Part shown: positions 1 through 64,000 of the stretch, piece by piece
How positions within the stretch are numbered: the stretch's first letter is position 1
How the letters are laid out: each line of letters opens with the position of its first letter
From: Bugula neritina
Lineage: Eukaryota; Bryozoa; Gymnolaemata; Cheilostomatida; Bugulidae
NCBI GenBank assembly: GCA_964035545.1
Contig: OZ037770.1
Coordinates: 4,817,662-4,881,661 of the forward strand
Direction of reading: 5' to 3'
DNA: 64,000 bases
Program-made: the position numbers and the translations under genes
Notes under the pieces: generated by a model
What the model was told of the DNA's origin: nothing
The model's input: the letters and a program-made list of their open reading frames with translations, nothing else
Databases searched by the model: none

Positions 1-573
1 CAAAAGCGTAATAGAAAGTGTGCGTCTACATGCAGACGCAGGGAGCGGTGTGACGGGCACTCCTCGAAACAGACCTGACAGGTTCGGCGGGGTCCGCTTG
101 GTCCCCAGGCTTCCTCTATCCTCCTTTCCATCGTTGGTGACACCCATCAGTGTCGTCGACAGAGCACCACGGGCAGGCCATGTTCCATTACTGGTTCTTC
201 CTCCATGGGTAGAAGGGTTGGCTGGTCCTGTGACCGGGAGGTGGTCACTCGAGTGTTATCTGAAAGATTAGCAGTGTTAAAGATTATACACTGAAGTACC
301 GCCAGCATGTACAGCCTGACAGGTGCTCTGTTCAGTTACACTCGCGAGATGCAGATTAACGAATAGTTGGTCGAGAGAGCACACTCGCTATTGCAGATTA
401 TTAAAATCCAAGTCGACGTGTGTTCTCACCACTGTATTTCATTGTCGAATCTCCAGCTCGCTAACTGGCATAGCTAGAGCTGACTGATGTAGTCTAGTTC
501 CGGTACCAAAAACATAACTAACTCACCCTTCGATCCAGAATAGTAAGACATTTTGAATGAGAGCGGTAAATGA
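1..573. other. Unassigned left edge beside the retroelement
   Basis: No convincing coding region was found. This stretch is more GC-rich than the DNA to the right of 4.8 kb. It follows the pol remnant of the minus-strand element and could be the remainder of that element, its 3' LTR lying outside the window. A plus-strand 83-codon frame at 20-271 has no recognisable motif. On the minus strand near 525-550 an ATG-led segment is followed by a GTGAGT donor-like site, which could be the start of a spliced accessory frame like that of the second element, but this is speculative. Confidence 0.3.
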
Positions 574-905
574 TTAGTGTTTAGTGGTACGTCTGCTCTT
601 GACTGCATCAATGTAGGAAAAGACTGGGCAGCGTGGTTGCGAAACGTGACTAGGGCTTTTCACTTCCAGCGGATGAATCTCATTTGTGATTCCGCCGAGG
701 CAAAAGTTGATATTTTCGTTGTGTTCACAACTCCCACGTTTCTTTGCCTGTTTTCCCATACGATACCTCGGTAAACTTTCATAACTGCCGCTTGTAGCGC
801 GGTCATGTACGAAGTCTCCGAGGCACGCTGGGAGTTGCCTAGTGTGCGGTCCTGGAGGTATCGTCACTGTGGGAGGCGGTGCGCTCACCCATTGATTGTT
901 ATGTC

Positions 906-1553
906 TCACGGGTAGTGTTTCCGGCCTGTTTGTGACAGTGGTTCCTGCATTGGTATTTCCGTACAGAGCTCTCCCACGAGGGGTTTTTGCACTTCCGGAT
1001 CCGTTTCCGGAAGTGGTGGTGGTGGCAGGCCTGAAGTTGGGGGCGGTAAGCGCGCTTCCACGAACGGAAGTGGCCTTTCCTGCCTTGCCAAGTCTTCCTG
1101 AGAGTTCAAGGGCGTGTTTCCGGCCAGGACGACAGTCTTTGATTGCCCAGACTCTTTAGCACAATGCGTCTGCCGCCCCGCTTCACCAGGGAGACGGCTA
1201 TGCTTGTTGGTCTGGCAGCTTTCACACTGTCTCACTCTACGCCGGATGTCCCGCTCCATGTTGGGCCATTACCACCGGAGTTGTAACTTGGCGACCACCC
1301 CCTGGACTCCTGCGCGAGTCTGCTGGTGGGTGTCCCGTATCAACTCTCGGCGGACGGCAGCTGGGCAGACTATCTTCTCACTTGCTGGCTGTCTGCTGTT
1401 GGCGGCCAAATTCACGGTCAACAGACCATCTGGCTCAATCTGCAGGGAGTTCCAACGTTGACAGTACAGCTGTAACTTGGCGCATCCCTGTCTCCGTTGT
1501 CTAGCACTGAGTCGTCGCCCTTCCTGTTTTGCTCCGTACACGTCGGCTACCAC
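906..1553 (-). pseudogene. Integrase N-terminal remnant, copy 1
   Basis: The frame 1553-1269 carries the linker and the His pair of the integrase zinc finger. The frame 1259-906 carries the Cys pair (RQCESCQTNKH). After NTPLNS the sequence jumps to a proline-rich tail (ARQERPLPF) that in the second copy lies beyond the integrase C-terminus. The whole DDE catalytic core is therefore deleted. Confidence 0.7.
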
Positions 1554-1831
1554 CCCAGGAAGGCTTTCATGGAGTTTCGGTAGCTCCCTAACGTCACCAG
1601 CCCAGACAGGTTTGGCGCGGAGGCTCTAGACGGTCTCCGGTTGGAGTCGGCCCGGGTCCCGTGTTGCCAACGGGAACCGCGGGGAACTCAGTTCTTCTTC
1701 GGGCCCAACCTCATCGTGGGCTGCCGAGTGGGGGCGGTCTCCGCCGCCTGTGGTATCTCACGACGGGCCACTCTATTTAGGTAGGCATCGTGGTCTGTGT
1801 GGCGGGGTGCCTCACTGTACCGGTGCGGCAA

Positions 1832-2580
1832 TCAGGTTATGGCATGGCACTTCCCGTTGCCCGCACAGCCACGCGTCCCTGGATTATGGGAGGCGTAGGG
1901 TGGGACGGTCCTCCGCCCTTGTGACGGGCTCTGTTGAGGACCTTCCGTCGTAGCTTCCAATGACGACCAAATGTCTTCCTCCTGTACAGGATGGAAGCGG
2001 CCCAGCATGGACCCGGATGGTAGGTCTACCGTTTCTGGGGAGGGGTTGACACACTGCGCCGAGATCTCTCCTTGTCCCGTAAGCTGGTTACAGCTGCGGG
2101 CAAGTTGGATTCTTGGGTGCGTGCTTTCGACAACTCCCAACCTAGAGGTCTGGCTACCGTCTACTTTGCAGCGGACGGTGGCCCGGGAATGGCCTGGTAT
2201 CGTACAGCTTCGTACTACCTGCACTCCTCCCGCTAGAGAACAACCAAACTTATCGACACAGGTGAGCTCCCTGTCGCCCATGATCATTGCAAATTTACTA
2301 AAATCGATGTGACATCCGTTTCATGGTAAAAATGACATCCCGAGGATAGCATCCTCGTTGAGCTGTCCGACGATAAACTTCTCCTGGATGGTCTGGTCAC
2401 GGACACAACCAGTGAGCTCAATAATGCCGTAGAAGGGAATGCACGACCCGTTTGCTAGGGTGCCATGATTCCCCTCGTTTGGTGCCAACCCGCTCCTGAC
2501 CTTAGCGTTGAGGGTGTCAAAGAACTGACGGCTCAAGAGGTTGGTGGTGCAGCCCAGGTCTAGAAGGAAGTTGGCAGGTT
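1832..2580 (-). pseudogene. Aspartic protease and linker remnant, copy 1
   Basis: The minus-strand frame near 2575-2540 reads LLDLGCTTNLLS, the position where the second copy has LLDSGCTTNLLS. The catalytic DSG triplet has become DLG. Downstream residues (IPFYGIIELTG, EDAILGM) match the second copy, then the linker (ELTCVDK, VQVVRSCTIPG) continues in another frame at 2287-1832. This is a broken retropepsin, and the reverse transcriptase expected next is deleted. Confidence 0.7.
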
Positions 2581-2915
2581 TGCCAGCTATCTTTCCTGGC
2601 AGGAAGTAGCTACTCCCTTGGGGGGATGCATTTGTGCGTGCCGTAGTTGCACCTCACTCGCTATGGGTCGAGGGGTTCATGGTTGGTGACGGCCATTGAC
2701 CAGCTGCCGAAATTGGGGCGGTACGCCTTGCGGGGCCTGTACCGTTTTCCTGGCAGGCTCTGAGGTCATTAGCCCGTTGGATCTGTTTCGGAGCGGCATA
2801 GGGGACCCAGGTGGCGAGTGGCTTGATCAGCCTACTTGCCGTGGTGATCGCCACTCCACAGTATCCTCGCATGGCACCCAGTGTGACGGCCGACGCATTG
2901 TCCCCCCTGGGTGAT

Positions 2916-3844
2916 TTACCGGCGGCCCGCAGAAGGTGGGAACATCTGCGAGCCGTGGTAGTTTAACCCTTGTTGGAGTTGGGGGTAGTTTCTCTGAAAG
3001 TGTCCAAGTCCTCCGCATTCCCAGCCGAAGTTATGCCCCATGCCTGGTGACTGTGCCTGCGGCCCGCAAGGCTCACGGGCAGTATCAACCTGCCTTGGGG
3101 GAGCTAATGTGGCGACCAGTTTGGCTAGCATGTCAGTCATCTGAGCGTCCTTCGATGCTACCGTCATCAGTGTCACATTAGCCACTGCGGAGGGCTCCGC
3201 ATCTGGTTCGGTATGAGCAGTAGTGTGCTCCGTGGCTACCTGGCGGGAGGCCACGCGGTTGCGGTGCATCTGAGTTGTCAAGAGGTAGGCTTCTCTTACC
3301 GCGAGTGCATCCTCGACCGCGGTGACTCCCCTCGCTTGGAACTGATGGTGGAGTCCCAAGTTGTTGATGGACTGCACGAAGGCATCATAAGTATACCTCT
3401 CACGGTTCGCTTGAGGCAGATCAGTGTCATCACCATGATAGCGTGCTTCTGCAGCGGCGTGTGAGGATCACGCCGCAGCCTTTGTAGGCGGGCCCGCGCA
3501 TCTATGGCAGAGATACCAAAACAGGCCCGCAGAGAAGTGGAGATCCCGTCTATGTTAGGTCCCGCTCCGTAGGGCTTAGCCTTGCCTGTCAGCGCCATCC
3601 TGAGCTTGAGCAACGCCACCCTTGGGGGCCACCGTGCAACTTCCATCACATCTTGAAACTCCTGGATAAATTGTTCAACAGCTTCCTCGCCTGTGAAGGT
3701 GGGCGCCTTCAGCCGGTATCTGTCCTCACCGGGCTCTCTGGGAACTCTCACTTCTTCCACCACTACTGGTTCAACAGGTATATCAACATTATCTTCCTCA
3801 CCTTCATTCAGTGGAATGGGTAGCTCCGTACCGTCTTTCGCCAT
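2916..3844 (-). pseudogene. gag remnant of element copy 1
   Basis: The frame begins at an ATG at 3844, about 35 bp inside the putative LTR, and runs to 3296. A second frame, 3377-2916, overlaps it, which implies a frameshift. Residues such as EEAVEQFIQEFQDVMEV and ARLQRLRRDPHTPL are of the capsid type found in gypsy elements and match the second copy at 51.2-51.5 kb. The C-terminal nucleocapsid motif is damaged: around 2985-3030 it reads WECGGLGHFQRNY, where a CCHC knuckle would end in Cys. Confidence 0.65.
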
Positions 3845-3879
3845 AACTGTTCTGCGCAAGACCACACTTCTGCCACCAC

Positions 3880-4228
3880 TGTAGTAATTCGTGCAAAAAC
3901 TGTGCATGAGTTTTTACTTGCGTATTTAGTTGGCTATTCTACTAGCAATTACTAGAGTTGCTGACGAGTAATCACCTTTATTATCCACAATACAATACAT
4001 AACAAACATTACATCAAACTACAATACAAAATCAGTCACTACTAATACGTGTTTACACTTCAAGCCCTCGCTTACAACAACATGATCATTGCTAATTGCC
4101 CGGGAACTGTCACATGAATCGGAAGTACATCTTCCGGTTCTTCTGATTGAATAATACATTGGGGCCTTAGTATTCCCCGAACGAAGAGAGGACGATTTCT
4201 ATATTACTGCATTGCGTGACCCACTACA
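3880..4228 (-). repeat. Putative 5' LTR of element copy 1
   Basis: On the plus strand the segment starts TGTAGTAATT and ends CCCACTACA. The same termini bound the LTR of the second copy at 44345-44653. It lies immediately upstream of gag on the minus strand and contains an AATAAA-type signal on that strand near 3978. The interior is diverged from the other LTR, so the assignment rests on termini and position. A TGG-initiated stretch just inside the boundary (minus strand from about 3878) could be the primer-binding site. Confidence 0.5.
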
Positions 4229-4329
4229 CTATAAGCTGGCCAGCCCCAAGCCAGTTAGGTGCTGTTCTGCTACAGTGTGCCTTTCTCATTGTGTGCAGGG
4301 GAAATAGGGGACAGCCAAACAGCAGGCCG

Positions 4330-4780
4330 CAATCTTTGTACAAGGCAACAAAAAACTGAAACTAAGAGACCAGCTTCTAAATTGGGATGTTGGAACATCC
4401 GTACTTTGCTCAACGGTTTATTCACCAGTTTAGAGGACATCAGGGACACCTGAATAACTACCATTATAAACGGCGAACTCAAAAGAGTAAGCGACGACAA
4501 TAATACTACCCTTCAAGAAACCTGGTTAGATGGATGTGGCACTCTAAAAGAAAAGCACTATATAATTTACCGGCGAAAAAGGAGTTCCAATCAGCCAAGA
4601 GTAAACAGAGTTTGCTTTGCATCGAGGAACAGGCTCTTGAGTACGGTAGAACCATGTAGTAACAGCTTAGAGCAACTCTTGACACTTCATTTCGACACCA
4701 CCAGTGGCCCTGTCAACCTTGTCACTGTATATGCTTCGACACTATCCGCTGCACAGGACGCCATATATATCTATATATCA
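4330..4780 (+). pseudogene. Non-LTR retrotransposon endonuclease fragment
   Basis: Translation around 4360-4430 gives KLGCWNIRTLL, and after a frame break at about 4450-4500 gives LQETWLDGCGTLKEKHY, then VCFASRNRLLS, then VNLVTVYASTLSAAQD near 4710-4760. These match in order the conserved blocks of apurinic-type (EEP family) endonucleases of LINE elements, including the catalytic Glu region (QETW). Stops and at least one frameshift show it is dead. Reverse transcriptase was not found downstream, so this is a 3'-truncated piece. Confidence 0.7.
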
Positions 4781-5661
4781 ACCAACTAGTCTACACTCTG
4801 TGGATATAAAACTGAATGAACCTGTTTTTGAGAATAGTATTATTATAAGGTGCAGCTTCTGTCAGAACTTTTTTTTAAAATCTTATATTGCTCCTGACTA
4901 ACACAGACTGGGATGCATGATCGAATAACTATTTAACAGACATTAAATATTTCTTTAAAGAATAAAACGCCTAGGTGGTATAAATTAGCAAATTGTTAAA
5001 CCCCTTAAGATATTCTGCAGTTATAATTACTTATTATTATATTATTCTTGAGGGCAGAGCCTACAACTGAACTTAATTCTATTTCCTGTATTGTTTATCC
5101 AGAACAGGCACATATGACACGCTATAGGGCTGTGTATGAGGTAGACAAGTGACCCCATGTCTTGATACAACTTACACCATCTTTAAACTCAATATAAACC
5201 TATCTAGATATAAGAATGTTTGATGAACAAACCAATGTGACAAACATTACCAGATATGAATCAAAACCAGATACTTTATCTCTCCAGCTCTGTTAGTTTA
5301 CCTTGTCTTTATGTTTGTAATGATTAGTTAGCTAAAGCATCACTTCCAATATATAACTTTTTACTTATCAAATATTAAATTGACTTGCTTTAATGTCGAT
5401 GACATTATATACATGTTTCAATATATTGTTTGTGAAAATCGATGAAAAAATACATAACGCACAACTTTCTTGCAAAAATATAAGTAGTCATTATAGACTA
5501 CAAATGGATCCTAGCGCACATAAAAAATATGTATATAGATCTTGTATATGCTTTGCATTCTTACAAATGATAATAATTATGCTATACACTATGTGTCCAA
5601 TATAAAAATATGAGCGCGCTCAAACAATAATATAGTTACCTAAGAAAAGATTATCAATTTT
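4781..5661. other. AT-rich intergenic stretch
   Basis: No coding region, RNA gene or repeat family was recognised. It lies between the non-LTR fragment and the 3' end of the minus-strand proline dehydrogenase gene. Confidence 0.5.
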
Positions 5662-8600
5662 TCACCCCATAATCCTGTATTTTAACTCAGAGTTGAGGAG
5701 TTGTCGTTCTTGTCTGGAGTTGGCTATCAGAGAGGAATTTTCATGAGAACGTCTAGACAGATATGGCAAAGACTCGCTGATTGTCCCAACAGCCACTGAT
5801 TTATACACAGGATATCCCTTTTGACCTAAATACAACAGGATATTGAGAATAAATATTTATTGACAAGCTTCTCGTATAGTTCGATGGAAGTTGTCTTCTT
5901 TTTGAAGAATATTTTTCCTGAAATAGGTATATATAGATGGCTGAGTATTATAGATTTAGATAGCTCTTAAGAATTACCAACTACAGATGAAGGTATATTT
6001 AAACCGGTCAAGTTCCGTTAGGTTTTGAATTTTTACTGAGTTTAAAACGGTGCGACTTTGAATTTTATTGATTCTCATTTGCATTGAAGAGTTTAAAGTT
6101 GATTTGTAACTTAACAAATTTTCCGGGTTTATAGTCGCTAACCCTACAACAGTCCCAGATAGAAAAAGTAAACTACAATTTTCTCTTTTATGTTGTAAAA
6201 GAAAATTATGACTGAGTACCCTTCTTCAACTCACCAGTGGCCTTTGTATAAGATAGAACTGCTGTCTGTATGCTTACTAAGCCTGTGCTTTAACCACTAG
6301 ATTATGCTGCAATAGTTACACTTACCTAGAGTATATGTTATGTGGTCACACATTCCATAAACCTGAGCAAGTATCACTTTCCTGTCTTCACTTGAAATAC
6401 CATAACTTCTCATTCTACATGAGAATATTATTACTATAGCTATCTTAAGTTTATATAATACATTATGCATGTAAATGGATATAATGTATATGGGCATTGC
6501 ATCCGAGAGGGATGGATTATGTAAAGTTGTTAGTAATAAAACATTTGTTCAGTTTCCACCTCATGACCAGCTACAATTAAACTGGTAAAACTATATCAAC
6601 CTCTCTACAGCCTGTTTGATAGAGTCTTGGTTATGAGAAGCGAGAACAAATCTGATTTGTCTCCCCTGGTTGCTGTTATCACGAATCTTCTGCAGTAGCC
6701 AGTTGGCTGTAGAGTTGTAAGAGTTATGTGTAGCCTGTATTCCATCGTGTACAGGACAAGGATGACCTTGACTTTTAGGTTCATTTTCCTCAGCTACCAT
6801 GTACGCCCCCCTTACCAACTTAGCTGAAATATCAAACACACAGTTTTTAGAACTTCAGCCTTCTGTTATATAAACAGCATGAAATTAAATAATTCTACAT
6901 AATATACGTGTGAATCAGTCAAAAGGAAGTAAATATAAACATTCCTAAGTAATTACACAAATATAATATTGAACTATACTCATCTGTTGATAAAAGTTTT
7001 AAATTAGCTGCATTTTGTCAAAGTTTATATTATGAACAAGCTCATTTTAATATAAGTCGAGTGTTTTGTTTTTCACTAGAACCCAACATTGCAGAATCAT
7101 AAGAGTACAACTGGATGCGTCAATAACTTTTAAAATAAAGGACATTGGAAGGTCACATGGATCCACAAAATAGAGTAAAAACTGTAATAGATTATCTCAA
7201 ATCAATCTTTAATCTAATATACAATATGTTTGTGATTGTGAAGCAGAATTTCCTATCAATTATGTATGTGTTTGCTAATTCAACCTATTGGGAATTTTAA
7301 TTATTATTTATATACTTGGGAGTTGCCCTCTTAAATTCTGGTGATAACTTTTAAAATGCATTTTGAGTTATGCCAATCAGCTGAATAAAGGACATTGGAA
7401 GGTCACATGGATCCACAAAAGAGAGTATAAACTGTAATAGATTATCTCAAATCAATCTTTAATCTAATATACAATATGTTTGTGATTGTGAAGCAGAATT
7501 TCCTCTCAATTATTTATGCGTTTGCTAGTTCAACCTATTGGGAATTTTAATTATTATTTATATACTTGGGAGTTGCCCTCTTAAATTCTGGTGATAACTT
7601 TTAAAATGCATTTTGAGTTATGCCAATCAGCTGAATAAAGGAAATTGGAAGGTCACATGGATCCACAAAATAGAGTATAAACTGTAATAATATATTATCT
7701 CAAATCAATCTTTAATCTAATATACAATATGTTTGTGATTGTGAAGAAGAATTTCCTATCAATTATTTATGTGTTTGCTAGTTCAACCTATTGGGAATTT
7801 TAATTATTATTTATATACTTGGGAGTTGTTCTCTAAAATGGTGTTGAGGGCCAACGTATAGACAACTCTGTAGGCTAATTAACTAATCAACTATAAAACT
7901 GACTAACTCACCCCCATAGTGAAGGTTATTCTTCTCGGCAAAATTGAATTCCCACTGCAAGGCCTCAAATGACTTCTACAATGTGCAGGAAACAACCAGC
8001 ATAGTGTGCACACATGCAGACATCTTTGTAGAATAGGTTATACAATTACCAAAAATATATTTACATGGAGAAACAAAAACACATCTTCTGCACCTTGAGA
8101 ACCAATTTGGATCAAGTTTAAATGTTTATTAGAAAAAATAATGAAAGAAAGGCAACTTTTGTTTGGTCTGTAAATCCACATTTGAAACTTACTATCTGTA
8201 GATAACAGCAGTCTAACCTTGAGGTAGCATTGTGTTGTGTTCCAAACAACAGCCTTAGTCCTATTACACACTAGACTGAGAGCCATGGCCAAAGCTGTGA
8301 GAGCCGGGTTCGTGTTGGTATACTCAGCGTCCACCATCAACACGGTATCCGTGACAACAGCTTTTTGTCCCACTTCACTGAGCAGAATCAGCCCCGACAG
8401 CAATTCTGGGACGATGCCAGAAGCCCCAGGTGTCTCCACTAGCCACTTCAGGGTGTCTACAGGTACAGCCTATGTGCTGTATAGTGCAGTGGAAGTAATT
8501 ATGAATGCCAGAACAAATTTTAGTTGATATTTGAATTATTTAAAAGGAGTCAACACAGACTTATATGACAAAACACACTCAAGTTTAAAGTCCTTATCCT

Positions 8601-11600
8601 AGATGGACGAGATATTTGAAAAGCTGGCTAAAAACTTAAATTATTATGTAGCACAACGGTAAATCACACATGACCTTTACTGAGAATTGACCCCATCACC
8701 TTGGTGTTACTAAGTCAGCAATCTAACCCCTAAAACACTGCTGCTTCCTAACATATTTATAGGATAAGCAGAAGGTATAATAATATGCAGATTTGGTGAA
8801 GATCAAATTTTTTGCAGACTAACATCTTTGAGCTTCACAATTGGCACGTTGAATATGCACTCCAAACCAAGACACATGATTACAATATAGGAACTTGAGC
8901 TATATCTCATACGATCCATAGATCTAAAGGACTTATCACTTACACAGATTACAGACTATCACTGCTTCTCACTGCTACAGGACTATCAGGACTATCAAGA
9001 GAAAAGATTTAATGTGAACCAGTTACAACTGGCTTCAACCAAAACATTGGGATATGTAAATTCTTTTTCAATGATGGCTGTCACTGAGACATGGAAATAT
9101 AATAGCTCCTGATAAGCTGACTGACAGCACAATACTATGGAAACTGAAAAACTCATTTGCTATGAATTATAATATTTATTTTGTAACAAATCTAAAATAT
9201 GCCAGCCTACACTGCAAATGCTCTTATATAATTGAGAGCTCCTCCCCCTCCCCCTACACTATGCCTTTATTGTATAACCCCCTTTTCCTCTTCCTACACC
9301 ACTTACGCTCACTGCATGTCCATCATTGCCTTACGTGAATGAATTGTTCATTTGGTCAACAGAAACAACTACGTTGAATGAAACCACAACCAGAAGTTAT
9401 TACAAACTACAAGCACAATTTAATCTGTTACCATAATGGCAGCCAAGCTGGTGTAGAATGTTTTAGAAATATTATAATGAATAAACTCTGGGGTTGTTTA
9501 AATGCACAATGGCGTTGTTTCCATGACAACAAAGTTCATTTACATTTACACTAAACATTATATTATGTGTAAACCCATGTAGTTCTTCATTGTTTTTTTT
9601 TTAAAGTTCTCAAATAGAATTCACACTTTCTATAAAGTGTATAGGTGATGCATATTTACAGTTAAAATTGAAATTTATGATTTCTAGTTCGAAGTTTAGG
9701 TGCAGAGCGAAATTAGGTTATAGTAATATAGGTAAAACCAAAATATATAAAAATAACTACAGCTTAAAAATGAATAAAAAAACCTCATTAGCCTGACAGA
9801 CTAGAAGAGATAGCTGATGTCATACCAGGATTGTGGGTGCGCATGTACTCAGCTGAACTATAAATAACTTTCTCTCTCACTTCATCAGACAGTAGGGATA
9901 CGGACTTCTGGTCAATTATAGAATAGTATGTCTTATGAGTATATCAAGCTATATTTCTTCATGTATATCAACATATGTCCTAAATTATAATTAAACAATG
10001 TAATTATACATAGAGGTTCTATTTATGGCAATACTGTTTTACATTATAATTGTTCTAAAAAATATTATAGTTTCTAAGTCTTAGATTTTTCTACAATTGA
10101 CAACAAAACATATTTAATGCTTTTATAAACATAACATATATATTTTTCTTAAGATAAATCTAAATGCCAAGTTTTACCAATTAAAATACTGAAACATGCA
10201 TGCAGAATTAGTAGCTGAAACCAGGACTAGTAGCTAAAATGACAAAATACGCAGCAATGAACTCACCAACAGGTGTGAAGTGAACATAGCAGAAATACGA
10301 ATTTGCATATATGAGCCATATGGAGTTTTCTTTTCAGTAATACCTTCCATCATTTTGATAATGTTTTTAGCATTGCCATTAGCTTCCTCCACCCTTTAAA
10401 GCAATATATTTCAATTACAAAACTTGAGTAGAGCCAACAATCAAAAACTGAAAATGAAGTCATTTTTTTATTCTTAGTTTGCAGTCACAGTTGTCGTTTT
10501 GATAAAGAGACAAAATATTGTTATATTAACAACTTTTTAATTAAAAGACGCTGATGTATTACTAATGATAAAGTACATCATATGACGTGTGTGGATCCCA
10601 AAAGTAACAGTTATATAAGATAAAAGTCAAACATGTTATATAAATTTGAAGATGTTATATTACATTTGCTGATACCTTATGACGCATTGTTAGGCCATAC
10701 GGTGTTGGGCTGCATGCACTGCAAAAAACTTTGATGTGAAGCTTGCTATGTTAATTATAATCAACAAAGTACTGAATCACGTCACATCTCAAATCAAGTC
10801 ACAGTTCAAGTCAATTATGGCAATGCATTACTTTATAGCACTTAATTAATTGAAAATACAATATAACCAATCAATTGCTCCAACAGCATTTATCACAGTT
10901 TCTAAAATACTTTTTTCTAATCCTAGTACCAAAAACTCAAGCAACAGATAGTTCAAGTGCTTGCTATATAAAGTTATTAAATACAGTTTTATTGATTCCA
11001 TATTCTATAAAACTATTGTTATCACTAGGAACTGATCCCGACACCAGCCAGTTGCAAGTGCAGACGCACTAACCATTATACCAAAAGGTCAATTGGATAA
11101 TCGCAATATTACGCACTTGCTGAAAACTTAACTCATTCCAGAACATTTTTGAAGACAAGTTGCATATAGTCAACACTCTAACTAAGTCCACAGGTAAGTT
11201 GAATAAAATTAGCTTGAGTAAACTTTGAGAATTAGTAAGTCATTTAGCTGTCCCATGCATAAAGAAGGTAGACAACTTAAAAATAGTTCTTAGGTATTTC
11301 ATGAACTACACATTGCTACGCTTCGGGCCGTCATATACCAACCCCCTAATTTACTTGAAAGAGAAAGGAAACTCACTTGTCTATGGCTTCCATTACCATC
11401 AGAACAAAAGTGCCACTGTTGGCTTTAGCCAGTTTATCAATATTATACCTAACATCGGCTATAGTCACACCCCCAACAAACTGGTCATAGAACAAAGGTT
11501 TTACAACGGCAGAAGACAGTCTTTTACCCAGAATTCTCTGTGTCCTTTCAAATATCTGTAACAAAACAATTGCTGCTCAATACTCTACAAATATTTTCCA

Positions 11601-12328
11601 ACTGAGACATAATATATGTACAGAACTAACAATATTCTATAACATTGTTTCACCTTTATATTATGTCTGTTTAAATTACTGAGTGAAGCACATCACCAAT
11701 TGATGTGATGGTAAAGTCAACTGATATATTATTGACTTCGATAATATTGCTAAAGAATGTTTTATTCACTTTTTTATTTACTTTGTTTTCTATAACATTG
11801 CATAATAATTGGCGAATTTCCAAGTCTCACTGGTTAGGAGTTGTATGCTCCCACCACTTATCACAATATTATATTGAGTTATAAGAAGCACACTAAGATG
11901 TAAGTTATAATAAACTGTGACATCACATTGTGAAATTTTATACTTCACTATAATAAGGTAATGCTGTGCAATATTATATAAAGTTGTGGTGTTTTGTAAT
12001 ACAATACCCTATATAATTTACATAATAAGTTTCAAAAGTAATGTAAAGCGAGACTCAGTATGTAACACATAACCTCTGCTGATCTGCTGACAAATTTCCT
12101 GTTGGAACAGACTCTGAAGACTGTCAGAGCTCTCACAATCTCCCACGATGACTTCTCTTTGAAAGCTTGCTTGTGATCAGTGAAATCCAAATCTACAACT
12201 GGAGATGTCGCTGTATCTTCTGCAACCGTTTCTTGGTTGATTAAAACTGCCTTTTGCTGACGGGACAAGACAGTTGATAGATATTTCTGCTGCTGAAAAT
12301 GTCGGGCAGAGAGCTTGAGAAAAGACAT
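5662..12328 (-). CDS. PRODH: Proline dehydrogenase (PRODH-type), nine exons
   Basis: Mitochondrial FAD enzyme that oxidises proline (or hydroxyproline) to the pyrroline carboxylate. My exon model on the minus strand is 12328-12074, 11555-11377, 10393-10267, 9907-9793, 8456-8218, 7975-7912, 6823-6601, 6414-6326 and 5825-5662. Every junction keeps frame, giving about 484 residues, usual for the family. Family blocks seen in order: FTDHKQAFKEKSSWEIVRAL (exon 1), RILGKRL (exon 2), VDAEYTNTNPAL and VVWNTTQCYLK (exon 5), HYGAKLVRGAYM across exons 6 and 7, LASHNQDS (exon 7), GMCDHITYTLG (exon 8), and PYLSRRSHENSSL (exon 9), which holds the substrate-binding arginines. The start chosen, MSFLKLSARHFQQQKYL, looks like a mitochondrial presequence; an upstream in-frame Met lies at 12379. 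The end of exon 4 is uncertain: a GC donor at 9793 and a weak GT donor a few bases earlier (exon end about 9801) both fit the phase. PRODH versus the paralogue PRODH2 is not resolved. Confidence 0.93.
7131..7850. repeat. Three tandem copies of a ~250-bp unit in a PRODH intron
   Basis: The unit begins near AAGGACATTGGAAGGTCAC and recurs starting at about 7138, 7388 and 7638. The third copy is cut short near 7830. The copies differ by only a few substitutions and one small insertion, so the amplification is fairly recent. The repeat lies in the intron between exons 6 and 7. Confidence 0.85.
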
Positions 12329-12379
12329 TACTGGACAAGTCAAAATCTGAGTGTAAATTAAACTTGTTTTACAAAACAA

Positions 12380-12979
12380 TGTTGTGGGAGAATCTAATGT
12401 CAGCTGTCAAGTGTGGTTACTGCAGAGTGTGTTGTACTGTGGACAGTAAACTTCTAACACTCAGTTTGATTGGCCTAACAGGAATATCTGGTCAGTTACT
12501 TACAACAAACCAGACACTGTGTAACATATTAATATAACACTGAAGTAAGGATTTACACTATAATCTGATTGGTATAATTATAATATTATTTGCCTACATC
12601 GAATAGTCTTGGTACATCTATCTTGCCTCCAAGGACTGCATTGTGCAAACAGATTATTCATTGATGCCTGGGGAAAGTGTCTTTAAGGACACAAATCCAT
12701 TCTAACGGTTCTATCAAATGAAAATGATGCGAAGCTGAATGATTCATCATTTATGTATTGATGCCCTTTAACCTTTTGGTGCGAAGCCCTTCAATCAAGT
12801 CGGATGAACTCTTTTGTCGCAGAGGCAGAGATCGGTAATCGTACTTGCTCTAGTTACATAGTTACAGGATGTAAACAATAAAATTCTCCAACTACGACTA
12901 AAAACTAAAATGTTATTTCACAACCAATTTGAACAAATTATTTCGTGTATATTAGCTGCCATTATTTTAAATAATTATT
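12380..12979. other. Upstream region of PRODH
   Basis: About 600 bp between the PRODH start and the segmental duplication. The PRODH promoter must lie here or in the first exon, but no defined TATA box or binding site can be singled out. No gene was seen. Confidence 0.4.
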
Positions 12980-13825
12980 TCTCACTGTGAATTTTCGTAA
13001 TTTTTCTGTGATTGTAAAGAATTAAACTTCCAATGGCTAAAACAAGCCAACGGCTAGTTTGAAAGTAGGTTTCATTCTGAAAACTGTTAGTAAGCCTTTA
13101 TTTTGCACCATGAAAAGTAAGGCATTCATCTGGTAAAACCTCTATAATTTGAAAAAAAAGTTTAAGGAAATGAATTTAATTTAGTAAAAACCAAGATAGA
13201 GTGAGTGGCGTAAAGTACCATGAAGTAGTAGCACTAACTCAATATTAGCCATATCTGTCGGCAATATGCCGCTGCAGGAGTGCGTGTTTTGCTGGCTGAA
13301 TAGTCTTAGAGACAACTTTGCACGAATTGCCTGTAGCACTGTGTTCCTTTTATTCTGTTTAACCCGGGCAGGAATATTTGTGAAAAGGTAGTTAGTGTGC
13401 TGTAAAAGCTTAAAATAAATTAAAGATAAAATTTTATTGCAGCAACTTGGATATATGACTATGAAGTTCTATTATACACCTAAATATTGACTGAAGAAAT
13501 TATTGGCTATAATGAAATTTTTGTGTTTAGTGCTTTTATTAAATATCCAGGTTCAAAATAACCACCTTTGTAATACATGCTGTTTTTAAAATAATTACAA
13601 CATAGCTTTTTTGCATCAGTTTTGGGTTGCTTGTTCTTTATCCTAAATGTTAACTATAATCTATAAAAATCAGTGTCAGCAAAATATGGTGTTATCATCA
13701 CTGCGGGCAAAAAATGCTGCTTCATCAATTTCTGTTTAACTTTGATACTGTATGCTATTATGTGATAAAGTCTCAGAGTTTGACTGTTAGTGCTGGGTAT
13801 TACTATCTACTGCCACAACCAGTGT

Positions 13826-14222
13826 TACAGAACTACTGCTACTGCTACTAGTGCTACTGCTGCTGCTACTGCTACTACTACTGCTACTACCACTGCTACT
13901 ACCACTGCTACTACCACTGCTACTACCACTGCTACTAGTGCTACTGCTGCTGCTACTATCGCTGCTACTACTACTACTACTGCTACTACTACTACCGCAA
14001 CTACTACTACTGCTACTGCTACTACTGCTGCTGCTGCTACTACCGCTGCTCCTACCGCTGCTACTACTGCTACTGCAACTACTACTACCGCAACTACTAC
14101 TACTGCTACTGCTACTACTGCTACTACTACTACTACTACTAATAGTACTAGTACTACTGCTGCTGCTTCTACTACTACTCTGATTACTGCCACTATGACT
14201 ACTGCTGCTGCTACTACCACCA
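13826..14222. repeat. ACT/GCT trinucleotide microsatellite, left unit
   Basis: About 390 bp of ACT, GCT, ACC and related triplets. It produces long Thr/Ala, Leu or Val reading frames on both strands that are not genes. It lies just downstream of the RPF1-like last exon. The homologous tract in the right unit is about half as long. Confidence 0.9.
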
Positions 14223-14347
14223 GATCAAAATTGTCATTGACACATTGTTCAATACAAGACTACAAAGTGAACTACACAAATTTATGAAATAACATTTTAT
14301 TTTGGTTCACTTTGCATATAGAAAATATAAATACTAATGAAATGGGT

Positions 14348-15380
14348 TCAGAGATTAAACTTCCTACGGCTGGTATCCATTTCATGTCTCTTGTGCATCC
14401 ATTCATATTCACCGAACTTGGAGTCAAACGTCCCCTTCTAAATAGAACGTAGTTTGAGTGTGAATCTTGGGCCAAGCTCGTGCAAACCACACTTCTTCTC
14501 ATTGCGGAACTGAAAATGACATACAGTAGTAGTAGTAGAGCAGTGTTTGAACTATACATTATAAAATATAAAATAATTTATACAATAATACAGCAGCTTT
14601 GGCTAACATAATAATGATAATTTGAAGTAAAATATTTTATATAATACACAGGTATCTATTCAACAAGAAAATACTGATCTCCAATGATATCTAGATTATT
14701 GAGTACAAACTTGATATCTCTAGTGTTTAGCTAGTTTCACAATTTAGATACTAATGTATATGTCTTTTTTGTCCCCTTCTAAGAAAATTTTAATAAATAC
14801 AACGAAAGTACGAAGGCTTTTTAACTTTTTAATGAATTAGGAGATGAGGACCACAACGAAAAAACCATCACGGTTTGTATAAATATTTAGCTTATATTAC
14901 GACAAGTATGCTGCATTTTAAGGTTAAAAATTGGAACTCCCAACTCCAAATCCGAGAGTCCCTCACTACTGCACTCAGTTACACGCATCACAGAACTGCT
15001 TGTAGAATGATTCAACTAAAACCATCATTAGCCCAAGTTCTAGTTCATTATTTCTTGGGAGGGGGGACTGGGGTGCTTGCTACATTTTATTCAATCTAAA
15101 GGAACGATGCTGCCATTTTCCATTACCTCTAAACCAATGGGGTTTTTCTACCACAACTAATCTAAAAACAACTGTCTCTCACCTGATATCTGTGATGTCT
15201 AAAGAAGATGAAGTCTCTTTGATTGTGAAATGTGATGACCCTGCGACCATTGAACTGAGGGTCATGAGGGAACAGTGAGGCAAACATCCTTCCCACGGTC
15301 AGCCCTAGCCTTGTGTTGAAGTTGTTGAGTATTACCTCTGGAAGATAGGACGTCGTCTCCCCAGCCTTCTTTATTTCAGT
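14348..15380 (-). pseudogene. RPF1: RPF1-like 3' exons, left copy, with a nonsense codon
   Basis: RPF1 is a Brix-domain nucleolar protein needed for large-subunit rRNA processing. Two minus-strand exons are seen: 15380-15183 (66 codons, with [18 protein letters not shown] and [20 protein letters not shown]) and 14509-14348 ([33 protein letters not shown], then TGA). Both match the C-terminal half of RPF1, and the junction is phase 0 with good splice sites. In the last exon codons 14440-14438 read TAG where the right copy has CAG (Gln), cutting off the conserved C-terminus. The N-terminal Brix exons were not found to the right, so this is a fragment as well as interrupted. Confidence 0.85.
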
Positions 15381-17445
15381 CTGAAACAGGAAACATCATA
15401 GCAAATAGCTGTGGAGATGCTGGATTACTAATTGTTTATGTTTACCCTCAATATAGCTATAGGTAGTCCACCAGTATGTCTCACATGTTAGCTGAAACAA
15501 ATCTTTACATGGATAACTCCATATTATTATACAGTGTGATAACATGTAATAGCCAATATTAACTAAGGCCATTTCCCTAAATTATTAATATGCAGTCAAC
15601 TACATACTAAGACTTTGTTACATAATAGAATACAAGTATGTCAGGCATCAGACCAACTAAGCAACAGAAAGTAACAAGAGAGGACAACATCATATTGAAT
15701 CAAAATTAATATCAACACTCAATATTCCCCTAAAAAGATGGAACTAAACTAAATTGTGCTCTTCTACTTTCATGACATTCAGTCAAAAATTCAATTTTGT
15801 CGAGTTGAAAATTTCACTGAGTTGAATTGCATTGGAAAAGCCACTCATCAATTTTTTTTCACTTGCCACAACTTAATTGCCGATTTTAGAATAACAATCA
15901 ATGGGGAAGATAACTCTTCGTAGATATTGATATTCAATGATGACTTTAGAGACTGGATGACATATTTATAGTATTTTTATAATTATATTGGCATTAATGC
16001 TGTCAACTTGACAAATTCACTACAGTTTCAAATGGCATCAACTAACTAACTTAGAAAGGGAGTTTCCACATCAATATGATTTCAATGGGTTTCAGTTTTT
16101 AACTATAAAGGGGTACTCAGCCGAGTGAAATTGACTGAAACTCAGTAATTTAATATATTAAAAAAAATAAAGAACTTAGGCTATCTCCATTTCTCTACTA
16201 CTGCTCCTAAATGCTTTATAAGTTTAGGTTTAGAAGTAAAGGGTTGAGTCCTTCAAAGAAAGTGACTTATTTAGCTATACGACTTATTAGAACACAGGTT
16301 ATTCTGAATTTCCAAATGACTGCCCCTACTTTGAGATGAAACCCCAGGTACTGGTCACCTTAGCCTACTTTTCAAACATGTCTCACTACAAGAGGGGGCC
16401 CAGGTAAGAGCCCAGAGTGAAACTGATAAACTGAGTTGTGGGAAACAAGGAAGTTTCATTCTCTCAGACTGGGAGCGTAGCAGCTCAAACTCACATGAAA
16501 ACCGACTAATAGAAAACCAGAACTCAAAGAGTATTAGCCTGTGAATGTAACTATGAGTGTAATTTACTGGGTTGGAGCTAAGGCTAACAAATATATTCCA
16601 ACTACAATCAATTACTTCTGAAACCGCTGAAGTAATGCTACAGCATAGAAAGTGTAATCAACTACGTGAAATATCAACAGAGAAATAATACATCCGAATT
16701 AAATTTAAATAAGTTTCTGCCATCCACTACTTTTACTGTCATTACAGAGCTTGGTAACCTTGCATTAACAAATAAATAGCGTATTATGCACTGTTCTATC
16801 TATATTTCTCCACTAGAAAATATAAAAACCTATGACTTAAGCATAGAATTCTTTTAAGAGAAAACAAGAGTCAATATCTGGTTAGTATCAAGGAAACAGG
16901 GACTATGAGATTGTAGACTTTTATTTAGTGGTTTGTGCAGTGCAGTGCTACATGATAGAATGAATAATTAGTCCATGATAGTGTTACTTTAGTACTTATA
17001 TAAAGGCTACTAGCATTGGGAGTGATCAGTCAGTGAGCGACTCAGATACTCAGTGAGTGAGTTTATTAAATAGTAATTCAAACAACCTGCAGGACCCATT
17101 CACTGATTAAACTAATGGATATCCAAGCCAGTTAATGAATTACAGAGTGAATATACAAATATCTCATTTAAATCAAGACTCAAATCAGTGTAGGCCTGTC
17201 AGAACAAGTCAACAAGTGAAAACCTCACAGCTAGAAATCTACAGAATAATTCCGAAGGGTATAAAATGTCTCACTGTGAGAGGAGAGCAACAGGAAACGA
17301 AATAAACTCATGTCACGGAATATCAATATAATACATTTCCCTCGCAAGGGAAATGAAGCCCTCACTTTGATATTCATAATAGCAACAGTTCTAACATAAG
17401 TGCAATGAGTATACAAGAGTGTATGTAGAGATACAAATATTTTAC

Positions 17446-17599
17446 CTCCTGAAACAAAAGAGACAGGTGAGCAGCACTACCACAATGATAATAACACACA
17501 GTGCTACAGCCAGTCCAGTGATTATCATATCCCTCTGAGTTAGACCTCCATCACTACCTCCTTTGTAGGTTGTTGATGACGTAACTACATCTGGAGTCA
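17446..17599 (-). CDS. Single-pass transmembrane exon, left copy
   Basis: A 154-bp exon bounded by an acceptor (TTTGCAG) at its start and a GTAAAA donor. It encodes a Ser/Thr/Gly-rich stalk, then the hydrophobic segment GLAVALCVIIIVVVLLTCLF and a basic stop-transfer CFRR. This is the juxtamembrane part of a type I membrane protein. It enters in phase 1 and leaves in phase 2. No ectodomain exon lies directly upstream in this unit, so it is either an orphan made by the duplication or an alternative exon spliced from the ectodomain exon at 22.9 kb. Confidence 0.6.
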
Positions 17600-17810
17600 C
17601 TGCAAACAGAAATATTAAAATGTCAGAATATTGTAAGTTCTGTAGAATCATTCAGATATATAGTAAAACATATAAAAATTTTCAAACCACTGATCAATTA
17701 TTGATAATTATTAATAACCAATTACTGCCAACTCTGAGTATTAAAGTTTATGCTAATCATTAAATGGAATAGAAGCATCAGATATGTACATGCTGCCTCC
17801 ATATCTCACG

Positions 17811-18002
17811 GATCCAGTTCTTCTACTATGTCATGGATTAAGGTTTTGTTAGCTTAGTGAGATACAGGGGGAGCATAACAGTCCAAACATAATATTTTAT
17901 ACAAAACTAGACATAAATATCATGCTGTATTCTTATACCATGAAGAAATGCTCAGTTAGTCTAGAACAGGAAAGAAATGTTAATAAAGCAGTAAGAAAGC
18001 AG
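17811..18002. other. Spacer between duplication units
   Basis: About 190 bp with no counterpart in either unit and no gene. Confidence 0.5.
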
Positions 18003-18837
18003 TTATTTTTCACTGTGAATCTTCGTAATTTTTCTGTGATTGTAAAGAATTAAACTTCCAATGGCTAAAACAAGCCAACGGCTAGTTTGAAAGTAGGTTT
18101 CATTCTGAAAACATTTAGTAAGCCTTTATTTTATGCACCATGAAAAGTAAGGCATTCATTTGTTAAAACCTTTAAAATTTAAAAAAAGTTTGACGCAATG
18201 AATTTAATTTAGCAAAAACCAAGATAGAGTGAGTGGTGTAAAGTACCATGAAGTAGTAGCACTAACTCGATATTAGCCATATCTGTCGGCAATATGCCGC
18301 TGCAGGAATGCATGTTTTGCTGGCCACATTAAATGGCTGAATAGTCTTAGAGCACATTATTTAAAAAAAGACATCTTCGCACAAATTGCCTGTAGCACTG
18401 TGTTCCTTTTATTCTGTATAACCCGGGCAGGAATATTTGTGAAAAGGTAGTTAGTGTGTTGTAAAAGCTTAATATAAATTATAAAGACAAAATTTCATTG
18501 CAGCAACTTGGATATATGACTATGAAGTTATATGCACCTACAAATTGACTGAAAAATTTATTTTTGTGTCTAGTGTTTTTATTAAATATCCAGGTTCAAA
18601 ATAACCACTTTTGGAAATTCATGCTGTCTTTAAAACAATTACAACATAAATTTTTTGCATCAGTTTAGGATTGCTTGTTTTTAATCCTAAATGTTAGCTA
18701 TATTCTAAAATTAGTGTCAGCATAATGGTGGTATCATCACTGCATGCAAGAAATGCTGTTTCATTAGGTTTTGTTTAATTTTGATATTTTATGCTATTAT
18801 GTGATAAAAACTGTAAGTTTTAGTGCACCAACTGTGA

Positions 18838-18912
18838 GTACTATTACTACCACTGCTACTAGTACTACTACTACTAATACTACTACTATTACTACTACTA
18901 CTACTGCTGCTG

Positions 18913-18960
<48 letters not shown>

Positions 18961-19030
18961 ATAGTACTACTGCTGCTGCTTCTATTAATACTCTGATTAC
19001 AGCCACTATAACTACTGCTACTACCACCAG
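18838..19030. repeat. ACT/GCT trinucleotide microsatellite, right unit
   Basis: About 190 bp of ACT-rich triplets in the position homologous to 13826-14222. The shorter length suggests independent expansion or contraction since the duplication. Confidence 0.9.
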
Positions 19031-19155
19031 ATCAAAATTGTCATTGACACATTGTTCAATACAAAACTAAAGAAATGAACTACTCAAATTTATGAAATAA
19101 AATTTTATTTTGGTTCACTTTGCATATAGAAAATATAAATACTAATGAAATGGGT

Positions 19156-20238
19156 TCAGAGATTAAACTTCCGACGGCTGGTATCCATTTCATGTCTCTT
19201 GTGCATCCATTCATATTCACCGAACTTGGAGTCAAACGTCCCCTTCTGAATAGAACGCAGTTTGAGTGTGAATCTTGGGCCAAGCTCGTGCAAACCACAC
19301 TTCTTCTCATTGCGGAACTGAAAATGACATACAGTAGTAATAGTAGAGCAGTGTTTGAACTATACACTATAATATGTAATATCATTTGTAATATAATACA
19401 GCAGCTTTAGCTAACATAATAATGATAATTTGAAGTAAAATATTTTATATAATACACAGATATCTATTCAAAAGGAAGGTACTGATCTCCAATGATATCT
19501 AGATTATTGGGTACAAACTTGATATCTCCAGTTTTTAGCTAGTTTCACAATTTAGTTGCTAATGTATATGTCTTTTTTGTCCTATTCTAAGAAAATTTTA
19601 ATAAGTATGAGGGCTTTATCAAATTTTGCTTGAATTCCTATACTTGAACCTAATCTTTTATTGAATTGGGAGATGAGGACCAGAATGAAAAACACCATCA
19701 TAGTTCGTATAAATATTTAGCTTGTATTACGACAATGATGCTGCATTTCAAGGTTGGAACTTGGAACTCCCAACTCTAAATCTCCAAATTGGAGAATCTC
19801 TTACTACTGCCGTCTTGAAGGTCCAATGCACTCAGTCACCTGCAACTCGGAGCTGCTTGTAGAATGATTCAACTAAAACCATCATTAGCCCAAGCTCTAG
19901 TTCGTAATTTTTTTTGGGGGGGGGGCGGAGGTGCTTGCTACATTCAATTCAATCTAAAGGAAAGATGCTGCCTTTCTCCATTACTTCTAAACCACCGGGG
20001 TTTCTCTACCACAACTAATCTAATAACAACTGTCTCTCACCTGATATCTGTGATGTCTAAAGAAGATGAAGTCTCTCTGATTGTGAAACGTGATGACCCT
20101 GCGACCATTGAACTGAGGGTCATGAGGGAACAGCGAGGCAAACATCCTTCCCACGGTCAACCCTAGCCTTGTGTTGAAGTTGTTGAGTATTACCTCTGGA
20201 AGATGGGACGTCGTCTCCCCAGCCTTCCTTATTTCAGT
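19156..20238 (-). CDS. RPF1: RPF1-like 3' exons, right copy, open
   Basis: Two minus-strand exons, 20238-20041 (66 codons) and 19317-19156 (53 codons plus TGA), joined in phase 0. They encode the C-terminal half of the ribosome production factor: [46 protein letters not shown], then [19 protein letters not shown] and [15 protein letters not shown]. The acceptor before 20238 and the GTGAGA donor after it are good. Upstream exons for the N-terminal Brix region were not found in the following kilobases, where instead a transmembrane exon lies. The gene is therefore either a 3' fragment or has very distant 5' exons. The frame is intact, unlike the left copy. Confidence 0.8.
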
Positions 20239-22294
20239 CTGAAACAAGAAACATCATAGCAAATAGCTGTGGAGATGCTGGATCACTCATTGTTTATGTT
20301 TACCCTCAATATAGCTATAGGTAGTCCACCAGTATGTCTCACATGTTAGTTGAAACAAATCTTTACATGGATAAGTCCATACTATACAGTGTGATAACAT
20401 TGTATTGGCCATGCCCATTCCCTTATATTATCAATATGCAGTCAGCTACATACTATGACCTTGTTACATAATAGAATACAAGTATGTCAGGCATCATACC
20501 AACTAAGCAACAGGAAGTAACAAGAGAGGACAACATCAAATTGAATCGAAATCAATGTCAACATCCAATATTCCTCTAAAAAGATGGAATTAAACTAAAT
20601 TGTGCGCTTTTATTTTCACGACTTTCAATCAAAAATTTGATTTTGTCGACTTGAAAATTTCACCGAGTTGAATTGCATTGGAAAAGCCACTCATCAAATC
20701 TTTTCACTTGCGACAACTTAATTAGCCGAATTTAGAATAACAATCAGTGGGGAAGATAACTCCTTGTAGAAATCGATATTCAATGATGACTTTAGAGACT
20801 GGATGACATACTTATAGTATGTTTATAATTATATTGGCTAAGTTTTCTCAATTATTGCATTAATGATGTCAACTTGACAAATTCACTACAGTTTCAAATG
20901 GCATCAACTAACTAACTTAGAAAGGGAGTTTCCACATCAATATGATTTCAATGGGTTTCAGTTTTTAACTATAAAGGGGTACTCAGCCGAGTGAAATTGA
21001 CTGAAACTCACCAATTTAATATATTAAAAAAATTAAAGAACTTAGGCTATCTCCATTTCTCTACTACTGCTCCTAAATGCTTTATAAGTTTAGGTTTAGA
21101 AGTAAAAGGTTAAGTCCTTCAAAGAAAGTGACTTATTTAACTATACGACTTATTAGAACACAGGTTATTCTGAATTTCCAAATGACTGCCCCTACTTTGA
21201 GATGAAATCCCAGGTACTGGTCACCTTAGCCTACTTTTCAAACATGTCTCACTACAAGAGGGGGCCCAGGTAAGAGCCCAGAGTGAAACTGATAAACTGA
21301 GTTGTGGGAAACAAGGAAGTTTCATTCTCTCAGACTGGGAGAGTAGCAGCTCAAACTCACATGAAAACTGACCAATGGAAAACCAGAAATCAAAGAGTAT
21401 TAGCCTGTGAATGTACCTGAGTGTAATTTACTGGGTTGGAGCTAAGGCTAACAAATATATTCCAACTACAAACAATTATTGCTGAAACCACTGAAGTGAT
21501 GCTACAGCATAGAAAGTGTAATCAACTATGTGAAATATCAACAGAGAAATAATACATCGTAATTAAATTTAAATAAGTTTGTGCCATCCACTACTTTTAC
21601 TGTCATTACAGAGCTTGGTAACCTTGCATTAATCAAGAAATAGCGAATTTTTATCTATATTTTTCTCCACTAGAAAAGATAAAAACCTATGACTTAAGCA
21701 TAGAATTCTTTTAAGAGAAAACAAGAGTCAATATCTGGTTAGTATCAAGGAAACAAGGACTATGATATTGTAGACTTTTGTTTAGTGGTTTGTGCAGTGC
21801 TACATGATAGAATGAATAATTAGTCCATGATAGTGTTACTTTAGTACTTATATAAAGGCTACTAGCATTGGGAGTGATCAGTCAGTGAGCGACTCAGATA
21901 CTCAGTGAGTGAGTTTATTAAATAGTAATTCAAACAACCTGCAGGACCCATTCACTGATTAAACTAATGGATATCCAAGCCAGTTAATGAATTACAGAGT
22001 GAATATACAAATATCTCATTTAAATCAAAACTCAAATCAGTGTAGGCCTGTCAGAACAAGTCAACAAGTGAAAACCTCACAGCTAGAAATCTACAGAATA
22101 ATTCTGAAGGGTATAAAATGTCTCACTGTGAGAGGAAAGTAACAGGAAATGAAATAAACTCATGTCACGGAATATCAATATAATGCACTTTCCTTTGCAA
22201 GGGAAATGAAGCCCTGACTTTGATATTCATAAAAGCAACATTTCTAACATAAATACAATGAGTATACAAGAGTGTAAAGATACAAATATTTTAC

Positions 22295-22445
22295 CTCCTG
22301 AAACAAAAGAGACAGGTGAGCAGCACTACCACAATGATAATAACACACAGTGCTACAGTCAGTCCAGTGATTATCATATCCCTCTGAGTTAGACCTCCAT
22401 CACTACCTCCTTTGTCAGTTGTTGACGTAACTACATCTGGAGTCA
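22295..22445 (-). CDS. Single-pass transmembrane exon, right copy
   Basis: A 151-bp exon nearly identical to 17446-17599 but one codon shorter in the stalk. It encodes GGLTQRDMIITGL, then a hydrophobic span (VALCVIIIVVVLLTCLF) and CFRR before a GTAAAA donor. The acceptor phase 1 matches possible donors of the exon at 22743-22970, so the two probably form ectodomain plus membrane anchor of one receptor-like protein. Cytoplasmic exons were not identified with confidence. Confidence 0.6.
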
Positions 22446-22742
22446 CTGCAAACAGAAATATCAAAATACTGTAAGTTCCGTGGAATCATTCAGATATATA
22501 GAAAACCATATGGGCAAATCACTAATAAATTATTAATATCTGATATTAAACAATCACTGCCAATTGTGAGTATTAAGGTTCAAGTCAATCATTAAATGGA
22601 ATAGGAGCATCAAATATGCACAGTGCTCCCCCATATCTCACAAAATCTCACAGGTCAGGAGAAGAGCTTGGACTCTCACCAAATGTATGAGTTCTGTTCA
22701 GTGATAACTAGTAAGTATCATCTGGGGGTGAGTCAACCCAAC

Positions 22743-22970
22743 CAGTCTGACCAGCTGGTTGATAATAGAAATAATCTTCATTGAAAAAATGAGCCATTCT
22801 CTGTCTAATAAGAGTTATGTTTTGTGTAAACAACTGCTGATTGGCTGGTTTGAAGTCACATGTACAAGATGCCTTTCCTGCTGCTGTGTGAGGTGAAGGA
22901 GTGGTTAGAAATACAGACTGAGTGGAAGGTATAGTTTCATATCTGTCTTCACAAATATCCAAGGTGTAAT
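22743..22970 (-). CDS. Probable ectodomain exon of an unknown membrane protein
   Basis: A minus-strand open segment preceded by a T-rich acceptor (GTTTTTTTTAG, exon from 22970). It contains DICEDRYETIPSTQSVFL, a cysteine pair (SCTCDF) and a sequon (NIT). Its end is either 22752 or 22743, both phase 1, which would splice in frame to the transmembrane exon at 22445. Read straight on, the frame stops at 22708. I do not recognise the family. Confidence 0.5.
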
Positions 22971-24720
22971 CTAAAAAAAACAAAATTATTTAATATGCAA
23001 TAGTACATTTGATGATTTCTGGGAGGATTAAACTTATAATATATTCATCAAACAAAAATAAATACAACATATGCATATATAAACCATCTGACACACTCAG
23101 CTATAAAACTGAATAAAACACCATCATAAATGGTTACAGTTTGCTGAACAGACTATTTACATTGATAAAATAGAAACAATATCTTGGCATTTTAATAGTA
23201 AGTCATCGCCTAGGGGGAGGGTGTTGGTAGCCCCCCTCCTCCAGAGGAAAACAACATAACTGTCACAAACCTTATTAAAATACATTAAATCTAACTTAGT
23301 TGATGGTGACTTTTCATGGTGACTTTGAAACAAGCAAAATTGAGAGACTTTTTCTGATTATTTCTTCAATTTTAATCTGAAGAAAATCTGAGAAAATTTA
23401 TTTTTATAAACTAATTCTACTTGCAGCCTATACTTGATACTTTACTTTAACATAAATAAATAAATATGCCTGAGCAAAGTTCAAATCTATGTTTAAATTT
23501 ATTATCACCTCCACTTATTAGGCAGAAGACAGGAAGCAGGGGTTTGCATTGTTCAGTGACTAGTCAATATTTCAAAGGCTCATTTGACATTTCCACTTGA
23601 ACATTTTCTTTCTAGTGCTTTAATTCTGTTTTTGAGCAGTTCATATTTTGCGTTACAGCCCAGAACAATTTGCTTAACCTAAAGCTAAATGCCTGCATAG
23701 ATTCCACATTGCATTAGGCTCAGTATATATGCATCCAATTATGTTAGCAAAGAAAGCTTGATTTATAAATCCCCATTAAAAGTAAAGCCTAGTTACAGAA
23801 AATTATTTTAAAATTTATTCTATTTCTATAACTTATTATTGCAACATCTAACTTAATTTAAATAACAACTTGTTTTAGAACTTCCATTTTCAAAGCAACA
23901 GAAATTCAGAATATTGTTTTGAGATACCTACACAATAGTTTATCTATCAATTTATTCACTAGAACAAATTAAATACAAAATCACAATCAGCAGAGCTAAT
24001 CACAGCTAATAGCATACTATGCTTTATAACGCTGACTATGTTTTCAACAGTAGCAGAAGATACTTATATTGATATTTACAATGAGCAAAAATTTAAATTA
24101 TGCCCTAAAAATCAAAAGACCAGGCTAGACCTAACTATCACTTGTAGTCAATTATTATAATTATAATGATAATTATGTCAATGCTACAATTCAAGCTGTT
24201 AATATTATTATTATTATTATCATACTAATACTCATTATAATAATCAACTATAAAGAAAGGTATAGTCATTGGGATTGTAACACTAACAGCCATACTTATA
24301 CTCCTAATAACAATGGCAATGATATTCATATTAAATTTGATAAGATACATAACTTTGTGAACACTAAAAATTAATAGTAAGAGAGAATAATTTAAACTTC
24401 AAATTATATATAACAATTAACATGAAAACTTACTGATACTAAAACTAATACTAATATTACAATCATAATGATAATCATAATACCAATATTATTAAGAAAG
24501 TCATTATTAATTTGGAGATCATTATTGATTATTCAATATGAATATGAATATCACTATGAACACCGGAATACGTTGACAATCACAATGACACTGATACGTA
24601 ATTTTGAAGAGCAGAATGAATATGTTGTCAAAATCAAACTCAATGTGTTTTAGTATGAGTTTCATTCCTAGTTCTACTTTAATATTAGTAACCTTAAAAC
24701 TAAAAGAGAGTGAGTTCAGG

Positions 24721-24793
24721 AACAAATAACGCGTAATAATCACACATAATTATTATGTGTTATTATATTTAATTTTATTACGCGTTATTTGTT
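24721..24793. repeat. Perfect 19-bp inverted repeat with nested palindrome
   Basis: Left arm AACAAATAACGCGTAATAA (24721-24739) and its exact reverse complement at 24775-24793. The 35-nt loop holds a second palindrome, CACATAATTATTATGTG. It can form a hairpin or cruciform and may be a miniature foldback element. Confidence 0.85.
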
Positions 24794-25030
24794 ACTATTA
24801 CTATTAGTATTACTATTAGTATAAGTATTAGTATTATGATAATAGTAATAGTAATACCATTGGCAATAGTGAGTAACACTAGTAATAGTAATACTAAGAG
24901 TAGGAGTGTAGTACAACTACTACTAGACCTAGTAGTACTAGGTTTAGTAGTACTAGTACTACTAGTAGTACCAGTACTAGTAGTAGTACTAGTAGTACTA
25001 GTACTAGTAGTAGAGTACAGGTACTGAGTA
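24790..25030. repeat. Self-complementary TAG/TAC triplet block
   Basis: Short triplets built from TAG, TAC and CTAG alternate and give many small palindromes. Ser/Thr frames on the minus strand and Val/Leu frames on the plus strand arise from the repeat and are not evidence for a gene. Confidence 0.7.
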
Positions 25031-26066
25031 GTACTACATCGAGACTGAGCAGTGAAAACTGATGGTGATATGTACATATTAAAATATAAACTTATCCAAG
25101 TGATTAAATTACTTTGGTCAAATATTAATAAAATTATTAGCGACGCTAACCATTTATTTTTAACTTTAGAGTGCAACACTAACTCACCCACTGCCACTGT
25201 GACACTGACTGGAAGCAGCTACATTCTGTTGCAAAATGAGAAATGAATTAAATATTGTCGGTTTCAGCGGCTAGAGCGGCAAGAGTCAGCAATCAAAATG
25301 TATTGGATGCAGTGGGGGAGGGGGTGAGGTGCCGCTTAGTACACAACGATATTTTATGGATTTACTACTACGTCTGAGGCCTATTTTAATAATCGATTGA
25401 AAATTACGACTTTGCTACAATACCATAAAACTAGGTGATCGATGGAAGCACAACTCTTATTTTAACAAACGGCAATTTCGTGTACGTCGTAAATTACCCT
25501 GTTCCCTGTAATCTGAAAATATTATAACAATATTATTATAGAGAGATCTGAATAATTTATAGACCCAAAAGTTGTAATTTTTTATTTTTTCAATTATATT
25601 TTTTTTTCAAATATTTTTTTTATAATTGTCACTACCCCAATTAGAAAACTTAAAACTTGTTTTCGAAACAGAGTAGAGACGACTCTGAACATAATTGCTA
25701 TGATACTAGACAGCAGTAGATGCCATCATATGCAATTTGTATAATTTCCCCGATAATATCGAAACAAACATATTGCAATCTAAATATTGTTTTTATTATG
25801 ACCATAAATATTATTAGACGTCAAAATAGAATAATTACGCACTATAATCTTAAAAAACTGTTTGTAGCTGTAGTGCTTTTATCACAATAACTTTCTCACA
25901 TTCAGCTCTTTCCAGCCTTAGTTTATTAGGTCTCAGATGACTTATTCGATGGCGATAGTAATGTGGTTACTAGTTAATCGCTAACTCTAAGTCTAATAGT
26001 TATTTATTATGCTACATTTTACTCTATAACACAGGCTGTTTCATTTTCTTAATTACTGCACCTACC

Positions 26067-26460
26067 TTAGGCGAGCCATAACATGACAATGCTACCAAAA
26101 TAGAGAGGTTGGCCCAGATTCCCTACAGAAACCTGGATACAGCCGGCAGATGCTGGCCTTTGAGGCACACTCTTGACAAGTAGATGCTGAAGAGGGAGAG
26201 CTGTCTCGAATACATCAAAGGATCCACCAGTCGCAATCACTGCAGCTGCACCGGCCTCCACAGAAATCTCCATATTGCTAGAATTGGTGCGAGGTCTGCA
26301 GGCTGGAAGGCCAGTGCATCCCATCAGCAAGTCAAGGTGCTGAAAGACTGGTTCAGCATTCTAACTCGGGACCTAAAGCATTGTATGGAGAATTTAGACG
26401 ACTCTGATGGCAGTCCCTGCATCTGGAGCAAGAAGTACTGCAGAGGCCGCACTCATTTTT
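26067..26460. other. GC-richer island, unassigned
   Basis: This stretch is clearly less AT-rich than its surroundings and is open over 87 codons on the minus strand (26330-26067) and 119 codons on the plus strand (26184-26543). Neither translation shows a motif I recognise. It could be a gene remnant or a transposon piece. The strand is undecided. Confidence 0.25.
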
Positions 26461-26549
26461 ATACACACAAGCATGATGTTGTAATACTGTTAGATTCTAT
26501 TGGTTATCTTTTGTTAATGCAGGTGGCTGGCTATATTATGTAGCCAGGT

Positions 26550-28410
26550 ACTTTCTTTGTCTAGTTTCTTCTCCTGTTATATAATTAGAGGGCCTGATTG
26601 TGACCTTTCTTATTCAGTTGTGTTTTTTAATACCGTGTTTATACTCTAGCGCAAAAAAACAAAAATAGCTTAAATTAAAGATATATATATAGTGTACTAA
26701 CTTAAGTAAAATAACCCACATGTTCAAAGGTTTATCAGCCTAACTCAACCCGCACGTAATTCTTGCGTATTACTAAGACGCCAAATTACTACAATATCTC
26801 ACAAAAATTTCGATATTTTAGTGAATTTGCTAATTAATACTGTTGTAGTTTTGTGCACTATTCTTTAGGGTGTTATTGCGCGCTCAATAAATACTGCATA
26901 TCACTGTGAGGTTATGTGAAGAACCGAACCAGTTGATTATTTGACGAGAGAACTGTATTAGTATTTCAAGTACGCACTTGCAATAAAAAGTCATATATAT
27001 ATATAAGTATAAAAAAGAAAAGAGTACAATTAGTAAAATGTTGCACAAGGTTAACCTGTCTACTTAACTACCATCGTCTAGACTGGTGTAGATACTGGAC
27101 GGCATTGTTTATATATGAGGGGTTGATCTTGATTGGATTAATAAGGTTCTGGTGTTGTCACCATAAAGGGTGATACGGTGCCACACAGGGAAGCGCTATA
27201 ACTAGCGGAGTTGTCCTCCTTGAGACAATAGTTGCACCATAATATATTGTAAGTCTGTAGCAGGGGCACTGAAGGGTGTGCTTCCCTAAACCACTGCAAC
27301 ATACTATTAATATTAGCTAGTGTTCTATTTCTTACATTATCTTTTTTAACCTATATATAATTTACTTGTAGTTATAGTTTATTTCCACTTAGATCTATAG
27401 TTTTGTCTTAGACCTCAACTGTCTAGCTTCTGCACTGCATTCATGCAGCTGGATGAAGTCATACAAGTATTTTGTACCAACATGACTCTGGAGTAGGTTT
27501 ATTCATAGCAACTGTATTATTTCTTCTTATAAACAGCATATAATTATACTTTATTATTATATTATTTAGTTGTCATGTTGTACTATTATATATAGCATCA
27601 TTATAATGGTATAGTATTATTGCATAATGTATAGCATCCTTATATCATAGCATTGTTATATATAGTATCATCTTATAGTTTTGTTATGTATAGTAATATT
27701 GTATTGTATTATTGTGTAGTATTATTATATAGTACATATAGTTGTAGTAACTCTTTATTGAGTACAGCTGCATGCATATGCATGGTAATAATATAGATAT
27801 TTTATATATTATTATAGGATATTATAATAGGCTACAGGGTGTCATTATGCAGTAGTCTGGTAAACTTTGTTTTGTTTTGATGCTATATTACATTAGTCTT
27901 CATAAGTATTTCACTAAGTCTGCCTTTCTTTTTCACATAAAAATGTGTGTGGTGAGTTTAAAATATTTAAAATTATATAGTACTTTTCTATAAGACAACA
28001 TTATGGTTAAAGTTCTGTTGATTAGTAAAAGTATTATACAGTTAGTTGAACAAAATATTATTATATAATATGTTGCATGCTTGTGAGCACTCATACATAA
28101 CCTTGAATGTTAAATTAAGTACAAATGCATAGTGTATGATTATATACAGTAATCATATATTTGTGTGTATTAGTATTGCATTCATTTAATACTATACTCT
28201 ATTTTATTTCAAAATATGTAGAAATTTATTGCAACTAAAACGTAATTCCACATGCAAGTGTTATGATATCATAATATATTTAGTACTGAAAAATTTCATT
28301 CGGTATTAAAGACCTATATTTGCTATCATTACATGTTTAGTATTAAGAATTAACATGGTAAATCACTTACCTCTCGTTTGTACTGACAATAGAACTATAA
28401 TATGTTTTTA
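26550..28410. other. AT-rich stretch without a recognised gene
   Basis: Nothing coding was recognised. A less AT-rich patch at about 27130-27300 is not assignable. Confidence 0.4.
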
Positions 28411-28770
28411 GGTTATGGAATCTACAGGAGTTACAGATACTAGACATATCAGAGAATAACTTCACCAGTCTATACCATCTTCAGTGTGCAGACTGAAAAA
28501 ATCTGCTAGAACTCAAGTTAATCTTCAATGACTGCATGACATCGTTGAATCAGCTGAGATACTATACTGCTAACACATCTTAGTTCTTTATACTAGGTGG
28601 TTGTAATGCTCTTACAGCTCCTCTACTATAAACCTGTAAGAAAGAGGGTTAAATGCTGTGAGACAATACTACACACATTTGGCTAAAGGAGCAGGTAGAA
28701 ATATTCCATTCGCTACAATAACTGTATTGTGAAAGACCAGCTTGCAGAGCACTAATAGCAAGTGGTGTCT
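28411..28770 (+). pseudogene. Broken Roco (LRR-Roc) gene fragment
   Basis: This stretch aligns base by base with 52840-53190 of the large gene: the last LRRs (ISENNFTSL), the linker (RQYYTHLAKGAGRN) and the first strand of the Roc domain (PFATITVL). It has several in-frame stops and a deletion that removes the P-loop. A TTTTTAG acceptor-like site precedes it at about 28411, as in the functional exon. It is the relic of a duplicated paralogue. Confidence 0.85.
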
Positions 28771-29766
28771 GCAGGCTGACAATGTTTGCACATATTAGGC
28801 TTATTTTACCATTGTATAAGTATATGATTTCACCTGTGAAATTTGCCTGGTTTACCTAGCTTATGATGTCATTTCCTGTCACTTTACACTCTTGCAGTGT
28901 TTCATTTCACTGTATATCATATAATGATTATTTTAATTGATTTGTTTGTTTTGTTTGTTTGATTTGTTTTGATTATTTCAATTATATATAATTGTTGTCT
29001 ATTAATTCAACGTTATTTACTAGTTATTTATACCTCACCTACAATCTCAGCGCTAGTTTACTAAATTTTGCTTATATTATTACGGTTCAATTATTTCTGA
29101 CCAATATATAATGCAAACACCTGTTCTTTATTTTGAAGGTAATTAGTTGTAATGCTTTTTCTCCGTTAGTCATCAGCATTATTGCCTTTTTCAATTTTTT
29201 CATCTAAAATTCAATTTTATACTCTATGAATAAATTGTATGTGTTTATTATGAACCAAGTCATTTATGAGTTCTAATAATTACACTCAAACGTAGAACTT
29301 TGTTTAGTTTTGAAAGACAAATTTATTGTCTAAAAGTTTGAAGCTAAAGAAACTAGTAAAAAGTTTCGATCTTTCATGGCAGCTGGTTGATAGAACATTT
29401 CAGCTGTAAAACGTACATTTAGGTTGGATAATAAACTTATTATAATTGGCGTGTTTACAATTCTACAAAAAATGGTAAAAGTGTGGCTATACGTTGTGTG
29501 ACAGCTATAGTTAATGCCTAATACTTGAATAAATAAAATTCAGTTAGTTTGCACAATTTTTTTAACTATGCTTATTTCTCCCTAAAACTTTGTTAATTTA
29601 GTGGTAAACAATTTTCTATAGCAGCATATTTTATTGAATGCATAGAAAGGCAAAATATTCTATTGATCTAAAGAACATAATTATACTCCGATATGTGATA
29701 CAGTATAAATATTATACTTATTTATATAATTGACAAATGAATACAGCTGCGTAGTGAAAAATAATT

Positions 29767-29827
29767 GCCTGGCTGGGATTCGAACCCGTGACCTCTGGCT
29801 AACAAGTACACCACTGGACTTCTATAG
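29767..29827 (-). repeat. tRNA-derived SINE-like fragment
   Basis: On the minus strand an A-box-like stretch (AAGTCCAGTGGTGTA) is followed by a good B box (GGTTCGAATCC) at tRNA spacing. No matching acceptor stem or folded T-arm is convincing, so it is better read as a tRNA-derived SINE head or tRNA relic than as a working tRNA. Confidence 0.5.
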
Positions 29828-32800
29828 GTATATTCACATGCAACACTACACATAGATGTGGTTTAAAAGTTTTTGAAAGTATTGTTGATATCCATTATAA
29901 TAATGAGTATTGACATAGTTTAGTAAAAGCAGTATTCAGTGACCAATTTTGATAATGTCTCTCTATGTGTTCAAAGTTGCATTTTATGTAACCGTTTCAG
30001 AATGAAATTTTGTTCAGTAGATGCACAGATTTTCAAATTTTACTAGTGGTTATACTTTTACATATTTCATTGTCCTAAATATTATAATATGGATATACAA
30101 TATATGTATCATTTACTAAAGAAATATTACTTTGAGACCTACAAATATTATTGATATAATGGTGACTTAACGTCATATATATCAGAATTCACTCTTAATT
30201 GCCTGCCACCAGATTTGTTGGAAAAACAATTAGCATGAAGTTCAGCATGAAATTATTTGATGCTATAATATGGATTATGTATTTCATTACGGAGAAAGGA
30301 TAGGCTGAGTCAAACGCTGCAGTTGTGTTCTATACTATGTATTTGTTATCACAAGGGGATCATCAGGTGAGCAGAAACTCTGCATATTTCAAGTTGATAA
30401 ATTTTGTGTGTAGTAATACCCATGTCAGATCAACAGCTATATTTGAATGTTTGACATTTTCGAACATGTAGAATGCTACATTGTAGTATAATATCATAAT
30501 AAAATAGTATATTGAATATTATAGACAGTGACTAGTGAGAAAGTTGTCTCCCCTAATGCATTCCAATACACTCATCAGCTTGCAAAGTTAGAACAAATCA
30601 CACATAACTCCTCAATTATTAATTAATACAATAATATAAATATATTAAACTAGTATATTATTGATTATTGGCGCAGATAGATGAAAACAATGAAAGCTGT
30701 ATTTAGCCGCGAGAAGAAAACTCTACAGTGCAAATAATAGATAGCGCATCGTTTCTAACCAAAGTGAGTATTTGCTTTTCTTTACCGTTTCCGACTTACT
30801 TCCTAGCTGACCAAGAGTCACGAAATTCCCAACTCGTTAATTTTTAATCCACCATTCCCTGTTATGGTAGTTTCATTTATTTTTTCTTGTTTTCAAATTG
30901 CTGTATTAAAATAATTAGGTGCATAAGTGTGAATTATGATAATCTCTACAATGGCACGTAATCGTTTTGATTATCAGGTTATACATATAGTTATACTGAT
31001 ACTTATAGTTATATTATTTATAACTTATAAGTTATAACTATAACTATAAGTTACAGTTATACCTATTGGTTATACTTATACTAATAATTATACTTATACT
31101 TATAGTTACAGCAATAACTTATTAGTTATCATTAATATTATGATTGTGATATCATTATCACCATTATGATAAATTGATTATGGTTTAGAAAACCATAATC
31201 ATAATGATAATTACTTTTACTTTATCAATATTATTATGATTATTGTTATCATTATCATCATTATGGCGTTAATATTACTACTACTATTAGGCTAAATATA
31301 ATGATAATCATAACGATTAAGTTAAGCTGATTATGCCTGGTATTCATATTGATATAGTGATATACTCACAGTCATACCGTATATAGTAATACTGATAGTA
31401 ACAGTGAATAACAGAATAAGCGATAATATTAGCAATGCTGATTATAGTTTTGTTTACAATCACAATAATGTAATATGAGTAACATAAGCATTAATGGTTA
31501 TCAGCATAGTCTATTACTCTATAGCAATAGTATTGCTATAACTATTAGTATTAGTTATCATTAATAATTCTAATGATACTGTTAGTATTATACAACTTGT
31601 AATACGAATATAGATATATGATAATTTGATATTAACCATATATCCATGACCAGAATGATAATGTAATGCTAATACTAATAATAATACTGAAAATAAGTAA
31701 GACTCTGGATATCAGTATCAATATAAATATGATTGTTTATAATATTGTTATGTACTATTTGTATTAGTATGCATCATAGTGATATTTATTGATATTTATG
31801 ATAATTATTGACCATTACTATGCCAACACTTAGCTTTATTGTTTATATTAAGCCTAATGACTATGCTGATTATTATATATTTTATCTGCAGTACCCACGG
31901 CAACACCCGTAGGCAATTTTGTTTAATAGTTAGGATTGAACTATATCATGATATTTTAAATTAATTTGATATTTTTTTGGCAATAACCAAATGCATAAAC
32001 AAAGCCACATGTTGATAGTGTAATTGTTGATTGTTTCTTAAACTTCAAATTGATTCTTCTTACAGTGTTTCTTCGAAGTTTTTACTCCAATATATGTCAG
32101 AAAGTTTGCCATCTGCGTCTGCATGTAAAATTGCATAGTTTTTAACATGATTAAAATAGTTTTGTAATCTTTTAGTGCATTAGTGAGCTCTTGTACTTGG
32201 TTTTCACAAATTGCGTTATTCTAGATACACTCTAACATGTGTCAGATTGTATTTCAGTCATTAAATAAATCAAGCTGTTCAAGTTTATGCAGCTATGGAA
32301 GTATCATCACTGCTGCTTAGGCTGGTTTTAGTTATTGAACTTTGTTAGAGGTTGTTGCGTAGCATTCCTTGTTGGTTTGAGTCATGTTTATGTGTGTTCT
32401 AGCTACATTGCTTGTCTCAATACGATATAGTATGTCATTGTTTAACAACTATATGGTAATATTTGAAGAAACTTGTGTGACAAAGCAAACTAAATCATCT
32501 CAAGGTGTGTTCTCAGCTTCATGAGTGTTTTCATGTTTGCTAAAATTTAGTTTTGAGGCTATTGTTATAGCCATAGGTTAAGTTGTTTTTATGTAAAGGT
32601 TTTCATCACTTTAGTATCTGTAATTGTTTTATATAATTTGTTTTAGTGATCTCCTAATCTTTATTATAAGTTAATTTAATGAACACCATCCATTAGTATT
32701 TCCAGTTCATCTGCCTTGAGATCCGCAGCTTCTTTAGGATTTTCTGTTTCCAACATATAAATTATTTCACAGGCAACAAAATAGCTTTATATTACTGAGA

Positions 32801-32946
32801 ATGGTGGATAGATTTTTTGCAATAGGAAATATGTGTTTAACAAACCACTTAATCAAAGTGTATGTGTTAACCAAATAAGATATTTGATTTAAGGATGTTG
32901 TATTTGCATAAATCAATTTATAAGTTAGCTATATATAGCTATGGTT

Positions 32947-32974
32947 CTGCTCTAACCCCTAGGGGTTAGAGCAG
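32947..32974. repeat. Perfect 28-bp palindrome
   Basis: The half-site CTGCTCTAACCCCT is followed directly by its exact reverse complement, with no spacer. It lies about 340 bp upstream of the first exon of the large gene. It may be a cruciform-forming sequence, the fused ends of a mobile element or a protein-binding site. Confidence 0.9.
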
Positions 32975-33161
32975 TTGTCTATAGTAAACACAAACTTCGG
33001 GGTGGGAGTTTAATAAACGCCATTGGTGATGTTAGAAAGAGCATCCAGTCATAATTGCTCCTGTGCCCACCTAAATAGGTCTTTAACCCAATCTAACAAA
33101 AGCCCTTCCATCAGGGTTTTCCCCAAAGATGATGACTATAAACTTGTGGTAGTTTTTCAAT

Positions 33162-33186
33162 ATGACTATGGCTATGCCATAGTCAT
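33162..33186. repeat. Short hairpin upstream of the large gene
   Basis: Arms ATGACTATGGC and GCCATAGTCAT are separated by TAT. The hairpin is 125 bp before the putative start codon. Its function is unknown. Confidence 0.7.
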
Positions 33187-33312
33187 AATGGTATGCTATA
33201 CTAGTTGGCTCATCCATTACTTGTTTTGACTGCCTTTGTTTTTATGGTTTGCTTCTCACAGAGATAAATATTCTTTTTATAGATGACTGTATGTGTTTGA
33301 GTGTAAGAAAAA

Positions 33313-33355
33313 ATGTCGAATCTACTGGTTCAGCCTCCAACTGGTGGATCTCTGG
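33313..33355 (+). CDS. Exon 1 of the LRR-Roc-COR-caspase gene
   Basis: ATG followed by 14 codons (MSNLLVQPPTGGSL) and a single G before a GTATGT donor, phase 1. It joins exactly to the acceptor at 34551, giving GAA as the split codon. No signal peptide, so the product should be intracellular. Confidence 0.65.
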
Positions 33356-36300
33356 GTATGTGTATTTAAACTATTTATTCAACTCCTGACTTGGCGGATT
33401 GTCACTGTGAATAGTTGGCACTAATATTCTACCTTACACTAATACTCTACCTTACACTAATATTCTACCTTACACTAATATTCTACCTTACACTAATATT
33501 CTACCTTACACTAATAGTCTACCTTACAATAATACTCTACCTTACGCTAATGGTCTACCTTACACTAATAGTCTACCTTGCACTAATATTCTACCTTACA
33601 CTAATATTCTACCTTACACTAATATTCTACCTTACACTAATATTCTACCTTACACTAATATTCTACCTTACACTAATATTCTACCTTACACTAATAGTCT
33701 ACCTTACACTAATAGTCTACCTTACACTAATATTCTACCTTACAATAATATTCTACCTTGCACTAATATTCTACCTTGCACTAATATTCTACCTTACACT
33801 ACTAGTCTACCTTGCACTAATAGTCTACCTTACACTACTAGTCTACCATACACTAATATTCTACCTTACACTAATATTCTACCTTGCACTAATATGCTAC
33901 CTTGCACTAATAGTCTACCTTACACTACTAGTCTACCATACACTAATAGTCTACCTTACACTAATATTCTACCTTACACTACTAGTCTACCTTACACTAA
34001 TAGTCTACCTTACACTAATATTCTACCTTACACTAATAGTTTACCTTGCACTAATATTCTACCTTGCACTAATAGTCTAGCTTACACTAAGCCTAGGGCC
34101 ACACGGTGCGTATTTTCGCATGCGAAAATTGAAATTACAAGTAGCAAAGGTGTCAAACTCTCATCTCAAAAAAGTGACAGTTGCGTTCAGAGATCAGACA
34201 GTTGTGATGTCACAAAGGTCAACGAGTTCACAGTGGCAGCCTCATAATACTGTTTTATGTCACTAATTAGCGTATTGCTTTGAAACTGGTACAACAGACA
34301 AAATTATGCAAGCAGTTGGGTTAGAGTTGTCTTATCTCAACAGAATAAACACTGAACTATAAACTATACATTAAATGATTATTTAGAAAGAATACAAAGC
34401 TATCTAATAAAATATATGTTACTCATGGTTATGATTACTGAAATCCACCATATAATTAATATATTCGATCAGTAGATGACAGGTGTCAGAATGATAGACA
34501 GGACCTGTGAGCACTGTGTAATAATCATTTTGTCACTGTATGATGTTACAGAAAATATGGGAATCTGGTTGAGACATTCTGGACAGCCTCCTGTAGACTG
34601 GTCAGATGTACAGTCTGCTAATACCAAGTCATATACTATTGCTGAGGTGAAACGTGAAGTTGGGAGTTATGATATCACAGATCTCAAACTAGAGGGAACA
34701 ATTCCAAGTAACATTGGAGAGATTGCTGGTAAAGCCATGTGTCTATGTGTTTCTAACCTGACTGACAGAGCAAGTCTAGACAAGTGAGTGTCTATTAAAT
34801 AGCTGTGTAAATGTTAAACAAGTTTATTTGTGTTATTTATTAAATAATAATGGATAATAGACACTGAAGCTGAGGCATATTTTTGCTCATAATATATGCG
34901 TACAACATAATATACATCAACATAGTAATATGTCCAAGAGAACCTGTCTCTACTGTTATTTGATAGTGTTGACTGAATGATGTTTCATGTATATATATAG
35001 CTAAAAACTGGAGTAATGTACAGTTTGTAATATATTATACAGAAGATTATGTTTTGTCATCAACTGCAAATTTACAATCCTAAACATTAGTCAATATAAT
35101 AACTTACATAGCAATTTAGAGTGAGGCCTCATGTACTATAAACTAACAGCTAACCTTGCATAATGAAGCTTCCTCTCCTCACTTACAACAGAATATAACT
35201 GAAACTCTTTGGTGTTTTTTGCAACAATATATCTGTTTCCTGCATGTTTTTTCTGTTAAATACGCAATTAGCATAATATAATAGTATATTTTATTTTGAT
35301 ATGGTAAACATAAATACATGACACACTTTATATTACAGTCTATGCCAGCTGACTCAGTTAGAGAAACTAGACATAGGATATAATCCTCTCAACACAGTAC
35401 CAGAAGTTGTGTCATCACTTACATCACTTGAGGAGTTAAATGTGGAAAACTGTAAAATAGCTACTCTACCTGAGAGGTTTCTGTGTCGCAGTCTTTTTTG
35501 TTTCAAACACTCAATGATTCACATGTTGATATAATGCTTACGAAGTATGGCGAATTAGTATGTCACTATGTATTGTTGAAAAGCATAAAGCTATAAATTA
35601 CAATTTTCTTGAAGCTATATGATATTAGAATTTTCTCAAAACTTGAAAATATTGTAAATATGTTTCAGTTATCTGGCATTACATTTTCATTGCTATAAAA
35701 CCTTGTTCAACAAATACTATAGCACCCACTTGTAGTTTACTAAAATCTAGTTCATGTTAAATGCTTTTTAGCTTTTGCTATTTTACTTTAAATTTGCTTT
35801 GTTGCAATAAATATGTTTCTTGGATATTTTACCTGATTGAATACACAAGTATCGTATATACAGTATATAATAATATCCTTATACAGTGGATTACATATAT
35901 TATGCACTTTATATTACAGTCTATGTCAGCTGACTCAGTTAGAGAAATTTAACATAGAAGGGAATTCTCTCCACACAGTACCAGAAGTTGTGTCATCACT
36001 CGCATCACTTAAAGAGTTGAATATGTGGGGCTGTGAATTATCTACTCTACCTGGGAGGTTTTGTATTGCACAATATTATCTCTGTTTCAAACATTCAATA
36101 TTTCACTTCTTTAATGCTTATCAAGTAGTGTTATGCTATTTTATTATATATTGCCAACGTATGTTAAAAAACCTATAGATATGCATTTTCGAACTTGTCC
36201 AATAGTTTGTCGCAAGGTGGAAATAATACAGCATTATGGTATGCTATTGTATATCCTTATATCACAAGAACCTTTTGTAATGAATAATAAAACAGCCATC

Positions 36301-39300
36301 TGCAGTTTACTGGCAATCATGGTAATAATCGAATCATTCTTAGCTTCTTGCGTCAATCACTTTGACTATCCATTACCGGAATGAATTTTTTTCTGAACTT
36401 TTTACCTGACTGACTGTGCTTAGCAATATAACATGTACAGTGTATATTATTATGACACAGTAGACTACATATATCATACCCTTTATAATTATTGCAGTCT
36501 ATGCCAGCTGACTCAGTTAGAGAAACTAATTTTAAGAGGAAATCCTCTCAACACAATACCAGAAGTTGTGTCATCGCTCACATCACTTAAGGAGTTGTAT
36601 ATGGGGAACTGTAAATTATCTACTCTACCTGAGAGGTTTGTGGAACACAGTCTTTCTTGTTTCAAACACTCAATAATTCACATGTTGATATAATGCTTAC
36701 CAAGTATTGCTAATTAGTATGTCACTATGTATAGTTGAAAAGCATAAAGCTATAAATTACAATTTTCTTGAGGCTATATTGTATTTGAGTTTCTCAAAAC
36801 TTGAAAATAAATATGTTTCAGTTTTCTGGCATTACATTTCCTATTGCCATAAAAAGTTCTTCAACAAATACTATAGCACCGCTTGTACTTTACTAGAATC
36901 TATTTCATATTAAATGTCTTTTACTTTAAATATGCCTTGTCAAAATAATTTTTTTTTGCATGTTATACCATATTGAATACACCACTGTAGTATACAGAGT
37001 ACATAATATTATCCTGATACAGTGGATTGCATATATTATGCACTTTATATTACAGTCTATGCCAGCTGACTCAGTTAGACAAACTAGACATAGGATGGAA
37101 TCCTCTCAACACAGTACCAGAAGTTGTGTCATCACTCACATCACTTAAAGAGTTGTATATGGGGAACTGTAAATTGTCTACTCTACCTGAGAGGTTTGTG
37201 GAGCACAGTCTTTCTTGTTTCAAACACTCAAAAATTCACATGTTGATATAATGCTTACCAAGTATTGCTAATTAGTATGTCACTATGTATTGTTGAAAAG
37301 CATAAAGCTATAAATTACAATTTTCTTGAGGCTATATTATAATATTAGATTTTCTGAAAACTTGAAAATAAATATGTTTCAGTTATCTGGCATCACATTT
37401 CCTATTACTATGAAACCTTCTCCAACAAATACTATAGCACTCGTTTGTAGATTACTAGAATCTATTTCACATTAAATGCTTATTAGGTTTCGGTATTTCA
37501 CTTTGAATTTGCTTTGTTGCAATAAATTTGTTTCTTGGATATTTTACTTGATTGAATACACAAGTAGTATATACTATTATCATGATACAGTGGATTAAAC
37601 ACATAACACACTTTATATTACAGTCTATGTCAGCTGACTCAGTTAGAGAAACTAGACATAGGAATGAATCCTCTCAACACAGTACCAGAAGTTGTGTCAT
37701 CACTCACATCACTTAAAGAGTTGTATATGGGGAACTGTAAATTGTCTACTCTACCTGAGAGGTTTGTGGAGCACAGTCTTTCTTGTTTCAAACACTCAAA
37801 AATTCACATGTTGATATAATGCTTACCAAGTATTGCTAATTAGTATGTCACTATGTATTGTTGAAAAGCATAAAGCTATAAATTACAATTTTCTTGAGGC
37901 TATATTATAATATTAGATTTTCTGAAAACTTGAAAATAAATATGTTTCAGTTATCTGGCATCACATTTCCTATTACTATGAAACCTTCTCCAACAAATAC
38001 TATAGCACTCGTTTGTAGATTACTAGAATCTATTTCACATTAAATGCTTATTAGGTTTCGGTATTTCACTTTGAATTTGCTTTGTTGCAATAAATTTGTT
38101 TCTTGGATATTTTACTTGATTGAATACACAAGTAGTATATACTATTATCATGATACAGTGGATTAAACACATAACACACTTTATATTACAGTCTATGTCA
38201 GCTGACTCAGTTAGAGAAACTAGACATAGGAATGAATCCTCTCAACACAGTACCAGAAGTTGTGTCATCACTCACATCACTTAAAGAGTTGTATATGGGG
38301 AACTGTAAATTGTCTACTCTACCTGAGAGGTTTGTGGAGCACAGTCTTTCTTGTTTCAAACACTCAAAAATTCACATGTTGATATAATGCTTACCAAGTA
38401 TTGCTAATTAGTATGTCACTATGTATTGTTGAAAAGCATAAAGCTATAAATTACAATTTTCTTGAGGCTATATTATAATATTAGATTTTCTGAAAACTTG
38501 AAAATAAATATGTTTCAGTTATCTGGCATCACATTTCCTATTACTATGAAACCTTCTCCAACAAATACTATAGCACTCGTTTGTAGATTACTAGAATCTA
38601 TTTCACATTAAATGCTTATTAGGTTTCGGTATTTCACTTTGAATTTGCTTTGTTGCAATAAATTTGTTTCTTGGATATTTTACTTGATTGAATACACAAG
38701 TAGTATATACTATTATCATGATACAGTGGATTAAACACATAACACACTTTATATTACAGTCTGTGTCAGCTGACTCAGTTAGAGGAACTATACATAGGAC
38801 ACAATCCTCTCAACACAGTACCAGAAGTTGTGTCATCACTCACATCACTTAAAGAGTTGAATATGTGGTACTGTGAATTATCTACTCTACCTGAGAGGTT
38901 TGTATTGCACAATATTATCTCTGTTTCAAACATTCAATATTTCACTTCTTTAATGCTTATCAAGTAGTGTTATGCTATTTTATTATATATTGCCAACGTA
39001 TGTTAAAAAACCTATAGATATGCATTTTCGAACTTGTCCAATAGTTTGTCCTAAGGTGGAAATAATACAGCCTCATGGTATGCCATTGTATATCCTTATA
39101 TCACAAGAACCTTTTGTAATGAATAATAAAACAGCCATCTGCAGTTTACTGGCAATCATGGTAATAATCGAATCTTTCTTAGCTTCTTGTATCAATCACT
39201 TTGACTATCCTTTACCGGAATGAATTTTTTTCTGAACTTTTTACCTGACTGACTGTGCTTAGCAATATAACATGTACAGTGTATATTATTATGACACAGT

Positions 39301-42300
39301 AGACTACATATATCATACCCTTTATAATTATTACAGTCTATGCCAGCTGACTCAGTTAGAGAAACTAAAGTTAAGAGGAAATCCTCTCAACACAATACCA
39401 GAAGTTGTGTCATCACTCACATCACTTAAAGAGTTGAATATGGGGAACTGTAAATTGTCTACTCTACCTGAGAGGTTTGTGGAGCACAGTCTTTCTTGTT
39501 TCAAACACTCAAAAATTCACATGTTGTTATAATGCTTACCAAGTATTGCTAATTAGTATGTCACTATGTATTGTTGAAAAGCACAAAGCTATAAATTACA
39601 TATTTCTTGAGGCTATATTGAATTAGAGTTTCTCATTACTTGAAAATAAATATGTTTCAGTTATCTGTCATTACATTTCCTATCGCTATAAAACTTTTTT
39701 AACAAATATTATAGCATCCACTTGTAGTTTACTATAGTGTGTATTTCTCATTAAATGGTTATTAGAGCCTTCTGTACTTTACTATGAATATGCCTTAGCG
39801 TAATAAATTTGCTATTTGGATATTTTACTTGATTGAATATGCAGTGTTTGTTATGATACAATAAATTAAATATATCACATACTTCTTATTACAGCCTGAG
39901 CCAGCTGACTCAGTTAGAGAAACTAGACATAGGATGGAATCCTCTCAACACAATACCAGAAGTTGTGTCATCACTTAAAGAGTTGGATATGGAAGGCTGT
40001 AAATTATCTACTCTACCTGAGAGGTTTGTGTGTCACTACAAATTTTATATCATTTTTAACGTTCAATAATTGTTATTTTGAAGCAGAATTTCAACACAGT
40101 AACTACTACATTAAGATGTTTATACTTTTTCTCTGCAAACCCCCATACGAATCTTAACGTTTCAGAGGATATTGTCAATTAGCACACTATCAGTTGTATA
40201 GTTGATTATTATTCACACACTGAGTATATATAATAATTGAATACTTGTATGCTATTATAATAAACTGTTAACTTCTCATGCTCTGCATGTAATATGCTAC
40301 AATAAGTTGCTTGGTTGTTAAATTGTATATAGTTTTACCTGGTTGAAAACAAAATGTGAATACAGTATAAAGTTTTATGGTAATGCAGACCACATATATA
40401 TCATACACTTTATATTACAGCCTGTGTCAGCTGACTCAGTTAGAGAAACTAAACATAGGAAGTAATCCTCTCAACACAGTACCAGAAGTTGTGTCATCAC
40501 TCACCTCACTTAAAGAGTTGGATATGTGGAACTGTAGATTATCTACTCTACCTCAGAGGTTTGTGTGTTACAATAATTATTTCTTTTGTTTTAAACATTC
40601 TATATTTCACTTCTTTAATGCTTCTCAAGTAGTGTTATGCTATGATATCATATATTGCCAACGTATGTTGAAAAACATAAACATGTATTTTTTTAACTTA
40701 TCTAGTTGTTTGTCCTAATGTAGAAATAATACAATTTTATAGTGAGCCATTGTATATCCTTACATCACAATACTTTTTGTAATCAAAAATAAAGCAGGCC
40801 TCTGCAGTTTACTGACAATCATGGTAATAATCGAATCTTTCTTAGCTTCTTGCGTCAAGCACTTTGACTATCCATTACCGGAATGAATTTTTTTTCTGCA
40901 TTTCTTACTTGGCTGACTGTGCTTAGCAATATAATATGTACAGTGTATATTATTATGACACAGGAGACTACATATATCATACCCTTTATAATTATTGCAG
41001 TCTATGCCAGCTGACTCAGTTAGAGAAACTAGACATAGTAGATAATCCTCTCAACACAGTACCAGAAGTTGTGTCATCGCTCACATCACTTAAAGAGTTG
41101 GATATGAGGATCTGTGAATTATCTACTCTACCTGAGAGGTTTGTGGAACACAGTCTTTCTTGTTTCAAACATTCAATAATTCACATGTTGATATAATGGT
41201 TACCAAGTATTGCTAATTAGTATGTCACTATGTATAGTTGAAAAGCATAAAGCTATAAATTACAATTTTCTTGAGGCTATATTGTATTTGAGTTTCTCAA
41301 AACTTGAAAATAAATATGTTTCAGTTTTCTGGCATTACATTTCCTATTGCCATAAAAAGTTCTTCAACAAATACTATAGCACCGCTTGTACTTTACTAGA
41401 ATCTATTTCAGATTAAATGTCTTTTACTTTAAATATGCCTTGTCAAAATAAATTTTTTTTGCATGTTATACCATATTGAATACACCACTGTAGTATACAC
41501 AGTACATAATATTATCCTGATACAGTGGATTGCATATATTATGCACTTTATATTACAGTCTATGTCAGTTGACTCAGTTAGAGAAACTAGACATAAGAAG
41601 AAATCCTCTCAACACAGTACCAGAAGTTGTGTTATCACTCACCTCACTTAAAGAGTTGTATATGTGGAACTGTGGTTTATCTACTCTACCTCAGAGGTTT
41701 GTGTGTTACAATAATTATTTCTTTTGTTTTAAACATTCTATATTTCACTTCTTTAATGCTTATCAAGTAGTGTTATGCTATGATATCATATATTGCCAAC
41801 GTATGTTGAAAAACATAAACATGTATTTTTTTAACTTATCTAGTTGTTTGTCCTAATGTAGAAATAATACAATTTTATAGTGAGCCATTGTATATCCTTA
41901 TATCACAGAACTTTTTGTAATCAAAAATAAAGCAGCCCTCTGCAGTTTACTGACAATCATGGTAATAATCGAATCTTTCTTAGCTTCTTGCGTCAAGCAC
42001 TTTGACTATCCATTACCGGAATGAATTTCTTTTCTGAACTTTTTACCTGGTTGACTGTGCTTAGCAATATAATATGTACAGTGTATATTATTATGACACA
42101 GGAGACTACATATATCATACCCTTTATAATTATTGCAGTCTATGCCAGCTGACTCAGTTAGAGAAACTACACATAGACGGAAATCCTCTCAACACAGTAC
42201 CAGAAGTTGTGACATCACTCACATCGCTTAAAGAGTTGGATATAAAGAGCTGTGAATTATCTACTCTACCTGAGAGGTTTGTGGAACACAGTCTTTTTTT

Positions 42301-45300
42301 TTAGTTTCAAATGTTCAATAATTCACATTTTGATATAATGCTTACCAAGTATTGGGAATTAGTATGTCACTATGTATTGTTGAAAAGCATAAAGTTATAA
42401 ATTACATATTTCTTGAGGCTATATTGAATTAGAGTTTCTCATTACTTGAAAATAAATATGTTTCAGTTATCTGTCATTACATTTCCTATCGCTATAAAAC
42501 TTTTTTAACAAATATTATAGCATCCACTTGTAGTTTACTATAGTGTGTATTTCTCATTAAATGGTTATTAGAGCCTTCTGTACTTTACTATGGATATCCC
42601 TTAGCGTAATAAATTTGCTATTTGGATATTTTACTTGATTGAATATGCAGTGTTTGTTATGATACAATAAATTAAATATATCACATACTTCTTATTACAG
42701 CCTGAGCCAGCTGACTAAGTTAGAGAAACTATACATAGGAGGGAATCCTCTCAACACAGTACCAGAAGTTGTGTCATCACTCACATCACTTAAAGAGTTG
42801 AATATGCAGAGCTGTGAATTATCTACTCTACCTGAGAGGTTTGTGTGCCACAACAAGTTTTATATATCACTTTTAACATTCAATAATTGTTATTTTGAAG
42901 CAGAATTTCAACACAGTAAATACTACATTAAGATGTTTATACTTTTTCTCTGCAAAAACTACATATGAATCTCACCGTTTCTGAGGATATTGTCAATTAG
43001 CACACTATCTAGAAGTTTCCTCTGCTTCACAAGTTATTTTATAGTGTTTCTATTTCTTTTTGAATATCTCCCATGATAGGTTGACTGGGCTGTTTTTCAG
43101 AAATCGTTTTAATAACTATTTTTGTTATATTATAATTATAGCTACTTCTGTACACATAATTAGCATATATATTACATTATTATAGTATCACAGTTTCTTT
43201 TTACTGTCTAATTGAATGCACAAGTGCTATATACAGTATCTACATAATATTATCCTGATACAGTGGATAACATATATCATGCACTTTATATTACAGTCTA
43301 TGTCAGCTGACTCAGTTAGAGAAACTATACTTAGGAGATAATCCTCTCAAGACAGTACCAGAAGTTGTGTCATCACTCACATCACTTAAAGAGTTGAATA
43401 TGTGGAGGTGTGAATTATCTAATCTACCTGAAAGGTTTGTGGAACACAGTCCTTCTTGTTTCAAACACTCAATAATTCACATGTTTTTATAATGCTTACC
43501 AAGTATTGTTAATTAGTTTGACAATATGTAGTGTTGAAAAGCATAAAGCTATAAATTACAATTTTTTTGAGGCTATATGATATTAGAGTTTCTGAACACT
43601 TGAAAATAAATATGTTTCAGTTATTAGGCATTACATTTCCTATTGCTCTATAACCTTCTTTAAATAATACTATAACACCTACTTGTGGTTTACTAGAATC
43701 TATTCCCCATTACATGCTTATTAGCTTTCGGTAGTTTACTTTGAATTTGCTTTGTTGAATTAAATTTTTTTCTGAACTTTTTACCTGACTGACTGTGCTT
43801 AGCAATATAACATGTACAGTGTATATTATTATGACACAGTAGACTACATATATCATACCCTTTATAATTATTACAGTCTATGCCAGCTGACTCAGTTAGA
43901 GAAACTAAAGTTAAGAGGAAATCCTCTCAACACAATACCAGAAGTTGTGTCATCACTCACATCACTTGAAGAGTTGAATGTGGAGAAATGTGAATTATCT
44001 AATCTACCTGAGAGGTTTGTGTGTCACTACAAATTGTACATCATTTTTAACGTTCAATAGTTATTATTTTGTAGCAGAATTTCAGCACAGTAAATACTAC
44101 ATTAAGATGTTTATACTTTTTCTCTGCAAACCTCCATATGAATCTCGCCTTTACAGAGGAGATTGTCAATTAGCACACTATCTAGAAGATTCCCGACGTC
44201 ACAAATAAGTTTATAGTATTCCAATATCTTTTTTGAAATGCTTCCCATGAGAGGTTGACTAGGCTTTTCTTAAGAAATTGTTTTATCAAACCTTTTCATT
44301 ATATTATAATGATTGTTACTTCTGTACCCATAATTGGTATATATTGTAGTAATTTTAGTAATTACTAGTTTTGTGGGCTTCTAGCGAGCAATATCTTTAT
44401 ATTATCTTCCAATAATATCACGGCTTGTAACAGGAATGAATGATTTATTAATACGCAGTAAAAGTAGTAGCGAAACGATACATCCAATATCAAGGGTAAA
44501 AATATACATCTATCTTACACTAACTAGCTATCACACTCTGAGTATGGCTGCTATCTACATCCGGCGCCCTCCGCGCATTGCTGGGGGTCTCATGTGACGG
44601 ATATCGGATTGGCTGGGGAGCACGTGGGATAACATACTACACTCCCCACTACACTGCCCCCCACCCCAGCAGGAAGCCCACCATCCTGATAATACCAAAA
44701 TAAAAAAATAAAATAACAACAAAAAAACAATAAGATATCTGCATCAAAAGATCAAAATTTATACTTAGGCCAACGGTTTATTAAAAAAAAACATCTGGTT
44801 AAAATATAAAAATTAGGCACTATAAAACTAAGAGATTGTATCTGTATCAAGAGCTTTTTGTACGGCACCGAGAGATATGATGTGTAGAGAGACGGTAAGT
44901 GAGGCACCACCTGCGGCGTAGATCAGGAGGACAGCTGGAAAGAGTTAGGGACAGGGAAATAGAGAGGGGAAGGAGAACGTCATCTACGACACTGGGGTTG
45001 TCACAAAGACGGGTGTCTGGGCAATGTGGAAGGTAGACACTCAGTCTTTATCATCTCTCTTGAGCTGGGCCACAGAGTCCCGGAGAGCCTTGAGTTCAGA
45101 AGCGGCGGCTGATATCCTAGACGCCAACCTCTCTCTCTCTAGTTCATGCATCCGTTGCTCCATCTCTCTTAGATTTCTAGCAACAGAGGAGTGGCGTTTG
45201 GGGATGAAGACTGCCATCGCCACTTACGAGAGGGTCGAGGGAGACAGGTGAGGACGGGCATCATCTCTGGGGGACTTCTATCCGTTGTAAGACTACTCGG

Positions 45301-48300
45301 AGTACGATGTTGGGACGGGGCGCAGTGTGAGCGGGGGTGACAGGCGAGGTACCAGGGGCTTCCTAAGCCCAGGGGGTTTGGGGCAGGGTCCTTGGGTAAT
45401 GGCACGGGGAGCGGGAAATTCTTGGCTCAGCCGTTCGTAACGAGCAGGGTCTGAGATGAATGGCTTGATGAGGCCGAGAAAAGTAGGGAAGGAAAGCTTG
45501 TCCACATTGTAGAGATGTCCAACGTGACACTCCATAGTCTTCTGGTGACGGAGGGTGTAGTCCCTGTGGTAGCTGTACTCCCCACAGGGGCGGAAGGTGG
45601 TGATAAAATGTTGATGGATGTGTACTCGGAGGCGGCGAGGTGTGGTGAAATGCTGTTGACACAGCCGGCAGGTGGTGCAGTTGTCGTTTCCTCTATTTTG
45701 TTGAATCATGTTCTCGCTACCCTGGGTAACCCAGCTAGACCGGGTTATGAGTATCTCCGGTAGTGTAGCGGAAGTAGGTTCCGTCTCCCAAGCCATCTCC
45801 AATGGTGGCATATCATCATAGTTAGAACAGCGAGTGATATCTGAAAAAGCAGAATTATTGTTAGATCAAATTTGATCTTTACAGCATAATTCTGATGACA
45901 ATCGACTGTTACTAGTCTGAGAGTCATGCATCTTTTTGTACGGCACTCGAGAGACTGTGTTTGGACGTGTAGACTGGCTGAGAAACATAGTGTCAAGTTC
46001 CAGATCTAGTAGATCATCGGCCATTGTTATGTCCTCGTCGTCTTTCACGTTTAGCCCAGTCTCCAGCAATTGTGATTCAACCAGAGTGATAAAATCAGAA
46101 TTAACTGATGTCAGACCCGTTTCCATAGATAGGAATACTAGGGCTAGGCAGGCTTACTTTGGAACTTGGTATTTGGAATCATACTCAACGTTCAAGCTTG
46201 GATTTTAGTGGTTTTAGTATGTCTACCTTTGGTGATGTCAGCGTAAAAAAAGACTGGACAGCGTGTTTATTTCGCATGACTAGAACTGTTTGCCTCGGGC
46301 GCAATAATTCCACCTAATACTCCGCCCTCGCAAAAGTTGATATTTTCGCGGTGTTCACAACTTCCTTCGTTTCGCTACCAGTCTCTCAGTACCGCACCCA
46401 GCTTGGCCTTCATGTCTGCCGCTTGTAACGCAGTCGCATACGAAGTCTCAAATATACTAGGGGTTGCCTAGTACGTTGTCCACTTTCCAAGGGAAGTGGT
46501 GTACTAATTGGGGGAGATGGTGTAGTCACTGCTCGTGGCGGTGTACTCACTGGTGGACTGTTATGTTCCATCGGTGGCGTTTCCGGCCTACTATTGACTG
46601 CTGTATTATTTTCAAGATTTCCGGATACAGCCCTCCCCCGGGGGGTTTTGCAATTCCGGAGCTGAAACAGGTTCCGGAAGTGGTGGCGTTAGACTTGGCG
46701 CTGGGGGTGGTGGGCGCACTTCTGGTAACGGAAGTGGTCCTTCCTGCCTCACCAAGTCTTCTGCCCGCGGCATGACCACTTCATACTCTGGTTCATGTCG
46801 CCGCCGCCCACGTGTTGCTGTCTGCCTCCTGGGCTCTAACAACCGGGGGGGGGAGGGTTCTCCTGCCGCACCTGGGCTAGCCCAATACAGCTTCAAGCGA
46901 GCCTCATTCTGAATAGACACCTGTCCTGAGCGCTCAAGCTTGTAGGTGTGATTGGGCATCACTTCAACTACCGCGTAGGGTCCCACGAACTTAGGCTGTA
47001 GCTTAGCCGCCTGTCCTTGACGCCTACGGTAGTTGACCATCCACACCCAGTCTCTAACTTTGTAGAAGGGGGGTTCCTCGGAGTCTTCTTTTCGCACCTG
47101 CCACTGAATTTCCCGTAGTATTGTGTGTGCGACCTTCATTTGCTTTACCAATTTGCTGACATACTCGTGGATGGAGTAGTCCTGCTCAGGAATGTGGTAG
47201 GTGAGGTCATCTGGCACCCTAGTCTTTTGAACGAGCATCAGGAGGTTAGGGGTCTCACCAGTACTGGTGTGCGGTGTGTTACGATAGGCCCGCAAGACTT
47301 GCGGCAACACCGTATCCTATTCCTTCTGACTCCGGCTGAGGAGAAGACTGTGGAGTGCATCGCCCAGCATCCGGTTGTTGCGCTCCACCACTCCGTTTTC
47401 CTGGGGGTAGTATGGAGTGGTCCTGCTTTAATTTACTCCTCAGAGGCAGCAAAGATCGCTCATCAGCTGAGACTAAAATTGAGCCCCCTGGTCCGAATGT
47501 ATATGCTCAGGCAAGCCAAAATAGCAGAATACATGTTGGTCCAGCACCCTGGCCACTGTTGGAGCGGACGCATCTGGGATAGCCAGAGCGTCTGCCTACC
47601 TAGTGAAGTGGTCGGTTAATACTAGGATCCAACTGTTTCCTCTGGAGGTTAGGGGCATGGGTCCGACCAGGTTGACAGCCACCACTTGCCACGGCCTTCC
47701 AGCATATAGCCTCCACCGTCCCGCTTCACCAAGGAGACGACCATGCTTGCTGGCCTGGCAGATTTCGCACTGTCTTACTCTGATTCGTACATCACGCTCC
47801 ATGCTAGGCCAGTACCACCGAAGTTGTAATTTGGTCTGCACCCTCTGGACTCCTGCGTGAGCCTGTTTGTGGGTGTTCCATACTAACTCCCGGCGGATAG
47901 CAGCTGGGCAGACTACCCTCTTCTTCTCGGGGTGTCTGTTGCTTGCGGCCAATGTCATGGTCAGCAGATAATCCGGCCCGATCCGCAGGGAGTTCCAACG
48001 TTAACAATACAGCCGTAATTCGGCGCTTCTCTGCCTCAGCTTTTCTTCATTGGGTCGTCGCCCCTCCTTCTTGGCTTGGTACACGTCGGCTACCACTCCC
48101 AGAGGGTTTCCCTGGAGTTTCCGTAGCTCCCTAACGTTACTGGCCAAGACAGGGTTGGCGCGGAGGTTTTGTACTACCTTCGGAGGCGTACCTGCCTTCT
48201 GTTGGAGTTGACCCTGGTCCCAGTCATACTCTATCTCAGGGTGGTCCAGTGCCGTCAACTAGGACCGCAGGGGACTTCCATCCCTCTTCTCAATGTTGAG

Positions 48301-51300
48301 ACACTGCCTACACCCTTCGTCTGGTCGCCGGCTCAGTCCGTCTGCATTGCCGTGCTTCTTACCGGGTCGATGTTTGATCCGGTAAAATAACTCGGCCAGG
48401 ACCTCGAGCCATCTCGCGACCTGGCTAGACAGTTCTGCTCTCTCGCACAACCAAATCACAGAGGTGTGGTCCGTACGCAGCCGGAACTTCTGGCCGTATA
48501 GATAAGGTCTAAAGGTCTTCACTGACTTGATTAATGCCAGCAGTTTCTTGCGGGTAGTGCAGAAATGTCGTTCAGTGGGTGAGAGAGACTTGCTGTAGTA
48601 GGCTACTACTACTTCACTACGTTCCTGCACTTGCGACAGCACAGCGCCAACATTCTGGTCACTGGCGTCCGTGTCTAGGATATACTCCAGAGCGAAGTTT
48701 GGGTAGGCCAAGATAGGAGCCTCCAGCAGACGGCCCTTGAGGCAGTCGAACGCCCTCTGTTTGACGGAAGTCCACTTCCAGGTCACCCCCTTTGCGGTGA
48801 GCCGATTTAACGGCTGTGCCACCCCTGCAAAGTCTGGTATGTATTGCCTGTAATACCCTACCAGCCCCAGGAAAGCCTGAAGTCCGGTCAAATCGGGGGG
48901 GTAACCCAGTTTTCCACAGCTCGTACTTTTTCAGGATCAGTCGCCACGTAATGACGGCCGACGATGTGCCCCAGGTACCTCACCTCCGGCTGCAAGAGAG
49001 CGCACTTGGAGGGTTTGAGCTTCAGGTTGGCACCTCTGAGTCGTTCAAACACCTCCCGCAGACAACTGACGTGTGTCTGGAAGTCTGGGGAGATCACGAT
49101 GACTTCATTGAGGTAGAGTAGCAGTGTCTTCCAGTGGAGCCCACTGAGGACCTGTTCCATGAGCCTCTGAAATGTGGCAGGGGCGGAGGTCAACCCAAAG
49201 GGTAGTACTTTCCACTTCCACAATCCGTCCCGTGTGAGAAACACCGCCTTCTCCTGGGCGTCGGGACTCAGAGGGACCTGCCAACAACCGCTCAGCAAGT
49301 TTAGTGTACTAAAGTACTTGCTGCCGGCCAGGGCGTCCAGAGATTCATCAATCCGGGGTAAAGGATAGGCGTCCTGTATGGTTACGCTATTTAGTTTGCG
49401 GTAGTCCACGCGGAACCGCCAACTGCCGTCTTTCTTCTGGACCAGGACAACCGGCGAGCTTAATTCACTATGTGCTGGCTCCTTCTCTTTTTCCGGCCCC
49501 AACCTCCTCATGGGTTGCCAGGTAGGGAGAGTCCCCGCAGCCAACGGTATCTCATGACAGACAGCTCTAGTCAGGCCCAAGTCATGATCTCCGCTGCTGA
49601 ACACTTCGTTGTACTCGCATAGCAACTTGGCCATAGCCTGTCGCTCCCCGTTGCTCGCGCAGCTATCACAGGACGACTTGTACAACTCTTGGACATGTAG
49701 CGGGACGGTCCCCCGCCCTGGAGACGGGCGCTGTTGGGGACCTTCCGTCGCATCTCCCAGCGACGGCCCTATATCCTTTTCCTGAACAGAATGGAAACGG
49801 TCCAGTACGGACCCTGATGGTAGCTTTACCGCTTCTGAGAAGGGGTTGACACACTGTATCAAGATTTCTCCTCATTCAGTCAGCCGGTTAAGACTACTGG
49901 CGAGTTGGAATCTTGCGAGCGCGCCTTCGACAACTCCCAACCCAGAGATCTGGCTACTGTTTACTCTACAGTAAATGGTAGCCCGGGTACGGCCTGGTAT
50001 TGTACAGTTCCGTATTACCTGCACGCCTCCCACTAGGGGACGGCCAGACTTGTCGACACAAGTGAGCTCCTTGCCGGCCATCAGTATAGCTGACTTGTTA
50101 AAGTCAATGCGGCAACCATGTCGCTTCAAGAATGGCATCCCTAGTATAGCATCCTCCTCGAGTTGGCTGATGACGAAGGTTTCCTGGGTGGCCTGGTCGC
50201 GAACGCGCCCAGTCAGCTCTATTATACCGTAGAATGGGATCCGCGACCCGTCTGCAAGGGTGCCAGGTTCCCCGGTATAGGAAGCTAATTCTCTCCTCTC
50301 CTTAGAGGGAAGAGCGTCAAAGACCCGACGGCTGAGGAGATTCGTGGTACACCCGGAGTCTAACAAGAAAGTGACAGACCTGCCGGCCACCTTCCTGGTA
50401 AGAAATAGCTGTCTCCATGTGGTTGTACCCTTACTCCCCCAGCGTGCTCGGTCTCGGCCTGGTGGGGCAGTGCCCGTTTCGCCCGCGGTTTTCGGGGCCT
50501 CTTAGGGCGAGGTTTTCTCCGCGGAGGGGCGATTAGTTCCCCTCCGATGTCCGGATGGACCTTGCCAGCCGGCTCCATCTCTGGTAGCCAGCTGAAGCGG
50601 TTAGCGAGAGGCAGTGTGAATGGTTCCAGTCGCCCCTCTGGTCAACTGGTCCAACGGGGTGCCTGCCACTCGTGGGGGGTATACCGCGCTGTCCGTACGA
50701 ACGCCCTGCGGTATCCACCTCGTGGTTCCTTCATTCTCGGCCTGCGGGGTTTGGAGGCGTCCGCGAGCCGTTGAAGTTTAATCGTTTCCCATATAGTGGG
50801 CAACTCGAGCAGAGATTTCCTCGTGTGCCGCATCTTCAACATAAAGCAGCTGGCCTCAGAACCTCTACCCTCGGCCTCAAAGGTCCTTGGGTGGGTTCTG
50901 TGGGGTTGGCACGGGCTAGGATCGCCACCAACTGTTCTAACATGGCTATCATGCGGTCCACCTCCGCTTCAAGAGGAAGGGTGGTGGTGGCGGCAGCCAC
51001 TTGGACTGGATGGTCCGGTCCCGAAGTGATTTGTTGGGAACTCACTTTAGCTCGGTAGAATTGTTTGGCCAAGATATAGGCCTCACCTTCATGCAGTGCA
51101 TTCTCTATCGTAGTCACCCCTCTTGCATGAAGCTGGTGGTGGAAACCCAAATCATTGAGGGACTGTACAAAGGCGTCATAGGTGTAGTGTTCCCGGTGTG
51201 TTTCTGGCAAGTTGCTGTATGCGATCTGTGCCAGTCTCTTCACTAGGGTAGCATGATCCTGTAGTGGTGTGCGCGCTTCTTAGTGCAACCTTTGTAAACG

Positions 51301-54300
51301 GGCCCTGGCGTCCACAGCGGAGATGCCGAAACGGGCCCGCAGCGCAGCAAAGATCCCGTTTACACTGGATCCCAGTCCGTACGACTTCGCTTGCTTCATC
51401 AGCGCCGTCCGTAGTTGAATCAGGGGTACTCGTGGTGGCCATCGAGTGATGGCCATGACTTCGTTGAATTCTCGAATAAATTGTTCAACATCTTGTAGGC
51501 CCGTAACATACTACACTTCCCACTACAACATTATATATTTTTATAGTAACACAGTTTCTTATTATTGTCTAATAAGTAAGAAAACTACTTTCTTATATTT
51601 ATAATGACATCACATTGCAACATAATTGACTCAATCAACCGTATTGTGTAAAGCTCATTAGTAAAAAGTCACTTAGTAGATTATATAGTATGTTTGATTT
51701 AGGTAATTCAAGTTTTACTTTTAATTATTTTGAAATAAAAGATCTGCTTTTATATTGTAAACCGAAGATGACAAAAAAAATTATTAAATATTGCAACTTT
51801 TTTTTTCATGCTCTCCTTTGGTTATTTATCTCCAATTCTCAGTGTAATAGAAGCCAATTTTTATCTTATTCCTGTTCTCAAACAGCCTGTTAATATATTG
51901 TTTCATAATTAATTTACAATTCTAAATTACGAATCAACTGGCCTTTAAAGGTGCAACATGTTCCTGCAAGCCGATGACTTTCCAGAATTGTATTCTCTCA
52001 TAGTGAAATAATTCACAACTTCTATTTCCTGTCTAGAAACTATAATACATTTATTAGGGTAATTAGTGAGAGGTTGTGGCAGAAGTATTTTATTTTACTT
52101 GAAATTACTTTAATGCTTTGCGTAGATGTTTCAGAGCTGTACTGTGTTCCTATTTGATGATAAATTGCATGTATTATGGCACATAAAACAATATTCCTTA
52201 TAATGATAACATCCATATAGTAGAATATCAGTGTGAACAGTTACTCAGTGATCAGAAGTGTCAGAAGTATTTTATTTTCACTTCACATTACTTTAATGCC
52301 TTATGCAGATGCCACAGAGCTGTAGCCTACCGTGTTCCTATTTGCTGATAACTGTGTTGTGGCACATACTAGGAATTTTCTACTCTGTGGTATAAAATAT
52401 TATTCCTTCTGGTAGAATACCAGTGTGAACAGTTACTCAGTTATCTGCCATATAAAAAAAGATGATAGTATTACATGTAGGTTGTTTTTTTATGACAGTA
52501 CTTAGTACAAATGTAGCACTTTTTTTACCAAATATATACTTACAATTATACTGTTATATTATATATCTTTATAAAATAGTTAAAATGTTATGAATCATAT
52601 ATAATATGATACTCGTACATAATTGTAACTTAGACATACTTGTTTTCTTTCCTTAATTAATGTACTAATTCAAGGTATTGTATATAAACTTGTTATAGTA
52701 ACTGCAACTTAGTACTATATTATGTGTAATTATTGTTATACTAATATTGGGTATCTTTATGAAAACTATTATATCAATTACCTGTATAGCTAGGTCTAAT
52801 AATAGAAATCTTATATATTAATAGAATACAGAGATTAAAGAAGTTACAGAAACTCACAATTTCAGAGAATAACTTCACCAGTCTACCTTCTTCAGTGTGT
52901 GCATTGAGTAATCTGCACACATTGGATATAGGCAGCAACAGATCCATGACAGCCTTGAACCCTGAGATACTACAGCTAACACATCTTGAGTTCTTCTATA
53001 GAAATGGATGTGATGCTCTTACATCTCCTCCACTAGAAGTCTGTGAAAGAGGACTCGATGCTGTGCGACAATACTACACAGACTTGGCTAAAGGTGCAGG
53101 TAGAAACCTTCCATTTGCTACAATAGTGGTGTTGGGGAACACCATGGCAGGTAAAACCAGTCTAATCAGAACATTACAGAGCACTGACAAGAAGAGAGTT
53201 CTGACTGACAGAAGTCCTAATGCAGAGTATGATGAGACCACAAAAGTGTTCAATGTGGAAGAGGTGGAGGTAGATGGTACAACTCTTCGTCTCATAGATA
53301 TGGGAGGCCAGGAGGTCTACCATATCACGTACCATTTGACACTGAGACAGAATTGTGTACCAGTAGTTGTAGTCAACATGGAGCAGCATGATCAGATTTC
53401 AAATGAGTCTACAGATAAAGAGGCTGTAAGAAAGTTGGCCTTTGACTTCATGTCTCACCTCTATCTCGCTCATCCAACTCTTGGTCCGCCTAAGCTTGTC
53501 TTCACACACAAGGATAAGTTTCCGAGGGAAGTTTTCCAACAGCTTCGAAGAAATTTTCTTGAAGTGTCTGAGCAGTTTTGCAGAAATATTCTTGAAGAAG
53601 AGAAAAGTTTAGAAGGTGACTTTGCTCGAATTCAACATTTCACTGCATCAAACGGAAAAGTGTTCTCCAATGACAACATATATGAAGTTGGGAAATTTGA
53701 TGAGTACAAGATATTTGAATCAATTAAAAAATCTCTTCTTCAAAGTTGCCAACACTTTGTAAAGCCACTTCCGAAGGTCTGGGAGGATGTCAACAACAAC
53801 ATTTTGTCCTTACATGCTTCACATAACACCTTTGATGAAGTATTGGCTGTGATAAACGAGAAGCAGGATAACATTGAAGCAAAGCAGTTGGATACGATTA
53901 TCATGTACATGCATGATTGTGGCAAAGTTCTCTGGTATAAACATATTGATGCACTCAGGCCACACATATTTCACAAGATCACAGAAATAACCAAGCTACT
54001 CTGTGTCTTGTATCATCATGATTCGGACGTCTGGCAAAATAGAGTTGATCAGTTCAAACCATATTTTTCAATGGAAGGAGTGAGGATTGAAAAACAAGAA
54101 TTTGAAGAGTTTGTGAATTCCTTTAGAATCAATGGCTTGATGACAAAATCTCTTCTTGAATATTTGATCAGAAAAGAAACTTCGTTCACTGGTGATAATG
54201 ATGTCGGAATTGCTGTTTGCTTGCTCAGAACATTCCGTTTGTTGTATGGCCCTTTGAATAATGATTCTGAAGAGTCTTACTTCATAATCCCTCAGTTTGC

Positions 54301-56862
54301 CAAAGAAACTTACAGCCTCTCCTACACCCTACCAAAGGAGCTACTGCTTCATACTGAGACGCAGTTTAATGGTCTGGCATTGCCGCAGCATGTCTACCAT
54401 CAGATGACGGTTGGTTTGCTGGAACTTTTTGCTGACGATTCTGCTACAATAACGGTGAAGAAAAATGGAGCCAATGTCTATCAAGATAAAATGTACACAC
54501 AGCTGATACATGACTATGAATCTAGGAGAGTTTTACTCTACACGTCATCTGATGCAAGCATTATTACCAAAGCGTGGGAAAAACTCATTTCAGCCAACAA
54601 CAACATTCTCAGACATGTCATGGAAACTTGGACTGCTAGTCGTCCAGTTACTGCCTCCATCTGTGCTCACTGCTTACTGCTAGGTGCTCCGTGCCCTAAA
54701 AAGTCTATTCATCCTAAATGGTGTTTTCGCTCCTTGAAGAAGCCTTCACCGGTTGTCAAGAAGTGCAGCGGATCTTCAACAATCTTGTGCAATAGTGAGG
54801 AGATCCCAAGAGCTCTGATTTTCCCATGTATGTATCACTAATAGTGTTTATTACTATGTTTTTATAAATTGAAAACTTTGCCTACTACATAAATGATTTT
54901 CATTACTGCAAACTCTAAACAAAACCTGCTAAATTTTTTTAAATTTGAAAATATTCAAAGAAAAGCCATTATGTCTCGTGCAGTATTATTCTCGTAGTGG
55001 TTCTGCCGCAACTTATATTTTAGCCACCATATAAGTTGATTACAGTATATACATAATAATATGTGAGCTGCTCATAGTATATGTAGACTGGGTACATTAT
55101 ATGTAATATGTGAGCTGGTTGCAGTATATGTAGGCTGGACTGTTTTATTCAGGTGAGGCGTTGTCTGAGAAAGAAACCGATGAGCTCGTGAAGCTATTGA
55201 CTCAACTCAAACTTCGTAAACGACAGAATGATGCAATCAGAATTGGTATATCTCTATGATACTCACTTTATCAAAATCAGCGATCTATCAATGTAGAATT
55301 TTATTTACATTGAATAGAAATGTTTTTAAAATGTTTTTTTTTTGTCAAGCGATCAAGGAAATGGCAAATTTGCATTTCTTCTAATTTTCAAATCCTGGTA
55401 TTAGCCAGTCAAATCATGTGATTGCAGATGATGATGGTGATCTGAGTGATCTCTCTGATGATGATGACAATCTGTATCCTGATGAAGAGAATGAGGAAAA
55501 CGTGAAGTTTATCCAACCCAACCTAAAGACTACTAGAAACCTCAAGATTAAGAATCTCTTCTCAAATGCTGAAATGGTTGGTGTATTGGTTTAGGGTCAT
55601 AGTTCCCGCCATTTAATCATATTTTCACCTTATTCTTTGGATTCTCATGTTTGTATAACCTATACTTAGACAGAAAATTACAAACACGTGCATCTGTATC
55701 AAAATGACACTATTTACTGTTAGCTCTATTATTAGGCCATGTCTGCCTTAAACATGTTCAACTAGACGTACAAATATGTTAACTATTACTATCATTCATT
55801 ACAGTGTTTAGTATGCTATTCTAAGTCTATTTGTATCCAGGTGTTCAATATGACCAGAAAGAGAGGAAAAGCTCTAATAATAAACAACAAGAACTTTGTT
55901 GAAAGACCAGATTTATGCAGGGAAAGTTCAGATGCTGATGTTGAGAACATGTCTGTCATGTTGAAGTCTCTCAAGTTTGATGTTGAGACACACACAGACC
56001 TGACAGCAGAGGTATGATATTATTGTTGGACTGAAAGCAACTGTATTCAAGCGTAGTCTAGCGTTCAGTTTATCGAAATGAAACTTGACACTTGTTTTGT
56101 CAAACCTTAAAAATTGAAGCAATCATATATGTGACTATTATTTCAGTTTATCAATATCAAAAAATAAGGAGTGTATAGAAAACCCAAAGGATGTTTGCTG
56201 CTGGTCACAGTTTTCATAACTTTGTACCAATTATTAAACATATTTATTTTTAAAATTGCAGGAAATGTTGTCTGTCGTGAGGTCTGAGATAAGAAGAGAG
56301 AAAAACAATGGCCTGGGTTGTGAAATACTGGTTGTTATGACTCATGGTGGAGAAGATACCTGTATCTACGGAACTGACCTTGAGAAGGTCAACCTTACAG
56401 GCTTTTATGATTTGCTCGCTCCGTTGAGTCTGAAGCCTAAACCCACAGTTGTCATCCTAGAAGCTTGCAGTGGAGGTAATCACCCGTTAACTAAATAACA
56501 GTATTTGTCTCGTTTAGTGGAGTAGTTTCAGTAGCCAAAACATATCTTTGACTCAGCCATTAAAATTGAATTTATTGATTGTTTTCTCTTTATTTGAATT
56601 TTTTTATAAATCTCAATATTTCTGTTGCAGTAAAAATTGAGGTGAATCCAGACAGATCAGGTCTTGCAGCAGCTCAAGAAGAAGAAACTGAAGCTGTCCC
56701 TTCTACACATTCTGAATCTGATGATGATATTGTATATCCTGAAACACCCAGTGTAATAAGACCCATCAGACCTGACTTACCGCCAGCACCTAGAATAGAA
56801 GAGCGGTGGACCAGACTAGATGTTGATAATCTTCTTGTTCTAAAGAGTAACGTCTGCTGTAG
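33313..56862 (+). CDS. LRR-Roc-COR protein with caspase-like domain (partial at 3' end)
   Basis: A putative cytosolic signalling protein. My exon model is 33313-33355, 34552-34783, 16 LRR cassette exons between 35339 and 44014, 52834-54827, 55153-55245, 55428-55576, 55841-56011, 56262-56475 and 56631 to about 56858-56862. Every junction keeps frame. Domain order: short N-terminus without signal peptide or membrane span, up to 32 cassette LRRs, final LRRs, Roc GTPase (GNTMAGKTS, DMGGQE, THKD), COR-like region, acidic linker, caspase p20 (His in MTHGG, Cys in LEACSG). The LRR-Roc-COR order is that of Roco proteins; a caspase at the C-terminus is unusual. The p10 part and stop codon were not found, so the 3' end is unknown. 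A retrotransposon lies in the intron 44015-52833. The start ATG at 33313 is chosen because the 14-codon exon splices in phase 1 to 34552; an ATG at 34476 in the longer open frame is the alternative. Confidence 0.85.
33417..34083. repeat. 18-bp minisatellite in intron 1
   Basis: About 37 tandem copies of an 18-bp unit, consensus CACTAATATTCTACCTTA. Variants carry TAGT for TATT, GCAC for ACAC or CTAC for CTAA. Because the unit is a multiple of three, it yields an apparent 221-codon frame of a repeated hexapeptide (LIFYLT); this is not taken as coding since it lies in an intron of the gene model and other frames are open too. Confidence 0.95.
34552..34783 (+). CDS. Exon 2 of the LRR-Roc-COR-caspase gene
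   Basis: The exon follows GATGTTACAG and ends at a consensus GTGAGT donor in phase 2. It encodes a 77-residue N-terminal region (WLRHSGQPPVDWSDVQS, ITDLKLEGTIPSNIG, LTDRASLD) that leads into the first LRR cassette; the split codon becomes Asn, giving a smooth LRR start (NLCQLTQLE). I do not recognise the N-terminal part. Confidence 0.75.
35339..44014 (+). repeat. Array of 16 phase-matched LRR cassette exons
   Basis: Exons: 35339-35476, 35920-36057, 36498-36635, 37056-37193, 37624-37761, 38192-38329, 38760-38897, 39337-39474, 39895-40023, 40421-40558, 41001-41138, 41559-41696, 42139-42276, 42701-42838, 43297-43434 and 43877-44014. Each is 138 bp except the ninth (129 bp, three codons lost from the second LRR). 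Each starts one base into a codon after an acceptor (usually ATTACAG or ATTGCAG) and ends CCTGAGAG or close to it before GTTTGTG-type sequence, so any subset can be joined in frame. A cassette encodes two 23-residue LRRs: LTQLEKLxIxxNPLNTVPEV and LTSLKELxMxxCxLSTLPER. The marked positions vary: in the first LRR DIGY, NIEG, ILRG, DIGW, DIGM, YIGH, KLRG, NIGS, DIVD, DIRR, HIDG, YIGG, YLGD; in the second NVEN, NMWG, YMGN, NMWY, DMEG, DMWN, DMRI, YMWN, DIKS, NMQS, NMWR, NVEK. The rest is nearly constant. Introns are 279-579 bp and also repeat one another. Confidence 0.92.
37056..38759 (+). repeat. Three ~568-bp exon-plus-intron units, nearly identical
   Basis: Units 37056-37623, 37624-38191 and 38192-38759 each hold one cassette exon and the following intron. 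By eye the second and third are identical throughout, and the first differs only in a few exon bases (DKLDIGWN versus EKLDIGMN, GCC versus GTC). This indicates very recent tandem duplication by unequal exchange, or an assembly duplication. Confidence 0.85.
44345..44653 (-). repeat. 3' LTR of element copy 2
   Basis: About 309 bp, starting TGTAGTAATT and ending CCCACTACA on the plus strand. An AATAAA-type signal is present on the minus strand near 44440. The last 24 bp recur at 51504-51527 with one difference, which identifies the other LTR end. The adjacent GC-rich part (44560-44640) may hold the promoter. Confidence 0.75.
44654..44668 (-). other. Polypurine tract of element copy 2
   Basis: On the minus strand GGGGTGGGGGGCAG directly precedes the LTR start TGTAGTGGG. 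This is the expected place and composition for the plus-strand primer of an LTR element, with one T interrupting the purines. Confidence 0.65.
45041..46126 (-). CDS. Accessory spliced zinc-finger/coiled-coil frame between pol and 3' LTR
   Basis: Exon 1 (46126-45913, 71 codons) is acidic (DDLLDLELDTMFL). It ends at a GTAACA donor in phase 1; exon 2 begins at 45840 after CTTTTTCAG, in matching phase, and runs open to 45293. Exon 2 holds a perfect C2H2 finger (CRLC, 12 residues, HIHQH) and a second, degenerate one (PCGEYSYHRDYTLRHQKT) lacking one Cys, then a proline-rich tail. A third minus-strand frame (45223-45041) is a likely coiled coil (LREMEQRMHELERERL, ELKALRDSVAQLK) that could follow by splicing or a frameshift. 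The position is where env or extra genes sit in some gypsy elements. It could instead be a captured host gene. No signal peptide or membrane span is seen, so it is not an envelope protein. Confidence 0.5.
46612..47595 (-). pseudogene. Integrase core end and C-terminal domain, copy 2
   Basis: On the minus strand the second catalytic Asp region reads HSDQGAQF and is followed at once by a stop (about 47479). Further on, the Glu region reads ENGVVERNN (about 47370-47400). The frame 47310-46612 then gives VLRAYRNTPHTSTGETP and a GPY/F-type C-terminal module (KFVGPYAVVEVMPNHTYKL). Frames are interrupted several times. Confidence 0.8.
47596..48258 (-). pseudogene. Linker and integrase zinc finger, copy 2
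   Basis: The frame 48258-48001 is the connector after RNase H. The frame 47958-47596 has the HHCC zinc finger (THKQAH and RQCEICQASKH), then VNLVGPMPLTSRG, where an active enzyme has Asp in place of the Asn, and finally LVLTDHFTR. The first residue of the catalytic DDE triad is thus lost. Confidence 0.8.
48259..49862 (-). pseudogene. Reverse transcriptase and RNase H, copy 2, active sites degraded
   Basis: Frame 49862-48888 carries the RT fingers and palm (VVLVQKKDGSWRFRVDYRKL, LPFGLTSAPATFQRLM, LGHIVG). Two catalytic positions are changed: LNLLSGCWQV where family members have an Asp-bearing block, and LLYLNEVIV where the YxDD box should be. A frameshift at about 48890 leads into frame 48891-48259, with the RT thumb end (FLGLVGYYRQYIPDF) and RNase H (LDTDASDQNVGAVLSQ, RTDHTSVIWL, HGNADGLSRRP); the catalytic Glu of TRRE-type motifs is Lys (TTRKKLLAL). 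The enzyme is inactive. Confidence 0.88.
49872..50390 (-). pseudogene. Retropepsin-type protease and linker, copy 2
   Basis: The minus-strand frame contains VTFLLDSGCTTNLLS with an intact DSG active-site triplet, then EDAILGMPFLKRHGC, the usual second conserved block. The C-terminal part is the linker to RT. The domain itself looks intact, but its neighbours are frameshifted. Confidence 0.8.
50836..51503 (-). pseudogene. 5'-truncated gag, copy 2
   Basis: The capsid-type sequence starts abruptly at VEQF next to the LTR remnant, lacking the N-terminal part present in copy 1. It continues through a frameshift near 51280 to frame 51243-50836 (NDLGFHHQLHARGVTTIENA). A recognisable zinc knuckle was not found. 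An internal deletion between the LTR end and gag explains the missing leader. Confidence 0.7.
51504..51527 (-). repeat. Remnant of the 5' LTR of copy 2
   Basis: 24 bp ending CTTCCCACTACA, identical to the end of the 3' LTR (44630-44653) except for one base. The rest of this LTR and the start of gag are deleted. Confidence 0.75.
51528..52833. other. Remainder of the intron after the element
   Basis: AT-rich intron DNA whose first 60 bp resemble 43150-43210. No further LRR cassette was found. It contains the direct repeat at about 52065-52442. Confidence 0.6.
52065..52442. repeat. Tandem ~190-bp duplication in the intron
   Basis: Two diverged copies (about 52065-52244 and 52255-52442) share GCAGAAGTATTTTATTTT-like starts, ACAGAGCTGTA-like middles and the end CAGTGTGAACAGTTACTCAG. 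Confidence 0.75.
52834..54827 (+). CDS. Roc-COR exon of the large gene
   Basis: A 1994-bp exon, entered in phase 2 after AATACAGAG and left in phase 1 at a GTATGT donor. It begins with LRRs of a different, older type (LTISENNFTSLPSSVC, LHTLDIGSN), then a linker (RQYYTDLAKGAGRN). The Roc GTPase follows: Walker A GNTMAGKTS (about 53136-53162), switch II DMGGQEVYH (about 53300) and base-recognition THKDKF (about 53505). The COR-like region starts near PLPKVWEDVNNNIL (about 53770) and includes YMHDCGKVLWYKHID. A cysteine/histidine patch near the end (ICAHCLLLGAPCP) resembles the C-terminal region of other metazoan Roco proteins. All GTP-binding motifs are intact, and the exon has no internal stop. 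Confidence 0.9.
55153..56862 (+). CDS. Acidic linker and caspase-like p20 exons of the large gene
   Basis: Five exons: 55153-55245, 55428-55576, 55841-56011, 56262-56475 and 56631 to about 56858-56862, all in matching phase with clear acceptors. The second holds an Asp/Glu-rich stretch (DLSDLSDDDDNLYPDEENEE). The third begins the protease fold (VFNMTRKRGKALIINNKNF). The fourth has the catalytic His (VVMTHGGEDTCIYGTD) and, after KPKPTVVI, the catalytic Cys in LEACSG, where caspases usually read QACRG. The fifth is an Asp-rich inter-subunit linker (SESDDDIVYPE) ending RLDVDNLLVLKS, which resembles the lead-in to p10. The p10 itself is not seen. This is a C14-type peptidase by motif; substrate preference cannot be told. 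Confidence 0.85.
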
Positions 56863-59800
56863 GTGTATACTAAATAGTGATTGGCTAGTTTTACATGTGC
56901 ACAATCGCAGTTATTCAGGATGTTGTCTCTCCTTAATCCAATCTTTTAGACTTGTCTTTAAAAGAGGTATAACTAAACCAGTATATATTTTCCTAGAATG
57001 TTGTTTAGAGACATAAAAAAACTGCCTATGCACAACATACTTTGCATCTGTTTAGTATCTCGTAATTAGACATAAAACAAATCAAAGCCAATTATAAGGC
57101 AAAAGACCATAATACTGTACTATCATTGGATAGTTCTTCATCAATAAACAGGTAGTCGCCAGTGGTGGATATGAACCCCTCCTAGATGTTTCTCGTACTT
57201 CTTCCTCAAAAAACATTTTCATTAAGCCAAAAAGAAATAACAATACACCTTTTTAGTAGACACTTTTTAATTTCTGACTGATATTTCACCTTATTTCCAA
57301 TTATAATTAACTTTTAACCGCCACTTTTCTTTGTAGTAATTCCTACCCTTTAGACTGTGTACTTTGAAATGAGTCTGTTTTACTCGTTACATAAAGTATA
57401 GTTGCACTGGCTACAGGTTGACACAAAAGCAAGCCTATCTTGATAAAATCATGCGCAAATGTAGAAACTACCGAGGAGTTTGTTCCTCATAATTAGAAAT
57501 TGACAACTTATTTTTAATCCGTTTAAAAGCATCTGGTTAGGGAAGCATAATATGCCGTGTTCAATTTGTTATTCTAGCATTAACAATAACAGAATGCAAT
57601 AATTATAAGTTTATGAAAGTAATTTGTTTTCTTTCTAATTACAAATATAATATTTTAGTATATATTGTAAATTTATAAGGCTTGCATTAGGAATAACGCA
57701 GCTAAAACATCATTTTCCTTAAAGTCTTAAAAATATATAAGTATAACATAATACACTATGCCAATAAACTTATTAAAGTACCAAGCAAGCTTAGCTAGTT
57801 TAAGAAAAATTACACTAGGTAAATTCCCATTATTTATAGAATGCTTGCTGATATTAGCTTTTGATGTAATTAAAGTAAATTATTATTTATCTTTCTAGCT
57901 AAGGATTTCTTGCCCTAAGTTTTGCTTTTATGCATGGAGAAATGTCGTAACAAACGAGTTAAATTTTTATAGCACATAAAAATGTAATCTATAAGTCGAA
58001 GATATTTAAACTTAGCCATTAACTCATTTTAATTAGCAATGTAGCCTAAATCTAATACAATACAAAATATATACCAGTATATATAATATATTTTTACCAT
58101 GCTGTTAATTACAGTATTTGTAAAACAAATTTTATGCTCATTAATTAAATGCAACAAATATTTATAAAATACTAATAATGTTGAATAAATAAATTCAATA
58201 ATTCCTTTTCTATTTAAATGGCTGCATAATTTCTTGCAAGGTTGTATAAAGGAGTTGTGGCCTACAACTTATTATGTGTTCAATTGCCACATATGTCTTA
58301 GGAAGAAGAAAACTCCCCAAAAATTGTTGGTTTGAAAATTCTAGTATAATCAAAATCACTTAATATATGTCTTTGAAATGCATTTTGCCACTCTGCAAAA
58401 TTGCAGGAACAAATATTGCATGAAGTAATAAATGATTTATGAAGTAATTAACAAACCAATGTAAAAACTGTTGTTGTATATAGAACACAACATATTGATT
58501 TTCTTCAATTTCCACATCAAATCTATATATTCAATTATATCTAACCAATGCTAATAAACTAAACATGCATGCATACAAATATTTGCATCATATGCAAGTA
58601 ATATTAGCTAATTAGCAACTATAGCATTTTTGTCATTATCTTTATTGCTTGCATATGTCTAAGTATTATTAAAATAAGGTTTTTATTTGCAACTTTGCAC
58701 CACAAATTACATAAAATCTAAAAACTTGAGTTGTGACATGCATTAGGGCTACCTATACACAAATAGACCTTCATAAAACTCTCAATGATTTTATTCAACT
58801 CATGTATGCAAAAGTTTTGCATTAAAACAATTCTTCTAAATCACCCTAGAGCAGAAAATTATTACAAAAACAGCTTCTCATATATAATCTTTCTCCAGAT
58901 TAATTTTTTTCCTGTATTTAAACTAACTTAGCAAGTGAAGATTGTGATATCACTCAGGTAATCACATATATATTATTCATAGCTGTAATACTTTAGCAAT
59001 GAATAGATCATGTTTAATTTCCACTCTACCTAGCAGTTTTTCAGAATTATAGAGCTATGTATATCGTGAAATTGGAATAGCCTAATAGTTTTACATGTGT
59101 TTATAGCTAGACAAATTAACTTAAAAAGCTTACAATAATTAGATGATATTTGCATTCTTTTGAAGGTTATGGTGAAGCTACTGCAAAACTGGCCATTAGT
59201 TTAGCATAATATGCAATGCCACGCAAAAGCATGCCAAACAAGCAATGTTTATTTACCTTACCAGTGCAATTTTATCACCTTAAACACAAAAGCAAGTATA
59301 AAATACACATCCATATTAGATTAACTGTCAAGTTAAAAAAAGACAACATATATTCATGAGCTGGTTCTGTTTGCACAAGTACAATTTAGACCAGCTTATT
59401 ATTTAGATTGCCACAAAAATATGACGTAAAATATGTCTTTAATCATTATTTTGATATTCACTGGTTGAAGATATTTTTTATATCCTAATATGTAAATATT
59501 GTACATAAATCTTAAAAATTAACTAGGTGAATAAGGAAAACTGCTAATTTTATGAAACTGTTATGTTAATAAAGACAATGGCTATCAACAAATCCCACCA
59601 GACCACAAACTAATTGTAAATACTAAAGCAATTATATAGTGCTATGTGTTGATCTAGCCTAGTCAATACACCACAAATATGTATTATGACATACCACATT
59701 TTAAGTACTGGGTTACCATTTATTCTAATGGGTATTTGTTTAAACTGTTATATACAGCTTTTTGCACTACCAATATACAAGCCAGTTGTTATTCTGTCAC

Positions 59801-62638
59801 TTTTTATCTACATCTCTTTTTAATGCCAGTTACTTGTTAGCTTCAGTACAAACAGCTAAACATTCTACTCTACAGCCAATCTTACTGTTAACTCTTGTTT
59901 AACAATATTACAAGAATCTAAAAATTTGAGTGTGTTTTAAGTATAATATTCTATCATTATAACTTTTAAATGAAACAATAATATGATAAATGCATTATAA
60001 CTTTCTGAAAAGTTTTTTTGCAAAGTATATGTTTTTGGAAAATAGTTTTACAACATTTGCTAGGAGCGTTATATTTATTCCTATCTAAAATAATTTTGTT
60101 TGAACTGCTATGTTTGTAATCATGTAATCAGAAGTAAAGCATCAGTAAAATGAGTATAAGTAGAAGCTTGACAGCTACATTAGGCATTGCTACATAGTAC
60201 ATAAATATATGGCCGTATTAAATACTTAGCTGCATTCACAGATAAATGCATGGCTTGGAATTACAATACCATGAATACATTATTTATTTAGCTGGGTAAC
60301 TATACAATTATGCCAAAGTGAAAAGCTTTTGGTTATTAATGCCTGAAATGTCTAACAATCTACTTGGGAGACCACCTTGTTGTTACAGAGTGAATGAGTT
60401 ATTTGTTTGGCATTTGGATGATGGCACAAAGAAAGGCTATTTGGTTTGTTACTTGAGACTAGTAGCAAACTGCTACAGTCATAGCATCTTAGAAGATTTT
60501 GCATCACTTGCTAGAATTGTACATTATTTTAATGTAGCTATTGAAATTAATATCGCACTGAAAACACAGTATTGCAAAATCTTAAGCTGTACATAATTAT
60601 ATTATGCATCAAAAAGTACTTCTGCTATTCGACTATCCCAGGTTTATTTTAAACTAGCACTGCCAAAGTGCCTTGACTCTATTACAGTGTTTACTAGCTA
60701 ATTTTGTTCTTCTCAATAGTGAAATAGATCTATTGCAAGAAATTAATGACTAGATATAACAATAATGATTTTTAGGCAAGACTTACGCATCTATATTGCT
60801 CATCTGCTAGCTTGAAATACCCCTCTCCTTGGACTAATCTCGGGCTTTTCATTGTTGTTTAAACAGTTTTTAAACTCCTATTTCAATAAATCATTACCAA
60901 CACTGCCGGCATGTATTAATATTCATTAGTGCCATCAATGCACTGTGGAGACAGCACCTGATGTTCTGTATATTACATTATAGTACAGAGATACTAAATC
61001 CAAAACATCTAAAATAATTGATGCTTCTACCAGATTTTTAGCACACCTATAATATGTATTCCTGTAGTAAATATTAATAAGATGTTTTAACTGATAGTTT
61101 TTATGCCATTATAATAGTTTGATACTATAACTACAACTTGAAACTCTTTAACAGCACATTGGTTAGTAATATTGCTTCTTGATATTTAATTGCTGGTTCA
61201 CAAACTATCAATAATAGGGATGCATATCAAAACTTGACTGCATTCATAATATGATTTTAATGCTAGGTAATGACTAAGCGTGTCTGGCTGATATGAGGTG
61301 ACTATTTTGTACACTGTTTAACAACATCAGCTTTTTGGGTTCATTTAAAGCATCTGCAAATCTGTATTATACATAATTACTGTTAGGGCCAATTAATTAA
61401 ATTGTTAACCCTGAAATGCTTTTTACACTGTAATACTAAGTAGTAAAATACATGTATATATATATAAACTGATTGTAATTTATACATAACATTGTACATT
61501 TAAAAAAAATCACAAAATACATAATTTATTAGCTAAATTTCAAGGCGTTTTGTAGGTAGTGGGTTAATGTCAATAAAGTAGAATCCGGGAAGTTGAGTAG
61601 CTTTATTCAAGAGGAAGGCTCTCCAACAGTTCTACCAAAGCCTAAATAACATGTATAAAATAAAGGTTATATGCACAATTTTTTTTCCAAAACAGCCTGC
61701 AACTGTTTTGCTATTGCATATGCCCTATGCCATTCATCAAGTAGAACAATTTTAACCAGGATATCTAGAAAAGTTGACACAAGGGCTTTATAAACTATGT
61801 AACAGTAAAACTGTGAGTAGAAATTAATTGACACTAATGAATAATGCTTTAGGTGCTAGCAACAACCATAAAAGAAAAGTTATATGACAAACAAATAGAA
61901 AAAGCACTAAACAAATCAACAGCATTATATACAATTGGGGCACATACATGAAAACAGCAGCTAGTGTCATTTTCTTAAGACAGCACTATTTTAGGTATAA
62001 ATTTAAGAAGTATTAGAAAATGCAGAAATTTACTGCAATTGGTTCATTTTATTTAAGTTAGTACATACTGAAGATCTCAAGTTTTTGCTAATGAACATGA
62101 GTTTTGGCCCGAAACTAAAAAAATATCAATAAATACACCTAAATAATCAAGGCTCTTTTTAATTTTCTTTGATTTCCTATGCTTTTTTTCTAATTACAGC
62201 AACTTCTGACTGGGGATCGCCACGGTTAGTTTGTAACAGTAGGCAATCCAAATGAAATGAATAAATAGGAAAAAACATGAGAAATCATGCACAATTAAGA
62301 AGAACCTTGATTATTTAGGTGTATTTCTTGATGTCTCACTAATTTTAAGCAAAAAGCATTGTTCATTAGCAGCTAAAATGTAAAAATGGCTAAAAACTGC
62401 AGATTTCCAGTGTGTACTAAATTAAATAAAAGGACTCAATCACCTTTGCAACATAATTCAATAATTGCATGGTCAAGCAGAATAAACTACAATTAACAGC
62501 AACAACAGTGTAATAGTTGCGTAGAAAAGTTGTACTGCAAAAAACTAAAAGAATGCAAAATCTATAAATGTGTGCTACCAAGTAAATGCTGAACAGACAT
62601 CATGAAATAGTGTACGAAATACAAACTATTAAACTTAC
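56863..62638. other. Long AT-rich stretch after the caspase p20 exons
   Basis: No p10 exon (SxR...GS type), stop exon or other gene was recognised. It may be a long intron of the large gene or intergenic DNA. A plus-strand 92-codon frame at 60318-60596 has no known motif. An inverted repeat lies at 62131-62326. Confidence 0.4.
62131..62326. repeat. Inverted repeat with 22-bp perfect arms
   Basis: Left arm 62131-62152 (AAATACACCTAAATAATCAA and two more bases) and its exact reverse complement at 62305-62326, with about 12 further bases of imperfect pairing inwards. The arms are about 150 bp apart. It may be a miniature inverted-repeat element. Confidence 0.8.
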
Positions 62639-62706
62639 CTGTTGATCTAATGCAGCCAAAACCTTAAGCTTGGAGTAGTGGAATGGTGCTGTTCGATGTT
62701 GATATG
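62639..62706 (-). CDS. Possible exon of an unknown minus-strand gene
   Basis: 68 bp between an acceptor-like CTTGTAG and a consensus GTAAGT donor. It encodes RTAPFHYSKLKVLAALDQQ in the only open frame. The family is unknown. Confidence 0.3.
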
Positions 62707-63476
62707 CTACAAGTAGCTAAGATGACTCAAATTCTTGCCTTTAGGAGTAAGAGGCCTCAGCTCAGTTTCAACAAAACTTCCAATAATCTCAACGGATGCG
62801 CTCAATTAGGAGCCACAACAAAGCACACCCATGTCATTTTAGTAAACTCTAAAAAATGAACGGAAATAAAACTGTTAGAGAGTAAACAGAGAAACATATA
62901 GTGATGGGGGAAAAACCTGTCAGCAAAGGTTATATACACTCATAGCCGTAACACGAAGAAAAAGATAATGAATAACAACCTATTCAAGATGACACAAGAA
63001 ACCAAACAAATTTCTTTGACTAAAAAATATAATTAAATACTATATTACTTGGCAAAAAATATTTGTTTTGAACAACGTATTATTGGGAAGAATTGCCAGT
63101 GTCTTAAATTTTGAGATTAAAATTTCTGCCTTATAGCGGAAATAGAGAGGCAATCAATAGTGTACAAAACATGTTTTCAGTCATTGGCTGTTGACTAAAT
63201 TGACAAAGTTAAAGAAAGCTTCCATATCATTATTTATTTTGTTCTCAAGTGTGTGGTTACAGTTTCATGAGTCAGAAATATAATTATTTGAGTTATGAAA
63301 TCAAATGTAGTCAAAAGAGTGTCATACAATTTAAAATGTAGTAATAGAGCTTTGACAATAATTTCTTCTGCTAAGTAAAACAGGTACCATTATGTGCTAC
63401 TTATCTTTTAGAGATGAACATCAAGGATGTTGAAAACAAAATAGTTGTAAATTACAGCAAATACCTTTCTACTTAC

Positions 63477-63554
63477 CTAACCAGAGAAAATAAGTTTTCA
63501 ACCTTGCATGCACTCAGCTGGTTTTCAATGTTTGGATCAGTGACATCTTTATAA
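63477..63554 (-). CDS. Possible upstream exon of the same minus-strand gene
   Basis: 78 bp between GCTATCAG and a GTAAGT donor, encoding YKDVTDPNIENQLSACK and then NLFSLV. Its phase does not match the exon at 62706 directly, so a further exon would have to lie between, or one of the two is false. Confidence 0.3.
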
Positions 63555-64000
63555 CTGATAGCAGCATTATGTGATAGCTTTAGGAATTGTTACCTTAAAT
63601 CTAAATTATATAGAACAAGAAGTGCAAAAATATGGCATTAGTACTCATTGCACAATACACACTTGCTAGAGTAGCTAATCTAGCATCACATTAATTTAAG
63701 AAAGACAAAATTTTATTACTGTTCACAAATGATGAATATTAAAATTTGAATAATTAGACAAATTAACAATGATATTGATGTTAGTTCAAACATTACTAAT
63801 GGTAAACACCAAAATACTAATAGGAATAGTCATGTTAACATCAATTAGAAAAGTAAAGATAATTTGAAAATGAGACAGTTTATAGGTCTAACGCTTATAG
63901 TTGACAAGCAATTACAGGGCAGTCATATTGATGTAGGCTACCCTCAAAATGTAGCACTTTAAAAATATTAAAAAGACAGCACATATAAGAACATAATCTT
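63555..64000. other. Right edge, nothing recognised
   Basis: AT-rich sequence without a recognisable gene or repeat. Confidence 0.4.

Follow-up and report, generated by a model that had tools for sequence, protein, structure and literature searches.

Arrays of two-LRR exons in a clustered LRR-Roc-COR-caspase gene family of Bugula neritina, a probable family of germline-diversified receptors

The window, a stretch of 64,000 nucleotides of the Bugula neritina genome, probably carries a gene from a large family of LRR-Roc-COR-caspase receptors, clustered in the genome, that would be intracellular and diversified in the germ line. An array of 16 LRR exons (cassettes) forms the middle of the gene, between an N-terminal exon on one side and a Roc-COR exon and caspase exons on the other.

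The cassette array and the gene around it

The array is located at 35339-44014 on the plus strand and consists of 15 exons of 138 bp and one of 129 bp, all preceded by AG, followed by GT and in phase 2 at both ends; a full-length cassette encodes two LRRs of 23 residues each. The initial annotation had described 16 phase-2 exons with two LRRs each, and we recovered the same coordinates and the same 15 exons of 138 bp. Cassettes 1 to 8 are found at 35339-35476, 35920-36057, 36498-36635, 37056-37193, 37624-37761, 38192-38329, 38760-38897 and 39337-39474, and cassettes 10 to 16 at 40421-40558, 41001-41138, 41559-41696, 42139-42276, 42701-42838, 43297-43434 and 43877-44014, each of 138 bp; cassette 9 (39895-40023, 129 bp) has lost three codons in frame. 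The last cassette could be joined directly to the Roc-COR exon (AG|A, encoding Arg). A 21-base word of the framework, searched with up to three mismatches, occurs at 16 places in the window and at none in 100 shuffles.

As proteins, 15 of the 16 cassettes are distinct, and 13 distinct exposed-site blocks are found among the first LRRs and 13 among the second. At the ten concave positions, which were taken from the general LRR consensus, the mean entropy in the 15 full-length cassettes of the window is 1.48 bits, compared with 0.23 elsewhere, and none of 100,000 permutations reached this contrast. The exposed residues are thus diverse, as the initial annotation had it, but its wording that they differ in nearly every cassette is slightly too strong, since exons 3-6 have a second-LRR block in common and units 5 and 6 are identical across 568 bp.

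The gene extends past the array that had been annotated. Its N-terminal coding exon (34557-34783, plus strand; 75 codons and two nucleotides, in an open spliced frame) ends in phase 2 (AA|T, encoding Asn), so that it can be joined to any cassette. The ATG, the reading frame and the GT donor of this exon are kept in six aligned paralogues, and the N-exon of one paralogue gave no match in Pfam. Downstream of the array, an exon of 2003 bp (52825-54827, plus strand) encodes the terminal LRRs, a Roc GTPase domain (Pfam Roc, E 2.1e-7, 31.6 bits, over the cut-off of 27) and a COR domain (Pfam COR-A, E 9e-5, 22.8 bits, under its cut-off of 35.3). It also carries, by eye, what we take to be the GTPase motifs. 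The exon matches the Roco structure PDB 4wnr with a whole-sequence E of 3e-5, no single stretch being significant alone. The best 23 fold matches of its predicted structure are all Roco or LRRK proteins; as the model is of low confidence (pLDDT 49) and its input alignment included Roco proteins, this prediction gives weak support to a Roco fold. Having a Roc GTPase with COR directly behind it, the gene is a Roco gene. The Pfam matches of this central exon, taken up to an E of 1, comprise Roc, COR, LRR and further GTPase models but neither NACHT nor NB-ARC, which places the gene outside the NLRs.

The Roc-COR exon is followed on the plus strand by a linker exon (55153-55245) and an acidic linker exon (55428-55576), both in an open spliced frame with AG/GT borders, and by the caspase exons (55841-56862). 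The first caspase exon (55841-56011) matches PF00656 and is kept in the paralogues. The second (56262-56475) contains, in alignment with caspase-3 and with the paralogues, the motifs MTHGG and EACSG, which we take to hold the catalytic His and Cys of caspases. The third (56631-56862), also supported by the open frame and the paralogues, encodes the linker between the subunits and what looks by eye like the beginning of the small subunit. Over the joined caspase exons PF00656 has an E of 2.3e-22, and caspase-3 chains also match; judged by its sequence, the gene encodes a caspase (C14) domain with both catalytic residues. The caspase domain, the genome-wide family and the brown-algal LRR-ROCO precedent discussed below had gone unnoticed in the initial annotation.

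The spliced frame runs for 1762 residues without a stop, with the last caspase exons outside the window. No p10 exon was found in the rest of the window or in the next 6 kb, and a match to the last p10 exon, a candidate only for this gene, is located at C6:4895714, 14 kb beyond the window end. Insertions may therefore have stretched or disrupted the window copy.

Among other features, retroelement-like frames are present in the window, and Rfam at gathering scores gave no match in the whole of it. The contig of the window (C6) also carries a nuclear COX1 copy, 98.7% identical over 1341 bp to the mitochondrial COX1 on contig C295. Translated with the invertebrate mitochondrial code, the C295 sequence matches COX1 of B. 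neritina at 100% over 447 aa; this identifies the species and rejects a sponge or cnidarian origin, which gene architecture and genome size had at first suggested.

The family across the genome

At least 66 Roc-COR exons, the one in the window included, were scored in the genome from 154 candidates, with 29 in a cluster at C6:2.5-6.3 Mb and 21 in another at C1:32.5-35.1 Mb. Sixty-three of the 66 have no in-frame stop and three have stops. A same-strand match to a caspase exon follows, at most 8 kb downstream, for at least 27 of the 29 Roc exons of the C6 cluster and at least 48 of the 66 overall; for the other 18, no such exon is among the matches listed. Two strict framework patterns occur at 119 and 111 exact places genome-wide (reversed controls, 0), so that the genome has at least 119 cassettes of this type. 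Eight of the at least 66 genes were read in detail, and the eight regions hold 4 to 18 cassettes each, the count for gene B being possibly a lower bound. Variation in cassette copy number, which the initial annotation had anticipated, is therefore present between paralogues.

In the stretches examined, the first p10 exon is found downstream in all six C6 paralogues and the second in five of six. The catalytic His is kept in eight of the nine sequences that cover its position and the catalytic Cys in eight of eight. Gene D has Leu in place of the catalytic His, and the Roc exon of gene G is interrupted by an in-frame TGA, so that some members of the family look, from these sequences, decayed or non-catalytic. 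Outside Bugula, a Watersipora protein is colinear (40% over 185 residues). The Roc-COR part gave 15 protein matches, seven of them named and none named Bugula. Among the papers listed by literature searches, none mentions, in its title or the opening of its abstract, Roco-caspase genes or arrays of LRR cassettes from a bryozoan.

Selection and recombination among cassettes

A search with nhmmer gave 93 cassette matches on the plus strand, of which 91 passed as full-length cassettes (138 bp, AG/GT borders, free of stops), so that the absence of stops among these 91 follows from the selection criterion. The two dropped are cassette 9 of the window, which at 129 bp is shorter but open, and a truncated C7 copy that contains a stop; a reverse-strand fragment in gene G was left uncounted. 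The selection tests used the 86 cassettes that are unique as DNA, from eight genes, and the flank tests all 91, with 4058 of the 4095 pairs, those with at least 120 aligned bases per side, entering the divergence bins.

Among the 86 unique cassettes, variability peaks at codons 12, 14, 15, 35, 37, 38 and 40. For these seven exposed codons, chosen after sight of the entropy profile, dN/dS from pairwise counts (not from PAML models) is 2.43, versus 0.51 in the framework; bootstrap ranges of pN/pS are 1.62-2.37 and 0.44-0.61, respectively. The initial annotation had proposed that ligand-facing diversity is kept in the genomic cassettes and had named, as one half of what would refute it, an exposed-site dN/dS no higher than that of the framework; we made this comparison, and at 2.4 against 0.5 it supports the proposal. 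Synonymous change is also raised at the exposed codons (pS 0.22 versus 0.10 in the framework), which argues that selection is not the sole force there.

The flanking introns give a neutral reference. In 17 pairs whose flanking introns are >0 to 2% different, 17.9% of exposed-codon bases differ, compared with 2.4% in the framework and 1.0% in the flanks, and in five pairs with identical flanks the differences amount to 5.7% of exposed-codon bases and 0.2% of framework bases. Exposed codons exceed flank divergence in all eight divergence bins, by a factor of 1.2 to 17 in those with any flank difference, although the cassette pairs are not independent. In a syntenic block of paralogues A and C, 26 of 105 exposed bases differ (25%), compared with 19 of 585 in the framework (3.2%) and 52 of 2181 in introns (2.4%); the contrasts have Fisher p values of 7e-12 and 4e-17, and homogenisation of introns by conversion, which is possible, would inflate the contrast between exon and intron here and in the bins. 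Taken by sequence comparison, our results support diversifying selection at the concave LRR positions and purifying selection on the framework.

The cassettes are also mosaics. Rank correlations of divergence among upstream intron, the two exon halves and downstream intron are between -0.02 and 0.15, and this near absence of correlation indicates that whole units and fragments of them are shuffled by unequal exchange or conversion; of these, the initial annotation had suggested gene conversion. One flank is common (<3%) and the other diverged (>15%) in 21 and 27 pairs for the two sides, and both flanks are common in 21 pairs. As four-gamete quartets of whole blocks number zero, the case for re-pairing within exons is carried by block reuse and flank mosaics. 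A near-identical exon (≤3 of 138 differences) beside a flank more than 12% diverged occurs in two pairs only. In both, which belong to gene B, the diverged flank is the downstream one; wholesale transfer of an exon without either intron is thus uncommon in this sample.

Proposed mechanism, alternatives and precedents

The 138-bp phase-2 exon is a unit of two LRRs, and we argue that such units would stack into one long solenoid with the variable residues on its concave face. All cassettes are probably spliced in. The exons are all in phase, so that a transcript with every one of them would encode a long LRR solenoid of the usual kind. Units or their parts are duplicated, deleted and re-mixed, probably in the germ line, by unequal crossing-over and gene conversion, and diversifying selection retains new concave residues, with the framework staying constant. 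A ligand on the concave face could relieve the Roc-COR switch of a protein that would be cytosolic; the proteins may then dimerise or oligomerise and activate the attached caspase by proximity, and the outcome could be cell death or inflammation, in infection or on contact with non-self tissue.

It is conceivable, but unlikely, that each mRNA keeps one or few cassettes and that alternative splicing makes a Dscam-like repertoire within the animal. Being in phase, the cassettes could be joined in any combination with one another, the N-exon and the Roc exon, the donor GTTTGT, found in 79 of 91 cassettes and in none of the seven other donors of the window gene, might permit skipping, and tandem LRR exons of brown-algal ROCO genes are described as alternatively spliced in the retrieved part of PMC11378527. 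However, LRR units stack, so that joining all of them is structurally natural, the change of copy number between paralogues needs no splicing, and reading the sequence, without a dedicated signal search, gave no sign of mutually exclusive choice. No transcript was found either: a five-cassette protein query gave no Bugula-named protein among the best 120 of 299 matches, many of which are nameless.

Two cassettes of different genes whose flanking introns are identical over 160 bp per side show differences at five exposed-codon bases and one framework base; one of the two has a first-LRR block that occurs verbatim at five places in another array. With this as a lead, a dedicated Bugula process could be imagined that rewrites the concave-face codons alone, through targeted mutation or conversion from short templates. 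It might also act in somatic or budding lineages, and would so give a colony-specific self/non-self repertoire wired to the caspase; we regard this as distinctly unlikely.

That LRR exons were merely duplicated in a Roco protein of structural or signalling function, without any part in recognition, is very unlikely. Duplicated phase-2 LRR exons do occur elsewhere, in Tetrahymena (PMC6564038) and in gonadotrophin receptors (PMC11378527), according to the retrieved parts of these papers, but the selection at concave sites, the dozens of clustered paralogues, the varying array length and the caspase tail fit recognition better. Less probable still is that the exposed positions are simply unconstrained and the framework constant through conversion and purifying selection. 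The framework dN/dS and the extensive exchange agree with this, yet a loss of constraint could not raise change above the neutral rate, and the exposed pN of 0.43 outpaces both the framework pS of 0.10 and the flanking introns in every divergence bin, so that this explanation is largely contradicted. A collapsed or duplicated assembly of near-identical units, or a cluster of dead genes, is scarcely credible: the identical units 5 and 6, the stops in three of 66 Roc exons, the retroelement-like frames and the displaced p10 exons might point that way, but only the truncated C7 copy among the 93 plus-strand cassette matches has a stop, 63 Roc exons and the 1762-residue frame are open, and the Watersipora protein is colinear.

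Dscam exon arrays and lamprey VLR modules are arrays of recognition modules; the exons of one Dscam cluster stand in for each other, and VLRs are assembled somatically from LRR modules. The Bugula array is likewise an array of recognition modules, but its architecture looks intracellular. Brown-algal LRR-ROCO genes are a much closer precedent than either. In the retrieved passages, those of Ectocarpus and Saccharina share with Bugula the LRR-Roc-COR order, separate phase-2 LRR exons, exon shuffling and positive selection at concave sites (by PAML models there, by pairwise counts here), and they have been proposed as immune receptors (Zambounis 2012, as cited in PMC11378527 and PMC4104024). Their exon unit is 72 bp with one LRR, whereas a Bugula unit has two, alternately of N and C type, in 138 bp; the algal genes number 9-47 per species, compared with at least 66 Roc-COR exons in Bugula, grouped in clusters of megabase size, and the word caspase does not occur in the retrieved text of PMC11378527. 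Tetrahymena LRR genes also have fixed-length phase-2 exons, of exactly 90 bp, in variable copy number, attributed to ectopic recombination, but this is a ciliate, and the passages of PMC6564038 contain neither a Roc-COR-caspase protein nor the phrase 'positive selection'. The HNWD receptors of Podospora, as described in passages of PMC12222747, resemble the cassettes in having near-identical repeats, maintained there by concerted evolution, with few hypervariable sites under diversifying selection, and act in cell death and allorecognition; they are, however, WD40 repeats on an NLR nucleotide-binding domain rather than LRR exons on a Roc GTPase. A sensor (LRR or other) joined to Roc-COR and death or effector domains is shared with placozoan Roco proteins (PMC4104024) and with bacterial AP-GTPase conflict proteins (PMC8195603), whose available passages describe no array of cassette exons. 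New relative to the brown-algal and Tetrahymena genes are the animal host, the two-LRR unit and the caspase tail.

An animal has thus arrived at a design like that of brown algae, with fixed-length phase-2 LRR exons, recombined units, selection on the binding face and a Roco switch, and the caspase output on the same polypeptide makes sensing and killing testable in one protein. By analogy, swappable recognition exons with a GTPase switch and a cell-death protease closely resemble an intracellular receptor for immunity or for telling self from non-self. Given the colonial life of bryozoans and the defensive symbiont that Bugula hosts, the family could plausibly serve immunity, tolerance of the symbiont or allorecognition. 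For allorecognition, the candidates given in the retrieved passages of the B. neritina genome paper are limited to weak similarity to Alr1 (PMC7576161), and the Roco-caspase family would offer concrete ones.

A caspase-bearing Roco gene and its surroundings

The initial annotation placed 16 LRR exons at 35339-44014 of the window, all in phase 2, and this was confirmed. Each of these exons (cassettes) encodes two 23-residue LRRs; 15 are 138 bp and one is 129 bp long, every one is in phase 2, and all 16 are bordered by AG and GT. The framework word of the cassettes occurs 16 times, against none in 100 shuffles. A conserved coding N-exon with a start codon (34557-34783) lies 5' of the array and ends in the same phase as the cassettes, while 3' of the array an exon of 2003 bp encodes LRR, Roc and COR. 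Five exons follow, the last three carrying a caspase domain (PF00656, E 2.3e-22) that, among 164 solved relatives, best matches an ancestral effector caspase and caspase-3 chains. When spliced in silico, the 23 exons give 1762 residues without a stop, with AG/GT junctions; the structure model of the Roc-COR exon is of low confidence. Exons for the caspase small subunit, p10, are present in paralogues, and those of the window gene were not found in the remaining window or the following 6 kb. The last p10 exon has a match 14 kb beyond the window end, which may or may not be part of the window gene.

The donor GTTTGT is used by 79 of 91 cassettes and by none of the seven other donors of the window gene; these cassette donors are possibly weak sites that permit skipping. 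A putative orphan piece of another family member lies 5' of the window gene at 28388-28739 (+); it resembles the beginning (~350 nt) of the Roc exon in seven paralogues, at about 75-77% similarity. A satellite-like repeat (ILPYTN frame; 33411-34244, +) lies immediately 5' of the N-exon, and copies ~89-97% similar are found near paralogues B, C, D and E. Open frames at 577-3913 (-) and 46615-51279 (-) resemble, by eye, retroelement gag/pol; the latter sits within the intron separating the last cassette from the Roc exon, and similar DNA is found in regions B and F.

Variation, selection and exchange among cassettes

Eight gene regions, the window and seven more, yielded 93 cassettes, of which 91 are complete and 86 unique. 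The seven most variable positions, 15, 37, 38, 12, 40, 14 and 35, are the x of L-x-[IM]-x-x-[NC]-x (the exposed codons); codon 39 is Cys in all 86 cassettes and codon 16 is Asn in 83. At ten positions that we take to be concave from the general LRR consensus, mean entropy was 1.86 bits versus 0.36 elsewhere, a difference as large being reached in 0 of 100,000 permutations. Three of the ten vary little (10, 0.50 bits; 17, 0.81; 33, 0.25), and positions 46 (1.19 bits), 19 (1.17) and 43 (1.05), beyond the ten, are moderately variable.

A comparison of dN/dS between exposed and framework codons had been proposed as a check, and the exposed codons proved higher. Nei-Gojobori counts over 3655 cassette pairs gave 2.43 (pN 0.43, pS 0.22) for the exposed codons, a set picked post hoc from the entropy profile and hence biased in their favour, and 0.51 (pN 0.055, pS 0.104) for the framework. 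Within genes, the exposed ratio exceeded 1 in all six tested (1.34 to 4.10). Intron divergence provides a yardstick that is independent of synonymous sites, though possibly biased by conversion within introns: with pairs binned by 320 bp of flanking intron, exposed codons were more diverged than the flanks in every bin. In five syntenic cassettes of genes A and C, differences numbered 26/105 at exposed bases, 19/585 in the framework and 52/2181 in introns, with no difference between framework and intron (p 0.24). Cassettes 13 and 14 have one exposed difference each, and cassettes 12, 15 and 16 have 5, 10 and 9. Framework differences in cassettes 15 (ten) and 16 (seven) are expected if the exon was replaced by conversion, in contrast to cassette 12, where a single framework base differs.

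The divergences of the two flanks and of the two exon halves are nearly uncorrelated with one another (rank correlations -0.02 to 0.15 over 4095 non-independent cassette pairs). The upstream flank alone is shared by 21 pairs, the downstream flank alone by 27 and both by 21, and 28 of the 91 cassettes are flanked on both sides by introns more than 15% diverged from those of their closest relative by exon. One DIGW block occurs in ten cassettes of seven genes with eight different partner blocks; a YIGD block, which sets a gene C cassette apart from its gene A partner, is found at five more places in another array. Tandem duplication of units is evidently recent, as unit 5 is identical to unit 6 and identity at offset 568 extends 1097 bp. 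Cassette number varies, as was earlier proposed, from 4 to 18 across the eight regions; as the N-exon of gene B was not located, that gene may have more than the 18 counted.

The family within and outside this genome

The window gene is a member of a family and not a single gene. A search with its Roc-COR exon gave 154 candidates, of which 66 were scored, the window exon among them: 29 on contig C6 (2.5-6.3 Mb, both strands), which holds the window, 21 on C1 (32.5-35.1 Mb), one on C7 and 15 in remaining places. Stops were found in three of the 66. A caspase-exon match lies within 8 kb downstream of at least 48 of them, including at least 27 of the 29 in the C6 cluster. We have read eight of at least 66 genes, in one assembly. 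Among 150 scored of 923 cassette candidates, only six lie outside C6. Strict patterns gave 119 exact places for the first LRR and 111 for the second, with none for reversed controls, and 60 distinct 12-nt first-LRR blocks were present among 100 places listed. The catalytic His is kept in 8/9 copies and the Cys in 8/8 copies seen. In gene D (C6:4.70 Mb) the His is replaced by Leu, and the Roc exon of gene G (C6:4.99 Mb) has an in-frame TGA; from their sequences, these members look decayed or non-catalytic.

A protein of Watersipora subatra (P0158) is colinear, with 40% identity over 185 residues, and its alternating N/C two-LRR units continue into a Roc-exon-like start. The same system is apparently present in this second bryozoan, and the alternation and colinearity suggest that the two-LRR unit predates Bugula. 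A JGI metagenome contig (P0238) holds a cassette sharing the framework; of its 656 candidate matches in this assembly, the 150 that were scored include none identical to it (the best reaches 93% over 44 residues), and it may come from a different colony or species. Mitochondrial COX1 (contig C295), translated with table 5, matches that of Bugula neritina at 100% over 447 residues, and the next hits that bear a name are bryozoans at 82-89%. Its nuclear copy at C6:11174072-11175412 is full-length and 98.7% identical over 1341 bp. More COX1 matches lie on C4 and on small contigs (C17, C196, C65), the latter perhaps from sample companions.

Proposed action and known systems

The gene combines modular, in-phase LRRs under selection at concave residues with a Roco-type GTPase switch and a caspase. 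We propose that all cassettes would be spliced in, that a ligand on the concave face could release the Roco switch, and that induced proximity would then activate the caspase.

Published reports describe several precedents. The closest parallel is in brown-algal ROCO genes, where each 72-bp phase-2 exon encodes one 23-residue LRR, exons are shuffled and alternatively spliced, and concave sites are positively selected (PMC11378527). In Tetrahymena, 90-bp phase-2 LRR exons number in the tens of thousands and show signs of ectopic recombination (PMC6564038), and the Podospora death receptor HNWD, like the Bugula arrays, combines homogenised repeats with hypervariable sites (PMC12222747). In bacteria, fast-evolving LRRs are joined to AP-GTPase (Roc)-COR and a variety of effectors (PMC8195603), and CARD and death domains occur in Roco proteins of Trichoplax (PMC4104024). 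Both LRR exon shuffling and Roco receptors were therefore known already; what is new is an animal gene family that joins the two to a caspase and in which selection and exchange have been measured.
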